DNA from: Acidimicrobiales bacterium
Lineage (GTDB): Bacteria; Actinomycetota; Acidimicrobiia; Acidimicrobiales; MedAcidi-G1
Length of the DNA stretch: 64,000 nucleotides
Assembly (NCBI GenBank): GCA_029242745.1
Contig: JAQWTI010000012.1
Location: 62,001 to 126,000 of the forward strand
Reading direction: 5' to 3'
The position numbers and the translations under genes were made by a program. This document shows positions 1 to 64,000 of the stretch, one piece after another; position 1 is the first letter of the stretch, and each line of letters begins with the position of its first letter. The notes under the pieces were generated by a model, which saw only the letters and a program-made list of their open reading frames with translations, was not told the DNA's origin and searched no databases.

Positions 1-1
1 G

Positions 2-451
2 GTTTGGGCCATGGTCTTCGGGAAATCGAGGGCCCGACTCATCGCGACTCCGTCGCCTGACGATCGTGCCTTCGCAACTGGCCCCCTCCACGAACTGTTT
101 GAGCAGCAGGTTGAACCATTGGTTGGAGAGTGGGAGAACTATGGGCTCCGTGCTGGAGACGATTTAGGGCTCTACGCCGAGACGGGCATCGTCCACCCTG
201 CGGTCTGGCCTTCCCTAGCAAACTCTGTCGTAAAACGGAACCTCGTGGAGGGACCCTGGATCCACACCCGAAGCCGGATCCGCCATCACAGCACGGCCCA
301 AGTCGGGGCTGCAGCGGTGGTTGATGCCGTCTTGGTTGACCGGTTTGAGACACGTAGTGGTTTGCGGGCCGTGCTGGATGTGCGGATCAGTGTCGATGGG
401 GTGCTGGTGGCCAGCCTTGAACACGAGGCACTCGTGTCCCTCCACCCCTGA
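2..451 (+). CDS. Hot-dog-fold (MaoC/acyl dehydratase-like) protein, 5' end cut by window
   Basis: The frame is open from base 2 with no stop upstream, so the true start probably lies outside the window; the first ATG inside is at 11. The last 70 residues (GPWIHTRSRIRHHS, then alternating hydrophobic strands ending in LEHEALVSL) resemble the C-terminal half of a MaoC-like hot-dog domain as found in acyl-CoA hydratases and thioesterases. No catalytic Asp/His motif is visible in this part, so a non-catalytic half of a double hot-dog protein is possible. The family call rests on pattern only. Coding sense and the end point are fairly secure; the function is not. Confidence 0.5.
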   Translation, partial: VWAMVFGKSRARLIATPSPDDRAFATGPLHELFEQQVEPLVGEWENYGLRAGDDLGLYAETGIVHPAVWPSLANSVVKRNLVEGPWIHTRSRIRHHSTAQVGAAAVVDAVLVDRFETRSGLRAVLDVRISVDGVLVASLEHEALVSLHP

Positions 452-731
452 TGACAGCACTCATGGCCGGCCGACTGGCCTGCCATCACTCGCAGACGAG
501 GGTGTTCCATCGCCAAAAATGTTGATTGGGTTTACTTAGACCCCAAGGGCTGTCTCCAGGGCCTTCCAGATGAGGTGATTTAAGAACACCGCTGAACCTT
601 CCCGTTTGTCGATATAGCAGATCTACGGGACTAGCCCGCTTACAGGTTCTGCTATTGCAATGCCATGGTTACGGTGCTCCCCTGCCGGCACCTCGCTGCT
701 ACCAGAGTTGACACGGTTGCTACGGTTGTCC
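452..731. other. Intergenic stretch, 280 bp, no gene seen
   Basis: Between the hot-dog protein and the SRPBCC gene I see no credible coding region. A TTGACA lies at about 714, too close to the ATG at 732 to act as its -35. No tRNA or clear terminator is visible. Confidence 0.4.
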
Positions 732-1241
732 ATGACCGAAATACGTGTGGAACGAACCATCCAAGTCCAGCGGGTAATTGCAGCCGCACCGGCGGCCATC
801 TTCCAGGTGTTGGCCAGTCCCGCTGGGCACGTAGCAATTGACGCCTCGGGCATGCTCATGTCGGCTAGTGGGCCCCCAGTGGCCGCCGTGGACGACCGTT
901 TTACCGTCCAGATGGATCGTGAATCGTTGCAAGACTTTCCGCTAGGTGAGTACGAGGTCATCGTGGTCATAACCCGGTTTGAGCAAGATCAGGCAATTGC
1001 TTGGACGGTCGATGGAGCACTCCAACCACCAATCGGACACGTGTATGAGTACGAACTGGAACCGGCTGACGGCGGAACCCTCGTCACCTCTACCTATGAC
1101 TGGTCAAGGATTCATCCGGATTGGGAGGCGGCCGCCGAAAGTATTTTCCCAGTCATCTCTGAAACCAACCTACGAGCGACCTTAGGTATCCTCGCTCGGA
1201 CCGTGGCACCTGGTGCGGCTCGCCCAGGCGCTGGCGACTGA
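732..1241 (+). CDS. SRPBCC / polyketide cyclase-like ligand-binding protein
   Basis: A 169-residue protein of the START/SRPBCC type. It begins with a first strand of the form RTIQVQRVIAAAP, followed by a helix (AIFQVLASPAGH), which is the classic opening of this fold, and it ends in a long C-terminal helix (the NLRATLGILARTV segment). Such proteins bind hydrophobic ligands or act as cyclases, and often regulate or assist neighbouring enzymes; the ligand cannot be read from sequence. The ATG at 732 starts exactly at the domain edge; an in-frame ATG at 660 would add 24 residues unlike the family. It lies 28 bp upstream of the probable AhpD-like selenoprotein on the same strand, so the two are probably co-transcribed. 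Confidence 0.75.
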   Translation: MTEIRVERTIQVQRVIAAAPAAIFQVLASPAGHVAIDASGMLMSASGPPVAAVDDRFTVQMDRESLQDFPLGEYEVIVVITRFEQDQAIAWTVDGALQPPIGHVYEYELEPADGGTLVTSTYDWSRIHPDWEAAAESIFPVISETNLRATLGILARTVAPGAARPGAGD

Positions 1242-1269
1242 CAGCATCTCTAGACGGAGCCGATGACCG

Positions 1270-1821
1270 ATGGCATGGATAGAGACGATTCGTGAAGACG
1301 AGTGGGATGGCCCGCTTGCAAACCTGCTCACCGCCGTAGTGGACCCCGGTCACGACCGGGTCGACAACATCATGCAGATCCACTCGCTGAACCCACAGGC
1401 CATGACCGCCCACGTTGGCCTCTACAGGTCGGCAATGACTGGCACAAAGACCTTACGTAAGGTCGAACGTGAGCTCCTTGCCTTGATTGTTAGTCGCTAC
1501 AACGATTGTCATTACTGAATAATCCACCACCGGCGCGGTCTGCGTCGGCTACTACGAGATGATGCCCTTCTATCAGCCATTGATGAAGATTGGCGGACCG
1601 CTGGTATGTCGGAGAAGCGGTTGGCCATGCTGGCATATGCAGAGAAGTTGACGGGTCATCCCGGAGATGTCGTCGAAGCTGACATAGTGGGCCTTCGAGA
1701 TGTGGGGTTCAGCGACCGAGACATCCTTGACATCTGTGAGGTAGTGGGCTACTACGCCTATGTAAATCGCATCGCTGACGGCCTTGGTGTATCACTCGAA
1801 TCGTGGCTTCCGGCCACATAA
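1270..1821 (+). CDS. AhpD/carboxymuconolactone decarboxylase-like selenoprotein (CxxU), UGA at 1516-1518 read as Sec
   Basis: Two pieces (1270-1515 and 1519-1821) are in one frame, separated only by a single TGA at 1516-1518. Together they give 183 residues, the usual size of peroxidase-related AhpD-like proteins. The UGA falls exactly where the second Cys of the family's CxxC active site belongs: Glu68, Cys80-His-Tyr-Sec83, His87. The 12-residue Glu-to-Cys spacing and the His at +4 match the Glu118/Cys130/Cys133/His137 layout of M. tuberculosis AhpD. Both flanking parts look like the family. Eighteen bases after the UGA sits a SECIS-like hairpin (1530-1548). Such proteins reduce peroxides or disulfides; Sec would replace the nucleophilic thiol. 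The alternatives are a nonsense mutation or sequencing error, but a random stop would not be expected at this residue with this hairpin. No selA, selB or tRNA-Sec lies in the window. Confidence 0.88.
1530..1548 (+). promoter_or_regulatory. Bacterial SECIS-like hairpin inside the AhpD-like gene
   Basis: A 7-bp stem (1530-1536 with 1542-1548, including one G-U pair at 1533/1545) closes a 5-base loop, GGUCU, at 1537-1541. The loop starts 18 bases after the UGA. From memory, the E. coli fdhF SECIS has the same GGUCU in its apical loop, followed by GC, also 18 bases after its UGA, and SelB contacts the loop G and U. Bacterial SECIS rules (loop 16-37 nt from UGA, G among the first two loop bases) are satisfied. 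A counterpart of the fdhF bulged U in the stem is not obvious. Confidence 0.82.
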
Positions 1822-1835
1822 TGGCCAAGTAGACC

Positions 1836-2873
1836 TCAGTCGAATGCGGGCATTACCTCGTCACAGAACAACTGCATGGAACGTTTCTGCTCTTCAAGAC
1901 CTAGGCCGAGACTCGCGTAGTAGATGAACTCGTCCACGCCGAGAGTTTCATAGCGGCGGAGTTTTGCGATGACCTCGGCTGGGGTACCAAACAGTAGGTT
2001 CTCGCTGAGGGTCTTTGGCTCGTAGTCCGCCGCATTTGACACCTGATCCATGGGGATAGTTCCCGGAAAGCCGTCATGAACGTCACCTAGGTTCTTAAAG
2101 AGGTTCTCGAACTGGCTGAGCTGACGCTGGGCGGCTTCCACAGGCACCATCCACTCCTCGACCGAGTCGTATACCACTGTGTGACGCATCAGGGCCCACG
2201 TGGGGGTTGGGCAACCGGGGTGATCGGCAATCGACTTGTCGAGTTGTGATCGGTAGAGCTCGGCTTCAGCAAACGGCCTCGCTATAGGCCACGACATAAC
2301 GTTGCAACCATTTTTCACGGCGTAGTCAAAAGTAATTGGTGATCGCGCAGCCACCCATATAGGTGGGTGGGGTTGTTGTAGAGGCTTAGGTACCGACGTT
2401 GATGTGGGAAATGACCACATTTCGCCGTTATGCGCATAGTCACCGGACCACAACTCCTTGAGGATGGGGAGCATTTCTTGCATGTAACGCCAGGCATCTG
2501 ACTGCTTCAGGCCGGGGCGCATACGATCGAATTCGCGTTGGTAGGCGCCTGATCCGATACCGAACTCAAGGCGACCACCGCTAATCAGATCAAGGAAAGC
2601 CGCTTCACCCGCCAGTTTGATGGGGTGCCAGTAGGCGGCTACAGCCACTGCAGAGCCAAGTCGGATCCGATCAGTATGACAAGCCCACCAAGTCAGAATC
2701 TGCAGCGGGTTAGGGGCGATGGTCATTTCGAGAGCGTGGTGTTCAGCGGCCCACGCAATGGTGAAACCACCTTCCTCCGCCATCTGGACCATCTCAAGGG
2801 TATGGCGGGCAACGTCGCCCATTAGGCGGCTGTCATCGAGTCGTTCCAAGTTGATAGCGAGTTGGAACTTCAT
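1836..2873 (-). CDS. Luciferase-like (LLM) flavin-dependent oxidoreductase
   Basis: A 345-residue bacterial luciferase-like TIM-barrel protein: N-terminal strand MKFQLAINLERLD, the WAAEHH motif near residue 41, and the GGRLEFGIGSGAYQREFD segment near residue 100. Enzymes of this group use FMN (or F420) and usually attack aldehydes, alkanes, sulfonates or small heterocycles; the substrate is not readable here. The ATG at 2873 has a GAGGAG ribosome site 9 bp upstream and overlaps the stop of the upstream PhyH gene by four bases (ATGA), so both are translated from one message. It converges on the AhpD-like gene with only 14 bp between stops. Confidence 0.85.
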   Translation of the reverse strand: MKFQLAINLERLDDSRLMGDVARHTLEMVQMAEEGGFTIAWAAEHHALEMTIAPNPLQILTWWACHTDRIRLGSAVAVAAYWHPIKLAGEAAFLDLISGGRLEFGIGSGAYQREFDRMRPGLKQSDAWRYMQEMLPILKELWSGDYAHNGEMWSFPTSTSVPKPLQQPHPPIWVAARSPITFDYAVKNGCNVMSWPIARPFAEAELYRSQLDKSIADHPGCPTPTWALMRHTVVYDSVEEWMVPVEAAQRQLSQFENLFKNLGDVHDGFPGTIPMDQVSNAADYEPKTLSENLLFGTPAEVIAKLRRYETLGVDEFIYYASLGLGLEEQKRSMQLFCDEVMPAFD

Positions 2874-3850
2874 GGCGAGGTCTCCTCGTCAGTGCCTGCA
2901 GGGTTTCTATGCGTAACCGGGTCACACCGAAGGTTGTATACAGAATCAGGATCAGGGCCCACGTGGATGACCGATGGCTTAACCAAGTTTGCAGAGATAG
3001 CCCCTAGGGGAAGCATCGGGAACCAGTCTTCCCGAAGTTTCTGTCCCTCAACCATTTCGTGACCATCAAATGGTGGGGAGGTCCGGCCACGGCGCTGAAC
3101 GTAACGAGCGTTGTCACCCACCATCCGTAGGGAAAAGGCACGACGGAGCCTTGAGGAGCCACGGGCCCCGTGGACAGTGCGATAGTGGAAAGCCACGGCG
3201 TCACCAGGCTCGCAGGCCCACTCGAGGACCTCGATCTGCTCTGGCTCGTTATCAGGATCCAGGGCGGGCTGAAAGCCGCCGCTGTGCCTTGTCTCGTCAT
3301 CACCGTAGAAACCTTGCATCGTGGTCCAGTCCACCGGGTGGACAGGTTCTTCCCAAAGGTGAGAGCCGCGAATTAACCGAAGTGTCGACTCCACCGGGAC
3401 AGGGTCCAACGGGATCCAGATACTGACCGTCTGCGGCCCATCGACGAAGTAGTAGGGCGCATCACAGTGCCATGGGGTATGGCGGGACGCCCCTGGTTCT
3501 TTAACCAGAACGTGATCGTGGAATAACTGCACAGTGGCGGACCGCATCAGCCCGGCTGCTACCTGCGCAATCCCCGACTGGAAGGCAAAGCTTTCGAATT
3601 CCGGTATGCGCGACCAGTTGCAGTAGTCATCCCAGAAGCGGCCCAGATCATTGGTTGTGCCGTTGTCATTGAAAAACTCACTGGGGTGAATTGCGTTTTG
3701 GGTTATTCCTCTGGTCAGAGTGTCAATCCAGTCAGTAAAGAGACCCCGTAGGTGTACGGCACCATCGGCAGCGAAAGTGTCTGCTAGATCAGCGCCCGCA
3801 CGGTGTAGGTGATCAAACACGAAGACAGCGTAGATGCCCGACGACGCCAT
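2870..3850 (-). CDS. Phytanoyl-CoA dioxygenase (PhyH) family protein
   Basis: A 326-residue Fe(II)/2-oxoglutarate dioxygenase. The metal triad is visible as His128-x-Asp130 (in PWHCDAPYYF) and His227 (in FHYRTVHGARG), followed by Arg residues at about 234-237 for 2-oxoglutarate. Substrates of this family range from phytanoyl-CoA to ectoine and small amines. The frame is open up to 4066, but the extra 72 residues are low-complexity and unlike PhyH, so the ATG at 3850 is preferred; its ribosome site is weak. It overlaps the downstream luciferase-like gene by 4 bp and is divergent from the M20 deacylase at 4086. Confidence 0.85.
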   Translation of the reverse strand: MASSGIYAVFVFDHLHRAGADLADTFAADGAVHLRGLFTDWIDTLTRGITQNAIHPSEFFNDNGTTNDLGRFWDDYCNWSRIPEFESFAFQSGIAQVAAGLMRSATVQLFHDHVLVKEPGASRHTPWHCDAPYYFVDGPQTVSIWIPLDPVPVESTLRLIRGSHLWEEPVHPVDWTTMQGFYGDDETRHSGGFQPALDPDNEPEQIEVLEWACEPGDAVAFHYRTVHGARGSSRLRRAFSLRMVGDNARYVQRRGRTSPPFDGHEMVEGQKLREDWFPMLPLGAISANLVKPSVIHVGPDPDSVYNLRCDPVTHRNPAGTDEETSP

Positions 3851-4085
3851 CAATGGTGGACGGCCCTCAGGGTGACCCTTAGGGAAGTGGAGCGCTCCGT
3901 GGTCCTGTCTAAGCGCGGGGTCACTGGTTGGGGTGGCTTGGGTCGCATTGGAGCTTGAGGTGCTTTCAGCTCTCACACAGCGGACACTAGAGATCTCGTA
4001 ATGACTCGCAGCCGTAGCCTGTTCAAATTGTGAATATTTACGACATCCTTTTGACGTATGTCTCAACGTCTACCACCATGCGGAG

Positions 4086-5273
4086 ATGCCTACGGAATTA
4101 ATGATGTCAGAGGTTGTTGGTCTGCTATCCGAACTGGTCGCCTGTGCCACAGAGAGCGGTTCATCAAACCTGGAACTAATTGACCACTACGCGCAGAGGG
4201 CGGTGGCAGCTGGCGCAGCGGTTGACGTAGTGGATGGTGCATCTGGTCGGGCCAATCTTCATCTCCGCTTCGGACCTGACGCGCCAGGAGGTGTTCTGTT
4301 TTCGGGCCATACAGACGTGGTGCCGGCCGGTGCGGGCTGGGCTACCAACCCTTACGTCCTTAACGAGGTCGGTGGCCGCTTTGCTGCGCGCGGGGCAGCC
4401 GATATGAAGGGCTTCCTGGCCGTGGCGCTGGTGGCCCTTGAACAAATTGATACAGATGCCCTCAGGGCGCCGGTCCATCTGGGGTTGAGCTACGACGAGG
4501 AGATTGGATGTGTTGGCGTTCACGGCCTTCTCGATGTGATAGCCGCTGGACGGTCGAGGGCCGGGACGTGTCTCCCAGAGGTCGTGGTAGTTGGTGAGCC
4601 CACAAATATGCGCCTTTGTAATGCACACGCTGGCAAAGTCGCTGAAAGGATAGACCTTGTTGCTGCATCTGGACATTCCAGCCACGCAGGCATTGAGCCC
4701 ACCGCAGTGCATGAAGCCGTCGTGCTTGCCGCACTTATCTATGGATTAAACGATGCGGACCGTGGTATCAGCGCCAACGTGGGGTCAATCCACGGTGGTT
4801 TGGCAGTCAACGTCCTCGCACCTTCGTGCACGCTGGAGTTTGAGATACGTCATAGTGCGGAAACCGATCCTGAAGAGGTGCTCAGCGGGGTGCGGGATGC
4901 AATAGCTGTTGCAGACTGCCGTCTCGCTGCAGTGGGTGGTCACGCCACCACTGAGTCATTCATTTGCTATCCGGGCCTATCCACTGATCCGATGTTGGCC
5001 CCTGTCGCTACTCTGATTGAATTGATAGGCCATGGTGCACCGGGTCCGGTGGGCTTCGGGACCGAGGCCGGTCTTTACACCAGCCGTCTGGGGGTACCTT
5101 CGGTGATCATTGGCCCAGGAAATATTAAGGACGCCCATCGACCTGATGAGTCTGTGGATCTCAACCAACTTCAGGAGTGCGCCAATGTACTCCCGCGCGT
5201 TATACACCAGTTCTGTTCAGATGGCAGCCCAACAGTCGCAGAGACGAGAAATCTTGATGACCATTCCCACTGA
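4086..5273 (+). CDS. M20 family deacylase, ArgE/acetylornithine deacetylase-like
   Basis: A 395-residue zinc hydrolase that removes an acyl group from an amino acid or related amine. Zinc and catalytic residues are all present: His75 and Asp77 in SGHTDVVP, Asp106 in RGAADMKGF, the Glu138-Glu139 pair in SYDEEIG, Glu171 in VGEPT, and the late His of DAHRPDES. The central dimerization domain lies around residues 190-300. It is not next to any arginine-synthesis gene; it leads a plus-strand run with an acyl-CoA dehydrogenase-like protein, a RidA-like protein and a Rieske oxygenase, so a catabolic N-acyl substrate is likelier than N-acetylornithine. ATGs at 4086, 4101 and 4104 are all possible starts; GGAG lies directly before 4086, and ACGGAA 9 bp before 4104. 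Confidence 0.85.
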   Translation: MPTELMMSEVVGLLSELVACATESGSSNLELIDHYAQRAVAAGAAVDVVDGASGRANLHLRFGPDAPGGVLFSGHTDVVPAGAGWATNPYVLNEVGGRFAARGAADMKGFLAVALVALEQIDTDALRAPVHLGLSYDEEIGCVGVHGLLDVIAAGRSRAGTCLPEVVVVGEPTNMRLCNAHAGKVAERIDLVAASGHSSHAGIEPTAVHEAVVLAALIYGLNDADRGISANVGSIHGGLAVNVLAPSCTLEFEIRHSAETDPEEVLSGVRDAIAVADCRLAAVGGHATTESFICYPGLSTDPMLAPVATLIELIGHGAPGPVGFGTEAGLYTSRLGVPSVIIGPGNIKDAHRPDESVDLNQLQECANVLPRVIHQFCSDGSPTVAETRNLDDHSH

Positions 5274-6522
5274 GGCCACGTCCATTGAATCAAGTGGTGC
5301 CGGGTCGTGGACGGAGGTACCAGACGTAGCGGAGGTTCTGTCAAGAATTGATGCTCTTGGTCCCAGATGGCGAGAACGCGCTCGGAAACTAGACGAAGCA
5401 GTCGAATACCCTTATGAGAACTTTGCCGAGGCGAAGGCTGCTGGGTTACACGCCTTGACCTTGCCCACCAAGTATGGCGGTGCCGGTTTTTGGCTGCCGG
5501 GACGGTATAGCCCTTGGTACCAGGCTCTTGAGCGGTTGGCCTGGTGGGAGACCAACACGGCTCAACTTCTCCAAGTCCACAACCATGCAGCAGGCATCAT
5601 CGCGTGGCACTCAACACCCGAGCAGCGTGAACGATTTCTGCCGGAGATTGCTGACGGGGCCATTTGTGCCTCGCTGGGATCGGAAGCCCATCTTTACGAG
5701 AATGGGGCTGAGGTTCTTGAAGCAGAGTTGATAAAGGTCAATGGGGGCTACCGCCTCACAGCCCGTAAAGGTTTTGCGTCAGTCGCTGTCGCTGCGAAGT
5801 ATCTGATGGTGTGGTGCGCTGTGGAGGGCGATGCTCCCTATGCGGGACGGATGCTCTTTGCCGTGGTTGACGTGGACTCTGATGGGGTAGAACTGCTGGA
5901 TGACTGGCAGATGTTGGGAATGAGGTCCACCATCTCCTGTGGGGTGAAGTTCAACGACGTGTTCGTACCCGATTCACACGTGGTAGGCAAGCCTGGTGGT
6001 TGGGTGACTGAGGACCCTCGAACGTTCTCGTGTGCTTACGCTTCGAACCATCTGGGGTCAGCCCAGGCGGCGTTCGACTTCCTCGCTGGTTACATCTCGA
6101 ACCGACCCGACCTTTGCGATTCGGAAGTGGTCCGAGTCAAGTTGGGCCAGATGGACGCGAGGCTGTTCGCCACCCGGGCCTGCCTGCAGGCCACCGCCAA
6201 ACGTCTTGATCAAGGGGACGATCCGGACGAGTGTGAGGCCGACGCTGTTCGCACTATGCACCTCGCTAAGGACGCTGTACTTACTATCCCCTATCAGGGT
6301 TTTGATTTAGTCGGGGCACGGGCCTGTCACGAGCGGTATCCACTGGGACAGATGATGCGCGATGCCCGAACCTTTACATTGCACTTCAGTGATGACCTCT
6401 ATGTGGAGCGCTTGGCTCAGTTGGCCCTCGGTAATGGTTTCTCGGCCAAGGGGGGCCGTGGGGGCTCAACACCTTTCGAGGTGGGAAGTGGTGCTAGCGG
6501 CCAGGCCACAGCTGGAGCCTGA
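5257..6522 (+). CDS. Acyl-CoA dehydrogenase-family flavoprotein
   Basis: A 421-residue protein with the full acyl-CoA dehydrogenase layout: N-terminal helical domain (residues 1-125), middle beta domain with ARKGFASVA and the KFNDVFVPD strand, and a C-terminal four-helix bundle ending YVERLAQLALG. It either dehydrogenates an acyl thioester with FAD or belongs to the flavin-monooxygenase branch of the fold; the catalytic base is not identifiable by eye. The ATG at 5257 (preceded by GAGACGAGA) overlaps the end of the M20 gene by 17 bp, indicating translational coupling; the frame stays open upstream to 5110 inside that gene. Confidence 0.82.
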   Translation: MTIPTEATSIESSGAGSWTEVPDVAEVLSRIDALGPRWRERARKLDEAVEYPYENFAEAKAAGLHALTLPTKYGGAGFWLPGRYSPWYQALERLAWWETNTAQLLQVHNHAAGIIAWHSTPEQRERFLPEIADGAICASLGSEAHLYENGAEVLEAELIKVNGGYRLTARKGFASVAVAAKYLMVWCAVEGDAPYAGRMLFAVVDVDSDGVELLDDWQMLGMRSTISCGVKFNDVFVPDSHVVGKPGGWVTEDPRTFSCAYASNHLGSAQAAFDFLAGYISNRPDLCDSEVVRVKLGQMDARLFATRACLQATAKRLDQGDDPDECEADAVRTMHLAKDAVLTIPYQGFDLVGARACHERYPLGQMMRDARTFTLHFSDDLYVERLAQLALGNGFSAKGGRGGSTPFEVGSGASGQATAGA

Positions 6523-6564
6523 ACGCGCGACAATCGCTGTTGTGACAAATGGAGCAGACTTCTA

Positions 6565-6981
6565 ATGACCACTCATCAGCGCATTCGTCCCTTTAATACG
6601 AAGGAGACGTACCCCGAACAGAACCTCGACAACGACCTCAGCCAAGTTGTGGTGGCCCGTGGGACCATGGTCTTCTTGCGGGGCCAAGTCGCTCAAGACC
6701 TCAACACTCGCGAGTCGCTACATCCCGGGGATGCTGGCGCCCAGACGGCAAAGACGATGGCCAACATTTCAATGTTGCTTGAGGAAGCGGGCTCTGAGAT
6801 GGGGCAGATCTGTCGGATCGTCGTGTACCTGATTGATATCCGGGACCGCGAGGAGGTCTACCAGGAGATGGGGAAGTGGCTAAAGGGTGTCTACCCGTGT
6901 TCAACTGGCATTGTGGTCTCTGCCCTAGCCCGCCCCGAGTGGCTGGTTGAGGTTGAGGCAACCGCTGTTATTCCAGATTGA
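6565..6981 (+). CDS. RidA/YjgF/UK114 family protein lacking the usual active-site Arg
   Basis: A 138-residue RidA-fold protein (VVVARGTMVFLRGQV opening, trimer-forming YLIDIRDREEVY, final EVEATAVI strand). Classical RidA hydrolyses reactive imines/enamines made by PLP or flavin enzymes and needs an Arg in the segment just before the last strands; here that segment reads YPCSTGIVVSAL with no Arg at the expected place, so it probably belongs to one of the divergent Rid groups found in catabolic operons. It lies 42 bp after the acyl-CoA dehydrogenase-like gene with a GGAG 10 bp before the ATG. Its job may be to process an imine or related nitrogen intermediate made by its neighbours. Confidence 0.85.
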   Translation: MTTHQRIRPFNTKETYPEQNLDNDLSQVVVARGTMVFLRGQVAQDLNTRESLHPGDAGAQTAKTMANISMLLEEAGSEMGQICRIVVYLIDIRDREEVYQEMGKWLKGVYPCSTGIVVSALARPEWLVEVEATAVIPD

Positions 6982-7019
6982 CCGGGACACTCGCCGGTCC
7001 GACTAAACCGTTAGGCAGC

Positions 7020-8180
7020 ATGATTTCTTCAACCCACACCGTGACTGCCGATGTGCTCGCAGACCTGCGCGCTGTTGCTGACGGACCACTATCTCTGGCT
7101 GTCAACATGCCATCCGCCATGTATCACTCCGAAGAGGTACTGGCTCTTGAACAGGAGCGAGCCTTCGGAAAAGACTGGGTATCACCTGGTCTTGCTGCTG
7201 AGATCCCAAGTGTAGGTGACCATCTAGTTTGGTCGATAGCTGGTCAGCCGGTGTTCTGCATTCGTGACGCTGAGGGTCGTATCCGGACGTTTTCCAATGT
7301 TTGTCGGCATCGGATGATGATGCTGATCGGTGGCGTCGGGAACAGTCGTCGCGTTACTTGCCCGTACCACTCTTGGACCTACGACTTGAGTGGACAGCTG
7401 GTGGGCACCAATCACATGGAAAAAACTGACGGTTTCGACAAGGCTGATATCTGCCTGCCGGAGATCCGGACCGAAATTTGGCAGGGCTGGATCTACTGCA
7501 CGCTGGATTCTGACGCCACGTCAGTCGCAAACTTGTTGGCCCCAATGGAACGGTTTGTGGCGCCTTATGGAGTGGCTGAGTACGTGCCGGTTCACCAAGT
7601 TGATGAAGTATGGACTGGGAACTGGAAGTTCCTCACCGAGAACTTCATGGAGGGCTATCACCTGCCATTTACACACCGGGCCACGCTCGGTACATGGATG
7701 CCGATGGACAGTGTGGTGTTTCCTGATGAACGCCATGGGGCGTTCACGTACCAGATGTTTGAGAAGGATGAGAGTGCCCAGTACGGCCGGGCACACCCAG
7801 ACAACGACCGGCTAGATGGAGCGCAACGGTCCACTACCTTCATGCCGACGGTGTTTCCGGCACATATGTACATTCTTGCCCCTGACCATCTCTGGTACTT
7901 ATCGTTACGTCCTAGGGGTACCGATCAGGTTGAACTTCGGTTTGGAATTGCGCTAGCTCCTGAGGTTCATGCCTCGCTTGTGGATCCAGAGGCATGGATC
8001 GCTGAGATGGTCGGCTTCTTCACTGCAGTTTGTGAAGAAGACCGGATGGTTGTCGAGGGTATTCACACTGGTTCACGTTCGTCGCTGGCTCAGCCGGGAC
8101 CATTAAGTTGGCTTGAACATGAACTCCACCACTTCATGGGTTATCTAGCCGACAGGCTGGCGCCTGCACCCGTGTCCTGA
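7020..8180 (+). CDS. Rieske non-heme iron oxygenase, alpha subunit (CntA/GbcA-like)
   Basis: A 386-residue ring-hydroxylating-type oxygenase. The Rieske cluster ligands are Cys95-x-His97 and Cys114-x-x-His117 (CRHR and CPYHSW). The mononuclear iron site is in ENFMEGYHLPFTH, His214 and His219, with Glu207-Asn208 before them. The EGYH form and the size are typical of the quaternary-amine branch that oxygenates carnitine or glycine betaine, although aromatic substrates cannot be excluded. No reductase partner is in the window. A TTG at 6978 overlapping the RidA stop could be an earlier start, but the ATG at 7020 suits the family better. Confidence 0.87.
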   Translation: MISSTHTVTADVLADLRAVADGPLSLAVNMPSAMYHSEEVLALEQERAFGKDWVSPGLAAEIPSVGDHLVWSIAGQPVFCIRDAEGRIRTFSNVCRHRMMMLIGGVGNSRRVTCPYHSWTYDLSGQLVGTNHMEKTDGFDKADICLPEIRTEIWQGWIYCTLDSDATSVANLLAPMERFVAPYGVAEYVPVHQVDEVWTGNWKFLTENFMEGYHLPFTHRATLGTWMPMDSVVFPDERHGAFTYQMFEKDESAQYGRAHPDNDRLDGAQRSTTFMPTVFPAHMYILAPDHLWYLSLRPRGTDQVELRFGIALAPEVHASLVDPEAWIAEMVGFFTAVCEEDRMVVEGIHTGSRSSLAQPGPLSWLEHELHHFMGYLADRLAPAPVS

Positions 8181-8201
8181 AACTGGATTTGGATTTTCTT
8201 T

Positions 8202-8879
8202 ATGACTTTTTCCCTCACTGGACATTGTGCTCGGACCGACATGGTCGGGGTGGCTATTACCACGTCATCGATTTCTGTTGGGTCTCGTTGCCCACATGCC
8301 CGGGGGGGTTTGGGGGCAGTAGCCACGCAGAACATCACTGATCCGTCACTAGCCACTCGGGTATTTGAGCGTCTTGACGCTGGTGATTCAGCCAGTGAGG
8401 CTGTGGCCACAGTCATGGAGGGCCGGGCCAACGCCGATTTTCGGCAGGTCGCCGTTGTCGACATGGCTGGGCGAACTGGGCATTTCACAGGCACCCAAAT
8501 TCTAGGAACTAACAGGGTTGTGGAAGGCAACCACTGCATTGCGGCAGGCAATCTCTTGTCGTCGCTGGAGGTACCGGCTGCCATGACGGTGGCGTTTGAG
8601 GGCAATCTCGACGCCCATCTTGCTGATCGTCTTCTACGAGGTCTGGAGGCTGGGTTAGCGGCGGGCGGCGAGGAAGGTTCCGTGCACTCTGCGGCTCTTG
8701 TCGTGCATCATGTGCACCCGTTTGCTCTGGTGGACCTGCGCTGTGACTGGGACGATGATGATCCAGTGGGAATACTCCGGAGGTTGTGGACAGACTATGA
8801 GCCACAGATGCAGGCCTACTTAGACCGCGCTATCCACCCCGGGGTGGCACCTAGTTATGGCGTACCTGGCGATCTGTGA
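8202..8879 (+). CDS. DUF1028 family protein
   Basis: A 225-residue DUF1028 protein: the TGHCARTDMVGVAITTSS opening, the ARGGLGAVATQNITDP motif, GNLLSSLEVPAAM in the middle, and the terminal APSYGVPGDL. The fold is thought to be Ntn-hydrolase-like; family members recur beside amidases, deacylases and RidA proteins in amine or amide catabolic clusters, which fits this neighbourhood. The biochemical role is unknown. It follows the Rieske gene by 21 bp and is probably in the same operon. After the TGA the frame stays open for 30 more codons, but nothing suggests that they are translated. Confidence 0.82.
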   Translation: MTFSLTGHCARTDMVGVAITTSSISVGSRCPHARGGLGAVATQNITDPSLATRVFERLDAGDSASEAVATVMEGRANADFRQVAVVDMAGRTGHFTGTQILGTNRVVEGNHCIAAGNLLSSLEVPAAMTVAFEGNLDAHLADRLLRGLEAGLAAGGEEGSVHSAALVVHHVHPFALVDLRCDWDDDDPVGILRRLWTDYEPQMQAYLDRAIHPGVAPSYGVPGDL

Positions 8880-8965
8880 TTTGCAGATCGGTTTGCTGGC
8901 CACCATTCCGGCCGACAGTTGGTCGACGAGGCGATTGACTCCATGAGGAAGTCGGGTCACAGCGG

Positions 8966-9427
8966 TTGGTAACTGAAGGTCATGTCAGGCCCTATCGGTC
9001 GATTCGGGCCGAACGAAGGCAGATTTTCCGTGTGCTGATTCGGGGCCTATTGGCGGCTTGCCCGGGGTGTGGCGGCCGCGGTCTGTTTCTTCGACCCACC
9101 CGGAAAGACTGGATGAGAATTCGAACTATGTGTCCTAGCTGTGGACTGGTTTTCGAGCGGACGCACGGACACTGGATCGGGGCCACTGCTGTGAACATGG
9201 TGATGACCTTTGTACTGATCTTGGTCACGATTGTGACATCGTTCTTACTTGCCTGGCCGGACTTAGAGGTGCCCTGGCTACTGGTGCCTGCGGTAGGGGT
9301 TTCCCTTGTGGCTCCGTTCGGGTGCGCTCCGATTAGCCGCACGTTATGGACAGCCATGGTCGTGCTCGTGTTGCCAGACGAACCGCCGAGTCTTGGTCGG
9401 CCGGTCCCACCCAGTGTTGGGACTTAG
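8966..9427 (+). CDS. DUF983 membrane protein with zinc-ribbon-like cysteines
   Basis: About 153 residues. Cys pairs in ACPGCGGRG and MCPSCGL form a zinc-ribbon-like N-terminal half, followed by two hydrophobic helices (around residues 72-96 and 100-122). This is the DUF983 pattern; members often sit near respiratory or cytochrome oxidase genes, but the function is not established. The start is uncertain: TTG at 8966 (GAGGAAG about 14 bp upstream) or an internal GTG at 9032. The stop overlaps that of the convergent PhyH gene by 4 bp. Confidence 0.75.
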   Translation: MVTEGHVRPYRSIRAERRQIFRVLIRGLLAACPGCGGRGLFLRPTRKDWMRIRTMCPSCGLVFERTHGHWIGATAVNMVMTFVLILVTIVTSFLLAWPDLEVPWLLVPAVGVSLVAPFGCAPISRTLWTAMVVLVLPDEPPSLGRPVPPSVGT

Positions 9428-10266
9428 TAGGAGCGGCGCTCAGCGGCTCCGTAGTAGAGCACATCGGATAATGCGGCGTTGGCTGCCGCCCGAAGAGTTC
9501 GCGCGTGATTGGTCAACTCGCCTTCAGGATGGGGAACGACGACAAATGCTGGGTCCACCGGAGTATCTCCCACCGGTAGTGCGTAGTGCTTCCCACGACT
9601 AGGTCTTACAGCGGCACCGATGTACGACTGGAAGGCCACGCCAACCCGGCGCCCAGTAGATCGGTTGGGACCCGACCCATGAATTAGATGTGGATGGTGG
9701 AGTGACATCTGTCCAGGAGCCAAAACGATATCGACGGCTGAGTCTGCATCAAATCCTTCGACGTTCTGACCTCTAGTCAGTATGTTGTCGGCCCCGTAAT
9801 GATCAGAGTGAGGACGGATGCCGTCCTGGTGGCTTCCGGAGGCCATGGCAACGCAGCCGTTATTACTCGTGCTGTGTGTCAGGGCCAACCACGCAGTGAC
9901 CATGTCGGTCGAGTCGACACCCATGTAGGTTCCGTCTTGATGCCAGCTCACATACTCCGCACCTTCTGGCTCTTTGATAAATAGAACTGAGTTGAGTAGA
10001 GCGGTGGGCTGATTAATGAGAGAGGCAACACAAGCCAAGATGACTGGGTGGATGGCGAGATCGGCCAAGAACGGCAGTACAAGATGGGCATTGTTGCGGT
10101 TACCGCTGTTTAGGTCCTCTGGGTACGCAGCTTCGGCGTTAGTCAGAGCATCCAGCACTTGGTCTGCCTCGCCGCTGTTCAGCACCTGAATCGGCGCGAT
10201 CCACCCGTGTTCCTGGTAATGGGCAACCTGTTGGCGGCTAAGCACGTCGCTGGACCCTAGATCCAA
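9424..10266 (-). CDS. Phytanoyl-CoA dioxygenase (PhyH) family protein
   Basis: A 280-residue Fe(II)/2-oxoglutarate oxygenase. Iron ligands are His109-x-Asp111 (SWHQDGTYMG) and His196 (HPHLIHGSGPNRS), with Arg residues just after for 2-oxoglutarate. It is divergent from the ectoine hydrolase-like gene at 10335, and a small inverted repeat lies between them. The superfamily includes ectoine 5-hydroxylase (EctD), but I see no clear EctD signature, so a link to ectoine is only suggestive. It opens with a TTG at 10266; a GGAGG is about 17 bp upstream, further than ideal. Confidence 0.83.
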   Translation of the reverse strand: MDLGSSDVLSRQQVAHYQEHGWIAPIQVLNSGEADQVLDALTNAEAAYPEDLNSGNRNNAHLVLPFLADLAIHPVILACVASLINQPTALLNSVLFIKEPEGAEYVSWHQDGTYMGVDSTDMVTAWLALTHSTSNNGCVAMASGSHQDGIRPHSDHYGADNILTRGQNVEGFDADSAVDIVLAPGQMSLHHPHLIHGSGPNRSTGRRVGVAFQSYIGAAVRPSRGKHYALPVGDTPVDPAFVVVPHPEGELTNHARTLRAAANAALSDVLYYGAAERRSY

Positions 10267-10294
10267 CTAGCGGGTCGGTCTAGCCTCCGCAGAT

Positions 10295-10313
10295 CCCAAC
10301 TATAGATGTTGGG
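10295..10313. promoter_or_regulatory. Candidate operator between divergent PhyH and doeA-like genes
   Basis: CCCAAC (10295-10300) and GTTGGG (10308-10313) form a perfect 6-bp inverted repeat with a 7-base AT-rich centre containing TATAGA, which could serve as a -10 for the gene at 10335. The placement between two divergent starts fits an operator. No regulator gene is adjacent. Confidence 0.4.
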
Positions 10314-10334
10314 CCGATAAGTAGGGAGAGAACG

Positions 10335-11519
10335 ATGCCGGACGTGGAGCTACCGTTTAGTCGTCAGGAGTATGCCGACCGCCTAGCCAAAGTGCGAGCG
10401 TCAATGGAAACTCAAGGCATTGAGGTGCTGGTGGCCGCCGACCCGTCCAACATGTCTTGGCTAACTGGTTACGACGGATGGTCGTTTTACACACCGCAGG
10501 CTGTCGTGGTCACACACGATGGCGAGCCATGGTGGTGGGGGCGCCGCATGGATGCCAGAGGCGCCCGTCTTACTGTGTACATGGATGAGTCTCAGATTCT
10601 CGACTACTCCGACGACCACGTGATGTCGACCGACAAGCATGCCTTCGGGCAACTAGCGGGCTTGCTAGAAGGTATGGGCCACGGATCGTCTGCTATCGGT
10701 GTGGAACTAGACAACTACTACTACTCGGCAGCCGCCCATCAGCACTTGTGTACTGGATTACCCGATGCCACGGTGGTCGATGCCACTGCGCTTGTGAACT
10801 GGGAGCGGGGCATCAAGTCGGTGCAAGAACTGGAATATATGGGCAGGGCAGCCCGCATCGTGGAGAGGATGCACGCCAGAATCCGGGAGGTTATTGAGCC
10901 AGGTATGCGGAAGTGTGATCTTGTTGCTGAGATTTACGCAGTTGGTATCTCTGGTACCAAAGATTTTGGTGGCGACTATCCGGCCTTCGTTCCTTTAGTG
11001 CCCACCGGGGCCGATGCATCGGCCCCTCACCTCACATGGGACGATAAGCCCCTGAAGGTGGGAGAGGGTTCGTTTTTTGAGATCGCTGGTGCCCATCGCC
11101 GCTACCAACTGCCGTTGTGTCGGACCACGTTCCTTGGGAGGCCACCTGATGAGATGCGTCGGGCAGAAAAGGCAGTATTGGCCGGCCTGGAAGCCGGATT
11201 AAACGCAGCGCGTGCAGGAAGTCGGGCCTGTGACATGGCGCGGACCTTCTTCTCAGTGATGGAGGACGCTGGTTTTCACAAAGAGGGCCGCTGCGGCTAC
11301 CCGATTGGTATTAGTTATCCGCCGGACTGGGGAGAGCGGACTATCTCGTTGCGGACGTCCGATGAATCGGTGTTGGAACCGGGTATGACCTTTCACTTCA
11401 TGCCTGGCCTCTGGATGGACACCTGGGGACTGGAGATTACCGAGAGCTTTGTAGTCGTTGCTGACGGGCCGGGTGAGCCACTGGCCAACGTGTCACGCGG
11501 CATCCACGTGAAGGTCTGA
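10335..11519 (+). CDS. doeA: Ectoine hydrolase-like M24 peptidase-fold enzyme (DoeA type)
   Basis: A 394-residue creatinase/prolidase-fold protein. The N-terminal stretch DPSNMSWLTGYDGWSFYTPQ and the downstream WWWGRRMDARGA follow the pattern I know from ectoine hydrolase DoeA/EutD, which opens the ectoine ring to N-acetyl-L-2,4-diaminobutyrate. The C-terminal pita-bread domain holds ITESFVV. An aminopeptidase P relative remains possible, but the next gene, a deacylase one base downstream, is what an N-acetyl product would require. It has a good ribosome site (AGGGAGA) before the ATG. Confidence 0.82.
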   Translation: MPDVELPFSRQEYADRLAKVRASMETQGIEVLVAADPSNMSWLTGYDGWSFYTPQAVVVTHDGEPWWWGRRMDARGARLTVYMDESQILDYSDDHVMSTDKHAFGQLAGLLEGMGHGSSAIGVELDNYYYSAAAHQHLCTGLPDATVVDATALVNWERGIKSVQELEYMGRAARIVERMHARIREVIEPGMRKCDLVAEIYAVGISGTKDFGGDYPAFVPLVPTGADASAPHLTWDDKPLKVGEGSFFEIAGAHRRYQLPLCRTTFLGRPPDEMRRAEKAVLAGLEAGLNAARAGSRACDMARTFFSVMEDAGFHKEGRCGYPIGISYPPDWGERTISLRTSDESVLEPGMTFHFMPGLWMDTWGLEITESFVVVADGPGEPLANVSRGIHVKV

Positions 11520-11520
11520 C

Positions 11521-12741
11521 ATGGTGCCCATCTTGACCGGCATCGAACCGGCTGACGTAGATGACATGTTGGCCATCCTGGACGAACTTATTGCTTATGA
11601 GACCGTCGCTCTCACTCCGAACCTTGATCTGATCCACTCCGTTCGGGATCGCCTCGAAGCGCTTGGCGCATCAGTCGTGCTGACCCATCACGTAGACGGC
11701 ACCCGGGCCAACTTGTTCGCAACCATTGGTCCCGACGTGTCTGGAGGCATTGTGTTGTCCGGCCACTCCGACGTGGTACCTGTAGATCCTGCTGACTGGA
11801 CCACGCCGCCGTTTGAGGCCCATCGTCGTGACGGTCGGATCTATGGGAGGGGTACGGCGGACATGAAAGGCTTCATTGCCTGTGTGCTGGCCATGGCTCC
11901 AACGTTCGCCGCCCTAGATCTGATCGTGCCTATCCATGTGGCCCTGACCTTTGATGAGGAGGACGGCTTCCACGGAGCGCCAGTCCTGCTAGCGGACCTG
12001 GTGGACCGAGGCGTGCGTCCGGCTGTCGCAGTGATCGGCGAGCCGACCGGCCTGCGGACCGTGGGTGCCCACAAGGGGTGCTACGAGTACCGCACAACGG
12101 TGACCGGTATGAATGGGCACAGTGCGGCACCAGCAGATGCAGTTAGCGCTGTGCACTACGCCACCCGTTGGATCGCTGGGCTACTCGGACTGGATGAGGA
12201 ACTGGTTGCCCGGGCACCGGACCCCAGTCCGTACGCGCCACCTTCGACAACGTTCAACGTGGGAACGATCTCCGGCGGGCAAGGTCGGTGCGTAGTAGCC
12301 GATCGCTGCTGGTTTGATTGGGAGATGCGCCCCGTGCAAGCTAGCGACGCGGCGTTCGTGAAGGAACGGATGGCCGTTGTCGAGGACTTCCTGCTAGCTG
12401 ACATGTGGGCGGTCCATCCCGGTGCGAGCATCGAGACTGAGGTGGTGGGTGAGATCGATGGGTTGGAATGGGAGGAGTCCTCGCCGGCACTTGAACTGAT
12501 GCGTGACCTGCTGGTCAATACGTCTGGTCCGGGAGGCGTGGGTGTCGACGGTGTCCTGCCGGTCGACGTGGTGTCGTATGGAACCGAGGCAGGACTGTTC
12601 CAGGCGGTGGGCATTCCGGCGGTCCTTTGGGGTCCGGGCGACATCGGTGTGGCCCATCGACCCGACGAGTTTGTGGAGGTTGCTGATCTCGAAGCCTGCC
12701 TTTCACTACTTGTCCGATTGGGAAGCCACCTGACTCGCTAA
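11521..12741 (+). CDS. M20 family deacetylase (ArgE-like), probable partner of DoeA
   Basis: A 406-residue zinc deacylase. Motifs are SGHSDVVP, GRGTADMKGF, TFDEEDGFHG, IGEPTGLRTVGAHKG and AHRPDEFVE, i.e. the complete ArgE/DapE metal site. It starts one base after the DoeA stop. The classical deacetylase for the DoeA product (DoeB) belongs to the aspartoacylase family, so an M20 enzyme here may be a non-homologous replacement that frees 2,4-diaminobutyrate. This is inference from order. The arginine pathway role is less likely because no arg genes are near. A second M20 gene of the same type is at 4086. Confidence 0.83.
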   Translation: MVPILTGIEPADVDDMLAILDELIAYETVALTPNLDLIHSVRDRLEALGASVVLTHHVDGTRANLFATIGPDVSGGIVLSGHSDVVPVDPADWTTPPFEAHRRDGRIYGRGTADMKGFIACVLAMAPTFAALDLIVPIHVALTFDEEDGFHGAPVLLADLVDRGVRPAVAVIGEPTGLRTVGAHKGCYEYRTTVTGMNGHSAAPADAVSAVHYATRWIAGLLGLDEELVARAPDPSPYAPPSTTFNVGTISGGQGRCVVADRCWFDWEMRPVQASDAAFVKERMAVVEDFLLADMWAVHPGASIETEVVGEIDGLEWEESSPALELMRDLLVNTSGPGGVGVDGVLPVDVVSYGTEAGLFQAVGIPAVLWGPGDIGVAHRPDEFVEVADLEACLSLLVRLGSHLTR

Positions 12742-12768
12742 GGGTCAGGTGGCTGAAGGGTCTCGCTT

Positions 12769-13641
12769 ATGGATGTCGTCGACCCAGATACGTCACTGCT
12801 GGCCACGGGGTTCCATACCGACGGATTCGCGGTGGTTGATCGTCTGGTGTCGCCGGAGCTGATCGATCCGTTGCGCGAGCGGTTCGAACGACTTTTCCGG
12901 GGCGGTTTCGAGACTGGGGTGCCACCTGATGAGATCAACTGGCAGGAGGGCTTGGCAGATCCGACGCTTACCCGTCAGATCTGCAACGCTTGGAAGGCCG
13001 ATCGACTGGTCGCCACTGTGGTCCTTTCGGCACGTCTTGGTGAGTCGCTGGCTCGCCTAGCCGGGTGGCCGGGAGCCCGGATTATCCAGGACAATCTGTT
13101 GTGGAAGCCCCCTGGGGCTCGTTCAGTAGGCTTCCACCGAGATAACGCCTACCTCGCTTGGTACCGGCCACAGCAGATGGCCACATGCTGGATAGCACTC
13201 GACCAGACTTCGAGTGAGACGGGAACGGTGTCCTTTGTCCAAGGGTCCCACCGGTGGGCCACCGACGGTGATCCGGCCATGGAGTTCCATGCTCCAGCCG
13301 ACTATCGGGCTCCCATGGAGGAGGCGGCGGCGGCGGAGGGAGTCCGTCCCGAAATAGTGCCAGTAGAGGTGCCGGCTGGTGGTGGTTCCTTCCACCACGG
13401 CTGGACCTGGCACGGTTCAGACGTCAACCGATCCAATGTGCACCGACGGGTGCTGGTGCTGCACTGTGCCAGCAGCGAGGCTCGGTTCCACCGGCCAGGG
13501 TTTGGGGTGGGCAACGGCCCGATCTACTCCCGGTATGCGCACTCCGATGACGACGTGATGGACGAGGCCCACTTCCCAGTGCTGTGGACCGCCTCTGGCC
13601 ACCGGACATCGGGTCTAGACAGTCTCACGGATCCGTTATAG
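12769..13641 (+). CDS. Phytanoyl-CoA dioxygenase (PhyH) family protein
   Basis: A 290-residue Fe(II)/2-oxoglutarate oxygenase with His123-x-Asp125 (GFHRDNAYLAWY) and His215 (GWTWHGSDVNRS). It differs clearly from the PhyH proteins at 2870 and 9424, with an insert rich in Ala/Glu around residues 180-195. It lies 27 bp after the M20 gene and 78 bp before xsc, in the same direction. A substrate in ectoine, taurine or sulfonate metabolism is possible from position alone. Confidence 0.84.
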   Translation: MDVVDPDTSLLATGFHTDGFAVVDRLVSPELIDPLRERFERLFRGGFETGVPPDEINWQEGLADPTLTRQICNAWKADRLVATVVLSARLGESLARLAGWPGARIIQDNLLWKPPGARSVGFHRDNAYLAWYRPQQMATCWIALDQTSSETGTVSFVQGSHRWATDGDPAMEFHAPADYRAPMEEAAAAEGVRPEIVPVEVPAGGGSFHHGWTWHGSDVNRSNVHRRVLVLHCASSEARFHRPGFGVGNGPIYSRYAHSDDDVMDEAHFPVLWTASGHRTSGLDSLTDPL

Positions 13642-13719
13642 ATTCTCACTTCTACGCGCTGAGCAGACCGAACCGGTGGCGCGTTCCTGATCGAATCCCG
13701 ACCCGGTAGGAGTGCACCG

Positions 13720-15486
13720 ATGACCCGCATGACCCCTAGTGAGGCCTTCGTCGAGACGATGGCGGCCAACGGTGTGGACACCATCTTTGGCATCATGGGA
13801 TCGGCGTTTATGGACGCCATGGACATATTCGCTCCGGCGGGCATCCGCCTAGTGCCTGTAGTGCACGAGCAGGGTGCTGGCCACATGGCCGATGGGTACG
13901 CAAGAGTTAGTGGTCGACACGGAGTGGTCATTGGTCAAAACGGCCCCGGTATCTCCAATTGTGTTACCGCGATCGCCGGCGCTTTCTGGGCACACAGCCC
14001 GGTGGTCATGATCACACCCGAAACCGGGACCATGGGTCAGGGTCTGGGTGGATTTCAGGAGGCAAACCAGCTTCCGATGTTCCAGGAGTTTGTTAAGTAT
14101 CAGGGCCACATCGCCAACGAGCACCGGATGGCTGAGATCACGGCCCGATGTTTCGACAGAGCGATGTCTGAGCTCGGACCTACCCAACTGAACATCCCGC
14201 GCGACCGCTTCTACGGTGAAATCGATGTCGAGATCCCGGAACCGATGGTTCTGGACCGCGGTCCGGGTGGCGATGCCAGCCTAGATGAGGCGGCTGACCT
14301 GCTGGCTACCGCCGAGTTCCCGGTCATGGTTTCCGGTGGTGGTGTGGTCATGGGTGACGCCATGGCCGATGCCATTGTCCTGGCAGAGAGGCTGGGCTGT
14401 CCCGTGGTGAACAGTTACCTGCATAACGACTCGTTCCCGGCTAGCCACCCGCAGTGGTGTGGTCCGCTGGGTTACCAAGGGTCCAAGGCGGCCATGAAGC
14501 TCATCGCGCGCGCCGACGTAGTCCTGGCTCTGGGCACCCGGCTTGGACCTTTTGGCACCCTGCCTCAGCACGATATGGATTACTGGCCTGCCGATGCCAA
14601 GATTGTTCAGGTTGACGCAGACCACAAGATGCTTGGCCTTGTCAAGAAGATATCTGTCGGTATCTGTGGTGATGCTGGAGCTGCCGCTAGGTCACTGACT
14701 GGCCGCTTAGCCGACCGGACCCTGACTTGCGATGCCACCCGTGACGAGAGGGCTCAGGCCACTGCTACCGAGAAGCAGGCCTGGGAGGACGAGCTTGACG
14801 AATGGACACATGAGGTCGACGACTTCAGCATCGAGATGATCAAGGAGTCGATAGACGAGGAGGGGAACTGGCTACACCCCCGCCAAGTACTCCGCGAGTT
14901 GGAGAAGGCCATGCCTGCCCGCGTAATGGTCTCAACCGACATCGGCAACATCAATTCTGTGGCCAATAGTTATATGCGCTTTGAGGAGCCCCGATCGTTC
15001 TTCGCTGCGATGAGTTGGGGTAACTGTGGGTATGCACTACCGACAATTATTGGTGCGAAGGCGGCTGCCCCTGACCGGCCAGCTGTCTCGTTCGCAGGTG
15101 ATGGAGCTTGGGCTATGAGCATGGTTGAGATCATGACAGCGGTGCGTCATGACCTGCCGGTGACGGCGGTGGTGTTTCACAACCGGCAGTGGGGAGCTGA
15201 GAAGAAGAACCAGGTTGACTTCTACGGGCGCCGATTCGTGGCCGGTGAGCTAGACGGGGGTGAGGACTATTCTGAGATTGCACGGGCCATGGGTGCCGAC
15301 GGGGTCCGTGTTGACCAACTAGACGAGGTCGGTCCGGCCCTAGAAGCAGCGATTTCTGCTCAGATGAACGACCGACGGACCACGGTTATCGAAATCATGT
15401 GCACTAAGGAACTAGGTGATCCATTCCGGAAGGATGCGTTGTCGCGACCGGTTCGATACCTTGATCAGTACGCCGACTTTGTCTGA
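13720..15486 (+). CDS. xsc: Sulfoacetaldehyde acetyltransferase
   Basis: A 588-residue ThDP enzyme that converts sulfoacetaldehyde and phosphate to acetyl phosphate and sulfite, the last carbon step of taurine, isethionate and related C2-sulfonate breakdown. The N-terminal ThDP glutamate is in VVHEQGAGHMADGYAR (Glu50), and the cofactor motif GDGAW lies near residue 459. Segments that are nearly diagnostic for Xsc are FGIMGSAFMDAMD, NRQWGAEKKNQVDFYGRRF and the tail CTKELGDPFRKDALSRPVRY. There is a strong TAGGAG ribosome site before the ATG. No phosphate acetyltransferase, sulfite exporter or taurine transporter gene is in the window; a class III aminotransferase at 51817 might supply sulfoacetaldehyde from taurine. 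Confidence 0.95.
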   Translation: MTRMTPSEAFVETMAANGVDTIFGIMGSAFMDAMDIFAPAGIRLVPVVHEQGAGHMADGYARVSGRHGVVIGQNGPGISNCVTAIAGAFWAHSPVVMITPETGTMGQGLGGFQEANQLPMFQEFVKYQGHIANEHRMAEITARCFDRAMSELGPTQLNIPRDRFYGEIDVEIPEPMVLDRGPGGDASLDEAADLLATAEFPVMVSGGGVVMGDAMADAIVLAERLGCPVVNSYLHNDSFPASHPQWCGPLGYQGSKAAMKLIARADVVLALGTRLGPFGTLPQHDMDYWPADAKIVQVDADHKMLGLVKKISVGICGDAGAAARSLTGRLADRTLTCDATRDERAQATATEKQAWEDELDEWTHEVDDFSIEMIKESIDEEGNWLHPRQVLRELEKAMPARVMVSTDIGNINSVANSYMRFEEPRSFFAAMSWGNCGYALPTIIGAKAAAPDRPAVSFAGDGAWAMSMVEIMTAVRHDLPVTAVVFHNRQWGAEKKNQVDFYGRRFVAGELDGGEDYSEIARAMGADGVRVDQLDEVGPALEAAISAQMNDRRTTVIEIMCTKELGDPFRKDALSRPVRYLDQYADFV

Positions 15487-15515
15487 TCAGATAAGTCGGG
15501 CGCTTCGACCAGAAT

Positions 15516-16118
15516 TCACGGTTTGCTTGCTTGGGCGGGCTTGTGGCCTATGTCCGCAGGGGTGAGTCCACGGGTCCAAGCAGCGAACTCAAGTTGAATC
15601 CCGTCGGGGTCAGTGAAATAGATGGAACGTACAAACACTCCATCGTGCACATCACGAGACACACCCCATACGGAATCGTCATGGTTCACCACTTCTGAGC
15701 ACTCGACACCGGCGGCGCGAAGGCGAGCGACAAGACTGTCGATGGTCTCGGGTTGCACGTGGAAGGCCACGTGGTTCATGGAGCCATGAGCTGATTGGAT
15801 GGTTCCGCGGTCAGGTCTGTCAGCGGGCATGGCGATTCCGGGTGCAACTCCAGGCCCATCTGGGAACCAGAAAAATGCAAGCTGGTTTCCACCACCGGCA
15901 TCGAAGAAGAAGTGCTGTCCGGCACTGTCGCCTAGTTCGATGGTCTTTACCAGTGGCATCCCAAGCAAGCCCTCGTAGAAAGCCACAGTTGCTGCCATGT
16001 CTTGGCAGACCAGAGCAAGATGGTCGATGCCTTGCACGCCGAAGGGACCAATGGTTCTTCTAGGCACCTCTGTCTGGCCTACTCCCGATGGTTCCATAGT
16101 GTCCTTCGTTTCAGTCAT
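15516..16118 (-). CDS. VOC-family (glyoxalase/extradiol dioxygenase fold) protein
   Basis: A 200-residue vicinal oxygen chelate protein. Two beta-alpha-beta-beta-beta modules start at IDHLALVCQDM and MNHVAFHVQ; the metal ligands typical of the fold appear as the His of IDHLAL, the His of MNHVAF and the Glu of IQLEFA. It may be a dioxygenase, lyase or isomerase on a small oxygenated substrate; nothing in the sequence decides. It is divergent from the SDR at 16154 with about 35 bp between starts, so both promoters must be very compact. It converges on xsc. Confidence 0.83.
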   Translation of the reverse strand: MTETKDTMEPSGVGQTEVPRRTIGPFGVQGIDHLALVCQDMAATVAFYEGLLGMPLVKTIELGDSAGQHFFFDAGGGNQLAFFWFPDGPGVAPGIAMPADRPDRGTIQSAHGSMNHVAFHVQPETIDSLVARLRAAGVECSEVVNHDDSVWGVSRDVHDGVFVRSIYFTDPDGIQLEFAAWTRGLTPADIGHKPAQASKP

Positions 16119-16153
16119 CGGTTTATGTTACGTAGCCTGCCAGAATCAAACCC

Positions 16154-16936
16154 ATGTCGATGGCCACACCGGAATCTCTCCTAACAGATTTTTCAAACCG
16201 GGTGGTCGTGGTCACTGGGGGAAGTCGAGGCCTTGGCTTGGCCATGGTTGAGGCATTCGCCCGGTGCGGAGCCGATGTTGTCATTGCAAGCCGCAAGTTC
16301 TCCAATTGTGAGGAGGCAGCAATCGGCGTGCAGGAGAAGACTGGCCGACGAACGTTGCCGGTGGCCTGCCATGTAGGTGACTGGGACCAGTGTGACGCTT
16401 TGGTGGCTGCTACCTACGATGCCTTTGGTAGTTGCGATGTGCTTATCAATAACGCAGGTAGTTCGCCGCTCTACCCGTCGCTAGTCGACGTTGGCCGCGA
16501 ATTGTTCGACAAGACGTTGGCTGTGAACCTCCGGGGTACGTTTCGTTTATCGGCAAGTTTTGGCAGCCGCATGGTTGCTGATGGGGGTGGGTCCATCATC
16601 AATGTGAGTTCCACCTCAGCATCGGCGCCTACCCCCGGTGAAGCGATCTACGGTGCTGCAAAGGCAGGAGTCCAGTCGCTCACTGAGTCTTTCGCCAGGG
16701 CCTATGGGCCATTGGTCCGAGTTAACTGCTTGCAACCCGGGCCTTTCCTCACTGACGTATCGACTCATTGGCCAGACAACGTCCATGAAGGGTTTCGTAA
16801 ACGCCACGCCTTGCAGCGGGCTGGGAATACTGGCGAGATCGTTGGTGCAGCGCTCTACTTGGCCTCTGACGCCGCATCGTTCACCACTGGGTCAGTAATC
16901 AAGGTAGATGGTGGTGCTGTTTATGGAAGCAGCTAG
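16154..16936 (+). CDS. Short-chain dehydrogenase/reductase (SDR)
   Basis: A 260-residue classical SDR: TGGSRGLG cofactor loop near residue 19, NNAG at about 97, catalytic Ser in NVSSTSAS and the YGAAKAG Tyr-Lys pair, and a typical VDGGAVYGS tail. It oxidises an alcohol or reduces a ketone with NAD(P)H; the substrate is unknown. It precedes the DAO-family oxidase at 17013 in the same direction with a 76-bp gap. Confidence 0.86.
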   Translation: MSMATPESLLTDFSNRVVVVTGGSRGLGLAMVEAFARCGADVVIASRKFSNCEEAAIGVQEKTGRRTLPVACHVGDWDQCDALVAATYDAFGSCDVLINNAGSSPLYPSLVDVGRELFDKTLAVNLRGTFRLSASFGSRMVADGGGSIINVSSTSASAPTPGEAIYGAAKAGVQSLTESFARAYGPLVRVNCLQPGPFLTDVSTHWPDNVHEGFRKRHALQRAGNTGEIVGAALYLASDAASFTTGSVIKVDGGAVYGSS

Positions 16937-17012
16937 ACCTTCAGTGGTTTGATCATCCTGATCTACAGGCAGACTTGAACTGTGTTTCCTAGTTTGATCA
17001 GGAGAAGGCTAA

Positions 17013-18476
17013 GTGACTGATGTTGGTCGCCCTGCGGTGGGCCAGAACCAGTGGTATCCGTTCATGGACCGTCCAGTCCCTTCAATGGTTGATGGTGTGC
17101 TCCAGAACCCACCCGTTGTGCCTCTGTCCGGTGTTGATCCGCTGCCGGATTCAGCTCGCTATGTAGTAGTGGGTGCCGGCATCCATGGGCTATCTACCGC
17201 GTACCACCTAGCCATGGAGCTGGAGCGCACTGGAAAAGGGTCGGGTAGCGACGTCGTTCTAATTGATAAGGCTGGTCCGGGTGCCGGCGCCACCGGCCTG
17301 GCATGCGGTTGTGTAAGGAATCTCTACATGACTGAACCACTACATGCCATCCTGCGGGCAAGTGTCGAAGTGTGGGAGTCCGACCCGATTAATTTTGGTT
17401 TTCAGCAGGTGGGCTACGTGTCGATTGGTGAGGAAAACCAAGCAGATGACTACGTTCGACTCAACGAGTCTCAGGTGGCCAGCGGGTATCCATCAGACCT
17501 CTACACCGGAACTGAGGCCCACCAGTTTCTTAAAGGCCTGTGGCCAGATTTTAAAACTAAGAATTGTGACGTGGTGCTTCACGAACACCGCTCTGGTTAC
17601 GCCGGTACTCACATGGTGATATGGGGCCTTGACCAGAAGTGCCGGCAGTGGGGTGTTCAGCGGGTCTACGGGGTGGCGGTCACTGGTTATGATTTGGACG
17701 CCTCAAATTCGGTGTCCGCCGTTGAGACCACTGCGGGCCGTATCCGGTGTGAACAGGTGGTGGTGGGTGCTGGCGCCTGGACACCGAAGCATTGGGATTG
17801 GCTGGGGGGCCCTTCGACGCTGGACGTCACCTACCCCGATGGGCATCTAGAGACCGGTATGGATATGTGGACCTACTGGCGTCTCCTTGAAGGGGAGGTT
17901 CACATGCCGCCAGGTGTGGACTACCGCACTGCGGCCGGCAGGGACGGGCCTGTGCTGCACGTCGAACTTATGAACACTCCCGTCTACGGACGTGATGGTG
18001 AGATCATTAAAGACCATGTCTACACCTACACCAGGTATGCCGCTGAACGGGTGGGTGGCCCGGGCCTGCAGGGTGGAACCATTCCGATAAGGATGGGCTC
18101 CGAGGCCGAGATCGATCCCTACGGGCATCTGAACGACGCGTATCAGGCTGACGACTGGTTTCCTGAGTACTACTGCCGAACTCTTGGGATGTTGTTCAAG
18201 CGGTTCGAGAATCTGGAGCCCTATTACAAACAACGGCGCAACGGGGGCATCGGTGCCTTTACGCCTGACAACGTTCCTGTCTTTGATCATCTGGCTGACA
18301 ATGCTTTTGTCATTGCTGATTCCAACCACGGGTTCAAGATGATTGGTGTTGGAAAGCTCACGGCGTCAATGCTGGTTCATGGCAACAAGCCTGAGGAGTT
18401 ACGACCCTTTACTTTTGGTCGTTACAAAGCAGGCACTACTTTTGGTGATCGAAACTCCAACTGCCCATGGGTGTAA
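17013..18476 (+). CDS. FAD-dependent oxidoreductase, DAO/sarcosine oxidase-like
   Basis: A 487-residue flavoprotein. The dinucleotide motif YVVVGAGIHGLSTAYH is near residue 50, preceded by a 45-residue N-terminal leader, and the C-terminal FAD loop is in IGAFTPDNVPVFD plus DSNHGFKMIGVGK. The class oxidises secondary or tertiary amines (sarcosine, dimethylglycine, glycine) or related amino acids. GTG start at 17013 with AGGAGAAGG upstream. Neighbouring oxidases of amines and hydroxy acids agree with a catabolic role. The exact substrate is not readable. Confidence 0.85.
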   Translation: MTDVGRPAVGQNQWYPFMDRPVPSMVDGVLQNPPVVPLSGVDPLPDSARYVVVGAGIHGLSTAYHLAMELERTGKGSGSDVVLIDKAGPGAGATGLACGCVRNLYMTEPLHAILRASVEVWESDPINFGFQQVGYVSIGEENQADDYVRLNESQVASGYPSDLYTGTEAHQFLKGLWPDFKTKNCDVVLHEHRSGYAGTHMVIWGLDQKCRQWGVQRVYGVAVTGYDLDASNSVSAVETTAGRIRCEQVVVGAGAWTPKHWDWLGGPSTLDVTYPDGHLETGMDMWTYWRLLEGEVHMPPGVDYRTAAGRDGPVLHVELMNTPVYGRDGEIIKDHVYTYTRYAAERVGGPGLQGGTIPIRMGSEAEIDPYGHLNDAYQADDWFPEYYCRTLGMLFKRFENLEPYYKQRRNGGIGAFTPDNVPVFDHLADNAFVIADSNHGFKMIGVGKLTASMLVHGNKPEELRPFTFGRYKAGTTFGDRNSNCPWV

Positions 18477-18701
18477 CTTTCGGAGAGTCCTGCTGGAGTG
18501 AACAGAGTTAGTTGACGGTTACGACTCGCTGGATGGTTAGCAACGCTTGCTGGTCGTTGTGTATCTGGTTGTTGCTGCTCGCCTTTGCAGGGAGTTTTCC
18601 CAGTTTCATCTGACGGGAACAAATGACCTTTATCAGCATCAGACGGCTTGCGTCCATTGATGCTTGCTGAGGGTATGGCGGGTCTGTTCTACGATGCTTA
18701 G
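18477..18701. other. Intergenic stretch, 225 bp, no gene seen
   Basis: No coding, tRNA or repeat signal that I trust. A promoter for the operon starting at 18702 is expected here, but I could not pick a convincing -35/-10 pair. Confidence 0.35.
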
Positions 18702-20156
18702 ATGTCTGATGGGCGATCAGCCGAGCGGCAACTAGTCGATGAGTTGAAGCTCGTCCTTGGCCCTAGGGGATGGCTCGACCCAGCTGACGCTTCGCAGTTG
18801 ACCGTGGACTATCGGGGGGTTTTCTCAGGAACACCATTGCTGGTAGCTCGCCCGGACTCAGTTGAAGTGGTTCAGGCTGTGGTCCGGGCTTGTGGGACGG
18901 CCGGCGTAGCGATTGTTACCCAGGGTGGACACACGTCGTTGTCGGGTGGATCGGTACCCACGGCTGATCGAACTTCTGTTTTGGTGTCCACCACGCGTAT
19001 GAATCAGATCGTGTCGGTGGATCCAGCCCGTTTTGCCCTCACCGCTGAGGCGGGCTGCACAATCGAACAGATCCAGCAGGGAGCGGCCGCTGTTGGCCGG
19101 GAACTAGGTATGGATTGGGGGGCCCGGGGCACGGCGACGGTAGGTGGCGCAGTCTCAACTAATGCGGGTGGACTGAACGTCTTGCGCTACGGTCCTGCTC
19201 GCGAAAACGTCTTAGGCCTAGAGGCGGTTCTGGCTGATGGTGAAGTTTTCGATGGGCTTCGGTCCTTACGCAAAGACAACACTGGTTACGATCTCAAACA
19301 ACTGTTTATTGGCGCTGAAGGGTCAATTGGTGTGGTTACCCGGGTGGTACTTCGTCTCTATCCGCGCCAGAACTACCAACGGACAGTGTTTGCTGCGCTG
19401 TCCCAACTCGAATCTGTGCATGAACTCTTTGCTATGGCGTGTGAGCGCAACCACGCTGGTCTGACCGCCTTCGAACTGGTGCCAGAGACTGGTGTAGCGG
19501 GCACCGTCGAGATGTTCGGGGTGGTTCGACCACTCCAGGTTGTCGCGGAGTGGTACTTGCTGGCCCGTTTCTCGGGAACCTCACCGGTAGATGACACTTC
19601 CCAGGGCTTCTTGTCAGACGCATTCGAAGCGGGGTTGATAGAGGACGCCACGGTCGCTGTTACCTCGGCTCAGGAGGAGAACCTCTGGCTGATGCGTGAT
19701 GAACTGCCACCCGAGACCCTCTTCGACGTTAGAGGGGCCAAGTTTGATGCTGCTGTGCCTATTGATCGGGTGGCTGAGTTTCAGCAAGCTGCTGAGTCGG
19801 CGATCGTCGAGTTGTGCGGTGATGGCGCAGTTGTGTACTCGTTTGGTCACTTGGGAGATGGCAACCTACACCTCTACGTGGTGCCGTCACTGGAGCGGGG
19901 CAGCAGGCTAGATGTTCAGGTAGTGGAGGAGGTCACGGCAAGAATTGATCAGTTGCTATGGAGCATGGGTGGCACCGTGAGTGCTGAACACGGAGTGGGT
20001 CAGGAATTGTTGGATCGAGTCAGTCGTCAGAAGTCGCCTGTTGAATTGGACATGATGCGTCGGGTCAAGGCGGCGCTGGACCCGGATGACCTTTTCAATC
20101 CGGGGCGAGGTGCTCACTCTGCCCCTACTCAATCGTTCAGAGGAGAGATGTCATGA
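18702..20156 (+). CDS. FAD-linked 2-hydroxyacid dehydrogenase (GlcD / D-2-hydroxyglutarate dehydrogenase-like)
   Basis: A 484-residue PCMH-type flavoenzyme. The FAD-binding domain (residues about 40-220) holds VTQGGHTSLSGGS and ATVGGAVSTNAGG; the C-terminal domain has FGHLGDGNLHLYV and SAEHGVGQ, whose His residues bind substrate and metal in this family. Members oxidise D-lactate, glycolate or D-2-hydroxyglutarate to the keto acid. Its stop overlaps the ATG of the HisC-like aminotransferase by 4 bp, so the keto acid formed may be linked to that transaminase. Confidence 0.87.
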   Translation: MSDGRSAERQLVDELKLVLGPRGWLDPADASQLTVDYRGVFSGTPLLVARPDSVEVVQAVVRACGTAGVAIVTQGGHTSLSGGSVPTADRTSVLVSTTRMNQIVSVDPARFALTAEAGCTIEQIQQGAAAVGRELGMDWGARGTATVGGAVSTNAGGLNVLRYGPARENVLGLEAVLADGEVFDGLRSLRKDNTGYDLKQLFIGAEGSIGVVTRVVLRLYPRQNYQRTVFAALSQLESVHELFAMACERNHAGLTAFELVPETGVAGTVEMFGVVRPLQVVAEWYLLARFSGTSPVDDTSQGFLSDAFEAGLIEDATVAVTSAQEENLWLMRDELPPETLFDVRGAKFDAAVPIDRVAEFQQAAESAIVELCGDGAVVYSFGHLGDGNLHLYVVPSLERGSRLDVQVVEEVTARIDQLLWSMGGTVSAEHGVGQELLDRVSRQKSPVELDMMRRVKAALDPDDLFNPGRGAHSAPTQSFRGEMS

Positions 20157-21226
20157 CGGTGGGACGACCTAGGGCCACGGTGGCCGCCATGAATCCGTAC
20201 CGGCCAGGAAAGTCAGCTACTCAGGCCGAGGAGGAACACGGCATCAGCGAGGCCGTGAAGTTGGCTTCCAACGAGAATCCTTACCCGCCAGTGTCTTCAG
20301 TTGTTGAGGCAGTGGCTGCGGCAGCCACTGAGATCAACCGGTACGGCGACCATGGAGCATTGAAACTGCGGCATGCTCTTGCTCAATGGTTGGGTGTCGA
20401 TACTGAGCAGATAGCCACTGGTTGTGGGTCGGTGGGCTTACTCCAGCAGTTGTTCTTGGCCTATGTGGACCCAGGCGACGAGGTTGTCTATCCATGGCCA
20501 TCCTTCGAGGCATATCCCGTAGACGTCCGGATCACTGGGGGCGTTGAAGTAGCGGTTCCACTGGTAGATCATTGTTTTGACCTAGATGCGGTTGCCGATG
20601 CGGTGACGTCCCGTACCAAATTGGTGGTGCTAGCCAACCCCAACAACCCAACGGGAACAGCGGTCCACGTCGAACGCATTAAGACGCTGGTGAAACAAAT
20701 TTCTGACGAAGTGTTGGTTGTCATTGATGAGGCCTACCGGGAGTTCGTCACCGCAGATCTTGGAGATCCGATCACCGACCTATTGTTTGACCATCCCAAC
20801 GTGGTGGTACTGCGCACCTTCTCAAAGGCTTACGGCCTTGCCGCGCTACGAGCCGGTTATGGAGTGGCTGATTCTTCGGTGGTTGAGCAGATCGACAAAG
20901 TGCTGATTCCGTTTGCTGTTAATCACCTAGCCCAGGTAGGTGCAATAGCCGCCATCGCAGCGGAAGGTGAGGTCCAGGTCGTCATTGGCCGCCTGACCGA
21001 TGAACGCGACCGGATGGTTTCGGCTCTCCGCTTTGATGGATGGGAGGTGCCAGACGCTCAGGCAAACTTTGTGTGGTTGCCCCTGGGCCAGCGGACTAAC
21101 GAGATCTTCCCGGAGCTAGAAAGACAGGGAGTGGTGGTGCGACCGTTCCCCAATGTGGGGATCCGTGTCACCATTGGGACCCCGGCTGAGAATGACCGTT
21201 TCCTGAACACCCTCAGAGGTCTTTGA
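20153..21226 (+). CDS. HisC-like aminotransferase (histidinol-phosphate / aromatic amino acid type)
   Basis: A 357-residue fold-type I PLP enzyme: NPYRPGKSA opening, KLASNENPYPP, NPNNPTG, the IDEAYREF loop, and the Schiff-base lysine in RTFSKAYGLAALRAGYG. This is the HisC family; without other his genes nearby, it may be an aromatic or alternative aminotransferase rather than the biosynthetic HisC. The ATG overlaps the upstream stop (ATGA). Confidence 0.85.
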   Translation: MTVGRPRATVAAMNPYRPGKSATQAEEEHGISEAVKLASNENPYPPVSSVVEAVAAAATEINRYGDHGALKLRHALAQWLGVDTEQIATGCGSVGLLQQLFLAYVDPGDEVVYPWPSFEAYPVDVRITGGVEVAVPLVDHCFDLDAVADAVTSRTKLVVLANPNNPTGTAVHVERIKTLVKQISDEVLVVIDEAYREFVTADLGDPITDLLFDHPNVVVLRTFSKAYGLAALRAGYGVADSSVVEQIDKVLIPFAVNHLAQVGAIAAIAAEGEVQVVIGRLTDERDRMVSALRFDGWEVPDAQANFVWLPLGQRTNEIFPELERQGVVVRPFPNVGIRVTIGTPAENDRFLNTLRGL

Positions 21227-21299
21227 TCGCAAAGGTCCAACTAGTAAGTGAAAGGATCTGACGTGGCACGACGACAACTAGTTCGACAGGCTGTTACCT

Positions 21300-21467
21300 A
21301 TGCGTGATTTAGAGGGGCTGAGTTGGTGGCTGTTCGCAGCCTCCGCCGTATTCTTCACTATCGGTTCAATTCAGGCCGGTGAACCGGTATTTCTGATTGG
21401 TTCGCTGCTTTTCTTGGCGGCCTGCTTGGTATTCCTCCTGGGGCGTGATCGGTCGCGCCGACGGTGA
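21300..21467 (+). CDS. 55-residue two-helix membrane protein (YrhK-like)
   Basis: A short frame with two hydrophobic helices (about residues 8-24 and 31-47) separated by QAGEP and ending in a basic RDRSRRR tail. The WWLFAASAVFFTIGS and FLIGSLLFL patterns recall YrhK-like membrane domains. The stop overlaps the GTG of the next gene (GTGA), so it is translationally coupled to the ThDP enzyme. Its own ribosome site is modest (GACAGG); an upstream 14-codon frame (GTG 21263 to TGA 21307) has a better one (AAAGGA) and ends just inside this gene, perhaps coupling translation. Function unknown. Confidence 0.68.
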   Translation: MRDLEGLSWWLFAASAVFFTIGSIQAGEPVFLIGSLLFLAACLVFLLGRDRSRRR

Positions 21468-23149
21468 CTCGTACCGGCGGTGAGTTGCTAGTGGATTGCC
21501 TCCTGGCTCAAGGGGTTGATAAGGCTTTCGGAGTACCCGGTGAGAGTTATCTGGCGGTACTGGACGCCCTGCATGATGTAGGCGACCGGCTTGGTTATGT
21601 ACCGTGCCGTCAGGAGGGTGGTGCGGCCTACATGGCCGAGGCCTGGGCTCGGCTGACTGGGCGAGTTGGAGTGTGCTTCGTGACTCGCGGGCCAGGAGCC
21701 ACCAACGCCTCAATTGGGGTACACACTGCTGATCAGGGTTCGACACCGATGGTCTTGTTTGTTGGGCAGGTGGGTAGGCCCCACCGGGGTTTAGAAGCCT
21801 TCCAAGAAGTGGAGTACACGACATTTTTTGATGGCCTGGCCAAGTGGGTAGTTGAGGTTGATGACGTCAATGACCTTCCCCGAGTCGTTGAGAGAGCCTT
21901 CAAGGTGGCCTTGACCGGACGCCGTGGGCCGGTAGTTGTTGCTCTTCCTGAGGACGTACTTCGTGACCTGACCACAGTCCAGCCGAGACCCAAGGTGATA
22001 GTTGCTGAGGAGGCTCCGCTAGTCGAAGATGTCCGCGCCATCCTGGATCTGTTGGTTGCAGCCGAGCGTCCTGTAGTGCTTGTTGGAGGCAGCGGTTGGG
22101 ACGACCGGGGGCGAAGTACTTTGGCCTCTTTCGTTGAAGCGGGTGACTTCCCGGTAGTCGCGTCATTTCGCCGACATGACCTGTTTGACAACACCGATTC
22201 TCATTACTGCGGTGAGGCAGGGGTGGGGATGCCCCTGGCCGTGCGGGAAACCCTTGAGAAGGCAGACGTTTTACTAGCCCTGTGCTGTCGGTTTGGTGAG
22301 ATGACGACTGGTGGCTACACCCTTTTTGGGAGTGATGGTCAGAAGTCTGAACAGCGGATCCTGCACGTCCATCCCTCGACCTACGAGTTTGGAAAGGTCG
22401 TGCCCCCAGCTGCAACTGCGCAGGCTGGGCCGAATGCCATAGTCGCCGCTCTGGCTACTGCGTTGGCTACTGGTGGGTCCTTGGGGGAACCAGCCCGGTG
22501 GGCTGATTGGAGGGCTGAGCGACGGGCCGCATTTGAAGCCACACTGGACTGCCCGCCACAGTTGGGCAATCTAGACATGGGTGAGGTCACGGCTTGGATG
22601 CGAGACCGACTCCCGGCCGACGTGGTAATAACCAACGGGGCGGGGAACTTCTCCGTCTGGCCTAACAAGTTTTTGCTCTACGGTCCTAAAGCTCGATTGC
22701 TGGCCCCTCAGAACGGGACTATGGGCTACGGGCTGCCTGCAGCGGTGGCCGCCAAGGTGTCTGAGCCGGACCGCACTGTGGTGTGCTTCGCAGGTGACGG
22801 CGACGTCCAGATGACCATTCAGGAGTTGGGTACGGCGCTGCAGGCTGATGCTCGACCCATTGTGCTCGTGCTTGACAACTCGTCGTGGGGCACCATCCGG
22901 ATGTATCAGGAACTCCACCATCCGGGCCGGGTATCTGCTACTGATCTGGTAAATCCAGACTTCGTGGCCATCGCTGCTGCCTATGGAATGCACGCTGAGC
23001 GGGTGAAACGCACCGACGAGTTCGCTCCGGCGTTTGAGCGAGCTATGTCCTCACAAACTGGGGCCTTGCTGCACCTGATTACGGCGACTGACCAACTCAA
23101 CCCTCGCTTGACGGTGGCCGACGCCCGCCGGAATGCCTCTGGAGGCTGA
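21464..23149 (+). CDS. ThDP-dependent enzyme, acetolactate synthase large subunit-like
   Basis: A 561-residue three-domain ThDP enzyme. The catalytic Glu is in CRQEGGAAYMAEA (about residue 48); the ThDP/Mg motif is GDGDVQMT ... LDNSSWGT (about residues 445-475). It follows the acetolactate synthase/benzoylformate decarboxylase layout, but no small regulatory subunit or other ilv gene is present, so it may be a catabolic 2-oxoacid decarboxylase or carboligase. GTG start, overlapping the small membrane gene by 4 bp. Distinct from xsc at 13720. Confidence 0.85.
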   Translation: MTRTGGELLVDCLLAQGVDKAFGVPGESYLAVLDALHDVGDRLGYVPCRQEGGAAYMAEAWARLTGRVGVCFVTRGPGATNASIGVHTADQGSTPMVLFVGQVGRPHRGLEAFQEVEYTTFFDGLAKWVVEVDDVNDLPRVVERAFKVALTGRRGPVVVALPEDVLRDLTTVQPRPKVIVAEEAPLVEDVRAILDLLVAAERPVVLVGGSGWDDRGRSTLASFVEAGDFPVVASFRRHDLFDNTDSHYCGEAGVGMPLAVRETLEKADVLLALCCRFGEMTTGGYTLFGSDGQKSEQRILHVHPSTYEFGKVVPPAATAQAGPNAIVAALATALATGGSLGEPARWADWRAERRAAFEATLDCPPQLGNLDMGEVTAWMRDRLPADVVITNGAGNFSVWPNKFLLYGPKARLLAPQNGTMGYGLPAAVAAKVSEPDRTVVCFAGDGDVQMTIQELGTALQADARPIVLVLDNSSWGTIRMYQELHHPGRVSATDLVNPDFVAIAAAYGMHAERVKRTDEFAPAFERAMSSQTGALLHLITATDQLNPRLTVADARRNASGG

Positions 23150-23174
23150 CTAGTTTCAGGCTCGCCCGTCAGAA

Positions 23175-24854
23175 TCAGTCAGCGACTATTCCGTTATTGA
23201 TGGTCCATGCTGAGCGGCCATCGACCCAGGTCTCAACCACGGATAGGTCAGGTACGTGGTTAACAGGCTGGTTGAACGGATCGTCGTCGAGTATGGCCAG
23301 GTCGGCCAGCCGGCCAGGTAGGAGCATCCCGAGGTCGTCGCGACGTAAAGCATGGGCTCCACCGGCTGTGTAGCCCGCAAATGCCTCTCGACGGGAGATC
23401 CGATTGTCCGCACCGAGTACTTGACCAGCGGTGGTGAGGCGGGTCTCGGCGGCCCAACAGGCCAGTAGTACATCAGGGCTACTTACCGGTGCGTCCGAGG
23501 ACAGCACCACGGGCACCCCGGCCGCCGCTATGCGGCCTGACGGATACATGCTGTCGGCCAGATTGGGGTGGTCACGACGCACCCCTTCGCCGTAGAGGTG
23601 GACTTGGGTGGGCTGGGGCACCGGAACCACGCCGAGACGACGCATCGTGGCCAGTTGGTCAGTCGATGGGAAGCCACAGTGCTCAATGCGGTGGCGAAGG
23701 TCGGGTCGGTAGGGAGCCCGCCCAAGGGCGTCGAGCACCATTTGTATGGCGTCGGGCCCCTGGGCGTGGGTAGCCGTCTGCCGCCCGGCTGCACCTGATG
23801 CCACCAGCAAGTCCTCCAAGTCGCCCGGTGGATGGTAAAGGTGTCCGTGGGTCGCCCCGCAGCCGCAGGGTAGGAGGGCCGTGCTGCCGGTTAGCGCTCC
23901 GTCGGCGTAGTGCTTGACCCCACCGATTGACAGTCGATCGTCGCCCAGCCATGAGTCCAAGCCGAGGTGGTCCAGGCTGTCGGCGTGGCTGGACAACACG
24001 TACATGACCACTCGGATGGCTAGACGGTCGGAATCTCGGGCCGTCAGGAAGGTCCGTATTTCACGTTCGGTGACTTGGCAGTCGCCGACTGTGGTGATGC
24101 CAGCAGATAAAAACTTGTTCTGGGCGTCGTTGAGCATCTGGTCTAGATCTTCAGGATCGTCGGGCAGGTGGAGGTTGGGGCCGTGGTTGCCGATTTTCAC
24201 TCCGTTAGGCCCAGTTAGGAGATCACACGCTGCGTCAAACACTCTCCCGGTGGGATGTCCATGATCGTCCCGGTCAATCACACCTCCCTGCGGGGTGGGG
24301 GTGGTCGGTGTAATCCCCGCCTCGGCCAGTCCATGGCTGTTCACGCAGAAGCCGTGGCCGCTGATCTGCATGATGGTGATCGTCCGGTCGTCGGCCGCCC
24401 GGTCCAACTCGATGGCCGTGGGGTGGTGTTGGCCGTCGTAGCGGTGGTGGTCGTAGCCAAAGCCTCGGATGGGGGTCGTGTCGTCTGGATCGCGCTGGCG
24501 AACGGCCCGGGCCTCCTCGCCGAGGAGCTTGACGACTTCGTTGACGCTGGATGCCGAGGTCAGATCAACCCAGCTACCACACTGACCGAGCATGAGTGGG
24601 TGGGTGTGGGCATCCACGAAGCCAGGAAGCACGCACCGGCCGGCCAGGTCCACTTCTTTGGCGTAGCCAACCGCCCTTGCCTCAGCCAACGTACCGGCAA
24701 CTGTGACCCGTCGCCCGTCGATACGCAGGGCTTCTACGGTGGTCTCGGCGTCACCAGCTACTGCGTGAATCGGCCCACCCATGAGGATGGTTCCGGTCTG
24801 AGGTTGGCTCCTGCTGGGGACGAGCGGGCGTTCAGCAGAGAGAGGAGCCATCAT
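23175..24854 (-). CDS. Amidohydrolase family 3 protein (YtcJ-like)
   Basis: A 559-residue metal-dependent hydrolase. Metal ligands are visible in GFVDAHTHPLML (HxH near residue 86), the carboxylated-lysine-type region GGVKHYADGALTG, ATHAQG, RHRIEHCGF, and the final Asp in LSSDAPVSSP. The long lid domain between the first motif and the middle is typical of YtcJ-like proteins that cleave amide or imide bonds in exo position. The start overlaps the stop of the upstream PsuG gene by 4 bp, so the two are one transcript. Substrate unknown. Confidence 0.85.
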   Translation of the reverse strand: MMAPLSAERPLVPSRSQPQTGTILMGGPIHAVAGDAETTVEALRIDGRRVTVAGTLAEARAVGYAKEVDLAGRCVLPGFVDAHTHPLMLGQCGSWVDLTSASSVNEVVKLLGEEARAVRQRDPDDTTPIRGFGYDHHRYDGQHHPTAIELDRAADDRTITIMQISGHGFCVNSHGLAEAGITPTTPTPQGGVIDRDDHGHPTGRVFDAACDLLTGPNGVKIGNHGPNLHLPDDPEDLDQMLNDAQNKFLSAGITTVGDCQVTEREIRTFLTARDSDRLAIRVVMYVLSSHADSLDHLGLDSWLGDDRLSIGGVKHYADGALTGSTALLPCGCGATHGHLYHPPGDLEDLLVASGAAGRQTATHAQGPDAIQMVLDALGRAPYRPDLRHRIEHCGFPSTDQLATMRRLGVVPVPQPTQVHLYGEGVRRDHPNLADSMYPSGRIAAAGVPVVLSSDAPVSSPDVLLACWAAETRLTTAGQVLGADNRISRREAFAGYTAGGAHALRRDDLGMLLPGRLADLAILDDDPFNQPVNHVPDLSVVETWVDGRSAWTINNGIVAD

Positions 24855-25819
24855 GGGAGAGCCCGTTTAGTAAGAGCGAGGGCAATGGCTCCGGCGGTCG
24901 CCGCGTTGTGGACTACTAGGGCCACGTTGGCCTCCAGACTGGCGCCATCAGTAGCCAAAGCTACGTGGGCCAACAGGAACGGAGTGACGTCACGACCGGT
25001 CACCCCAGCGGCGGTCACCGCGGCCAGTCCGCTCTCGATGGCTGCCGTGATGACTGCTGGATCAGCCTCATCAGACATCGGGATGGGGTTGGCCACCACC
25101 ACACCACTGGTCAGTCCACAGCCCCAGTGGGCACTGAGGATGGCTGCTGTGGAGGCTGGGTCGTCACATCGAAACGACACTGGGAGGTCACCTCCCCGGG
25201 TCCAGAACTCGGGTAGAACGTCGGTGCCTTGACCGATCACCGGGACGCCGAGGGTCTCGAGGGCCTCAACGGTGCGATCGAGGTCGAGAATGGCCTTGGC
25301 GCCGGAGCAGACTACGGCTACGGGAATGGTGGCCAGCGCTGTGAGATCGGCTGATATGTCGTGACTCGGTCCAGTCTGGCCAGAGCGATGGGCCCCGCCG
25401 ATCCCACCAGTTGCAAAGACCCGGATTCCCGCCTGAGCCGCTGCGAACATTGTGGCAGCCACCGTGGTGGCACCCGTTTTACCTTGAGCAAGTGCAGCGC
25501 CCAGGTCTCGCAGGCTTACCTTGGCTATGCGGCCAGTGTGGTCTGTGCCACTGGCTAGACGTTCCAAGTCAGTGGCCGCTAAGCCCACTCGTATATTCCC
25601 ATCCAGTATGGCGACGGTGGCTGGTACAGCCCCTGCGTCTCGTATAGCCATTTCGCAGGCTTGGGCAGTCTCGAGATTACGGGGGTACGACATACCGTGG
25701 CTGATAATGGTGGTTTCCAAGGCCACTACGGCCCGGCCGGAGGTCAAGGCAGCAGCCACGTCGGATGCCACGACAAGTTTGCTGTGGGCCATACTTCTTG
25801 GAATGCTGTCTGATGCCAT
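24851..25819 (-). CDS. psuG: Pseudouridine-5'-phosphate glycosidase
   Basis: A PsuG/IndA-family enzyme of about 320 residues that splits pseudouridine 5'-phosphate into uracil and ribose 5-phosphate. Recognisable segments are ALETTIISHGMSYPRN, the KTGATTVAATMF loop with the family lysine, FATGGIGGAHR, and CSGAKAILDL. There is no PsuK kinase next to it; it is paired with the YtcJ-like amidohydrolase. Starts at 25843 (GTG), 25819 (ATG) or 25792 (ATG) are possible; the family length fits the two ATGs. Confidence 0.9.
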   Translation of the reverse strand: MASDSIPRSMAHSKLVVASDVAAALTSGRAVVALETTIISHGMSYPRNLETAQACEMAIRDAGAVPATVAILDGNIRVGLAATDLERLASGTDHTGRIAKVSLRDLGAALAQGKTGATTVAATMFAAAQAGIRVFATGGIGGAHRSGQTGPSHDISADLTALATIPVAVVCSGAKAILDLDRTVEALETLGVPVIGQGTDVLPEFWTRGGDLPVSFRCDDPASTAAILSAHWGCGLTSGVVVANPIPMSDEADPAVITAAIESGLAAVTAAGVTGRDVTPFLLAHVALATDGASLEANVALVVHNAATAGAIALALTKRALP

Positions 25820-25955
25820 GGGCACCAGTGTGCCCTTTGACACGCTCGGTCTGTCCCGTCGGGCTCAGAAGGACCTCCCATTAGACTGGTGACTTCTCCG
25901 GAGTGGTTTTCATCGAAGTCCCAAACCGGAGCCCGGTCCCGAGGAGGCATCCCCA

Positions 25956-26291
25956 GTGGCAGGCAAGAGCCCCAAGAGTACGCCAGCAGCGATTGGTATT
26001 GTGAAGTCCGTCGAGTTTGACGACCGTGGCGCCGTTCTGATTTTTGGTGATTCATCCACGACCTCGACATTGGTGCTCGACGTGGAGCCCAATGTTCGAG
26101 GGGCTGAGCGTCGGCTTAAGGCATTCCACGACGTCTACACAGTGGTCGTTAAGGCTGATGCTGATGATGTTTCGGCTGAGTTGTACGGTGTAAATCACAA
26201 TGGTGAGGTAAATCGTCCGGTGCCCATGGCGGACGCTCTAGGCCTATGGGAGTTGGGCGTACCCATTCGTGTGGAGCGAGCTGCTGCATGA
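25956..26291 (+). CDS. Hypothetical protein, 111 residues
   Basis: Unrecognised. GTG start with a strong GAGGAGG ribosome site 10 bp upstream, so it is probably real. The protein is acidic and soluble, beta-rich (GIVKSVEFDDRGAVLIFG, then TLVLDVEPNVRG), with no membrane segment and no cysteine. It is divergent from psuG and stands alone before a 250-bp gap. Function cannot be guessed. Confidence 0.6.
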   Translation: MAGKSPKSTPAAIGIVKSVEFDDRGAVLIFGDSSTTSTLVLDVEPNVRGAERRLKAFHDVYTVVVKADADDVSAELYGVNHNGEVNRPVPMADALGLWELGVPIRVERAAA

Positions 26292-26542
26292 CTGTTTGCT
26301 GGCCAGCCGTTTACCAAACATAAGAAAGTTGCTGAACAGAGGAAAGTCGTCGTCTTGGCGACAAACCAGCCTGATTAGTGGATCGGGATCGAATAAGGCG
26401 GCCACTTGATTGGGAAGGCCGGCGATTTGTGGTGCGTTAGGTGTGACCTGATCGGGTATCCACCGTGAGATTGTTTACTTCGGTGACCATAGAGCAGTAA
26501 GTCGTAGAAGACCCTCAGCGTCGGATTCCCGGAGATGACGTC
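26292..26542. other. Intergenic stretch, 251 bp, upstream of putA
   Basis: No gene is accepted here. On the minus strand a frame reads through part of this region (with FDPDPLIRLVCRQDDD), but it lacks a credible start and a recognised family. The putA promoter should lie here; no clear motif seen. Confidence 0.35.
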
Positions 26543-29500
26543 ATGCCGACGGCAACTAACCCTCCAGAGGCGACAGAACCTCAGGGCGAGATGGACCACG
26601 GCGCTGACGTCTCTATCTCGCTCTCGGGTCTACGTTTCATTTCTACATTGGATGACCCTCGTGGAGATCCCCTTTCTCTTGCAGAGGATGCAGTGGCCGT
26701 GGTGTCTCGCTGGCTGACAGAGGCTCATGCAGCCGAACTCCCTGCGGAGGTCCGACTAACTAATCGGATGTGGGGAATGATCAAGAATCCAGCTGGTGTG
26801 AGTTTCACTATGCGGTTTGTGGACCGGGTAGCTCGCCACCACAATCATTCTCTGGCCGCTGGGCAGTTGGCGTCTCTGGTGGCTGACGTTGGCTCGCCAG
26901 TGTTCCTCGGTAGGGCTGACAGGTTGTTGCTACGGGCTGGTGCTTATCTGGCGCCAAGACTTCCTTGGATCGTGATGCCACTAGTACGTCGTCGCCTGCG
27001 TCAACTGGTCGGCCACATGGTGGTTGACGCAACACCTGACCCTTTCCATCGTTATCTCGCTGAACAGCGGGCTGAGGGCTATGCGATGAATGTGAATCTT
27101 CTGGGCGAGGCCGTGTTGGGAGACGATGAGGCGGTCCGGCGCTATGAGAAGACTTTGGCACTCATTGACGATCCTGAAGTCGACTACGTCTCAGTCAAGG
27201 TCTCATCCATAGCAAGCCAACTCAACATGTGGGCATTTTCTGACACCCTGACCCGTGTCGAGGAGCGTTTACGGGTTCTTTACCAGCGTGCCGCCGTCGC
27301 CCCGACACTGTCGGGTCGACCCACTTTCGTGAACCTCGACATGGAGGATCATTCTGACCTCGAACTAACAATCCGGGCGTTTACCAACCTGCTGGATGAG
27401 CCGGAACTCCTTCAACTCGACGCGGGCATTGTGCTGCAGGCCTACCTGCCGGATGCCTTTGGTGCTCTCCGGAGGATTACCGCCTGGTCTCTAGCCCGTC
27501 GAGATGTGGGAGGTGGTGAGGTGAAAGTCCGGCTTGTAAAAGGAGCGAACCTTGCCATGGAGCGAGTAGATGCTGCCGTCCATGGTTGGGTTCAAGCACC
27601 ATACGACACTAAGGCTGAGGCTGACGCTAACTACAAGCGCTGTATGGACTGGGCACTAAGGCCTGTTCACACCCGGGGGGTCCGTATCGGCATAGCCAGC
27701 CACAATCTCTTCGATGTTGCTTGGGTTCACCTGCTTGCGGAGAGTCGAGGGGTAGCGGACAGGGTCGAGTTTGAGATGCTCCAGGGCATGGCTCCCGCTC
27801 AGGCCCGAACGGTACGAAACGAGACAGGTGGCCTTCTGCTTTACACACCTGTTGTCGGACGCAATGACTTTGATGCAGCGGTGGCGTACCTGTTTCGTCG
27901 GTTAGAAGAAAATGCATCAGATGACAATTTTTTACGCCACCTGTTCACCTTGCGGCCTGGAACGCTGGAGTTCGATACTCAGGCTGGGCTATTTCGTAGG
28001 GCAGTAGCTGACCGGTGGGAGGTCGGCGATCTTCCTCGCCGTGAAGTTCTAGCCCGTAGGAACCAATCTGTCAGCATTGGTGGATTTCAAAATCAGCCTC
28101 ATACTGATCCAACGTTGCCTGTGGTTAGGTCGCGTGTGGAGGTGGTGGCTGGGCGTTCTTTTGAGCCATCGAGGACGTCCACCATCGACACCGTTGAGGG
28201 CCCTGACGGTATTGACTCTGTTTTCGCTGTCGCTAGTGCGGCTCAGCCTGATTGGAATGCGCTCGGTGGTATAGGCCGGCGTGACGTGCTACGTCGGGTA
28301 GCTGACGAGTTGTTGGTCCGTCATGACGACTTGTTGGTGGCCATGGCCCATGAGGCTTCGAAGACGCTGGCCGAGGCCGCTTCAGAGATTGTCGAGGCGG
28401 TCGACTTTGCTCGCTGGTACGGCGAGCGGGCGCTGGAGCTGGAACGGATTGACGGGGCGGAGTTCACTCCGTTGGGTGTGATTGCAGTTATCCCACCCTG
28501 GAACTTTCCGGTGGCCATTCCCGCTGGTGGGACCCTGGCTTCGCTTGCCGCCGGCAATGCTGTGGTACTCAAACCGGCACCTCAGACTCCCCGGTGTGCA
28601 GAAATCGTGGCTGAGGCGTGCTGGGCGGCCGGTGTGCCGAACGAAGTTCTACAGTGTGTCCGCATTCTAGATAGTCAGGTGGCCCGTCAATTAGTCACTG
28701 CGGCTGATGGCGTGATCCTGACCGGCTCCTACGAGACGGCTGATCTCTTCCGCTGCTGGGCTCCCACCTTGAGGCTTTTTGGTGAGACGAGTGGTAAGAA
28801 CGCTCTCGTAGTGACCCCTCAGGCAGATCTTGATCTGGCAGCGGCTGACCTAGTGGCCTCGGCGTTCGGCCACCAAGGCCAGAAGTGTTCGGCGGCGAGC
28901 CTTGGGATCCTGATCGGGTCGGTGGCTACTGATAAGCGGTTCCTGCGCCAATTAGTAGATGCAGCCCGGTCCTTGCGAGTCGGTCCGGCTCATGATCCTG
29001 CGACTGTTCTAGCCCCGTTGGTCGGTCGAGCTTCTGGCAAATTGTTGGACGCCTTGACGGTTCTAGGTCCTGGTGAGGAGTGGATACTCAAACCCCGTTG
29101 CCTCGATGAGGAAGAGGGCCGACACTGGACACCGGGAATCAAGGTTGGCGTCCGTCCGGGGTCATCGTTCCACCGGGTTGAAGTCTTTGGGCCAGTGCTT
29201 GGTTTGATAGCTGTGGATGACCTAGACGAGGCGATCAAGGTTCAGAACGCTGTGGACTACGGGTTGACGGGCGGAATCCATTCGCTTGATCCTCATGAGG
29301 TCGAGCAATGGCTGGACGACGTGGAGGTAGGAAACGCCTATATCAATCGAGGGACCACCGGGGCTGTTGTGCAGCGCCAACCCTTTGGAGGATGGAAGCG
29401 ATCGTCAGTCGGTGTAGGTGCCAAGACTGGTGGGCCCGACTACTTGCTGCAACTGGGTACGTGGGCGTCTACCCGGGATCTTGCTGAAGTGGATCCAGCT

Positions 29501-29965
29501 GAGGTCAGAGAGTCCGACTCCATGTGGTGGGATGCGCACTACGGGTTGGACCGCGACCCAGCGAGTCTGTTCTGTGAAGCAAATGTGCACCGGTACCGTC
29601 CCCATCCAGACCTTTTGATTCGTATTGGGATAGGGGCTACCGACAGCGAGGTAGGTCGGGTGTTAGCTGCAGCAGCTCGTTGTGGGATCACTCCACGGAT
29701 TAGTCGGGCTGCCATAGAAGATGATGCGACATTTGCTGGGTCGTTGTCGGTTCATCGGTTTGGGCGCATTCGAGCCGTTGGTTTCTTATCTGAAATGGTG
29801 CGTCGGGCAGCCGCAACAGCCGAAGTTGACATAGTGGATGAAGTGGTCACAGCCAGTGGTCGTCTGGAGCTGCGACATCACCTCAGAGAGCAGTCGGTGA
29901 GTCGCACATTGCACCGGTTTGGCAACTTAGCGACTTCCCTCAAGCCAACAGAAACAATTGGTTAG
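26543..29965 (+). CDS. putA: Bifunctional proline dehydrogenase / L-glutamate gamma-semialdehyde dehydrogenase
   Basis: A 1140-residue PutA. The N-terminal proline dehydrogenase TIM barrel (about residues 90-450) holds VNLLGEAVLGDDEA, YVSVKVSSI, FVNLDMEDH and VRLVKGANLAME, all typical FAD-barrel motifs. The C-terminal aldehyde dehydrogenase (about 520-1010) has the PPWNFPVAIPAGG loop, Glu near 746 (FGETSGKN) and the catalytic Cys near 781 (GHQGQKCSA). Together they oxidise proline to glutamate with internal channelling. No DNA-binding N-terminus is present, so it is not a self-regulating PutA. CCCGGAG lies 8 bp before the ATG. Confidence 0.93.
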   Translation: MPTATNPPEATEPQGEMDHGADVSISLSGLRFISTLDDPRGDPLSLAEDAVAVVSRWLTEAHAAELPAEVRLTNRMWGMIKNPAGVSFTMRFVDRVARHHNHSLAAGQLASLVADVGSPVFLGRADRLLLRAGAYLAPRLPWIVMPLVRRRLRQLVGHMVVDATPDPFHRYLAEQRAEGYAMNVNLLGEAVLGDDEAVRRYEKTLALIDDPEVDYVSVKVSSIASQLNMWAFSDTLTRVEERLRVLYQRAAVAPTLSGRPTFVNLDMEDHSDLELTIRAFTNLLDEPELLQLDAGIVLQAYLPDAFGALRRITAWSLARRDVGGGEVKVRLVKGANLAMERVDAAVHGWVQAPYDTKAEADANYKRCMDWALRPVHTRGVRIGIASHNLFDVAWVHLLAESRGVADRVEFEMLQGMAPAQARTVRNETGGLLLYTPVVGRNDFDAAVAYLFRRLEENASDDNFLRHLFTLRPGTLEFDTQAGLFRRAVADRWEVGDLPRREVLARRNQSVSIGGFQNQPHTDPTLPVVRSRVEVVAGRSFEPSRTSTIDTVEGPDGIDSVFAVASAAQPDWNALGGIGRRDVLRRVADELLVRHDDLLVAMAHEASKTLAEAASEIVEAVDFARWYGERALELERIDGAEFTPLGVIAVIPPWNFPVAIPAGGTLASLAAGNAVVLKPAPQTPRCAEIVAEACWAAGVPNEVLQCVRILDSQVARQLVTAADGVILTGSYETADLFRCWAPTLRLFGETSGKNALVVTPQADLDLAAADLVASAFGHQGQKCSAASLGILIGSVATDKRFLRQLVDAARSLRVGPAHDPATVLAPLVGRASGKLLDALTVLGPGEEWILKPRCLDEEEGRHWTPGIKVGVRPGSSFHRVEVFGPVLGLIAVDDLDEAIKVQNAVDYGLTGGIHSLDPHEVEQWLDDVEVGNAYINRGTTGAVVQRQPFGGWKRSSVGVGAKTGGPDYLLQLGTWASTRDLAEVDPAEVRESDSMWWDAHYGLDRDPASLFCEANVHRYRPHPDLLIRIGIGATDSEVGRVLAAAARCGITPRISRAAIEDDATFAGSLSVHRFGRIRAVGFLSEMVRRAAATAEVDIVDEVVTASGRLELRHHLREQSVSRTLHRFGNLATSLKPTETIG

Positions 29966-30017
29966 TGTCATATTGGTTGGTGCGCACCCGACCACTGTGC
30001 AGTCTGATGCATAACCG

Positions 30018-30821
30018 TTAGTCGTCAGCGAGCGTGGCGGGGATAGGCAGGCGGGCCATGCGGCCACCATCTACGGTCACCACCTGCCCGGTCACGAAAC
30101 CGGCATCGGCTGAGGCAAGCCAGAGAGCAGCGGCGGCGATGTCTGCAGGATCACCGATTCGTCCCACTGGATGCAGCGATGCCAACTCAGCCATTGCCGT
30201 CTCACGGTTCGGGTGCCTATCCACGTAGCCGCGATTCAGATCGGTGTCGATCCACCCGGGGGCAATGGCGTTGACACGTATTCCCATGGGGCCGAGGTCC
30301 ACGGCTAGCGCACGAGTTAAGCCATGGATTCCCGCCTTGGAGGTGGCGTAGGCGGCATGCAGGGCGTTGGCGGCTAGCCCTTCGATCGATCCGATGTTGA
30401 TGATTGAGGAAGAGTCCCGACCAGCCATGAGGGGAAGTAGGTGTTTGACCATCAGAAACGGACCACGGAGGTTGACAGCCATGGTGAGGTCCCAGTCAGC
30501 AACCGTTTCGTCGAGGATCGAACGGGTATCCATGATCCCGGCGTTGTTCACCAGGACATCCACGCTGCCGTATCTGGCCTGCACCGATTCCGTGAATTCC
30601 AGGACCGATATCTCGTCGGTCACGTCCAGGGGTAGCCATTCCTGGTGTCCGGTGACGTCAGGACCGGCCCCCACTTTCCCTGGATCGGTGAGATCGCCGA
30701 TCACGACGGTGGCCCCCTCTCCGGCCAGACAGTCCACTATCGCCCGGCCGATCCCGCGTGTACCACCGGTCACAACCACTATCTGACCGTGCATCCGTGT
30801 CGGCGCGCCCTGTCTGCTCAC
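30018..30821 (-). CDS. Short-chain dehydrogenase/reductase (SDR)
   Basis: A 267-residue classical SDR: TGGTRGIGRAI near residue 18, NNAGIMD, a catalytic Ser-Tyr-Lys region (NIGSIEGLAANALHAAYATSK) and VTVDGG near the end. Last gene of the LysR-led minus-strand run; its start overlaps the stop of the second SDR by 4 bp. It probably acts on a hydroxy or keto intermediate of that pathway. Confidence 0.86.
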   Translation of the reverse strand: MSRQGAPTRMHGQIVVVTGGTRGIGRAIVDCLAGEGATVVIGDLTDPGKVGAGPDVTGHQEWLPLDVTDEISVLEFTESVQARYGSVDVLVNNAGIMDTRSILDETVADWDLTMAVNLRGPFLMVKHLLPLMAGRDSSSIINIGSIEGLAANALHAAYATSKAGIHGLTRALAVDLGPMGIRVNAIAPGWIDTDLNRGYVDRHPNRETAMAELASLHPVGRIGDPADIAAAALWLASADAGFVTGQVVTVDGGRMARLPIPATLADD

Positions 30822-31609
30822 GCTGCCGTATACCCCCCGTCGATACTAAGATTCGCTCCGTTCACGTGACGGGAGCGGTCGTCGGCCAGAAAGGCCACCA
30901 ACTCTGCCACCTCAGCGCCGGTCGGGATTCGACTTTCGGGGATGGTCGCTAGGTTGGCTGCTTGGACCTCTTCGACGGTGTCGTCGCGTTCCGAGTAGAG
31001 CATGTTGGTGTCCACGGCGCCCGGGCAGATGGCATTAATCCGGATGCCTTCGTAGGCGTGGTCGAGGGCCATGGCACGGGTGAGGTTGGTGACCGCACCC
31101 TTGGAGGCGCAGTAGGCGGCCAGCCCGACAGCCCCGACCAGTCCGTTGGTGGAGCTGACGTTGACGATGGATCCGCCTCCGGCTGCACGAATGGCGGGTA
31201 GGGCAGCCCGGCTAGTCCTGAACAGGCCATCCACATTGGTGGCCATGACCCGGTGCCATTCTTCGTCGGAGGTGGCCTCGGCGGTAGCTCGGGTGATCAC
31301 GCCGGCTGCGTTGACCAGCACGTCGAGGCGACCGAAGGCATCTATGGCAGCCGACACGGCTGCATCCCCGTAGCTGGGATCGGTGACGTCCCCTAGAGCG
31401 GTGGTGGCCGTACCCCCGGCGGCACTGATCTCATCTACAACGCTGTTGGCTTGCTCTACGTTGCGCCCTCCAATCAGGACCGCCAGACCATCGGCTGCCA
31501 ACCTCAGTGCGCAGGCTCGTCCGATTCCTGAGGTTGCGCCGGTCACCAGGGCCACCCGCTGTATATCGGGTGCGGTCGAATCCAGGTCCTGTTCATCCGT
31601 CCGTGTCAT
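30818..31609 (-). CDS. Short-chain dehydrogenase/reductase (SDR)
   Basis: A 263-residue SDR with TGATSGIGRAC near residue 24, the NAAG loop in LVNAAGV, NVSSTNGLVGAVGLAAYCASK as active site, and SIDGGYTAA at the end. It lies 27 bp after the PuuB-like oxidase and overlaps the following SDR by 4 bp. Two different SDRs side by side may act on successive intermediates or form a hetero-oligomer. Confidence 0.86.
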   Translation of the reverse strand: MTRTDEQDLDSTAPDIQRVALVTGATSGIGRACALRLAADGLAVLIGGRNVEQANSVVDEISAAGGTATTALGDVTDPSYGDAAVSAAIDAFGRLDVLVNAAGVITRATAEATSDEEWHRVMATNVDGLFRTSRAALPAIRAAGGGSIVNVSSTNGLVGAVGLAAYCASKGAVTNLTRAMALDHAYEGIRINAICPGAVDTNMLYSERDDTVEEVQAANLATIPESRIPTGAEVAELVAFLADDRSRHVNGANLSIDGGYTAA

Positions 31610-31636
31610 CTAAGTCCCCTCTCTGAGCCCTTGGCC

Positions 31637-32956
31637 CTACATCTCTCGTCCGGACCGCATTCGCAGCCGCTTGGCGTACAAGTTCACACCCCAGCCGAGC
31701 AGCGGGTCGGAGAGGTTTCGGTTGGGCCGTCCCCTGGCCAGCATCCCGTCTAGCAGGTCTGAGCCCTCACCACAGACCATTTCGGCTATGAGCTTTCCAC
31801 AGATCGCTCCGCGACTCAGCCCTGTGCCGTTGTGGACCAGCGCACCGTGGATGCCGTCTGCGAGGCTCCCAAAGACTGGTTCACCGTTGCGGGCCATGGA
31901 CAGCGCCCCACCCCATGAGTAGTCGAACGGCACATGTGCCAGGCCGGGAAACCGGTGTTCGAAGGCCACCCGGTGGGCCTTGGCAGCCCGACGCCGGACT
32001 CGGTCGCCCGCCGTAGAGTGGCGGCTATAGCTATAGACATTGCGGATCAGGATTCGGCCGTCGACTAGGCGTCGGACGGTGGTGCCGGAAGGTGCCGCTG
32101 GGATCACGCCCCAGGTCAGATCGCCACCTATCGAATCTGACTCCTCTTCGGTGAGCGGTCGCGTCATGGACCCCCAGGTCACAACAGGAATGAGGTGGCG
32201 GGCGTAGAAGCCGAAGCCGACAGCGAAGCCGTTGTTGGCCAGCACAATTTCTGGCGAGCGGATAGTTCCACCGTCGGTGTGTAGCTGGTGGGGTGGGCCC
32301 TGTTCGAGCCAGGTGACTGGGGTTTCCTCGTGGATAGTCACGTTGGACGGTAGAGACGCGGCCAGACCTCTACAGAGTGCAGCCGGCTGCATCAGCACTG
32401 TCCCGGGGGTATGAAGCGCTCGGTGGTAGTAGTCGATCCCCAGCCGCGCCACGGTCGCGTCGCGGTCCATTAGTTCGTAGTCCTCATCGATGAGGTCGAG
32501 TGTGGCTGCGAAGTGGTCTAGGTCCCGTGATCCACGATCTGTACACGCAGCGTGGATCTTTCCGGCCCAAGTCCAGTCGCAGTCGATGTCGTGAGCTGCC
32601 ACCGCCTCGGCCAGGTAGGCCTGTCCGGCCCTGTTCAGGGCGATCTGCTGCTTCTCGTATGCGGCTGAGTCGGCGAAGCCTTCGGAGCGGATGTTGTGGG
32701 CGTGGTCGATGGCGAAGCCGGACGAACGCCCGGCAGCGCTGTTTCCGATCCGACCCGCCTCGAGGAGGAGGATCCGGGCATCTGGACGTAGTTCAGCCAG
32801 CCTGCGGGCGGCGGCTAGCCCCGTGAACCCGGCACCCACGACGACCACGTCAGCTTCCGTGGGACCGGAGAGCGGAGCGGCCGGCGGCACCTCAATCAGG
32901 GTTTCGAACCAGCCGTTGTTCCTGTCGTATCTGGGTAGGAGCGTGACGGCACCCAT
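31637..32956 (-). CDS. FAD-dependent amine oxidoreductase, PuuB-like (DAO family)
   Basis: A 439-residue flavoprotein with the leader YDRNNGWFETL, dinucleotide motif VVVGAGFTGLAAARR near residue 36, and the C-terminal FAD loop WGGALSMARNGEPVFGSL ... HNGTGLSRGA. It resembles gamma-glutamylputrescine oxidase (PuuB) and related enzymes that turn a primary or secondary amine into an aldehyde. The adjacent PuuC-like aldehyde dehydrogenase, 33 bp upstream, could oxidise that aldehyde. No PuuA-type ligase is present, so the real substrate is probably not gamma-glutamylputrescine. Confidence 0.84.
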   Translation of the reverse strand: MGAVTLLPRYDRNNGWFETLIEVPPAAPLSGPTEADVVVVGAGFTGLAAARRLAELRPDARILLLEAGRIGNSAAGRSSGFAIDHAHNIRSEGFADSAAYEKQQIALNRAGQAYLAEAVAAHDIDCDWTWAGKIHAACTDRGSRDLDHFAATLDLIDEDYELMDRDATVARLGIDYYHRALHTPGTVLMQPAALCRGLAASLPSNVTIHEETPVTWLEQGPPHQLHTDGGTIRSPEIVLANNGFAVGFGFYARHLIPVVTWGSMTRPLTEEESDSIGGDLTWGVIPAAPSGTTVRRLVDGRILIRNVYSYSRHSTAGDRVRRRAAKAHRVAFEHRFPGLAHVPFDYSWGGALSMARNGEPVFGSLADGIHGALVHNGTGLSRGAICGKLIAEMVCGEGSDLLDGMLARGRPNRNLSDPLLGWGVNLYAKRLRMRSGREM

Positions 32957-32989
32957 CGCAGTCTCCCTCGTCCGATCAGTGGACCACCA

Positions 32990-34486
32990 TCAGGAAAGGT
33001 CCATCCAGATGGTTTTCAGCTCGGTGTACTGCTCGTGGGCGGCGATCGACTTGTCCCGGCCACCGAAGCCTGATTGCTTAAATCCACCGAAGGGCGTGGT
33101 GATATCGCCCTCGCCGTAGCAGTTCACGGCGACCGTTCCGGCCCGGATGGCCCTTGATGCTAGGTGGGCAGTGCGAAGGTCGGTGGTGTGGATGGTGGCG
33201 GCTAGCCCGTAGTCAGTGTCGTTGGCAAGACGGATGGCCTCTTCCGGTGTGTCGAAGGCGGTCACAGCAAGGACTGGTCCGAAGACCTCGTCGCGGGCCA
33301 GGCGGCTGGAGGGGTCTACGTTTGTAAAGACGGTGGGTTCCACGAACCAGCCCCCGCTTTCTTGTCTAACCCGCTTACCACCCACTGCACATGTCGATCC
33401 GGCTTCGTGGGCAGCAGCGATGTGGCCCAGCACCTTGTCCAGGTGGTCCTCTTCAATCATTGCACCCACGGTCGTCTCAGCCACTAGGGGGTCACCGACC
33501 ACCCAGTCGTGGCTACGTTCGGCGATTCGCTCCAGGAGCTCGTCAGCGACTGATTGTTGGACGATAAGCCGGGAGTTGGCGCTGCAATTCTGCCCACCGT
33601 TCCAAAAGATGCCCTCGCAGATGCCGATTGCCGCAGCGTCCAGGTCGTCGGCGTCAGCCATGACGATGACAGGGCTCTTGCCGCCGCACTCCAGCAGCAC
33701 CTCCTTGAGGTTGGAGTCGGCAGAGTAGCGAAGGAAGTGACGGCCTACTTCGGTAGAGCCGGTGAAGGCCACACAGTCCACGTCGGAGTGCAGGCCGATG
33801 GCTGCCCCAGCTGTCTCCCCGAATCCGGGGACCACGTTGAACACGCCATCGGGGATGCCGGCCTCGATGGCGAGTTCAGCGATGCGGATGGTTGACATGG
33901 AGGTCTGCTCGGCTGGCTTGACGATGCAGGTATTGCCGGCGGCCAGGATCGGACCGATCTTCCAGCCAGCCATCATGAGTGGGTAGTTCCATGGCAGCAC
34001 GGCGCCCACCACTCCGATGGGCTCGCGCACGACCATTCCGACCCGGCCGGGGCCTGAGGGTGATAGCTGGTCGTAGAGCTTGTCTGCTGCCTCGGCATGC
34101 CATCGCAGAGTGGTCACGAGGTCGGGTACGTCGAGGCCTGAGCAGTCACTAATCGGTTTGCCAGCCTCCAGTGTCTCGATGATGGCCAGCTCATCGGCGT
34201 GGGCCTCGACGAGCGAGGCGAACCGCAGGATTAGACGCTTGCGGTCTGCTGGAGCGAGGCGCCCCCACGGCCCGCTCTCAAAGGCCCTTCGGGCCGCAAT
34301 GACCGCCCGGTTGACGTCTTCTGCATCGCACTCGGCGATCTGGGCCAGTTCACGACCGGTGGCCGGATTGAGGGTGGCGAAGGTCTGTCCAGAGGCTGAT
34401 TCGACGCTTCGGCCGCCGATGACAGCGCGGGTGGGTGGATTGATCGACGCGGCCAGTGCGGTCGGGTCGGCGAGGTCGAGTGCCAT
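32990..34486 (-). CDS. NAD-dependent aldehyde dehydrogenase, PuuC-like
   Basis: A 498-residue class I aldehyde dehydrogenase: PWNYPLMMAGWK, GSTEVGRH, Glu in LLECGGKSP, Cys in GGQNCSANSR, and the ending FGGFKQSGFGGRDKS ... YTELKTIWMDL, which is close to PuuC and betaine-aldehyde dehydrogenases. The ATG at 34486 shares one base with the upstream stop (TAATG) and has GGAG 9 bp before it; the frame extends up to 34582 but those residues are unlike the family. Confidence 0.88.
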   Translation of the reverse strand: MALDLADPTALAASINPPTRAVIGGRSVESASGQTFATLNPATGRELAQIAECDAEDVNRAVIAARRAFESGPWGRLAPADRKRLILRFASLVEAHADELAIIETLEAGKPISDCSGLDVPDLVTTLRWHAEAADKLYDQLSPSGPGRVGMVVREPIGVVGAVLPWNYPLMMAGWKIGPILAAGNTCIVKPAEQTSMSTIRIAELAIEAGIPDGVFNVVPGFGETAGAAIGLHSDVDCVAFTGSTEVGRHFLRYSADSNLKEVLLECGGKSPVIVMADADDLDAAAIGICEGIFWNGGQNCSANSRLIVQQSVADELLERIAERSHDWVVGDPLVAETTVGAMIEEDHLDKVLGHIAAAHEAGSTCAVGGKRVRQESGGWFVEPTVFTNVDPSSRLARDEVFGPVLAVTAFDTPEEAIRLANDTDYGLAATIHTTDLRTAHLASRAIRAGTVAVNCYGEGDITTPFGGFKQSGFGGRDKSIAAHEQYTELKTIWMDLS

Positions 34487-35535
34487 TAGGTGTTGCTCCT
34501 GTTTCCCTGGGTGGTAGTTCGTGTGCGGCCTACTCCGGCGCGCGTGGTCATCTGGACGAGCCAGTCCCGTTCGTCCTCCCATTCGCGGAAGACCAGCCGA
34601 TCACGGTCAACGCCGTTGACCGGCAGGGTGGAGAGTGCGGCTTGCAGGGCGACACGACCCTGACGGGTCATGGGCATCACTGGGCGGCGGCACGGGCCGA
34701 TAGACCGGCCCACCATGTTGGCGGCTGTCTTGATCGCAGAGTTGTATTCAGCCTCGTGCGGGTTGTCCCAGAAGTAGAGGTTGGCCGGAAGCATCCGATG
34801 CCAAAGTTCCATGGCCTCAGCGTGGCGGCCAGTGGTGATGTGGTCGTATAGGGCCACGCACTCGTGCGGCATCACGTTGGCCGCTCCCCAGATCCAACCA
34901 GTGCTGCCGGCCAGAAGGGCGAATGGGGCCAGCGGGTCGGCCCCGGACAGCACGTTGCCACCTATCCCCAGGAGCTGTTGGAGTCGGATGAGATCGCCGG
35001 TGGAGTCCTTGATGTAGTCGATGTTCTCCATAGCGATGAGCTTGCGGTAGAGGTCTGGTGTGATGTCGAAACCTGACTGGGCCGGGATGTTGTAGAGCAC
35101 AATTGGTATGTCAATGGCTCGGGCCAGCTTCTCGTAGTGGTAGAGGACGCCCCGTTCGAACGGCCCCTCGAAGTAGGGAGGAAGGACCATCACGGCACTG
35201 GCCCCCAAGTCGATGGCGGCGCGCGAGTTCTCGATTGCGTCGACGGTGGTGATGGCAGAGGTCTGGCAGATGACCGGGATGCGATCGGCTACCTGCTCGA
35301 TACCGATCCGGAAGATGCGCTCCTTCTCGTCGGCGGACAGGAAGGCGAACTCGCCGGTGCCAGCGGCCAGTACGAGGCCGTGCACCCCAGCTTCAACGAG
35401 GCTGTCGACGTGGTTGCGCAGGCGGCCCTCATCGACTGATTCGCCGGAGTCATCAAACGGGGAACTCATGGCGGCGCAAACGCCGTGCAGTAGTGGTCGG
35501 TCTGGGGTGGTGCCGCTGGTTGGTTTGGTTCTCAT
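34486..35535 (-). CDS. Dihydrodipicolinate synthase/N-acetylneuraminate lyase (DapA) family protein
   Basis: A 349-residue class I aldolase-type TIM barrel. The Schiff-base lysine is in YIKDSTGD and the assisting Tyr in LYNIPAQSG; the usual GTGEF nucleotide-like loop is present near residue 60. Real DapA would sit with lysine genes; here it lies between an MttB-like methyltransferase and a PuuC-like dehydrogenase. Catabolic members act as keto-acid aldolases or deaminases (for example in hydroxyproline breakdown), which would fit. The C-terminus has about 30 extra basic residues. Confidence 0.85.
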   Translation of the reverse strand: MRTKPTSGTTPDRPLLHGVCAAMSSPFDDSGESVDEGRLRNHVDSLVEAGVHGLVLAAGTGEFAFLSADEKERIFRIGIEQVADRIPVICQTSAITTVDAIENSRAAIDLGASAVMVLPPYFEGPFERGVLYHYEKLARAIDIPIVLYNIPAQSGFDITPDLYRKLIAMENIDYIKDSTGDLIRLQQLLGIGGNVLSGADPLAPFALLAGSTGWIWGAANVMPHECVALYDHITTGRHAEAMELWHRMLPANLYFWDNPHEAEYNSAIKTAANMVGRSIGPCRRPVMPMTRQGRVALQAALSTLPVNGVDRDRLVFREWEDERDWLVQMTTRAGVGRTRTTTQGNRSNT

Positions 35536-35561
35536 GTCGTGTCCTGTTCGAAGGCTCAGGG

Positions 35562-37139
35562 TCAGGTGACCAGATCCGGAAGTTCGGCGTCGCGTCGGGC
35601 CACGTACTCGTCGAGTTCGGCACGTATGTGGTCGGGTAGGGCGGGCTCCTCGTACTCGTCAAGGAGTTGTCTGCACTTGGCGGTGGCCCGTTCCTCCGCG
35701 CTGAGGGCACCGTCGGCCAGCCACTGTTCATAGTTGTCACTGTTCATCATCTCAGGCATCGAGAAGGCGGTCTGGAAGTTGGCCAGCGTGTGGGCGGTAC
35801 CCAAGTGATGGCCGCCTGGGGGGACCTCTCGCATGGTAGCTATCACCTCGTCGAGGTCGTCGAACGACACACCACCGCCCAGGCGCACCATCATCTCCAG
35901 TTGTTCGCTGTCCAGCACCCACTTGGCGTAGCTCTGGCACATGGCGCTTTCCAGGTAGCCGGTGGTCGAGAGCACGAAGTTCGTGCCGGCCATAAGTACT
36001 CCGTACATGTTGCGGGCTGCCTCGTACCCGGCCTGGGCGTCGACCATCTTCGAGCTGGTGCACGATCCACTGCAGCGTGACGGCAGCCGGTAGTGGCGAG
36101 CCATCTGGGCGGTCAGCAGGTTCATGTGGCAGATCTCGGGCGTACCGGCCTGCGGCGCGCCTGTCTTCATCGAAACGGTCGATAGCCACTGGCCGTAAAG
36201 GGCGGGGGCGCCGGCCCGAACCAGTTGAGAGAAGGCCACGCCGGTGAGGGCTTCGATGTTGACCTGGATCACAGCGCCGACCGTTGACGCTGGGGTGGAC
36301 GCCCCACCTAGGACGAAGGGGCTGAACAGTGTGGCCTGATTGGCCGCTGCGAACACGCGAACGCTGTCCAACATGGTTTTGTCCCACACCAGTGGGGTGT
36401 TGCCGTTAGCCAGACAGGTCATAACCGTGGTGTTCCGCACGAACTCCTGGCCAAAGACGATGCCAGCCATGTGCAGACTGTCTCTGGCCCGCTCCATCGA
36501 GGTCACAGCACCCATGAACGGCTTAGAGGAGTATTTAAGCAGGCTCTCAGTCATGTAGAGGTGCCGTTTAGGCACGGGCACGTCCATGGGTTCACAGACC
36601 ACGCCACCCGACATGTGTAAGGCGGGTGAGAGGTGGTTGAGCTTCGTGAAGTTACGGAAGTCCTCGATGCTGCCCGGGCGGCGGACGCCGTCTAAACCGA
36701 GGACGTACGGGGCACCGTAGGAGGGGGTGAAGATGGTTTTTCCATCACCGACGGTCACCGTATGCGCCGGATCTCGGGCCACCATGGTGTACGAAGACGG
36801 TGCGGTCCCAATTAGTTGCATGAGGAGCTGACGGTCGATCCGTACTCGAACGCCGTTGACGGTCGCACCCGCAGCGGTCCACATGGCGATGGCATCTGGG
36901 CAGCGGAACTCCACGCCGATCTCCTCGATGACGTCCATCGAGGCATCGTGGATGGTCTGGACCTGCTCATCTGTCAGTAGGTCGACCCAGGGGATCTTTC
37001 GCTCTAACTCGGGGAGCCAGCTCCGGACCTGGGTGCGTCGTTGGGCTGCCCGGACCTCTCGGCCTCGGCGGACTTTTCCCAGTTCGGGGCCGAGCTGGGG
37101 ATCGGCGCTGATCTCTGGGCCGGTGCTGGTATCGGTCAT
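35562..37139 (-). CDS. Trimethylamine methyltransferase (MttB) superfamily protein, non-pyrrolysine
   Basis: A 525-residue MttB-superfamily TIM barrel (EIGVEFRCPDAIAMWTAAGA near the start, FTPSYGAPYVLG, LGGASTPASTVG, DAQAGYEAARN, GGHHLGTAHTLANFQ at the end). There is no in-frame TAG, so it is of the non-pyrrolysine type whose best known members demethylate glycine betaine, proline betaine or carnitine by passing a methyl group to a corrinoid protein. No corrinoid protein or its partner methyltransferase is in the window. It is the first structural gene after lysR, overlapping it by 4 bp, and probably starts the pathway. Confidence 0.87.
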   Translation of the reverse strand: MTDTSTGPEISADPQLGPELGKVRRGREVRAAQRRTQVRSWLPELERKIPWVDLLTDEQVQTIHDASMDVIEEIGVEFRCPDAIAMWTAAGATVNGVRVRIDRQLLMQLIGTAPSSYTMVARDPAHTVTVGDGKTIFTPSYGAPYVLGLDGVRRPGSIEDFRNFTKLNHLSPALHMSGGVVCEPMDVPVPKRHLYMTESLLKYSSKPFMGAVTSMERARDSLHMAGIVFGQEFVRNTTVMTCLANGNTPLVWDKTMLDSVRVFAAANQATLFSPFVLGGASTPASTVGAVIQVNIEALTGVAFSQLVRAGAPALYGQWLSTVSMKTGAPQAGTPEICHMNLLTAQMARHYRLPSRCSGSCTSSKMVDAQAGYEAARNMYGVLMAGTNFVLSTTGYLESAMCQSYAKWVLDSEQLEMMVRLGGGVSFDDLDEVIATMREVPPGGHHLGTAHTLANFQTAFSMPEMMNSDNYEQWLADGALSAEERATAKCRQLLDEYEEPALPDHIRAELDEYVARRDAELPDLVT

Positions 37140-38011
37140 GCGTTGGCTCCGTGCATGCTGAGGGCCCGGTGGAGTTCATTCCTTAGGGCTTCGATGGGCT
37201 CGTCGTTGGCATCGGGTCGTCGGCGGATGACGTAGTCCACCCCGGGGAGGGGGAGGTGCTCGGTGCCCCAGCACCAGGGTCGCATGCCTTCAATGACGTT
37301 CCGGCCGTTCATAATGGCGACCCCCAGCCCGGCCTTGACCGCCGCCTGGACACCCACGATGCTTGGGCACTCTAGGACCACATGGGAGGTGACGCCGAGG
37401 CCATCGAGGCGGCGGCGGGCCTGCGGAAGGTAGATGCACCGTTCGCCGGAACTGATGAGGGGGATGTCGTCGTCGGGCTCGGGTCGGATGTGATCGGCGT
37501 GCACCCATACTTGCTGGTCAGTCCAGAGCAGGAGATCGTCGTCGGCTCGATCCATCGGATCCTCGATGGTTTGGATTACGGCCAGATCGATGCTTCCCTC
37601 GTCCAGCCAGTCGGTCACGTCGAAGCTCTGCTGGACCCGTATCTCCACCCGGATATCCGGATGGGTGCGACCGAAGCGGGTGATGATCTCCGCCAGAGCG
37701 GTGGCCGCCACCTCTTCGTTACAGCCGAGGCGGACCACGCCGGTGAGGTCTGAACGTCGGAGGCCATCGACTGCGTCGTCATGGGCAGCCAGAATGCGTT
37801 CGGCGTGGGCCAGCAAGTCACGTCCGTCGGCGGTGAGCCCTATGCCACCACCTTCACGGATCAAGAGCGTCCGGTCGACGCGTTCTTCAAGGCGCTTGAT
37901 CTTCCACGAGACGGCACTCTGGGTCATGCCTAGGCGGGTAGCTGCCGGGGTAAAACCCCTTTCGTCGACTACTGCGCAGAAGGCCCTGAGGGATTCAACG
38001 TCAAGTCGCAT
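37136..38011 (-). CDS. LysR-type transcriptional regulator
   Basis: A 291-residue LysR protein. The winged helix (residues 1-60: FTPAATRLGMTQSAVSWKIKRLEERV) is textbook, followed by a periplasmic-binding-like effector domain. The frame is open to 38119, but the ATG at 38011 starts exactly at MRLDVESLRAF. It sits in front of, and overlaps, the MttB-like gene, so it probably controls this operon and itself. A promoter with TTGACA and an inverted repeat lies immediately upstream, and the gap from -10 to ATG is only about 6 bp, implying a leaderless message. Confidence 0.88.
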   Translation of the reverse strand: MRLDVESLRAFCAVVDERGFTPAATRLGMTQSAVSWKIKRLEERVDRTLLIREGGGIGLTADGRDLLAHAERILAAHDDAVDGLRRSDLTGVVRLGCNEEVAATALAEIITRFGRTHPDIRVEIRVQQSFDVTDWLDEGSIDLAVIQTIEDPMDRADDDLLLWTDQQVWVHADHIRPEPDDDIPLISSGERCIYLPQARRRLDGLGVTSHVVLECPSIVGVQAAVKAGLGVAIMNGRNVIEGMRPWCWGTEHLPLPGVDYVIRRRPDANDEPIEALRNELHRALSMHGANA

Positions 38012-38017
38012 CAAAAA

Positions 38018-38046
38018 ATCATGACAAATCGTCATAGATTTGTCAA
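38018..38046 (-). promoter_or_regulatory. lysR operon promoter overlapped by 9-bp inverted repeat
   Basis: On the minus strand TTGACA (38046-38041) is followed after exactly 17 bp by CATGAT (38023-38018), then 6 bp and the lysR ATG. A perfect inverted repeat, TGACAAATC (38022-38030) and GATTTGTCA (38037-38045) with a 6-bp centre, covers both elements. The size and the T/A ends fit a LysR-type operator, so autoregulation is likely. The divergent CoA-transferase gene (38152) could use the same site. Confidence 0.72.
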
Positions 38047-38151
38047 CACGCATGAATTTCATTGCTGAAAGAATTCTTTCTGGCGCAGCCACTATGCAAA
38101 GTGCATAGAACTGTGACATTTGAGCTTGCGTATTTCTGTAAAACTGCGGCT

Positions 38152-39360
38152 ATGAACAATGAGGAGATTTCAGGGCATCAGACGCTCGGCCCCGGAGCTC
38201 TTTCCCATCTTCGCGTAGCTGACTTCAGCCGGGTGCTTGCTGGCCCTATGGCCACGATGGTGCTAGCTGACCTAGGGGCTGACGTGATCAAGATTGAACA
38301 ACCCGGCGTGGGAGATGAGACCCGGACGTGGGGTCCACCCTGGTGGGGCGAGGGAGATGAGGCAACGAGCACCTATTACCTTGCACTGAACCGGAACAAG
38401 CGCAGTATCGCTCTGGACCTACGAGATTCCAACGACGTGGCAGTTGCACGGCGTATTGCTCTCGGGGCAGACGTAGTTGTCGATAATTTTCGAGTCGGAA
38501 CGATGGCCCGCTTTGGCCTGGACCGGAACTCACTGGCTGTAGAGCAGCCACGCCTCATTACATGTTCGGTCACCGGATTCGGCAGTGAAGGTGAAGGCGC
38601 AATGCTGGCGGGTTACGACCTTCTCGTGCAGGCCATGAGTGGTGTAATGGCCATCACCGGCCCTGCCGACGGTGAGCCAACCAAGATCGGGTCGGCCATG
38701 GTCGACAACCTGACGGGTCTCTATGCAGCGATCGCCGTTTTGGCTGCAGTGGAACGACGTCGAGAGAGTGGCGTGGGCCAGCACGTTGAAGTGTCGCTCA
38801 TGTCGGCTGCCTTGGCCGGGCTACTAAACGTGGGATCAGGCCATGTGGTTGCCGATGTTGATCCCGGGAGGCAGGGAAACCGTCATCCGTCGATCGCTCC
38901 CTACCAGCCCTACCGAACTGCTGATGGAACTTTGGCAATCGCAGCGGCGAGTCCAGTCTTATGGGAGAAACTTTGCAAGGCATTGAGACGAGAGGACTGG
39001 TTGACCGACAAGCGGTTTGTCGATAACGGAGCCCGCATTGTCAACACTGACGCGCTGGAAGCTGAGATTGAAGAGGTTTTGGCTGGCAACACCACTGCCG
39101 TTTGGCTAAAGGTGCTGAGGGTCGCAGGAATCCCGGTGGGGCCTATCAACACAGTGCGTCAGGCTTTCGTGGACGCTGAGGACCTCGGCCTAGACCCGGT
39201 CGTCGTGCTGGACAATCCTGAGTCCACTGCTGGAGAGATTGGTGCGTTCCGGTCGGTGCGTTCACCGATCCGAATGTCATCTACCCCACTAACCGTGCGA
39301 CGACGCCCACCTCTCAATGACGAACACGGCTTAGAGGTCCGCCGTGAGATTGCTGACTAG
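38152..39360 (+). CDS. CoA-transferase family III (CaiB/BaiF-like)
   Basis: A 402-residue class III CoA-transferase. It opens LRVADFSRVLAGPMATMVLADLGADVIKIE and holds YYLALNRNKRSIALDLR, DNFRVGTMARFGLD and the SGVGQHVEVSL motif, all typical. It transfers CoA between carboxylic acids, often as the activating step before an acyl-CoA dehydrogenase. Divergent from lysR; the frame extends to 38062, but the ATG at 38152 matches the usual start. No clear ribosome site precedes it. Confidence 0.88.
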   Translation: MNNEEISGHQTLGPGALSHLRVADFSRVLAGPMATMVLADLGADVIKIEQPGVGDETRTWGPPWWGEGDEATSTYYLALNRNKRSIALDLRDSNDVAVARRIALGADVVVDNFRVGTMARFGLDRNSLAVEQPRLITCSVTGFGSEGEGAMLAGYDLLVQAMSGVMAITGPADGEPTKIGSAMVDNLTGLYAAIAVLAAVERRRESGVGQHVEVSLMSAALAGLLNVGSGHVVADVDPGRQGNRHPSIAPYQPYRTADGTLAIAAASPVLWEKLCKALRREDWLTDKRFVDNGARIVNTDALEAEIEEVLAGNTTAVWLKVLRVAGIPVGPINTVRQAFVDAEDLGLDPVVVLDNPESTAGEIGAFRSVRSPIRMSSTPLTVRRRPPLNDEHGLEVRREIAD

Positions 39361-39377
39361 CCAGGATTTGATCCCGA

Positions 39378-41300
39378 CTAAGGCTCAATGATGTTGTAGA
39401 AGCGTGGGAAGTCAGTCACGCAGGCGAACAGAGCTCGGAGTCGCTCCAAGTCTCCTTCAGCGGTGATTGCATCTTCGTCAAGCAGACTGGCAATGGTTGC
39501 GCCGTCGAAGAACAATCGGTCGAGTTGACTGCGGTCACCATGGACCACCGTGTCAGCCGATGTGTGCGTGGTACCCGGCCGCGCGTGCAAAGTACCGTTG
39601 GAGAGTTCGAGCCGCACGGTTTCGCTTACGTCGTCAAGGTACCAGTCGATAGTTAGCGCGCCGATTGTGGCCGCGGTGGTGCCGTCCAGTGAAGCCGCCA
39701 ACAGGTCAAAAGCCTGTTGGAGGTCCATGCCAGTCACCAGTTCCGGGCGTGGTCTGCTTACTGATTCAACGGTGAGTGAACCATGCCTGAGTTCCTGTGC
39801 CCCAGACAGATAAGTATCGCGCCACGGGCCAGACTCGGCTCTATACGCCAACTGCTCGAAGGCATCGGCCTGCAGCAGGCGGGCTTCCTCGCACAAAGGG
39901 TCAGCGAATACAGCGTGACGCAGAACTTCGGCTACCCATCGATGGTCCCCAGCTTCATAGGATTGGCGCGCTCGTGCTAGCAGCGTTGTCATACCGCCCA
40001 TGAAGTCGACGTAGCGTTTGCCGGCCTCAACCGGTTCGTAAGGGTCAAGGCTTGACGGGTGTCCGTCGTAGAAGCCAAGATATCGCTGATAGACGGCCCG
40101 CACGTTATGGCTAACGGTTCCGTAGTAGCCGTGGCAGTGGTAGTCGGCCCACAGGCCGGGAGGAAGGTCGATGCGGGCCGAGATTTCGTTGGGCGAGTAG
40201 CCAAGGTTCATGAGCCTCATCGACTGATCGTGTAACCACCGGTAGAGGTCGCGTTGGCGGGTCAGGTAGCCGACGACAGCCTCTGCGCCCCAGTGGGGCC
40301 AGCCGTGGCTGGCAAACACTACGTCGGTCATGGCACCCCAGCGGTCCATCGCCTCGTCGATGTACCGGCTCCACATAAGGGTGTCACGCACCAGGGCGCC
40401 CCGGAGGGTAAGCACGTTATGCATCGTTCCAGTGCAGTTCTCAGCCATGCAGAGTGCTCGGTGGTCGGGGAAGTAAAAGTGCATCTCGGCTGGTGCCTCT
40501 GATTCAGGCGTGAGCTGGAATTCCACTCGCACACCGTCTAGTACCAGTTCCTGGCCAGTTTCAGTGATCTCGATTGTTGGTGGAACTAGGGCTGAAGATC
40601 CAGTGGGCACACCCTTACCGAGTCCTTGGTCCACGTGCCCGTGCTCGTCCCAGTCGAGCAGCATCCCGAATTGGTACATGGCCCGTCGTCCCATGGCTGG
40701 ACCAGCAAGCAGATTTTCAGCAACGGCCTCTCGGACGAACCCCTCGGGAGCCACAATAGGTACTTCACCTGAATCCAGCCGATCTTGATCGATCACCCCA
40801 AGGATCCCTCCAAAGTGGTCGACATGTGAATGGGTGTATATGACAGCGGTGATCGGCCGCTCACCGAGATGCTCGGTGACTAGCTCCAGGGCAGCCCGGG
40901 CCGTCTCGGTCGTGGTAAGTGGATCAATGACCACCCAACCCTCGTCACCCCGGATGAAGGTGACCGACGAGGTGTCGAATCCCCGCACCTGGTAGAACCC
41001 ATCGGTTACCTCGTAGAGCCCATGCTGAGCGTTGAATCCGGCTTGCCGCCAGAGCGATGGGTTGACGGTTTCGGGGCAGGGACCCTTAACGAAATCTGAC
41101 TTTGACAAGTCCCAGGTAATGGGTAGCCACGCGTTGGGATGAATTTTCTCAATAATCGGATCAGCGCGCGTGGCGATAAAACCTCGTGCCACATCTGCTG
41201 CATCGGTTCCGTCATCTTCGGGCAGGGTGGCAGTAAATGTCTTCAGATCAGCCAGGGTTTGCGAAGTGGCAGGCTTCTGATCGCGTGGATGATTGGTCAC
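39378..41300 (-). CDS. Alkyl sulfatase, SdsA1/BDS1-like metallo-beta-lactamase fold
   Basis: A 640-residue zinc alkylsulfatase. The metal motif THSHVDHFGG is clear near residue 170; the second half contains the SdsA1-type dimerization domain (YHCHGYYGTVSHNVRAVYQRYLGFYDG) and a C-terminal SCP2-like lipid-binding domain (from about 520). Enzymes of this type release sulfate from primary or secondary alkyl sulfates such as dodecyl sulfate. The GTG at 41300 is preferred (GGAGG about 10 bp before it); the frame stays open further but through low-complexity residues overlapping the upstream gene. No secretion signal is visible. Confidence 0.88.
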   Translation of the reverse strand: MTNHPRDQKPATSQTLADLKTFTATLPEDDGTDAADVARGFIATRADPIIEKIHPNAWLPITWDLSKSDFVKGPCPETVNPSLWRQAGFNAQHGLYEVTDGFYQVRGFDTSSVTFIRGDEGWVVIDPLTTTETARAALELVTEHLGERPITAVIYTHSHVDHFGGILGVIDQDRLDSGEVPIVAPEGFVREAVAENLLAGPAMGRRAMYQFGMLLDWDEHGHVDQGLGKGVPTGSSALVPPTIEITETGQELVLDGVRVEFQLTPESEAPAEMHFYFPDHRALCMAENCTGTMHNVLTLRGALVRDTLMWSRYIDEAMDRWGAMTDVVFASHGWPHWGAEAVVGYLTRQRDLYRWLHDQSMRLMNLGYSPNEISARIDLPPGLWADYHCHGYYGTVSHNVRAVYQRYLGFYDGHPSSLDPYEPVEAGKRYVDFMGGMTTLLARARQSYEAGDHRWVAEVLRHAVFADPLCEEARLLQADAFEQLAYRAESGPWRDTYLSGAQELRHGSLTVESVSRPRPELVTGMDLQQAFDLLAASLDGTTAATIGALTIDWYLDDVSETVRLELSNGTLHARPGTTHTSADTVVHGDRSQLDRLFFDGATIASLLDEDAITAEGDLERLRALFACVTDFPRFYNIIEP

Positions 41301-41352
41301 GGCGTCGGACCTCCAGAGATATGGGAATAGTGGTGGTGGGGGGGAGTGCCGA

Positions 41353-42675
41353 TCAGGGGGCGGTGAAGGCCGGGCCTGTGTGGCTGAGCATCGGCACATC
41401 GCCGGGGCCATCTTGGTAGCGGTTGAGTTCGAAGCGCGACACCACGAAGTGGTGAACCTCATCAGGACCATCGGCTAGGCGCAGAGTTCGTTGTTGGGTG
41501 TACATACGCGACAGAGGTGTCCATTGGGAAACGCCAGTGGCACCGTGGATTTGGATGGCGGCGTCGATTATTTGGCAAACTTTTTCTGGAACCATGGCTT
41601 TCACGGCGCTAATCCATACCCGGGCCTCGGCATTCCCCATGGTGTCCATGGCCTTGGCGCCTCGCAGCACCATTAGACGCATGGCCTCTATTTCAATGCG
41701 GGCTTTTGAAATGACCTCCATGTTTTTGCCGAGGTGCGAGATGGTTTTACCGAAGGCCTCGCGGTTAAGGCCCCGGCGGCACATGAGTTCGATTGCTCTT
41801 TCGGCGGCACCGATGGATCGCATGCAGTGGTGGATACGGCCCGGGCCCAGACGTAGTTGGGAAATCTCAAACCCACGGCCCTCGCCAAGGAGCAGATTCG
41901 TCGCTGGGACCCGAGCTTCGTTGAAAGTTATATGCATGTGGCCGTGGGGGGCGTCGTCGTCACCGAACACGTGCATGGGATGGTCAATGATGACCCCTGG
42001 GGTGTCGATGGGTACGAGAATCATTGACTGCCGGCGGTGTGGAGGCCCATCGGCACTGGTCTGGACCATGGTGATCATTACTTTGCAGCGGGGGTCGCCG
42101 GCGCCCGAGATGTAGTACTTGGTTCCGTTAATAACCCACTCGTCACCGTCTAGCACGGCCTGACAGGCGATGTTCTTGGCGTCCGATGAGGCTAGGTCGG
42201 GCTCAGTCATAGCGTAGGCAGAGCGGATCTCACCGTTTAGGAGTGGATCAAGCCACTGCCTCTTCTGTTCAGGGGTACCTACCCGCTCGATGACCTCCAT
42301 ATTGCCGGTATCGGGTGCTGAGCAGTTCATGCTCTCGGAGGCCAGTGGATTTTTGCCCAGTTCAGCAGCGATGTAGGCGTAGTCAAGGTTTGACAGTCCC
42401 TCACCTGTTTCGGCGTCAGGAAGAAAGAAGTTCCACAGGCCGATTTTGCGGGCCTTAGCCTTCAGGGCTTCAAGGATGTCCAGTTGGCTCGGGTGGTAAC
42501 CCCAGTGGTCATTGCGTTCGGCGCCAAAGCGGTGGAATTCCAAGGTGACCGGCTCAATTTCATCAGCGATGAATTGTTTGACCTGTTCATGGAGGGGGCG
42601 GGCACCTTCAGACATGCGCAGGTCGAGGGAGGGGTCTCTGGGATCGTCGATATGGAGGCCGGGGCCGACTGCCAT
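41353..42675 (-). CDS. Acyl-CoA dehydrogenase
   Basis: A 440-residue acyl-CoA dehydrogenase: AYAMTEPDLASSDAKNI, GDEWVINGTKYYISGAGDPRCKVMITM, a FNEARVPATNLLLGEGRGF strand and a four-helix end with IQIHGATGVSQWTPL. The family usually forms a trans-2-enoyl-CoA. Good GGAG site before ATG 42675. It and the downstream alkylsulfatase run the same way, so the alcohol freed by the sulfatase might, after oxidation and CoA ligation, be a substrate for it. Confidence 0.88.
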   Translation of the reverse strand: MAVGPGLHIDDPRDPSLDLRMSEGARPLHEQVKQFIADEIEPVTLEFHRFGAERNDHWGYHPSQLDILEALKAKARKIGLWNFFLPDAETGEGLSNLDYAYIAAELGKNPLASESMNCSAPDTGNMEVIERVGTPEQKRQWLDPLLNGEIRSAYAMTEPDLASSDAKNIACQAVLDGDEWVINGTKYYISGAGDPRCKVMITMVQTSADGPPHRRQSMILVPIDTPGVIIDHPMHVFGDDDAPHGHMHITFNEARVPATNLLLGEGRGFEISQLRLGPGRIHHCMRSIGAAERAIELMCRRGLNREAFGKTISHLGKNMEVISKARIEIEAMRLMVLRGAKAMDTMGNAEARVWISAVKAMVPEKVCQIIDAAIQIHGATGVSQWTPLSRMYTQQRTLRLADGPDEVHHFVVSRFELNRYQDGPGDVPMLSHTGPAFTAP

Positions 42676-43171
42676 TGGGTGTCTCCGATGTTGGTTACGA
42701 GATTAGGTGAACGGACTGAATCTAGGGCCGTTGGCCACCGAGGTCCCCAGCGGGCATGATCCGCGCCATCGCAGAAGGTGCAGATCCAATTGTGGCGCCA
42801 CTCGGGATACTGGGCCAGTTTGCGCCCAACGGCCATTCAGTTCATATGGAAAGGGTCACGATAGTTAGCAAGCCTGCCAGACCTAAGCACCGGTCCCAGC
42901 GGTCGGGCTTGGATGATATTGGATGGCCCTGCCAATTTGGGAGCGCAAGGAACCCGAAGAGCAACTGATTGGGCTGTTGAAGTTGTTCAACTGAGACCAG
43001 CAGAGCTAATTCCCAGAGCGGCCTAGTCCCCGGACTTCATTCCGACGGCTAACAGATCCAAATTCTCCGGCGAGGCCAGTCCGGAGGATTGCTTCCAGCG
43101 TGCTATCTCGATCGAGATTCGATCCGTGATCGCCAGTCCTGGCTTACAGCGATTCGGTCTTTTGGCTGCAA
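42676..43171. other. Intergenic stretch, 496 bp, no accepted gene
   Basis: Short frames exist on both strands but none has a ribosome site or recognisable motif. A minus-strand frame across 43023-43313 runs through the vapB repeat and is rejected. No RNA gene is visible. Confidence 0.4.
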
Positions 43172-43236
43172 GCAGGTCAAGTATAGAATACGTGCAACAC
43201 GTAATCTGTGTTGCACGTATTCTATACTTGACCTGC
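43172..43236. promoter_or_regulatory. Perfect 29-bp inverted repeat covering the vapBC promoter
   Basis: Bases 43172-43200 and 43208-43236 are exact reverse complements with a 7-base centre (GTAATCT). The right arm ends one base before the antitoxin ATG and contains TATACT (43223-43228), a likely -10, so the message would be leaderless; the left arm carries the same -10 in the opposite direction. This is the classic place for an antitoxin (VapB dimer) operator, but a fully perfect 29-bp arm is unusually long. Confidence 0.8.
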
Positions 43237-43237
43237 C

Positions 43238-43471
43238 ATGGCAAATTTAACGCTAGTTGTTGACGATGATCTGCTCCACCGAGCCCGAGTGCGGGCTGCT
43301 GAGGAGGAAACATCGGTCAACGCCGTGGTACGCGAGATGCTGGCGTCATATTCAGCGGTTGACCGCATTGATGCTGCCCGTCGTCGCCTGGTTGCCCTGT
43401 CGGTGTCGTCAGCCGCTGGATCGGGTGGTCGATCCATTACCGGCGACCAATCTGTGAATGTCGTCGGATAA
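43238..43471 (+). CDS. vapB: VapB-type ribbon-helix-helix antitoxin
   Basis: A 77-residue protein. The N-terminal RHH fold (NLTLVVDDDLLHRARVRAAEEETSVNAVVREML) binds DNA; the basic, Gly/Ser-rich tail should wrap the toxin. The stop overlaps the toxin ATG by one base (TAATG). No Shine-Dalgarno site precedes its ATG; a -10 box sits 9 bp upstream, as in leaderless genes. It probably binds the inverted repeat at 43172-43236 to repress its own operon. Confidence 0.86.
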   Translation: MANLTLVVDDDLLHRARVRAAEEETSVNAVVREMLASYSAVDRIDAARRRLVALSVSSAAGSGGRSITGDQSVNVVG

Positions 43472-43920
43472 TGAACCGGACCTTTGTTGACGCCTCCGTT
43501 CTAGTTCGCCTATTTGATGATGATGAACCAAATCGTCAGGCCGGGGCCCGGGCATTGGTTGGGGTTACCGGTGGACCAGCGTTGGTTGTATCGGGCCTGG
43601 TGCTTGCTGAGTTCGTTGGTACTGTCACGACCCGAATGAGTCGTCCCTTGTCAGCGGTAGTGGCGCGGAGGGCTCTTACCGAAATGGCCGCACTGACCGT
43701 GGTGCCCATAGATGCTTCACTAGTGTTGGCCGCAGCGGACACGGCCAGCGAGTCGGGCTTGTCCGTGCGTGATGCCCTGGCTTTAGAAGCTGCGGTAGTT
43801 GGCGGGTGTGATCGGCTAGCTACCGAGGCACTTAGTCACGGCAGCATCATGCGTGGAATCCATATCATTGATCCCTCCATGATCGAAGGTGGGGCTGGAG
43901 AGACAGCAGGGAGGCTGTAG
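43471..43920 (+). CDS. vapC: VapC-type PIN-domain toxin (RNase)
   Basis: A 149-residue PIN-domain protein. The acidic metal-binding set is Asp7, Glu47, Asp101 and Asp114, with the FVDASVLVRLFDDDEP opening and RDALALEAAVVGGCDRL later. VapC proteins cut tRNA or rRNA when freed from VapB. It pairs with the RHH protein just upstream. The residues match an active toxin. Confidence 0.87.
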   Translation: MNRTFVDASVLVRLFDDDEPNRQAGARALVGVTGGPALVVSGLVLAEFVGTVTTRMSRPLSAVVARRALTEMAALTVVPIDASLVLAAADTASESGLSVRDALALEAAVVGGCDRLATEALSHGSIMRGIHIIDPSMIEGGAGETAGRL

Positions 43921-43922
43921 GT

Positions 43923-44918
43923 GTGACCACTTTGGGCGGCCTCATGGAGATGGGTTTGTTGCGCCACGAGGTAGATGCCCATGGCACCCGCATCCACGTG
44001 GCTGAGATCGGTAGCGGGCCACTGGTGCTGTTCGTTCATGGCTTCCCCGAGTCGTGGTACTCGTGGCGCCATCAGCTCCCAGCGGTGGCAGCTGCAGGAT
44101 TTCGCGCTGCTGCTATTGATGTTCGGGGCTATGGCTCATCTGCGGCACCAGAGGCGATTGGTGCCTATCGGCTACTGGACCTGGCCGGCGACTGCATAGG
44201 GGTAGTCGATGCTCTGGGAGAGTCGGAGGCGGTGATCGTCGGCCATGACTGGGGCTCACCTATCTCCGCGACAGCAGCCCAGCTTCGTCCAGATGTTTTC
44301 ATCGCCCTCGCTCTATTGAGTGTTCCCTTTACGCCTCGGGGCGAGGTACGTCCCACTGATCTATTTCGGGCTATGGGTGGACCTGATGAAATCTTCTACA
44401 TCGACTACTTTCAGGACCCTGGCGTCGCCGAGGCAGAGATTGCTACCGATCCGGTGGCGTGGCTTAAGGCCTTCTATCTGAATGCCTCTGGAGACGCTCC
44501 GCCCATGGCGAGCCAGGCTAAGCCACGTTTCTTCACCAGATCTGGTGATGCTCTAGTAGACCGACTTGCCCCCTGGTCAGGGCCTTTGTCCTGGTTGACT
44601 GACGAAGATGTCTCGTTCTACGCAAGTGAGTTCGCCCGTGTTGGATTTACTGGTGGGTTGAACCGTTATCGGTGCATTGATTACGACTGGGTTGATCTCC
44701 GGGCTTGGCACGAGGCTCCGATCAGACAGCCTTCGTTATTTATTGGCGGAGAGAACGATGGACCGACTCTCCTTGGGGCGGGGAGTATCGCCCGATTCGG
44801 TGACACTCTCCCCGGATTGCGTGCATCAGTGATTTTGAACGATGTAGGTCATTGGATCCAGCAGGAGGATGTACGGGGAACCAATGCAGCGATCCTACAT
44901 TTTCTTGCTGGGCTATAA
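43923..44918 (+). CDS. Alpha/beta hydrolase, epoxide hydrolase-like
   Basis: A 331-residue protein with the epoxide hydrolase/haloalkane dehalogenase pattern: oxyanion motif HGFPESWYSWRHQ near residue 39, nucleophile Asp109 in GHDWGS, a cap domain rich in Tyr and Phe (YIDYFQDPG), and the late His in DVGHWIQQED. It would open an epoxide by an Asp-ester intermediate. GTG start two bases after vapC, with GGGAGG 9 bp before; ATG at 43944 or 43950 is an alternative. The close spacing to vapC suggests the TA promoter reads into it. Confidence 0.86.
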   Translation: MTTLGGLMEMGLLRHEVDAHGTRIHVAEIGSGPLVLFVHGFPESWYSWRHQLPAVAAAGFRAAAIDVRGYGSSAAPEAIGAYRLLDLAGDCIGVVDALGESEAVIVGHDWGSPISATAAQLRPDVFIALALLSVPFTPRGEVRPTDLFRAMGGPDEIFYIDYFQDPGVAEAEIATDPVAWLKAFYLNASGDAPPMASQAKPRFFTRSGDALVDRLAPWSGPLSWLTDEDVSFYASEFARVGFTGGLNRYRCIDYDWVDLRAWHEAPIRQPSLFIGGENDGPTLLGAGSIARFGDTLPGLRASVILNDVGHWIQQEDVRGTNAAILHFLAGL

Positions 44919-44969
44919 CCCTGCCGTTCGCCCCGAAGGAAGTGAGCACCCATGACCTAGGGTCACCCC

Positions 44970-47063
44970 ATGGCGAAGTCTGAAGTTAGGGATAACCATG
45001 GTCGGTTAACCCGGTCGTTAGGTCTTCGTCACGTCTTCGCTCTATCTACCGGGGCGATGCTTTCTTCTGGCCTGTTCCTGTTACCTGGTTTGGCTGCCGC
45101 CAAAACTGGGCCATCAGCTGCACTGGCCTACCTGCTGGCTGGATGTCTTGCGGTGCCGGCGATGTTCAGTGTGTCTGAATTGGCTACAGCGCTCCCTAAG
45201 GCTGGTGGTGCTTACTATTTTTTAGAACGGGCGCTGGGTCCAGCAGTAGGAACTGTGGCCGGATTCGGGACTTGGCTATCACTAGTACTGAAGGACGCTT
45301 TCGCCATGGTTGGCATGAGCGCCTACCTAGTGCTGATTTTAGATGTCAATGCCACAGCACTTGCTCTTGTCCTGATTGGGCTATTCACATTGGTCAATGT
45401 GGTTGGCTCCAAGGCCAGTGCCTCCATGCAGTTGGGCCTTGTGGTCATCGTGCTTGGCGCCATGGCATGGTTTTTAGTAGGGGGGTTGCTCGAGACAGCC
45501 GAGCGAGGCATCGATAGCTCGAACCTCGATCCGTTCTTTACCTCTGGTGGATCTGGTGTGGTCACCGTTATTGGTTTGGTATTCGTTTCCTACGGAGGGC
45601 TGACCAAGGTGGCCAGCGCGGCCGAGGAAGTGGACGATCCCAGTCAGCGAATTCCCCTCGGCATGGCGCTATCGCTAGTTGTGGCCACGGTCTTGTACAC
45701 GCTCGGGGTTCTGGTAGTCGTAGCGGTAGTTCCCGCTGATGTTCTACACGGGGACCTCGCACCCATCCATACGGCTGCCGAGATGGTATTGCCGAAGGTG
45801 GGCGTGTGGTTGGTCGTGGTTGCCGCCCTTGCTGCGTTCGCCTCGGCAGTAAATGCTGGCATTCTCGCCGCAGCGCGCTACCCGATGGCCATGGCCCGCG
45901 ACGGTTTGCTCCCAGATTGGATGGGTGGCCTCAGCAGGTTTGGGACCCCAGTATTTGGTGTGATCGCTACTGGAGGGGCTATCGCCTTAGTAGTAGTGGC
46001 CTTTGACGCTGAGGCCATCGCCAAACTGGCTAGTGCCTTTGTCTTGCTCACCCTAGGTTTAGTGAACTTGGCGGTACTAGTGCTGAGAGCGTCAGAGATT
46101 CGCTCCTATGCACCCTCGTTTCGCTCACCTTTTTACCCATGGACGCAGTTAGCGGGAATCGCTGTGTCTTCTTATCTGATCCTTCAGTTGGGGATTGCAG
46201 CCCTTATTTTCATAGGTGTGGTATCCGCCGTTGGCTGGGTCTGGCATCACGTTTACGCCAGGTCGCGTACTGAGCGGGCAGGGGCTATTCGCCATGTCTT
46301 TCGGCGCTGGGGGAGGGAGGCTGATGAGGCCTTGGAGCGAGAAATCAGCGCAGCTATGGCCGGGCACGGCCTACGCGCTCGCGATGATTATGTCGGACTT
46401 ATCGCTAGGGCCGTGGTGCTTTCTATCCCTGAGGGTACGGACATAAACGAGGCGGCTGCTCGGGCCTCTGCAGTGCTTTCGGAACGTATCGGCGTACCAA
46501 CAGAGCAGATTGCGGAACATTTTCTCGAGACTGGGTCGTTATGGATTCAGCCGTCTAAAGACCACCCGACGGCCACACCGGTTGCTCTTTTGGATGACAT
46601 CCAGAACGACCAGTTGGTTATTGTTCGTGCGGCTGCTGGTATTCGTATTCCAGCAGCTTGGGGTGGTTCGGGAGAGTTAGTCAACGCCCTGTTTTTCCTT
46701 GCCGGAACCACAGCTGATCCTGGGCGGTCTCTCCGTCTGGCTGGAGAGCTCGCGGGCTTTCTCCATACTGGGGCTCATGCTTGTGGGCAGGCGGCGACCG
46801 AGGCTGAGGTCAAGTCGTCATTGCTTCCTGGGCTGGCTGTGCGCCAATACGCACTATTGCCTGAAGGGGTTGACGCTGGCTTGATCGGTTGCCAGATCGA
46901 GAACCTTCAATTTGACAACGGTTCCAAGGTCGTTGCGGTAAACCGTTATGACGTACCCCTGACCGTGGATGAGTCTCTGGTGCTGGAAGCTGACGACTTG
47001 TTGACGGTCGTGGGTCCCGAGGAGGAGATGCCCGCCCCGGGCGAACCCGCTCCACTTAAATGA
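44970..47063 (+). CDS. APC-family amino acid permease fused to EIIA-like and TrkA-C-like domains
   Basis: A 697-residue transporter. Residues about 15-430 are an APC permease: a first helix with STGAMLSSGLFLLPGLAAAKTGPS, about 12 hydrophobic segments and the SYGGLTKVASAAEEVDDPSQRIP loop. Residues about 470-600 resemble a PTS EIIA type-2 domain (AARASAVLSERIGVP, VNALFFLAGTTADPG, RLAGELAGFL) and about 626-683 a TrkA-C regulatory domain (DAGLIGCQIENLQFDNGSKVVAV). The EIIA phospho-His motif PH is not clear; only KDHP is near. The tail may sense metabolic state and gate uptake of an amino acid. Confidence 0.82.
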   Translation: MAKSEVRDNHGRLTRSLGLRHVFALSTGAMLSSGLFLLPGLAAAKTGPSAALAYLLAGCLAVPAMFSVSELATALPKAGGAYYFLERALGPAVGTVAGFGTWLSLVLKDAFAMVGMSAYLVLILDVNATALALVLIGLFTLVNVVGSKASASMQLGLVVIVLGAMAWFLVGGLLETAERGIDSSNLDPFFTSGGSGVVTVIGLVFVSYGGLTKVASAAEEVDDPSQRIPLGMALSLVVATVLYTLGVLVVVAVVPADVLHGDLAPIHTAAEMVLPKVGVWLVVVAALAAFASAVNAGILAAARYPMAMARDGLLPDWMGGLSRFGTPVFGVIATGGAIALVVVAFDAEAIAKLASAFVLLTLGLVNLAVLVLRASEIRSYAPSFRSPFYPWTQLAGIAVSSYLILQLGIAALIFIGVVSAVGWVWHHVYARSRTERAGAIRHVFRRWGREADEALEREISAAMAGHGLRARDDYVGLIARAVVLSIPEGTDINEAAARASAVLSERIGVPTEQIAEHFLETGSLWIQPSKDHPTATPVALLDDIQNDQLVIVRAAAGIRIPAAWGGSGELVNALFFLAGTTADPGRSLRLAGELAGFLHTGAHACGQAATEAEVKSSLLPGLAVRQYALLPEGVDAGLIGCQIENLQFDNGSKVVAVNRYDVPLTVDESLVLEADDLLTVVGPEEEMPAPGEPAPLK

Positions 47064-47093
47064 GCAGCTCCTGCTGGCACTTCTTTGAGAGCC

Positions 47094-48038
47094 TCATGCA
47101 ATCAGCAGGCGGCGGATTTCTGCAGCACCGGCAACCTGCTCAGCGTTGGTGGCGGCCACTGGCGCTAAGTTCAGGTCAATTGCTCCTGCCTCCACATACG
47201 GGCGTAGCCACTCCACGATGTCGGCTGGTGTGCCAACCGGGGAGTAGCGCTCAAACGCGCTGTAGGACGTTCTGTAGAACTTCTCCATCGCCGGCCCCAG
47301 TAGCGCTGTTCCGTCGGCGGGTGTATCGCCTAGGCCGACCCAGATTTGGTACCCGTGGCGCCACGCGACGTCCTCACGCCCAGTCGCAGTGGCCGCTGCT
47401 TCGGCTATACCGACGCCTTCGGCGAACCGCCGAGGTGAGCACCACGAGGCCAGCCACCCGTCACCACGTTCACCAGATCGGCGGATCGCGGCATCAGAGC
47501 GCCCACCGACCGTCACCGTTACCGGCGGCACAGGCGATGGTCGGATAATTGCGTTGGGGGCGTCGTAGAACTCACCGTGGTGGTTGACTATTTGGCCAGC
47601 TAAAAGTGGCCGGAGGAGGTCAAGAGCTTCGTCGGTTTGGCGCCCTCTGGTCGCTGGATTGACGCCCATGACCTCCATTTCATGACGGTCTTCGCCGCCG
47701 ATACCGACGCCAAAAGTGAGGCGCCCTGGGGCGTGGGTGGCCAGCGTGGCTATTTGCCGGGCAACGGCCACTGGATGGCGTAGCGCCAGTAGGTATACGC
47801 CGATATACAAACCGATAGTGGGGTGTAATCCAGCCAGCCATGACACGGTGACTAGGCCATCCATGCCGCGTCCATCGAAGAACGCGACGTGGTCGGCCGT
47901 GACCAGATGGTCTAGACCAGCATCTGCTGCGCTATTCACGTACGCCGCCGCTACGTCATGAGACGCAAATCCGGTTGGGGGTAATGACAGTCCTACCCGA
48001 ACTCTTGACTCGGGAGTCTTTTGGGACAGAGCTGTCAC
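47094..48038 (-). CDS. Luciferase-like (LLM) flavin-dependent oxidoreductase
   Basis: A 314-residue LLM protein (VGLSLPPTGFASHDVAAAYVNSA at the start, LVTADHVAFFDGRG, GRLTFGVGIGGEDRHEMEVMGV, PSPVPPVTVTVGGRSDAAI). Many actinobacterial members use F420 rather than FMN. The GTG at 48038 overlaps the nitroreductase stop (GTGA); upstream frame is inside the nitroreductase. It converges on the permease gene at 47063 with a 30-bp gap. The flavin for this enzyme could come from the nitroreductase-type partner, but that is only inference. Confidence 0.84.
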   Translation of the reverse strand: MTALSQKTPESRVRVGLSLPPTGFASHDVAAAYVNSAADAGLDHLVTADHVAFFDGRGMDGLVTVSWLAGLHPTIGLYIGVYLLALRHPVAVARQIATLATHAPGRLTFGVGIGGEDRHEMEVMGVNPATRGRQTDEALDLLRPLLAGQIVNHHGEFYDAPNAIIRPSPVPPVTVTVGGRSDAAIRRSGERGDGWLASWCSPRRFAEGVGIAEAAATATGREDVAWRHGYQIWVGLGDTPADGTALLGPAMEKFYRTSYSAFERYSPVGTPADIVEWLRPYVEAGAIDLNLAPVAATNAEQVAGAAEIRRLLIA

Positions 48039-48721
48039 GGCACGCGTTTCTCCCCGAACCGGTCCCAGGAGGTGATCCTCTCGGGGCTCCGGTAACGGGG
48101 CGCCACACCCCACTTACCGGTTGGGTGGCCGAGGGGAAGGAGAGCCAAGATTTCGTAACGCTGGGGAATCCCGACAAGTTCACGGACTTCGTCCTCGTAG
48201 ATCCGGTGCAGGGTGGTCATGGCTGTTCCTAGACGGAGGGACCGAGCGGCAAGCATGAAGTTCTGGATGGCTGGGTATACCGAGGCGTGAGTAGGCCCCA
48301 CAGGCATTGGTCCTTCGTCGTCGTGAACCGTCATGTCGATGGAAGGCATGAGTAGCAGCACCAGGACTGGCACATGTTCGAGGTTCTCGGCGAGATGAAT
48401 GGTGGCGCGGTTGTTGCGCTCCCAACTCTCACGAGCTGTGTTATTGGGGAATTCAGCGGGGGCAATAGCTGGCTCGTAGCGACGCCACCCTCGGCGATAG
48501 ATCTCAGCTAGAGAGACCTTCATCCCTGAGTCCTGTACGACTACGAATTGATAGGGCTGGATGTTGCCACCGCTGGGAGCCTGAACGGCGGCCTGCAGAC
48601 ACGTCCAAATATCTTCCTCACTCACTGGCTCAGGGCTGTAACGACGCATGGCCCGGTTGGTCATCAGACCGTCAAGCAGACCGATCTCGTTGCCGCGAGC
48701 CTCACCCGTCTTGAACGTCAT
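48035..48721 (-). CDS. Nitroreductase family flavoprotein
   Basis: A 228-residue FMN nitroreductase: NRAMRRYSPEPVSEEDI near residue 22, APSGGNIQPYQFVVVQD (FMN-binding) near residue 48, then AIQNFMLAARSLRLGTAMT and the ALLPLGHPTGKWG loop. Such enzymes reduce nitro groups, quinones or flavin. It is the upstream partner of the luciferase-like gene, overlapping by 4 bp, and follows the enoyl-CoA hydratase by about 25 bp. Confidence 0.87.
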   Translation of the reverse strand: MTFKTGEARGNEIGLLDGLMTNRAMRRYSPEPVSEEDIWTCLQAAVQAPSGGNIQPYQFVVVQDSGMKVSLAEIYRRGWRRYEPAIAPAEFPNNTARESWERNNRATIHLAENLEHVPVLVLLLMPSIDMTVHDDEGPMPVGPTHASVYPAIQNFMLAARSLRLGTAMTTLHRIYEDEVRELVGIPQRYEILALLPLGHPTGKWGVAPRYRSPERITSWDRFGEKRVP

Positions 48722-48746
48722 AGTTCACCTTCTATCTGTTGGGGGG

Positions 48747-49556
48747 TTATCGGCCGGTAAACCGGGGTTCACGCTTTTCGGCGATAGCGGCAAGGGCCTC
48801 AGAGAAATCTTCTGACGCGAAGGTCACAGTCTCTAGCGCTGTCGACAGGTCAAAGGCTGGGCCGCAGGTTTGTTTGATCCAGGCGTTTATGGCTTGCTTG
48901 GTGGACTGCACAGCCTGAGGTGCTCCAGCGGCCAGTCGCTTCGCCCATGCCCGGCCAGCTGCTATGCAGGCTTCTGGATTGCTAACTGATTCAACGATAA
49001 GACCCATCTTCTCCGCATCGGTGGCAGTGACTGCGTCACCGGTAAGGAGGTAGCGCTTGGCTAACTGGGGACCAATGGCCAGTGGCCATGCAATGGTCCC
49101 GCCATCACCGGCAGCGATGCCGATTTTTACGTGTGGGTCACCGAGGCGGGCCGATTCAGACATGATGGTGATATCTGCGAGTAGTGCAATGCTTGCTCCT
49201 AGGCCCATGGCATGACCGGTCACTGCGCAAACGATGGGCAGGTGTACGTCAAGCATGTTCCAGACGATGGACTTGCCGTCTAGACGGATGTCAGCCGCGT
49301 AGCCAGGCTCGGAGAACCGGGGGAACCAAGCGAAGTCGCCGCCTGCGGTGAAGGCTGTTTCAGTTCCAGCGAGAAGCACAGCTCGGGCGGTGCGTTCCTC
49401 GCGCAGAACGGTAAAGAGCAGTGCTAGTTCGTGATGCATTTGGGCATTGACTTTGTTGAGGTTGTCGTCAGGCTTGTCGACGGTAACTACAAGGACGTCG
49501 TCGTCGCGCTCGAACCGCAGGTACTCGAACTCATTAAATCGGGAATTGTCAGACAC
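48747..49556 (-). CDS. Enoyl-CoA hydratase/isomerase family protein
   Basis: A 269-residue crotonase-fold enzyme. The two oxyanion-hole segments are AGTETAFTAGGDFAWF and AVTGHAMGLGASIALLADI; the catalytic region reads LGDPHVKIGIAAGDGG. Members hydrate, isomerise or hydrolyse acyl-CoA thioesters. GTG 49556 is chosen (GGAG 9 bp before); the frame extends to 49832 over the upstream gene but that part is not protein-like. It follows the flavin monooxygenase-like gene by 89 bp and belongs to the same minus run. Confidence 0.86.
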   Translation of the reverse strand: MSDNSRFNEFEYLRFERDDDVLVVTVDKPDDNLNKVNAQMHHELALLFTVLREERTARAVLLAGTETAFTAGGDFAWFPRFSEPGYAADIRLDGKSIVWNMLDVHLPIVCAVTGHAMGLGASIALLADITIMSESARLGDPHVKIGIAAGDGGTIAWPLAIGPQLAKRYLLTGDAVTATDAEKMGLIVESVSNPEACIAAGRAWAKRLAAGAPQAVQSTKQAINAWIKQTCGPAFDLSTALETVTFASEDFSEALAAIAEKREPRFTGR

Positions 49557-49645
49557 GGCCGTGTCTCCTGTCGAGATGAGATGGGGTGGAATGATAGAGG
49601 TGAGAGTTCGGCTAGATCCTGCTGTTGGCGTCTCCTTATACGTGT

Positions 49646-50812
49646 TTAAAGGAGCCTGGTGTCGGTCGCAAGCCCAAGGCCAAGACGTCCGGTCAGCTCG
49701 TGGATGCGGGGCGCAACCATGGCGTGGGTTGCGGCCACTTGACCGTCCCGAATTTTTCGCTGAAGGGGTTCGCGAAGGTACACGGCTGCCCCACCTGCTT
49801 CTCGACCAAGGGCAGTGAGTGCATCGGCACATCGTTGGGCACTGTCACACGCTGCCAACCGGAGTAGCCGCCGGTGTTCGACAGTGAGAGGGTCACCTGT
49901 GCATGCGGTATCCCATGCTTCGCCGATGGCGTCTTGCAGGAATGCCCTAGTTGAGAGGGCCGTGGCTTCAGCCGTGGAGAGCGCTGACTGCCCAGAGGTC
50001 CGCTCGGCAAGGGTGCGGCTTGAACCTTCAGGCTTCTTGGCTGCAGCTAGATCGACAAACCGGTCGATAGCCCCCTCGAGTAGACCGATGGAGACCGAGG
50101 CAATACCAATTGCCAGCACGCCATAGAAGGGGAAACGCCATGTGGGACCGTCGAGACGAGGCTCTGCATCTGTCATTTGGAGCCAGCGCCCTTCAGGGAC
50201 GAAAGCTTGACAGACGCGGTAGTCGGTGGACCCACTGCCCGAGAGGCCGGTCACATGCCATGTGTCGAGGTGTTCCACGTCATCTCGGTCAAAGAATACA
50301 AATGGGGCGAATAGGCCGTCGCTGCGGGGGGTGGGATTTCCCTCGCTGTTAACGATGCGGGTACCGCCACCTATCCAGTTGCAGTGCTGCGTGCCTGAGC
50401 CCCACGCCCAGGTGCCAGTGACTCGCAGTCCACCATCGACTGAAATAGCCGATCCGACAGGTGCCGCATAACCACCGGCGATGGAGTCTGTAGCACCGAA
50501 GATCTCTTCTGCCACGTCCGACGGGAGGAATCCGGCCTGTAGCGACGTAGTTCCAGCGATCATTGCGCACCATGCGGAAGCCCCGTCGTAACGTGCTAGT
50601 TCCTTGATGACATCTGAAGCCGTGGCTACGTCAGCCTCTGGCCCACCTAGATCAGTCGGCGTCAGAAGTCGGAAAAGCCCTGCGTCTCTCAGATCAGCTA
50701 CTACGTCTTCAGGCAACGTTCGGTTGGCTTCGATGGATTCACTGCGTGCGGCCAGTGATGGCCCAAGTGCTTGGGCATTTCGAAGTAGATCGTCTGCACA
50801 AGTTGCTTGCAT
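49646..50812 (-). CDS. Acyl-CoA dehydrogenase-fold flavoprotein, group D monooxygenase-like (HsaA/DszC type)
   Basis: A 388-residue protein of the acyl-CoA dehydrogenase fold but with features of flavin-dependent monooxygenases: a GGLRVTGTWAWGSG middle strand, DTWHVTGLSGSGSTDYRV, and a C-terminal helix bundle with a His-rich patch (AATHAMVAPRIHEL). Such enzymes hydroxylate phenols or sulfur heterocycles with reduced flavin from a separate reductase; the nitroreductase two genes on could provide it. The ATG at 50812 lies 8 bp after a good -10, so it is likely leaderless; a TTG at 50839 is unlikely. Divergent from the TetR gene. Confidence 0.8.
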   Translation of the reverse strand: MQATCADDLLRNAQALGPSLAARSESIEANRTLPEDVVADLRDAGLFRLLTPTDLGGPEADVATASDVIKELARYDGASAWCAMIAGTTSLQAGFLPSDVAEEIFGATDSIAGGYAAPVGSAISVDGGLRVTGTWAWGSGTQHCNWIGGGTRIVNSEGNPTPRSDGLFAPFVFFDRDDVEHLDTWHVTGLSGSGSTDYRVCQAFVPEGRWLQMTDAEPRLDGPTWRFPFYGVLAIGIASVSIGLLEGAIDRFVDLAAAKKPEGSSRTLAERTSGQSALSTAEATALSTRAFLQDAIGEAWDTACTGDPLTVEHRRLLRLAACDSAQRCADALTALGREAGGAAVYLREPLQRKIRDGQVAATHAMVAPRIHELTGRLGLGLATDTRLL

Positions 50813-50820
50813 GGCGGCAT

Positions 50821-50849
50821 AATTTAGAAGAATCTTCAATATACGTCAA
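50821..50849 (-). promoter_or_regulatory. Promoter for the flavoprotein gene at 49646-50812
   Basis: On the minus strand TTGACG (50849-50844) and TAAATT (50826-50821) are exactly 17 bp apart, and the ATG follows 8 bp later. No ribosome site lies between, so the message is probably leaderless. The divergent TetR gene starts at 50880, about 30 bp further, so its product may bind here; no obvious palindrome was found. Confidence 0.65.
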
Positions 50850-50879
50850 CTTTTAATAGAAAGACCCTAAAGTTTGTTT

Positions 50880-51497
50880 ATGGTTGCCCTGAAAGAAACA
50901 GCAACAGGACGGTCAGCGCGAACTCGCGCAGCGCTGGTCGAGGCGACGTTGGTCCGACTGCGGACAGACGGGTCTTTCACCGCCGAACAGGTGGCTACCG
51001 ATGCGGGGCTGAGCGTGGCCACCATCTACAACCGGTTCCCAGATGGTCGAGATGGTTTACTGGCCGCAGCTTTCGACCGGTCGCTGGACCGTGTGGTGGG
51101 GGCCAGCGTGGAAACGTTGACTGTTGAGAACCTTTTAGACAATGGTCTGAATAGCACTATGTGCACGCTTGTTGAAGAACTCGCGGACATCTTCGCTGAC
51201 GAAGCGCTGGTCATGAGAGTTGCACTAGCCCGTTTGCCGGAGAGTCGGCTTCTGCGTGAGACCTATCGACGACATGAGGAGATCGCTCGTCAGGCGAACC
51301 GGCGTTTCATCGAACTTGGTCAGATAGCCAATCAGATCAGTGACGGTGACCCTGATGAACTGGCTGATCTCTTAATCGTGTTGGGTCAGGGAATAAACAA
51401 TCCGTTAGTGCTCGGTGCAAAAGATCGTGGTCAACTCTGTGATCGACTGGCGGCTGCCATGGTTTCTGCTCTTTCTCCTACGGTTTTGGAGGTCTAA
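50880..51497 (+). CDS. TetR-family transcriptional regulator
   Basis: A 205-residue regulator. The N-terminal helix-turn-helix is FTAEQVATDAGLSVATIYNRF, typical of TetR; the C-terminal ligand-binding domain is helical and has Cys/Leu stretches but no recognisable signature. It is divergent from the flavoprotein gene and probably represses the minus-strand run toward 47094. The stop overlaps the glutaredoxin ATG by one base (TAATG). A TTG at 50874 is an alternative start. Confidence 0.86.
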   Translation: MVALKETATGRSARTRAALVEATLVRLRTDGSFTAEQVATDAGLSVATIYNRFPDGRDGLLAAAFDRSLDRVVGASVETLTVENLLDNGLNSTMCTLVEELADIFADEALVMRVALARLPESRLLRETYRRHEEIARQANRRFIELGQIANQISDGDPDELADLLIVLGQGINNPLVLGAKDRGQLCDRLAAAMVSALSPTVLEV

Positions 51498-51751
51498 TGA
51501 TCAACGAGAACTCTGAGTCTCGTCCGGTTGTTTATTGGCGCCCTATGTGCGGATTTTGTGTTCGCCTGTTAGGGGTGCTTGAAGAGGCTGGGGTGGAGGT
51601 CGAGTTGCGCAACATCTGGGAAGACCCGGAAGCTTTGTTGTTTGTCCGGTCGGTCAATAACGGCGCTGAAACGGTCCCTACTGTGGTGTTGCCCGATGGC
51701 CAGATACTGACCAACCCCAGCCCCGACATCCTGACTAGGGTCCTCGGCTAA
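51497..51751 (+). CDS. Glutaredoxin-like protein (mycoredoxin type)
   Basis: An 84-residue thioredoxin-fold protein with the CGFC redox motif (WRPMCGFCVRLL) at residues 18-21 and TVPTVVLPDG as cis-Pro loop. The spacing and size match the mycoredoxin-1 group that works with mycothiol in actinobacteria. It shares one base with the TetR stop. The partner of the TetR regulator hints at redox or stress control. Confidence 0.83.
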   Translation: MINENSESRPVVYWRPMCGFCVRLLGVLEEAGVEVELRNIWEDPEALLFVRSVNNGAETVPTVVLPDGQILTNPSPDILTRVLG

Positions 51752-51816
51752 CCCACCTCCCCCTTCTCTGGTCGCCTGGGCGGGAATGCGCACGAGAAAT
51801 GAAGGGAATGACGATT

Positions 51817-53184
51817 ATGAGTGAACACCAACGGTTGGCTGAGTTAGCCGAGAAGCACCTCTGGGGACACTTTTCGGTACTCAAAAACGAGATCGATGGG
51901 ACACGGGTGATCGAACGTGGTCAGGGCTGCTACGTCTGGGATACGCAGGGGAACCGATATCTAGATGGCTTAGCAGGTTTATTTGTCAGCCAATTAGGGC
52001 ATGGGCGCCCCGAATTGGCAAAGGCCGCCGGTAACCAGGCAGCCACACTTGGGTACTTTCCGATTTGGACATACGGTCACCCAACTGCCATTGAGCTCGC
52101 TGCAAAGTTGGCCTCGCTGGCTCCCGGTGATCTGAATCGGGTGTTCTTCACTACGGGGGGGTCCGAAGCCGTCGAATCGGCTTGGAAATTGTCCCGTCAG
52201 TACTTCAAACTTAACGGCAAACCGAACAAGGTCAAGGCAGTGAGCCGAAACCTTGCCTACCACGGGACCACTATGGGAGCCCTGTCTATCACTGGGCTTG
52301 ATTCGATAAAGACAGTCTTTGAACCGTTGGTGCCCGGTGCAATCAAGGTCCCTGAAACCAATCACTACCGGTGTCTGAGTTGTCAGGACGATCCACACTG
52401 CACGCTTCACGCAGCAGAGGCCATTGAGGAAGCCATTGTCAGTGAGGGTTCCGACACAGTGGCCGCAGTGTTTTTGGAACCGGTCCAAAATGCTGGTGGC
52501 TGTTTCGTACCACCTCCCGGTTACTTCAAAAGGGTGCGTGAGATCTGTGACCGTCATGATGTTTTGTTGGTGTCCGACGAGGTCATCTGCGCGTACGGGC
52601 GGATCGGGCACATGTTTGGGTGTGAGCGGTACGGCTATCAGCCTGACATCATTACCTCAGCCAAAGGGCTCACCTCGGGATATGCGCCACTTGGTGCCAT
52701 GATTGTGAGCGACCGTATCGCTGAACCCTTTGTGGGCACTGGCGAGTCGTTTCTCCATGGAATTACCTTTGCCGGTCACCCGGTGAGTTGCGCAGTAGCG
52801 CTGGCCAATCTGCAGGTCTTCGAAGAAGAGAAAATTATCGATCATGTCCAGATAAATGAGGCAGCTTTTCGGGCTGCGCTCGACGATTTAGCCGACTTGC
52901 CTATTGTCGGGGATATTAGGGGCGCAGGCTACTTCTACGGCATTGAGTTGGTCCGGGATCGGGACGGTCGGGAGTCATTTAGCCATGATGAACGGGAGCA
53001 CTTACTGCGCGGCTTTCTATCTAATCGCCTATTGGAACTGGGTCTTATCTGCCGGGCCGATGATCGTGGTGAGCCGGTTATTCAACTCTCACCGCCGCTC
53101 ATCGCAGGGCCTCTCGAGTTTGAGGAGATCAGTGGAAAGCTCCGTCAGGCTCTAACCGAGGCGATGGCTGAGATGAGCCGTTGA
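51817..53184 (+). CDS. Class III aminotransferase (omega-/taurine-pyruvate type candidate)
   Basis: A 455-residue fold-type I PLP enzyme. PLP motifs: FTTGGSEAVESAWKLSRQYF, NLAYHGTTMGALSITG, LVSDEVICAYGRIGHMFGCERYG, and the lysine in ITSAKGLTSGYAPLGAMIV. Such enzymes transfer amino groups from omega-amino acids or diamines, and taurine-pyruvate aminotransferase is one branch. Because the window has xsc, taurine is an attractive but unproven substrate. The ATG at 51817 follows AAGGGAA; 51799 and 51808 are alternatives. Confidence 0.85.
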   Translation: MSEHQRLAELAEKHLWGHFSVLKNEIDGTRVIERGQGCYVWDTQGNRYLDGLAGLFVSQLGHGRPELAKAAGNQAATLGYFPIWTYGHPTAIELAAKLASLAPGDLNRVFFTTGGSEAVESAWKLSRQYFKLNGKPNKVKAVSRNLAYHGTTMGALSITGLDSIKTVFEPLVPGAIKVPETNHYRCLSCQDDPHCTLHAAEAIEEAIVSEGSDTVAAVFLEPVQNAGGCFVPPPGYFKRVREICDRHDVLLVSDEVICAYGRIGHMFGCERYGYQPDIITSAKGLTSGYAPLGAMIVSDRIAEPFVGTGESFLHGITFAGHPVSCAVALANLQVFEEEKIIDHVQINEAAFRAALDDLADLPIVGDIRGAGYFYGIELVRDRDGRESFSHDEREHLLRGFLSNRLLELGLICRADDRGEPVIQLSPPLIAGPLEFEEISGKLRQALTEAMAEMSR

Positions 53185-53662
53185 ATGATCTGGCGGCGTT
53201 GCCATGTTGGTCGATGAGCGTGCCGTTACCTCCTAGTAAGTTTGACAGCGCTGTTGTGCACCGATCTAGCCCCCCGGTATGCCTGTCGCAGGCTGGCGCG
53301 CGACAAAGGGTTTACTGACTGAACGCGGGGTGGTGCAGGTGGTCCTGCCAGCCACCCTTTGAGTCTCGGTTGCCCACTGAGGCCGTAGTTGGGTTCACTG
53401 CGTCTGGTGAGATCTGCGCCGTGGCCTTAGCGATCACTGATTCGTATGAGCGAGGTACATTTTGATAGCGGCTCGCTCGTTGAGACGTTTTGGCCAACAT
53501 CTTGCTTGGGGACTATCAAGCCCTTCTGTCGCAGGGCGACGAATGAATTTAGACAATCGTCGGAGTCACATCTGCTGTGATGTTCCCCATCTTGAAGATG
53601 GTGCAACTGACTTCTGAGTGAGAAAGGAGTTAACTCTGTCGGTTGATTGTGGAAGCAGAGAC
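53185..53662. other. Intergenic stretch, 478 bp, between convergent aminotransferase genes
   Basis: Both neighbours end here, so the stretch is a 3' region. A minus-strand frame at 53312-53500 (62 residues) has no recognised family or ribosome site. Two small palindromes occur close together: TCACA-N5-TGTGA (53566-53580) and CCATCTT-G-AAGATGG (53587-53601). They may mark an operator or a small RNA, but no gene for them is seen. Confidence 0.4.
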
Positions 53663-54868
53663 TCAGCCTAGAACGCTGGCCATGGTGTCGATGATCCGAC
53701 CTAACTCAGCATCCGTAATTACAAGTGGCGGACAGATAGCCAAGCACGTTCCGATAGGACGCAGTATCACCCCAGCTTCCAAAATGGCGTTTCTTACAGG
53801 GATGGCGTCTCGTCCTAATTCGGCTGCATAGATGGCGCCCATGCCCCGCCACGACTCAATTAGTCCATCTGCCTGTAGGGCACTGAGGCCTTCACGAAGT
53901 TTCTCACCAACATGGTTTGCCCGCTGGTGCAGTCCTTCGTTGGTCATGATCTGCAGGTTGGCAATCCCTGCTGCGCATGAAGTTTGGTGACCGGAGTAGG
54001 TGTAGCCGGTGCGCAACAGGAAGCCAGATTCGTCAAACTCCTCGCAGACCGATCGCGACATGATGACACCAGAAAGAGGGAGATAGCCCGACGTGACCCC
54101 CTTAGCGAAGGTAATCAGGTCAGGGGTGACGTCAAAGGTCTGAGCGCCGAACCATTTCCCAGTACGTCCGAAACCGCAGATGACTTCATCGAAGACAAGT
54201 AGTGCCCCGTTGTCATCACATAGGCGACGTAGACCCTCGAGGTATCCGTCAACCGGGGGAAACACACCACCGGCGCCTTGAACGGGCTCGGTCAAAACAG
54301 CGGCAATGCGGTCACCTTGTTCAGCGAAGATTGACGCAACCATCTCGAGGTCATCGTGAGGAACCTCCAAAAAGTGGGGCACTAGGTCGCCCCAGCCCTC
54401 ACGATTAGGGGCGATCCCCTGTGCTGACGTTCCACCAAAATTGGTCCCGTGGTAACCGTTGGTCCGTTTCACAACAATCTGGCGACCTTCTTGGCCACGA
54501 CGTTGCTGGATCTGTCGGGCGAACTTGAGTGCAGTGTCGACGGCCTCGGACCCAGAAGAGCCCAGGAAGACTCTTCCGTCTGGATGCGGCGATCGTTCCA
54601 CAATCATTTCTGCTACCTGTGCTGCAGGCCCGTTAGTAAATGGGGCGAAGGTGTTGTACGCCTCTATCTGATGCATCTGGGTGGTGACTGCGTCAATGAT
54701 TTCGGTACGACCGTGACCAACTTGGCAAAGCCACAGATTGGCCATGCCATCGACGTAGTCCTTCCCGGTGGCATCGAAGATGAGTGACCCTTCACCGCGA
54801 ACGATGTCTATGTAGTCGTCCTCAGGCATGCTGGGTGGTGAGAACGGGTGTAGAAGAGTATTAGTCAT
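53663..54868 (-). CDS. Class III aminotransferase
   Basis: A 401-residue PLP enzyme, shorter than the one at 51817 and distinct in sequence: LGSSGSEAVDTALKFARQ, NGYHGTNFGGTSAQG, LVFDEVICGFGRTGKWFG, and the lysine in ITFAKGVTSGYLPLSGVI. Its length is at the short end for the family. It overlaps the upstream MFS gene by 4 bp, so amine uptake or efflux and transamination may be linked. Substrate unknown. Confidence 0.85.
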   Translation of the reverse strand: MTNTLLHPFSPPSMPEDDYIDIVRGEGSLIFDATGKDYVDGMANLWLCQVGHGRTEIIDAVTTQMHQIEAYNTFAPFTNGPAAQVAEMIVERSPHPDGRVFLGSSGSEAVDTALKFARQIQQRRGQEGRQIVVKRTNGYHGTNFGGTSAQGIAPNREGWGDLVPHFLEVPHDDLEMVASIFAEQGDRIAAVLTEPVQGAGGVFPPVDGYLEGLRRLCDDNGALLVFDEVICGFGRTGKWFGAQTFDVTPDLITFAKGVTSGYLPLSGVIMSRSVCEEFDESGFLLRTGYTYSGHQTSCAAGIANLQIMTNEGLHQRANHVGEKLREGLSALQADGLIESWRGMGAIYAAELGRDAIPVRNAILEAGVILRPIGTCLAICPPLVITDAELGRIIDTMASVLG

Positions 54869-56088
54869 CTGAAGAGCCTCCTGATCAGGTCGATGGGGAC
54901 GCCGGGTCTAACGCGTTGGCCGTCCTCCGGTCGCGTGAGTATTGCACCAATCAGCAGCAGGATCGCCATGACGATTCCAACTATGACCCACGTGATGGTG
55001 TCGCCGTTGGACTGGTAGATCACAGCGAAGACAAAGGAAGCCACCGCTGCAGTAGCCACCTCGACAGCAGCCATCAGCCCTTGCGCCGAAGCCTGCCGGT
55101 GCTCGTCCACTGCGGCGGCGACCAACATGGGCGCAGATGGGAAGGCGAATCCCTCAAGTACCGCAGTAGCCATGGTTATAGCCACTAATGCGATCACGCC
55201 CGGAACAAGGCCGAAGAAAATCACCAAAAGAGTGATGCCGACTAAGCCACCAATAGCCCACCGGCGAGCACCGTACCGCTGGGCCAGTGAACCACCTAGT
55301 GGCGAAAGTAGGGGAATGGGCAGGGCGACCAGAGTTATCCCTATGGCAAGGGTGGCTGAGCTGGCACCCCGAGTATCCATTTCAAGAATCCACACCGCTT
55401 CGAAGGCACCGATAAAGAGGAAGTAGGCCGACACGACAAAAAAGGCGCCTATTAGACGGCGAATACGAAGTAATCCCTTGAGCCCCAGACGCTCCTCGTC
55501 ACGCGTTGCGGAGTCGGGCTGTGCCCTGAATGCCACAGGCAGGAGGGTGGCCAAGCCGGCGGCAAATACGAAGAAGGTGAACCGGAAGCCACCAAAGTTG
55601 TTAAGAACTGCTGCGATAAGCGGGCCAGTTACAAAGCCACCAACATCCCACGCTCCAAGGCGACCCATATTGCGGCCCAAGTTCTCGGGATCAGCCACGA
55701 TGACTGTTCGTCGTGCTGCCGGGCCAGCGGTACCTAAGGCAAAACCGAATACGGCGCGTCCCAGCATGTAGTGCCATAGGTCTTGGCCGACCGCTAGAAG
55801 AATTAGGCCGACAACGCCCAGAATCAGACCACCACGAAGCATGGCTGGGGCCCGGCCGCGATCAGCGTGGGGGGCCATGACCAGACTGGCTACAAACGCC
55901 GCCCCGAAGCCTGCGGCTATCGCCAAACCGATGCCAGTCTCAGAAAATCCCAACTCGCTGCGAATTTCTGCCAGCAACACAATGATGGAGGCCAACCCGG
56001 CTGAGGCTCCGAACAGGATTAGAAAATACGGGGTAAGACTGGGTCCGGACAGGATCGTCTGGTTCTTTTTATCTGGCCGGTTAGACAT
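54865..56088 (-). CDS. MFS transporter
   Basis: A 407-residue membrane protein with about 12 hydrophobic helices. The loop between helices 2 and 3 carries an MFS-type Asp/Arg pattern (MAPHADRGRAPAM), and SLAQRYGARRWAIGG follows in the second half. It moves a small solute; the nearest genes are aminotransferases. The start is put at the ATG at 56088; the earlier open frame to 56139 is a leader rich in Cys and Thr and not membrane-like. It is divergent from the methyltransferase. Confidence 0.84.
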   Translation of the reverse strand: MSNRPDKKNQTILSGPSLTPYFLILFGASAGLASIIVLLAEIRSELGFSETGIGLAIAAGFGAAFVASLVMAPHADRGRAPAMLRGGLILGVVGLILLAVGQDLWHYMLGRAVFGFALGTAGPAARRTVIVADPENLGRNMGRLGAWDVGGFVTGPLIAAVLNNFGGFRFTFFVFAAGLATLLPVAFRAQPDSATRDEERLGLKGLLRIRRLIGAFFVVSAYFLFIGAFEAVWILEMDTRGASSATLAIGITLVALPIPLLSPLGGSLAQRYGARRWAIGGLVGITLLVIFFGLVPGVIALVAITMATAVLEGFAFPSAPMLVAAAVDEHRQASAQGLMAAVEVATAAVASFVFAVIYQSNGDTITWVIVGIVMAILLLIGAILTRPEDGQRVRPGVPIDLIRRLFR

Positions 56089-56240
56089 AGATTTCGTGAC
56101 GAGCAAGCACGCAGAGCGTTGCGTGTGGAAAGTTGACACCGAGCGGTTGACTGTTTTGGGGCATGAGACACGAGTCTCTCACGGTCCAGCCCGGTTCGTG
56201 GCTTCGGATAGTAAGGGTTTCGCGTGGGAGGCTTATAGAG

Positions 56241-56870
56241 ATGGCCTACAAGAACCACCGACATGAGCATGACAAGGGATTCCTAGCCGAGTTGCGCTGG
56301 TTGTGGAAGATCCGAACCTTCTGGCAGACCGACTTGAATAGAGCCATTATTGAGATGGCTAGCCCCGGACCAGGAGAGCGTGGTCTGGACGTCGGGGCAG
56401 GCATGGGTGCGGCCACTGTGCTGGCTGCCCGTCGCGGTGCACACGTGGTGGCTGTGGAACCAGGGGGCACTATGCGGTTGGTGTGCCGGATGCGTCGCTT
56501 GGCCCAGCGCGCTCGTCGTCGGATCGTCGTGGAAGCAGGGGTTGCCGAGGACTTACCTTTGGCTGGTGGATCCACTGAGGTGCTTTGGGCGGGCAACGCT
56601 ATGCACCATTGGGTTGATCATGAGGCGGCGTTTGCTGAATTTGCCCGAGTTCTGTCGCCGGGTGGCCGCCTTGTGCTCGTTGACGAGGACTACGACGACC
56701 CGGGACACCCTGACCACGTCAAGTTTGCTGGACACGAGGCTGCACTGACCCCAGTTGACGTTTTAACTATTGCCGCCGCTATGAGTGGCTTGGGTTTAGA
56801 GGCGACGGGAAGCCACGAAAGTGTGGCAGGGGTGCCGGCCAAGGTAGTTCGGGCAGTCAAGCCTGTCTAA
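56241..56870 (+). CDS. Class I SAM-dependent methyltransferase
   Basis: A 209-residue protein with the SAM loop LDVGAGMGAATVLAARRG (motif I near residue 51), the acidic VVAVEPGGTM strand and the DLPLAGGSTEVLWAGNAMHHW motif. It resembles UbiE-like or small-molecule methyltransferases; the acceptor is unknown. ATG 56241 is preceded by GGGAGG at 9 bp. Divergent from the MFS transporter. Confidence 0.83.
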   Translation: MAYKNHRHEHDKGFLAELRWLWKIRTFWQTDLNRAIIEMASPGPGERGLDVGAGMGAATVLAARRGAHVVAVEPGGTMRLVCRMRRLAQRARRRIVVEAGVAEDLPLAGGSTEVLWAGNAMHHWVDHEAAFAEFARVLSPGGRLVLVDEDYDDPGHPDHVKFAGHEAALTPVDVLTIAAAMSGLGLEATGSHESVAGVPAKVVRAVKPV

Positions 56871-56878
56871 GGCTCTGA

Positions 56879-57124
56879 CTAGTTATGCCTTAATCGGGTG
56901 GTTGAAGTGAGCGTGCCGAGGGCGGCCTTCCCATCGGATGTCGCCGCTAGAGCCAGGTCGTTGCGCTAGCGGTCCGTAACACACTTAATCGTTGCGTTGC
57001 AGCGGTTATTTTCATTATCGATGCGATCTAGGTGGGCATCGATAACCTCGCAAACTGATACCTCACCTGCTGAAATCAACGCGGCCAGATCGGTGGCGGT
57101 CCGTTGCCGCAGTTCGACAGCCAC
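56879..57124 (-). pseudogene. Amidase (amidase-signature family) N-terminal remnant
   Basis: On the minus strand a frame from GTG 57124 reads TATDLAALISAGEVS, then EVIDAHLDRID and N...NA, the usual opening of amidase-signature proteins (about 40 residues). A TAG at 56966-56968 interrupts it, after which the same frame continues with RNDLALAATSDGKAALG, again amidase-like, to a second stop at 56879. The rest of the gene (Ser-Ser-Lys core) is absent, so it is a truncated, decaying copy. Confidence 0.72.
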
Positions 57125-57188
57125 AGTGGCAATTTAACGAGTGTCGCGAGGGCCCACTGGATCAAGGTTTGGATGACGAGGAGAATCT

Positions 57189-58079
57189 ATGACGCAGGTG
57201 GCCGCTAACGGGCTCCTTCTGGAAGTTGAGGAGTTCGGTGAAACTGATGCTCCACCTGTATTACTAATTGCAGGTTTAAACGCTCAGTTGACAGTTTGGA
57301 GAGAGGGCTTTTGTCGTCAGTTAGCGGATCGCGGTCACCGGGTGGTTCGCTTCGACAACAGGGACGTAGGGCTCTCTAGCTGGCTCGACCAACATCCGAC
57401 TGGTGACCCTGTGGATGCGTATCTCTCGTTTCTCAACGGTGAAATAATCGAGCCCCCTTACTCGCTGGCCGACATGGCGGCTGATGCCGTGGGTGTGCTG
57501 GATGCTCTTAGCTTGGACTCGGCTCATGTGGTGGGCGGCTCGTTTGGCGGGATGATTGCCCAGCGGATGGCCATTCACGCACCAGCTCGGTTGCGCAGCC
57601 TCACCTCAATCATGTCGATGCCTCGGATGTTGCCTCTTGATCTCGAGGTAGTGCTTCTACTCCAGTCTGGTGAGGTGGACCCTGAAGACCATCAGGCCAT
57701 AGAGGAGACGGCTCTCGTTGCGGCTCGGCGGTTTGCTGGGACCCGCTACCCAGTTGATGAGGACGACGTACGTCGTCGTTCAATAGCCGACGTCAATAGG
57801 GGCGTCCATCCCGACGGTGCGACTCGTCAAGTGCTCGCCGTTCTAGCCGACGGCGACCGCCGCGACCTGTTGGCTGCTGTTGAGTTACCGACACTGGTAA
57901 TTCACGGCACGGAGGACCCGCTCATCCCGACCCAGGGAGGGGAGGAGACTGCCAACTCGGTCTCCAACGCAGAACTGGTGTGGATCGATGGTATGGGTCA
58001 CGACTGGCCCGAAGAAGCCTGGCCGCAAATATTGAATCCCATCTGCAAACTGATCTCACAGGTCGAAATGAAGCGCTAG
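57189..58079 (+). CDS. Alpha/beta-fold hydrolase
   Basis: A 296-residue serine hydrolase. Oxyanion-turn LIAGLNAQLTVW, FDNRDVGLSSW, nucleophile Ser in GGSFGGMIAQ (near residue 118), acid Asp in HGTEDPLIP and His in GMGHDWPEE. It resembles esterases or enol-lactonases of aromatic degradation. GAGGAG ribosome site before ATG. It converges on the aldehyde dehydrogenase at 58089, 9 bp away. Confidence 0.86.
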   Translation: MTQVAANGLLLEVEEFGETDAPPVLLIAGLNAQLTVWREGFCRQLADRGHRVVRFDNRDVGLSSWLDQHPTGDPVDAYLSFLNGEIIEPPYSLADMAADAVGVLDALSLDSAHVVGGSFGGMIAQRMAIHAPARLRSLTSIMSMPRMLPLDLEVVLLLQSGEVDPEDHQAIEETALVAARRFAGTRYPVDEDDVRRRSIADVNRGVHPDGATRQVLAVLADGDRRDLLAAVELPTLVIHGTEDPLIPTQGGEETANSVSNAELVWIDGMGHDWPEEAWPQILNPICKLISQVEMKR

Positions 58080-58088
58080 AACAACTGG

Positions 58089-59510
58089 TTAGCTCTGAAT
58101 CACGATGAGGCGGTCTTCGGTCATCTCGCGGATTGTGTAGGCAGGACCCTCACGGGTGTTGCCTGAGTCCCTGATTCCTCCGTAGGGCAGGTGGTCGGCC
58201 CGCCATGACGGCGACTCATTGATGAGCACCCCACCAAAGTCGAGAACCTCTGCAGCTCGTAGGGCCTTGCTGACGTCGTTGGTAAACACAGCGGCCTGTA
58301 GCCCGTAGTCGCTATCGTTCGCCCGGGCTAAGGCGTCTTCGTAGTCGACGTAGGTGGCGATTCCGACCACGGGGCCGAACACCTCGTTGCAGGAAACCTT
58401 CATGTTGTCAGTGACATTGACCAGCACCGTCGGTTCGAGCGCGCCGTCGACCATGGTCCCGCCACAGACAAGTTTTGCGCCGGCTGCAGTTGCCTCGCCG
58501 ATCCAGGAGGTCACCCGTTCAGTTTCACCAGAGTCGATCAAAGGGGACACGTCGGTGGTGGGATTAGCTGGGTCGCCCACGGTGAGGCTGCGAGCCTGAT
58601 CGGCCATGGCTTCCGTGAACGCTGATGCGATGTCTTCATGTACGTAGACACGTTGTGTAGATATACAGGTCTGCCCGGCATAGCCAAACGCAGCCATCTT
58701 CAACTTTGCCGCAGCGACCGTCGGGTTGACGTCTGGCTCGACAATGACAGGAGAATTGTTACCTAACTCGAGAGAAACCTTCTTACGGGGGGCTGTTGCT
58801 CGAATATCCCAGCCCACAGGTGGTGAGCCGGTGAAAGTGATCATGGCGACGTCGTCGTGTTGTACTAGATGGGCTGCGGTGCGTCCAGGGCAAGTCACCA
58901 CGTTGAGCCAGCCCGGTGCCAGACCACACTCTTCGAGCAGCACTTCGGCTAGTCGGATGGCGGTCAACGGGGTAGCTGAGGCCGGCTTGAGGATCACTGG
59001 ACAGCCTGCAGCAATGGCTGGAGCCACCTTATGGCAAACCAAGTTGAGGGGAAAATTAAACGGTGTTATGGCACCGACCACACCGATTGGGACCGTCTTC
59101 ACGAAAGCCGTTTTGCCCACACCGGCGGAACTAGCGTCTGGTGTTAGCGCCTCACTAACCATGGTGCGGGCCACTGCCGCAGCAAAGCGGGCCGTGTCAA
59201 TGGCGCGAGAAGCCTCGACACGGGCTGTGGTAATCGGCTTGGCCGCTTCTGCGGAAATACTCTGAGCAAACTCTTCTTGACGGGCAGTCAGCACCTCGGC
59301 CAAGCGGTCCAATATGGAAGCGCGCTCGTAGGTAGGGGGTGGACCGCTGGCTAAGGCGGTCTTTGCGGCGGCCACAGCCATATCGATGTGATTGGTGGTT
59401 CCGGTGGGCACGGTGCCCAAGATCCGACCGTCGTAAGGTGAGATGACCTCGGTCACTTCTGCCGCATCAATCCGATCAGTACCTATGACCATCAGGTGGT
59501 GTTTGTACAC
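58089..59510 (-). CDS. Aldehyde dehydrogenase (lactaldehyde/phosphonoacetaldehyde dehydrogenase-like)
   Basis: A 473-residue aldehyde dehydrogenase: TPFNFPLNLVCHKVAPAIAAG, Glu in LELGNNSPV, Cys in GYAGQTCISTQ. The NFPLNLV form and short length place it with lactaldehyde, phosphonoacetaldehyde and sulfoacetaldehyde-type dehydrogenases rather than the betaine-aldehyde type. GTG start at 59510 with TGGAGG 7 bp upstream. It is divergent from the aldehyde dehydrogenase at 59647. Confidence 0.87.
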   Translation of the reverse strand: MYKHHLMVIGTDRIDAAEVTEVISPYDGRILGTVPTGTTNHIDMAVAAAKTALASGPPPTYERASILDRLAEVLTARQEEFAQSISAEAAKPITTARVEASRAIDTARFAAAVARTMVSEALTPDASSAGVGKTAFVKTVPIGVVGAITPFNFPLNLVCHKVAPAIAAGCPVILKPASATPLTAIRLAEVLLEECGLAPGWLNVVTCPGRTAAHLVQHDDVAMITFTGSPPVGWDIRATAPRKKVSLELGNNSPVIVEPDVNPTVAAAKLKMAAFGYAGQTCISTQRVYVHEDIASAFTEAMADQARSLTVGDPANPTTDVSPLIDSGETERVTSWIGEATAAGAKLVCGGTMVDGALEPTVLVNVTDNMKVSCNEVFGPVVGIATYVDYEDALARANDSDYGLQAAVFTNDVSKALRAAEVLDFGGVLINESPSWRADHLPYGGIRDSGNTREGPAYTIREMTEDRLIVIQS

Positions 59511-59646
59511 AGGGACCTCCAGCGGGTGTCTCGAGCCTCAATAACCTACAATACGGAGATCCTTTGGGGTCCAAATAACTGCGTTCATCTGCAGTCTCTG
59601 TGTGTCTGAGGCGCCCAGCGATGGATGAGAAAAGGGGTTAGAGGAC

Positions 59647-61137
59647 ATGGTGGAACGTCCGCGAGTCGAAGTGGCTGGTGTAGCTGTGTCGATGGACCAC
59701 TACATCGGTGGTGGTCGCCTCTCGTCTTCCACCACCTTCGAAGATCGATCACCTCTGGATTGGTCAACCGTATTAGCGGAGGTATCTGCGGGAGACGCCA
59801 GTACTGCTGCTGCCGCCCTAAGTGCAGCCAGCGCCGCATTTGAGGATTGGGCGGCCCTTGGTCCCTCGGGTCGCGCTCCATATCTTTACCGCTTGGCTGA
59901 GCTAGTTGACGAACGGGTAGTCGAACTAGCCGCAGTCGAGTGTGTGGATATGGCCATGCGGCACGAGAGCCTTCGCAACCGAGTCATTAGCCGCGGAGCA
60001 AGGAATTTTCGTGCTTATGCCGAGTTGGCCGAAGAGTATGAGGAGCGCGTTTGGTCTTCCAATGGGACTATCAACCGGGTACAACGCCTTCCGGCTGGCC
60101 CCGCCGTGGTGATCACACCGTGGAACGCACCGTTCATGCTGGCCACATGGAAACTGGCTCCCGCTCTAGCCGCTGGGAACCCGGTAGTCCTCAAGCCGGC
60201 TGAGTGGTCACCACTCTCGGCCAGCTTGCTGGCCGACCTAGTCGACGAAGCTGGGCTGCCTCCCGGCGTGTTCAACCTGGTGCAGGGAGTAGGCGCAGAC
60301 GTGGGTCCAGCGCTGACCACGGATCCACGGGTCCGACGACTCTCGTTCACCGGTTCGCCAGCCACTGCCCGATCGATCGGGGCGGCTGCTGCAGCGAACA
60401 TCGTCCCGTTTACGGCCGAGTTGGGAGGCAAGGGCGCACTATTGGTGTTTGCTGACAGTGACCTAGAAGCCGCAGCCCGTGTTGCCGCCGGTCAATTTGA
60501 TGATTCCGGGCAAGTCTGCCTAGCTGGCACCCGCCTGCTGGTTGAGGCGTCGGTTGCTGATGACTTCCTTGCCCGGTTCAACTACCACGTTGATGCACAC
60601 GTATTGGGTGACAGCCACGATGACGCCGTGACTGTCACTCCAATGATTCACCCCGACCACGTGGCTCGAGTTGAGGGCTTCATCGAACGCGGTCTATTGG
60701 CCGGTGACGAAGTACTACGCGGCGGTGGCCGTCATGTGCCTGATAGTTGGGCCGGACAGCCTGAGCACGCGTTATGGGTAGAGCCAACTCTGATTAGTCC
60801 GGCGTCGAACGACAGTGAGATCGTGCAGAACGAGGTGTTCGGCCCTGTTCTCACCTTCCAGACTTTCATTGATGAAGATGAGGCGGTGCGCCTTGCCAAC
60901 TCCACTGACTACGGACTATCGGCCACGTTGTTCACCGGTTCAACTAATCGGGCTGAACGTGTTGGTGGTGCACTAAGAGCTGGCACTATCTGGGTCAACT
61001 GCTTCTTAGTTCGTGACCTGACCGCTCCGTTTGGTGGCCTGGGAAATAGCGGTATCGGTCGCGAGGGTGGCGACTACGCGCTTGATTTTCATTCTGACCT
61101 GAAGACCCTTCAAGTAAAGAATGAGACGACCGCCTGA
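59647..61137 (+). CDS. Aldehyde dehydrogenase (semialdehyde type)
   Basis: A 496-residue aldehyde dehydrogenase: TPWNAPFMLATWKLAPALAAGN, Glu in AELGGKGAL, Cys in DSGQVCLAGTR. The PWNAPF form resembles carboxymuconic or aminomuconic semialdehyde dehydrogenases. Thirty-six bases downstream is the acyl-CoA dehydrogenase and then the NicX-like gene, all same strand, so a ring-cleavage product is a plausible substrate. Confidence 0.87.
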   Translation: MVERPRVEVAGVAVSMDHYIGGGRLSSSTTFEDRSPLDWSTVLAEVSAGDASTAAAALSAASAAFEDWAALGPSGRAPYLYRLAELVDERVVELAAVECVDMAMRHESLRNRVISRGARNFRAYAELAEEYEERVWSSNGTINRVQRLPAGPAVVITPWNAPFMLATWKLAPALAAGNPVVLKPAEWSPLSASLLADLVDEAGLPPGVFNLVQGVGADVGPALTTDPRVRRLSFTGSPATARSIGAAAAANIVPFTAELGGKGALLVFADSDLEAAARVAAGQFDDSGQVCLAGTRLLVEASVADDFLARFNYHVDAHVLGDSHDDAVTVTPMIHPDHVARVEGFIERGLLAGDEVLRGGGRHVPDSWAGQPEHALWVEPTLISPASNDSEIVQNEVFGPVLTFQTFIDEDEAVRLANSTDYGLSATLFTGSTNRAERVGGALRAGTIWVNCFLVRDLTAPFGGLGNSGIGREGGDYALDFHSDLKTLQVKNETTA

Positions 61138-61173
61138 TAGATGACACCCGTCTGTCAGGCATGATTGGTAGCC

Positions 61174-62340
61174 ATGGCTGAAATCTGGACTCCCCGGCGA
61201 TGCGAGCTAGTCGAACGCGTCGCTGAGATGGGAAAATCTTTCGCTGTTCGCGCCGATGCTGTGGACCGCAACGCAGTGTTTCCTCATGAGAATTACGCAG
61301 ACCTCCGAGATGCCGGTTTCCTCAGTCTTTGTATCCCTGAGGAACATGGTGGCCTCGGAGGTGATTTTGTGACCTACGCACTGGTCTCGGAGGAGCTTGG
61401 CCGACATTGTGGATCAACTGCACTGACTTTTAATATGCACACGGCCACTATGTTGTTGACCGGTCAGATCGCTGACGATCTAGCTATGTCAGATACGGAG
61501 CGGGCCGAGCATCATCGGCGGCGGACCACCCTCTGGGAGGGGGTGGTCGAAGACGGCCATCTGCACGCCCAGCCGTTCAGCGAGGGTCGGGCTACTGATG
61601 AAACTGCCGGGTTTGCAGTGCGAGCTGTCCCAGTTGACGGGGGATACAGCGTGTCTGGTCGCAAGATTTTTGCTTCTCTTTCCGAGGTTGCTGACCGGCA
61701 CAACGTGACCTGCATGGTCGAAGGAGATGAGCGGGTCAGATTTCTTGGTGTGCCGGCCGATGTCCAAGGCGTCACCATCGAAGGCACATGGGATCCGCTA
61801 GGTATGCGAGGCACTATCTCCAAGAACCTCCTGTTCGAGGACGCCTTTGTTCCCACCGAGCATGAGTTCCTGCCACCTGGTTGCTTCGACCAGATGGCGA
61901 CCCGTTGGCCCTACTTCTACATGACGTTGTCTTTCACGTATCTAGGAATCCAACGTGCCGTGCTCGATTACACGGTCGAGGCCCTGCGTGGTGACAACGG
62001 GTCCGAGGAGCGTCGAGACCTGCCCCAAAAGCAGCACGGCTGGGCTCAGATGCGTCTGGCGTGGGAACGCTCGCAGGCTCTTACCTATCGAGTTCTCGGC
62101 GAAGTTGGAGTTGACCCGACACCGGATCAGGTGCGGCGGGCATTGGCAGCGACGGTTACGGCCATGGAGACCGCTCCAGATGTCGCGGCTATCGCCGTAA
62201 GGGTTTGCGGTGGCCGATCTTTGCTGCGTCCTAGTGCCTTGGAGCGGATGTACCGCGATGCCCGTTGTGGCGCCACCATGCTTCCTTGGAGCGTCGAAGT
62301 TGCTATGGACAGGTTGGGTAGAGCTGGGTTATACGACTGA
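61174..62340 (+). CDS. Acyl-CoA dehydrogenase-family protein
   Basis: A 388-residue flavoprotein with FPHENYADLRDAGFLSLCIPEEHGGLGGDF, a GGYSVSGRKIFASL middle strand, GTWDPLGMRGTISKNLLFED and an AIAVRVCGGRSLLRPSALERMYRDAR end. It dehydrogenates an acyl thioester or, as in related branches, acts as a monooxygenase. ATG 61174 is preferred to the TTG at 61165. Middle gene of the three-gene plus run ending in the NicX-like gene. Confidence 0.86.
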   Translation: MAEIWTPRRCELVERVAEMGKSFAVRADAVDRNAVFPHENYADLRDAGFLSLCIPEEHGGLGGDFVTYALVSEELGRHCGSTALTFNMHTATMLLTGQIADDLAMSDTERAEHHRRRTTLWEGVVEDGHLHAQPFSEGRATDETAGFAVRAVPVDGGYSVSGRKIFASLSEVADRHNVTCMVEGDERVRFLGVPADVQGVTIEGTWDPLGMRGTISKNLLFEDAFVPTEHEFLPPGCFDQMATRWPYFYMTLSFTYLGIQRAVLDYTVEALRGDNGSEERRDLPQKQHGWAQMRLAWERSQALTYRVLGEVGVDPTPDQVRRALAATVTAMETAPDVAAIAVRVCGGRSLLRPSALERMYRDARCGATMLPWSVEVAMDRLGRAGLYD

Positions 62341-62407
62341 GGCCGAGGCAAGTAACACAGTTGACGAGACGACCCAGAATACAAACTGGGCGACATGGGG
62401 AGTTGGA

Positions 62408-63445
62408 ATGGTTATTCCTTGGCATCGGATCGAGACTTTCTCAGATCATTTTGCTCGCTGCGCAGTGACGGCTGATGAGACGGCGGTAGTACTCGCTGAG
62501 GACGACAGTCGCTCTGACCTGGTGGACGTGGCGGTGCTGGCCCTCCAGCGGCTTGGCGCAGCCGTGTCAACAATGATTTTACCAACTCCACCTAATCGAG
62601 GCCCGGTGCCGGTGCGTTCAACAGGTGCATCAGTGGCTATTGCCCACAATTCTGCTGTGATCGCGGGCCTAGCTGCTGCTGATTTCATCGTGGATTGTAC
62701 CGTGGAGGGGCTACTGCACGCTGAGGAACGCCCAGCCCTGCTCTCCAACGGTGCACGCGCTCTGATGCTTTCCAATGAGCACCCGGAGGTGTTCGACCGA
62801 GTTGGTCATGACGAACAGATGGGTGAGCGGGTGAACCGAGGCCGACAGCGGCTTGCTGATGCATCGGCCATGCGTGTCACGTCGGCGGCAGGGACTGATC
62901 TTACAGTGGAACTGACTGGCGCCGAGGTGGCCGGATCAGATGGCACGGTGACCACACCGGGCGACATTGCTCACTGGCCTGGCGGACTCGTGCTCTGCTT
63001 TCCGGCTGTTGGATCGACCTCAGGTGTCGTGGTGATGTCACCCGGTGACGCCAACCTGACCTTCAAGGAGTACGTGAGATCGCCGATTACCTGCACACTG
63101 GAGGCTGATCACGTGGTGGCTGTCGAGGGAGATGGCCTGGATGCCGCACTGTTTTCTTCTTATCTGGCAGCGTGGAAAGAGCCGGAGGCATACGCGGTAA
63201 GCCATCTGGGTTGGGGTATGAATCACGCCTGCCGGTGGGATGTCCTTCCCTTGTACGACAAGGCCGATGTGAATGGCACCGAACTCCGGGCCTTTGCTGG
63301 GAACTTCATGTGGTCTACTGGCGCTAACGAAGTAGCCGGCCGGTTCTGCCGAGGCCACTTTGATCTACCAATGCGTAACTGCACCATCACCTTGGACGAC
63401 GAGCCTGTGGTCATCAACGGCGTGCTAGTTGACGAATTGGCCTAA
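62408..63445 (+). CDS. NicX-like 2,5-dihydroxypyridine 5,6-dioxygenase family protein
   Basis: A 345-residue protein of the leucyl aminopeptidase M29-like/NicX family. The iron ligands of P. putida NicX (His265, His318, Asp320 by memory) have counterparts His266 (AVSHLGWG), His317 and Asp319 (GHFDLPMRNC), and the family segments FKEYVRSPI and FAGNFMWSTGAN are present. NicX splits the dihydroxypyridine ring in nicotinate or nicotine breakdown; relatives in marine genomes may use other N-heterocycles. The true start is ATG 62408; upstream frame overlaps the previous gene. Confidence 0.85.
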   Translation: MVIPWHRIETFSDHFARCAVTADETAVVLAEDDSRSDLVDVAVLALQRLGAAVSTMILPTPPNRGPVPVRSTGASVAIAHNSAVIAGLAAADFIVDCTVEGLLHAEERPALLSNGARALMLSNEHPEVFDRVGHDEQMGERVNRGRQRLADASAMRVTSAAGTDLTVELTGAEVAGSDGTVTTPGDIAHWPGGLVLCFPAVGSTSGVVVMSPGDANLTFKEYVRSPITCTLEADHVVAVEGDGLDAALFSSYLAAWKEPEAYAVSHLGWGMNHACRWDVLPLYDKADVNGTELRAFAGNFMWSTGANEVAGRFCRGHFDLPMRNCTITLDDEPVVINGVLVDELA

Positions 63446-63496
63446 GCCAACTCGTATGAGGTGACGAAGGTCGGTGGGAGTCTTCCGGCGAAAGGC

Positions 63497-64000
63497 TCAG
63501 GTCACACGAACGGTTAGGTGCTTGGTGCCGCTGATCAGATTGGAGCGCAGCCGGTCCGAGACGCGGAGCACCTCGATGTTGTTTGTCTGGGCCAACAACT
63601 CTTGCAGGGTGATCCGGATCTCCATACGGGCCAGCCACGCACCGAGGCAGAGGTGCGGTCCATTACGGCCGAAGGCCACGTGGTCATTGGGTTCTCGGCG
63701 TAGATCGAAGTTGTAGGGGTCGTCGAACTTCCTTTCGTCATAGTTGGCGGATGCCCACCACAACACGACTTTGTCACCAGCGCGGATAGTACGTCCGTGA
63801 AGTTCCTGGTCGCTGGTCGCTGTGCGGCGGAAGTGGGTGGTGACCGTGGTCCAGCGGAGGATTTCCTCTACAGCCGTATTGATAATCGTCGGCTCTTCTC
63901 GTAGTACCTGCATTTGTTTGGGATGGTCGACGAGTGCCCGGAGGCCCTCGGTTAGCGAGTAGCGGGTGGTGTCGTTGCCGGCTGCCACCAGCAGCGCGAA
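63497..64000 (-). CDS. Cytochrome P450, C-terminal part (5' end beyond window)
   Basis: The visible 168 residues are the C-terminal half of a P450: I-helix AAGNDTTRYSLTEGL, the EEILRW ExxR helix, and the heme loop FGRNGPHLCLGAWLAR with the axial Cys. The frame is open at the right edge. It resembles bacterial CYPs of lipid or steroid hydroxylation, but the N-terminal half is outside, so the family is not set. It converges on the NicX-like gene with a 50-bp gap. Confidence 0.9.
   Translation of the reverse strand, partial: FALLVAAGNDTTRYSLTEGLRALVDHPKQMQVLREEPTIINTAVEEILRWTTVTTHFRRTATSDQELHGRTIRAGDKVVLWWASANYDERKFDDPYNFDLRREPNDHVAFGRNGPHLCLGAWLARMEIRITLQELLAQTNNIEVLRVSDRLRSNLISGTKHLTVRVT

Follow-up and report, generated by a model that had tools for sequence, protein, structure and literature searches.

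The window analysed here, a stretch of 64,000 nucleotides from a genome of the Acidimicrobiales, very probably carries the gene for an AhpD-like selenoenzyme of the TIGR01926/COG2128 family, in which UGA at codon 83 would be decoded as selenocysteine (Sec) by means of a downstream hairpin and Sec83 would attack a peroxide or disulfide substrate. The evidence comes from the conservation of the interrupting codon and of the reading frame beyond it, from the hairpin, and from the Sec machinery of the same genome.

The interrupted frame and the conservation of its TGA codon

When TGA was read as Sec (U), the gene translated into 183 residues up to a closing TAA, codon 83 being its single TGA (Table 1). 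This bears out the proposal of an initial sequence-only reading, which placed the lone TGA where an AhpD-like CxxC has its second Cys. The active-site motif is E68-x11-C80-H-Y-U83-I-I-H-H87, and its four key residues (E68, C80, U83, and H87) were unchanged throughout an alignment of 21 Sec homologs, with Glu68, Cys80, and His87 at the positions originally assigned to them. A GGAG sequence lies at 1256-1259, 10 nt upstream of the ATG. Ordinary gene calling ends this open reading frame at 1518 and shortens genes of this type. A scan of the whole window revealed no other TGA-interrupted frame with a redox motif; the only other sizeable candidate, at 25521-26291 on the forward strand, is probably due to chance and was dropped as a further selenoprotein because it matched no Pfam family.

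Table 1. Features of the selenoprotein locus, in window coordinates.
Feature	Position	Strand	Basis or remark
SRPBCC/polyketide-cyclase-like gene	732..1241	+	Pfam Polyketide_cyc2, slightly under cut-off; tblastn
AhpD-like selenoprotein gene (predicted)	1270..1821	+	183 aa; residue 83 Sec; start ATG 1270, stop TAA 1819-1821
Glu68 codon, candidate proton-relay Glu, 12 before Cys80	1471..1473	+	Invariant; role inferred from AhpD
TGT codon of Cys80 (first Cys in CHYU)	1507..1509	+	Invariant in 21-sequence alignment
In-frame TGA, predicted Sec83, second position of CxxU	1516..1518	+	Homolog conservation; Cys in distant homologs
Codon of the active-site His87, 4 residues past Sec83	1528..1530	+	Invariant; aligned to 3c1l His
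Bacterial SECIS-like hairpin CCGGCGC-GGUCU-GCGUCGG, loop 1537-1541	1530..1548	+	Fold, covariation, frozen synonymous sites, fdhF likeness

The Sec codon was TGA in 104 of the 105 homologous genes that were read and TTA in the remaining one. This set comprised the window gene, its homologs in related genomes and the best 80 of 422 relatives in a scan of genome_contigs, with some genomes reached twice and 89 distinct sequences around the UGA. A search of 41 related genomes provided 25 close homologs, the window gene included, each with exactly one TGA, and the homologs from related genomes were 40-80% identical to the window protein; among the best 80 of the 422 relatives, TGA was found in 79 and TTA in one (L082). 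In more distant homologs the UGA column is occupied by TGC or TGT, so that Cys aligns with the proposed Sec, an alignment that the sequence-only reading had suggested as a check. It had also held that TAA or frameshifts here in close relatives would count against the proposal; the one departure from TGA among the genes read was TTA. Moreover, dN was far below dS before as well as after the TGA. Downstream of the hairpin it amounted to about 0.1-0.36 against dS values above 2 or saturated, which shows that the region 3' of the TGA is translated.

These results bear directly on the possibility that the TGA marks a pseudogene or a sequencing error and that the product is only a fragment of 82 residues. 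Standard gene calling, which stops at 1518, agrees with such a fragment, but an identical TGA in about a hundred genes of many assemblies and strong purifying selection 3' of it refute this explanation, whose probability we regard as negligible. No viral copy of the gene was found in a scan of IMG/VR.

The exceptional homolog carries TTA in place of TGA at L082:3247-3249 and is otherwise intact, with the SECIS hairpin kept. A search for selA in its genome gave no match (the assembly may be incomplete), and the observation fits a loss of Sec together with the change from TGA to TTA; one base may also be wrong.

The hairpin and the selenocysteine machinery

The hairpin stands right after the UGA, beginning 11 nt 3' of it, and has a G in its apical loop, the arrangement by which a bacterial SECIS was recognized here. 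Across the 89 distinct sequences the GGUCU loop was the same in all except one, and compensatory changes were observed in five of the seven stem pairs. Covariation reached 27 cells compared with 13.0 in shuffled alignments, and none of 500 shuffles scored as high; since this control does not preserve relatedness among the sequences, more weight is given to two other results. When the partner strand was slid by 1-3 columns, paired cells dropped from 89% to at most 49%. Besides, the pairs run through Arg-Arg-Gly-Leu-Arg-Arg codons, so that synonymous codon use can be measured at the hairpin itself, and synonymous entropy at codons +6 to +8 was 4-9% of that expected, against 90% on average elsewhere; Gly +7 was GGT and Leu +8 was CTG in 95 of 96 genes each (4-5% of expected entropy).

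RNAalifold alone recovered the inner five pairs, and the outer two were often unpaired across homologs; the conserved core therefore consists of five pairs. The stem occurs in variants such as CGCCGC/GCGGCG, CGTCGC/GCGACG, and CGACGC/GCGTCG, all with the GGUCU loop, which also closes the stem GGAGAA/TTCTCC of a homolog of 40% identity (L057). In thermodynamic folding, the hairpin of the window itself was no more stable than shuffled sequences (z about -0.1 to -0.9), so the case for a SECIS rests on conservation and covariation; an Rfam scan of the window gave no match. In Escherichia coli fdhF, GGUCU lies 18 nt from the UGA, exactly as in the window hairpin (the fdhF query used matched the annotated fdhF gene). 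Nearly 90 distinct co-varying hairpins constitute clean material for the study of bacterial SECIS elements.

The genome containing the window (G000; 2.44 Mb, 94.7% complete) was searched for selA, selB, selC, and selD, as the sequence-only reading had advised, and all four were present. The genes selA (401 bits) and selB (265 bits) are adjacent on contig C46, and the encoded SelB has winged-helix and beta-barrel domains; a tRNA-Sec with anticodon UCA (67.5 bits) lies some 13 kb from them, while selD on contig C11 (L070:1544-2488, G000:C11) has an in-frame TGA of its own and is Sec-containing (GAG-U-GCK). With these parts, the hairpin would position SelB, loaded with Sec-tRNA(UCA), at the ribosome, and UGA 83 would be translated as Sec.

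An open frame alone does not reveal the residue that is inserted, and UGA could in principle be read as another amino acid, through a reassigned code or near-cognate read-through. This is very improbable given the alignment of Cys with UGA in distant homologs and the presence of complete Sec machinery together with a co-varying SECIS. Reassignment in particular was rejected: TGA is the commonest stop of the long non-overlapping frames of the window, ending 24 of 41, and hence serves there as an ordinary stop.

Family, structure and predicted chemistry

The window protein matched Pfam CMD and, with 132.3 bits against a cut-off of 81.8, NCBIfam TIGR01926 (residues 3-174 on positions 2-173 of the 178 in the model), in one stretch spanning both sides of the TGA. 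The AlphaFold2 model had a mean pLDDT of 79, rising to about 87-93 near the active site, and its top Foldseek matches were 6k40, 2pfx, and 3c1l. The peroxidase-related AhpD-like protein of Deinococcus radiodurans (6k40) and Mesorhizobium Mlr4105 (3c1l) share its fold (TM about 0.73-0.77) and the layout of its active site at 32-34% identity, and in the alignment 3c1l has Cys where the window protein has Sec. Mycobacterium tuberculosis AhpD (1gu9, 1knc) shares the general fold, at ~10% identity, TM about 0.5-0.6, and E 0.04 or worse, and the window protein is no close sequence or fold match of this AhpC-reductase type, even though the spacing of Glu, Cys, Cys, and His is presumably the same in both. 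Its close relatives are those of the peroxidase-related group TIGR01926/COG2128, and M. tuberculosis AhpD is only a distant fold match. The initial description as an AhpD-like selenoprotein whose Sec takes the second Cys position of CxxC stands.

Another model, NF041238 (AhpD_rel_CFYUT (seleno)protein), describes proteins that have a CxYU motif and a CMD fold like the window protein but are two-domain proteins of ~360 aa, compared with 183 aa here; with 47.3 bits against a cut-off of 175, the window protein is not a member.

By analogy with DR1765 of D. radiodurans, the enzyme is likely a selenol peroxide or disulfide reductase. The selenol of Sec83 would make the attack, with His87 and Glu68 activating it like the second Cys in AhpD, and would reduce a peroxide or disulfide-type substrate; Cys80 would then resolve Sec83 as a selenenylsulfide, and a cellular dithiol, for instance a lipoyl or thioredoxin-type donor, may regenerate the enzyme. 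Few TIGR01926 proteins have a known activity. In D. radiodurans, absence of the AhpD-like DR1765 renders cells sensitive to H2O2, and good complementation depends on its CxxC (PMC8945050).

A selenoprotein with a chemistry other than peroxide reduction, for instance reductive dehalogenation or the reduction of a disulfide in a partner protein, was also considered. The debrominase Bmp8 (6ohi/6ohj) is among the fold matches, and deiodinases use selenium for dehalogenation. As to partner disulfides, AhpD itself passes electrons to AhpC (PMC8945050). However, Bmp8 is only 17-18% identical to the window protein, to which, among solved structures, the peroxidase-related proteins come closest (31-34% identity), and no AhpC or halogen-related gene was found among the neighbors examined (window 11-4066). 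We therefore hold such chemistry to be rather unlikely, if still a serious contender, and favor the peroxide or disulfide reductase. The SRPBCC-like gene ends 28 nt upstream of the selenoprotein gene, a position kept in several genomes of the genus, and the two are possibly co-transcribed; beyond the genus, no conserved neighbor pointing to a substrate was detected.

Distribution in Acidimicrobiia and relation to marine selenoproteins

Among the 247 genomes sampled from the class, 63 had the TGA form of the gene (E <= 1e-25) and 170 had selA. All 63 genomes with the TGA form had selA, against 107 of the 184 others (Fisher p = 7e-13, computed on counts obtained by matching the two genome lists by eye). 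Selenocysteine use is thus widespread in Acidimicrobiia, contrary to the expectation of the sequence-only reading that it would be uncommon in this lineage, and the TGA enzyme is found in many relatives. The open-access literature searched contained no report of selenoproteins of Acidimicrobiia; at the level of the phylum, Actinobacteria had already been described in 2006 as selenoprotein-rich on the basis of few genomes (PMC1794560).

The kind of selenoprotein is itself already known, because AhpD-like TIGR01926 proteins with CxxU are listed among predicted selenoproteins in the table of a 2026 review (PMC13188914), and because such proteins were first described from the Sargasso Sea in 2005 (27 sequences; PMC1088965), appeared in the GOS data of 2008 as "AhpD-like 1" (299 sequences; PMC2398784), and represent 9.5% of marine selenoprotein genes (PMC9402790). 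Their occurrence in marine metagenomes, which the sequence-only reading had mentioned, is thus published. The Sargasso and GOS sequences share with the window gene the family model, a CxxU motif with Sec in second position and a SECIS just downstream, a likeness at family level; they are environmental sequences without a genome, whereas the window gene lies within an Acidimicrobiia genome that has Sec machinery. The host lineage and the extent of the family within it are the additions made here, and a selenoprotein family that had been seen chiefly in marine metagenomes now has a host with complete Sec machinery. More tentatively, and with somewhat more doubt than confidence, we suggest that the Sec form may be the fixed, old form of the enzyme across Acidimicrobiia, lacking a close Cys version, and that this class, including its streamlined 1-Mb genomes, may be a main source of the abundant host-less AhpD-like selenoproteins of ocean metagenomes.

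Other interrupted CMD genes were encountered as well. A two-domain CMD protein with a CFYU motif, resembling NF041238, occurs in the same genus (L067/L068; G006:C3, G022:C73) and is a second AhpD-type selenoprotein candidate, and further CMD proteins with an in-frame TGA were seen in other families of the order (L065 and L066; motifs CPFU and CHYU). A second Sec subfamily, with a CEYU motif (L161, L162), was present in 1-Mb genomes of family f39 that also have selA.

Follow-up and report, generated by a model that had tools for sequence, protein, structure and literature searches.

A conserved five-gene operon of Acidimicrobiales resembling a variant of the hin pathway of imidazole degradation

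The window, a 64,000-nucleotide stretch of an Acidimicrobiales contig, contains five consecutive genes that, judged from their sequences, look like a variant of the known hin pathway that would degrade an imidazole compound related to histamine, with an unusual ring-attacking flavin enzyme. We consider it likely that the operon degrades an imidazole compound aerobically, following the scheme of the bacterial hin (histamine/imidazoleacetate) pathway with two parts exchanged. Observed directly are the gene order, its conservation, the exchange of Rieske and DUF1028 genes for HutI and histamine dehydrogenase genes in relatives, and the Rid, DUF1028 and M20 genes common to hin-type clusters.

Gene order, conservation and an exchange of parts

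The operon and its divergent neighbor comprise the following genes.

2870..3850, minus strand: PhyH dioxygenase, divergent neighbor (start more likely at ATG 3850 than at TTG 4066)
4086..5273, plus strand: M20 deacylase, ArgE-like (M20 and dimerization domains, PF01546/PF07687, above cut-off)
5257..6522, plus strand: acyl-CoA-dehydrogenase-like (ACAD-fold) flavoprotein, ACAD (start ATG 5257; Pfam Acyl-CoA_dh domains)
6565..6981, plus strand: Rid protein, HinL type (PF01042, L-PSP)
7020..8180, plus strand: Rieske oxygenase (PF00355 and PF00848, Rieske and Ring_hydroxyl_A; start ATG 7020 likely, TTG 6978 open as well)
8202..8879, plus strand: DUF1028 protein (PF06267, 199 bits)

An earlier note on this DNA had described five genes in a row with a 17-bp overlap, and all five open reading frames are present as described, the overlap being that between ACAD and M20. 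The operon itself encodes neither an aldehyde dehydrogenase nor a Rieske reductase, which weighs against the pathway proposed here. The note had also read the five genes as one unit and called for a gene-order search, which was run on 61 genomes (the window's own and 60 relatives) and found the neighborhood conserved. A full-length ACAD ortholog is present in 16 of the 61 (100% identity in the window's own genome, 78–87% in the remainder); pieces occur in G017 and G013, and all further matches reach at most 105 bits. Thirteen of these 16 genomes, the window's own counted, have the five genes in identical order, and in the other three (G012, G016, and G010) the run is interrupted by contig ends, with the Rieske and DUF1028 genes of G012 found on a separate contig. 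This conserved order rules out chance neighbors. Within the genus, 13 of 16 relatives have a full-length ACAD ortholog, G007 and G011 have none, and G013 retains only M20 and an ACAD fragment.

In 13 of the 16 ACAD genomes the compared stretch also encodes PhyH, a possible accessory enzyme of the pathway, at a distance of 3–5 kb in G019 and G021; it is missing from that of G001 and G008, and the G010 stretch is cut. PhyH and MttB genes lie downstream of DUF1028 in several relatives, and a LysR gene accompanies the operon in several.

Comparison of 22 ACAD loci revealed the exchange. Eighteen extend to the slot occupied in the window by Rieske and DUF1028; the other four, two of them from one genome, end before it. 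The slot holds Rieske and DUF1028 in 12 loci and HutI in six, and no locus has both. A histamine dehydrogenase gene accompanies HutI in five of the six, the sixth being cut by its contig end. The HutI assignment (imidazolonepropionase) is above the curated cut-off in all three proteins tested (323.2, 304.6, and 305.2 vs. 298.15 bits), and the partner is closest to histamine dehydrogenase (PDB entry 3k30, 958 bits), with trimethylamine dehydrogenase at 477 bits. These operons (L053–L057, probably from sponge-associated Acidimicrobiia, and G017, from the window's own family) have ACAD (69–78% identical), Rid and M20 in common with the window, and the same ACAD–Rid order. They differ in having HutI and histamine dehydrogenase where the window has DUF1028 and Rieske. 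M20 is located apart in L057, and in G017, where the contig ends, it is not seen. PotA- and PotD-like genes are situated upstream in L053–L056. The G017 version adjoins the same PhyH gene, and its Rid is 84% identical to that of the window. In the window's own genome, the best HutI match stays below the cut-off (45 bits) and the best match to histamine dehydrogenase is not a close one (138 bits). Counting against the proposal, HutI above cut-off is encoded elsewhere in the genome in four of the 16 ACAD genomes (G012, G014, G019, and G021).

Relationship to hin-type clusters

In Pseudomonas, hinFLHG constitutes the imidazoleacetate-to-aspartate branch of histamine catabolism, according to PMC8231116 and PMC6467879. 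The order FAD oxidoreductase–RidA–DUF1028–argE in Ideonella, B. multivorans, and Caballeronia is that of hinF-L-H-G as given there; these Burkholderiales sets are called hinFLHG by gene order and annotation rather than by comparison with Pseudomonas sequences. Identities between the window and the three sets are 55–57% for Rid, 49–54% for DUF1028, and 34–37% for M20 (M20a), and a paralog, M20b (11521–12741), is nearer to the Burkholderiales M20 (40–42%). More widely, Burkholderiales, Rhodobacterales, and another actinomycete have homologous Rid, DUF1028, and usually M20 genes next to one for a flavin monooxygenase, bearing out the earlier suggestion that M20, Rid, and DUF1028 travel together. 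In that actinomycete (G668), HinF-type, Rid (69%), and DUF1028 (52%) genes cluster with an M20 amidohydrolase of a different subfamily (TIGR01891), an aspartase, and a divergent aldehyde dehydrogenase. The aspartase scores 728.7 bits against a subfamily cut-off of 510 and 663.9, just under, against the aspA equivalog cut-off of 681.2; its position differs from that in Brevibacterium locus tags.

Like hinFLHG, as seen in the Burkholderiales sets, the window joins Rid and DUF1028 genes in one unit with genes for an M20-type hydrolase and a candidate flavin monooxygenase. However, its candidate monooxygenase has the ACAD fold and is not of HinF type, a Rieske oxygenase is placed between Rid and DUF1028, and HinC and HinD are absent from the operon. 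A HinF-type protein elsewhere in the window's own genome was considered and rejected, the best match having 23 bits. Also counting against the proposal, the two enterobacterial Rid–DUF1028–argE regions examined have no monooxygenase alongside, and DUF1028 also occurs outside hin-like clusters (35–42% relatives in G009, G010, and G037–G039).

Two pairings narrow the substrate to the imidazole compounds: that of the core with HutI and histamine dehydrogenase in related genomes, and that of Rid, DUF1028, and M20 with sets of hinFLHG type elsewhere. The earlier note had proposed the breakdown of an N-acylated or N-methylated compound that it could not name; the five genes stand as one conserved unit, and the substrate is probably of this imidazole class. 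Given the exchange in relatives and the hin-ordered clusters elsewhere, M20, Rid, and DUF1028 probably fill the HinG, HinL, and HinH roles, respectively.

The five proteins

M20 scores 268.9 bits against TIGR01892, under the cut-off of 297.7. Its invariant residues H75, D77, D106, E138, E139, E171, and H351 are presumably the M20 metal ligands. The sole solved relative of DUF1028 is 2imh, whose fold we take to be of the N-terminal nucleophile hydrolase (Ntn) type. Ntn hydrolases have a Thr, Ser, or Cys nucleophile exposed at position 2; Met1-Thr2 is invariant in all nine Rid-linked DUF1028 proteins aligned, and Thr2 may be such a nucleophile. We propose DUF1028 as a putative imidazolone ring hydrolase; its placement in the HinH role relies on annotation, on gene order, and on the aspartase-containing cluster rather than on comparison with the P. 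putida or PAO1 Hin sequences. No mention of DUF1028 was found in the literature searched. RidA imine deaminases have a conserved Arg required for imine hydrolysis, according to PMC4433059. At this position, set via an NMB1025 alignment, the window Rid has Ser, and Rid proteins of its type have Ser in 20 and Cys in one of the 21 aligned.

The Rieske protein is closest to CntA/GbcA-type oxygenases, as the earlier note had it, though distantly. Likeness extends to the Rieske and catalytic domains and the bridging-Glu position, but scores are only 126 and 139 bits, and the best solved relative (CntA 6y8j, 126 bits) matches in the N-terminal half only. The motifs CRH...CPYH and NFMEGYHLPFTH and a mononuclear site of E211, H214, and H219 provide the CxH..CxxH and His-His site with bridging Glu of Group V (CntA numbering and the bridging Glu of quaternary-ammonium enzymes are from PMC7948474). 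Within Group V (CntA, GbcA, and Stc2), some members have a Cys-X-X-Cys pair next to the iron, according to PMC10952381. This pair is absent from the window Rieske, which has Gly212 and Leu215 there; other DUF1028-linked Rieske proteins aligned have Ser or Gly, and Leu. Phe209 takes the place of CntA Tyr203.

The Rieske is a pathway member across phyla, since DUF1028 is encoded near 20 of the 24 top plasmid homologs checked vs. none of five distant controls. Plasmid clusters of Caballeronia, Paraburkholderia, Paracoccus, Tropicibacter, Pseudosulfitobacter, and Thioclava contain a Rieske (39–45%), Rid, DUF1028, and LysR as in the window, with M20 (argE) in 8 of 10 regions examined. They differ in a PotA-like ABC gene (7 of 10) and in another flavin monooxygenase, of FMO type (HinF-type) in nine and of HpaB type in one. 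The window PhyH is 43% identical to one adjoining the Rieske/DUF1028 cluster of Caballeronia SBC2. The Rieske probably converts an amine or N-methyl precursor into the imidazole acid or aldehyde, and we propose it as the entry enzyme, acting by C–N cleavage or N-demethylation.

The view of the earlier note, by which no imidazole would be involved and the operon would serve the catabolism of N-acyl amino acids or betaines in general, is unlikely; M20 would then deacylate the substrate, ACAD would oxidize it, and the Rieske would demethylate a betaine. An ArgE-like M20, the CntA/GbcA affinity, and the PhyH and MttB genes after DUF1028 in several relatives would suit such a role, as would the closest plasmid Rieske (50%, Roseovarius), located outside any Rid/DUF1028 context near choline dehydrogenase, aldehyde dehydrogenase, and sarcosine oxidase genes. 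Left unexplained, however, are the exchange for HutI and histamine dehydrogenase beside the same ACAD and Rid, and the hin-type sets, one with an aspartase.

Ring hydroxylation is common among Rieske oxygenases, and one solved relative of ACAD is a nitrososynthase of ACAD fold; the Rieske might thus dioxygenate the imidazole ring, leaving side-chain or N-oxidation to ACAD. We regard this as quite unlikely, given that ACAD occurs in both versions of the operon and the Rieske in one only, and that all 10 of the other Rieske and DUF1028 regions examined have an FMO- or HpaB-type flavoprotein. The bridging-Glu position of quaternary-ammonium enzymes (PMC7948474), which the Rieske keeps, also argues against it.

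The flavoprotein, acyl-CoA-dehydrogenase-like in the earlier note, is more likely a monooxygenase than a dehydrogenase of that type. Its best NCBIfam models, SfnB and DszC, are both far under their cut-offs, and solved relatives include DszC and methanesulfinate monooxygenase besides the nitrososynthase. Phe377, invariant in all 10 ACAD aligned, is matched with moderate column confidence to the Glu of an IYEGT stretch in 7xp7, which we take to be the catalytic Glu of acyl-CoA dehydrogenases and which ACAD thus seems to lack; alignment with three other ACADs of the window was uninformative at this column. That ACAD is a true acyl-CoA dehydrogenase in an operon processing a CoA thioester is very improbable, since the N- and C-terminal Pfam domains above cut-off (the middle domain is below its own) and top solved matches bearing dehydrogenase names are set against this Phe and against the lack of any recognized CoA-using enzyme among the recurring operon parts, as far as the neighboring genes run against family libraries go. 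ACAD is probably a ring monooxygenase substituting for the unrelated HinF, in the slot held in other clusters by HinF- or HpaB-type flavoproteins. Predicted structures were of low confidence (mean pLDDT 37.4 for the Rieske and 38.8 for ACAD, from input alignments of 8 and 10 similar rows).

Proposed pathway and significance

For the hin-like route we infer the following chemistry. The Rieske would attack the side-chain amine or N-methyl groups of an imidazole compound, yielding imidazoleacetate directly or via an aldehyde, and ACAD, replacing HinF, would hydroxylate the ring to an imidazolone. DUF1028 would open this ring to a formimino amino acid (formiminoaspartate), the job of HutI in the sister operons; the HinL-type Rid would hydrolyze the formimino group to formyl, and M20 would remove the latter to give aspartate. 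Where the earlier note had an N-acylated substrate, the N-acyl bond cut by M20 would thus probably belong to an intermediate of the route, namely a formyl amino acid.

An N-methylated substrate is plausible. We tentatively suggest an unreported route, opened by the Rieske enzyme, for imidazoles that are N-methylated or quaternary (e.g., N-methylated histamines, methylimidazoleacetate, hercynine, or zooanemonin) in Acidimicrobiia and, with other parts, in Burkholderiales and Rhodobacterales. Here, the Rieske may strip or cleave off the methylated nitrogen, HinF, HpaB, or an ACAD-fold monooxygenase may hydroxylate the ring, and DUF1028 may be an imidazolone ring hydrolase interchangeable with HutI. 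Among the literature matches listed, none combines histamine dehydrogenase with imidazolonepropionase and none covers hercynine or methylhistamine; homarine or trigonelline degradation was rejected, as the matches listed pointed to no gene set of this kind.

These assignments offer testable biochemical roles for DUF1028, nominally a domain of unknown function, and for Rid proteins with Ser at the imine-hydrolase Arg position. The clusters suggest that three different flavoproteins fill one ring-hydroxylation step, and that three bacterial groups have recruited a Rieske enzyme for imidazole breakdown. Should the substrate prove to be a methylated imidazole, the operon would represent a path of organic nitrogen, in the sea and in soil, for which the literature searched has no description.

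Gene layout and conservation of the operon

The five genes that the earlier note placed in a row were found at those positions by ORF reading and Pfam searches, together with the 17-bp overlap it described:

4086–5273: M20 deacylase gene, sharing 17 bp with the next
from ATG 5257: gene of an acyl-CoA-dehydrogenase-like flavoprotein (ACAD)
42 bp past the ACAD gene: Rid gene
from ATG 7020 (more likely than TTG 6978, because the relatives' alignment begins there): Rieske gene
21 bp past the Rieske gene: DUF1028 gene

The neighbourhood, read in that note as one pathway, is conserved. Full-length ACAD orthologs occur in 16 of 61 genomes searched (own plus 60 relatives): the own genome, 13/16 of the same genus and 2/20 of the same family. 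Pieces occur in two relatives, G017 and G013, and all remaining matches score at most 105 bits. The complete order M20–ACAD–Rid–Rieske–DUF1028 is present in 13 of the 16, own genome included; contig ends interrupt it in three, and in G012 Rieske–DUF1028 lies on a second contig. One scan of genome contigs with two peptide patterns returned 19 loci, mostly from genomes already counted (by title 17 Acidimicrobiia/Actinomycetes, including one Ca. Poriferisocius; one Gemmatimonadetes bin; one 'bacterium'). Going by record names, some loci appear to be seawater-derived and L053–L057 sponge-derived.

Several relatives have a LysR gene upstream of the operon, and downstream of DUF1028 they carry PhyH and MttB. 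All three are absent from those places in the window, and the own genome's best LysR match is 27% identical. G013 (L036:10371–11731) has M20 and a 65% ACAD fragment only; the 20 kb stretch revealed no Rid, Rieske or DUF1028 gene. The G010 M20 gene (L014:1–1118) is split over two frames, by assembly error or frameshift.

Two further gene sets were observed in the window. At 10335–15486, genes for a DoeA-like ectoine hydrolase (TIGR02993, 592.7 bits, under the cut-off of 613) and Xsc (997.8 bits, over the cut-off of 676.4) are grouped with those for PhyH and a second M20 deacylase, predicting ectoine and C2-sulfonate use; parts of this set adjoin the five-gene operon in many relatives with a long enough contig. 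At 31637–37139 (minus strand), FAD oxidoreductase-, aldehyde dehydrogenase-, dihydrodipicolinate-synthase- and MttB-like genes were recognized by eye, possibly a set for hydroxyproline betaine use; a Leisingera plasmid (L143) has a similar set plus a racemase.

Slot contents of the sister operons

Loci L053–L057 retain M20, ACAD (69–78%) and Rid, followed by imidazolonepropionase, HutI (323.2 and 304.6 bits in the two tested, against a cut-off of 298.15). A histamine-dehydrogenase-type gene comes next in four of the five, L053 ending before that place; the one protein tested matched histamine dehydrogenase 3k30 at 958 bits, 6de6 at 838 and trimethylamine dehydrogenase at 477. G017, of the window's own family, carries ACAD piece–Rid–HutI–histamine dehydrogenase alongside the PhyH gene also found in the window. 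Its Rid shares 84% identity with the window's, its HutI scores 305.2 bits and its histamine dehydrogenase is 69% identical to that of L054.

Among 22 ACAD loci compared, 18 extend to the slot and four end before it (two from one genome). The slot holds Rieske + DUF1028 in 12/18, HutI in 6/18 and both in none. Across whole genomes HutI and the ACAD operon are not mutually exclusive: HutI exceeds the cut-off in 14/61, including four of the 16 ACAD genomes (G012, G014, G019, G021), and in the same search the own genome has none. Histamine dehydrogenase above 860 bits occurs in 3/61 (G017, G053, G060); in G053 and G060, both without ACAD, no further pathway gene was found adjoining it.

Rieske association and hin-like clusters

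The Rieske protein belongs to the pathway. Among the best 25 plasmid homologs, 24 were checked (Caballeronia SBC1 left out; 14 by region reading, 10 by coordinates against DUF1028 matches), and 20 have DUF1028 within ~10 kb (Caballeronia, Paraburkholderia, Burkholderia, Paracoccus, Tropicibacter, Pseudosulfitobacter, Thioclava), many being closely related Burkholderiaceae and not independent. Four do not: Roseovarius (50%), Parasedimentitalea, Gemmobacter and Aminobacter. DUF1028 was near none of five distant Rieske controls (24–29%) and none of three Acidimicrobiia relatives (34–36%; one close to a contig end). The flavoprotein in ten Rieske + DUF1028 regions read is HinF-type in nine (66–100% identical to the Caballeronia M1242 query, itself among the nine) and an HpaB/HpaC pair in one (Caballeronia SBC2); an M20 homolog is present in 8/10 and a PotA-like gene in 7/10. 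Sinorhizobium RAC02 has a Rid 82% identical to the window's and an HpaB 79% to that of SBC2, with no Rieske within the stretch read. The PhyH at the SBC2 cluster is 43% identical to the window PhyH (2870–3850), and the C. grimmiae cluster has a 71% relative of the SBC2 protein. The nearest plasmid Rieske (50%; Roseovarius pelagicus, L129:11932–13083), without DUF1028, neighbours choline dehydrogenase, aldehyde dehydrogenase, 3-keto-5-aminohexanoate cleavage and sarcosine oxidase genes.

The nearest plasmid DUF1028 homologs lie in NAD(P)/FAD oxidoreductase–RidA–DUF1028–argE sets in all three Burkholderiales read (Ideonella, B. multivorans, Caballeronia), with Rid 55–57%, DUF1028 49–54% and M20 34–37% identical to their counterparts in the five-gene operon. 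Excerpts of PMC8231116 and PMC6467879 describe the histamine/imidazoleacetate (hin) set as having the order hinF (FAD monooxygenase, EC 1.14.13.5), hinL (enamine deaminase), hinH (amidase), hinG (EC 3.5.1.8; 'probable peptidic bond hydrolase'). HinF-type genes were sought in 396 phylum genomes (E ≤ 1e-90); eight matched and four neighbourhoods were read. Only actinomycete G668 has Rid and DUF1028 alongside, in one run of HinF-type, Rid, DUF1028, M20 amidohydrolase and aspartase genes with a divergent aldehyde dehydrogenase. Its HinF-type protein and DUF1028 are 69% and 52% identical to those of Ideonella, its Rid is 69% identical to the window's, and its M20 is of another subfamily (TIGR01891). 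Rid and DUF1028 do not adjoin the HinF-type gene in G531 (65%; contig end 1.2 kb off), G349 or G690 (44–45%). As excerpted in PMC6467879, the Brevibacterium hin set resembles G668 in gene content but not in arrangement, the aspartase tag adjoining HinF. On Pantoea and E. coli plasmids (L080, L081), Rid–DUF1028–argE occurs with ABC, quinone oxidoreductase, GST-like and dehydroquinase-like genes and no adjoining monooxygenase. Of the 280 plasmid records in which DUF1028 matched, 105 are Klebsiella.

Proposed chemistry

Intermediates of hin catabolism are imidazolone acetate, formiminoaspartate and formylaspartate. DUF1028 is fairly likely to be a ring hydrolase and ACAD, to a similar degree, a ring monooxygenase. 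Met1-Thr2 is found in 9/9 Rid-linked DUF1028 proteins, and the C-terminal end APSYGV.G in the same 9/9 and 0/2 others. Phe377 of the ACAD is invariant (10/10 aligned) and shares a column with a Glu of 7xp7, where alignment confidence is moderate. All 21 aligned Rids have the motif FNT[KRS].TYP.Q.L[DN]NDL, with Ser (20/21) or Cys (1/21) at the RidA Arg position; Ser is given there for ~10% of RidA proteins in an excerpt of PMC4433059.

The Rieske protein retains the mononuclear-site His pair and bridging-Glu position, and lacks the Cys pair in the alignment. We lean slightly towards a C–N-cleaving or N-demethylating entry enzyme. By analogy with CntA on carnitine, C–N cleavage would give a product at the imidazole acetaldehyde level, the most economical choice because Rieske occupies the histamine dehydrogenase place of the sister operons; N-demethylation of a methylimidazole acid would be the second choice. 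For the operon as a whole, a pathway acting on an imidazole ring is quite likely.
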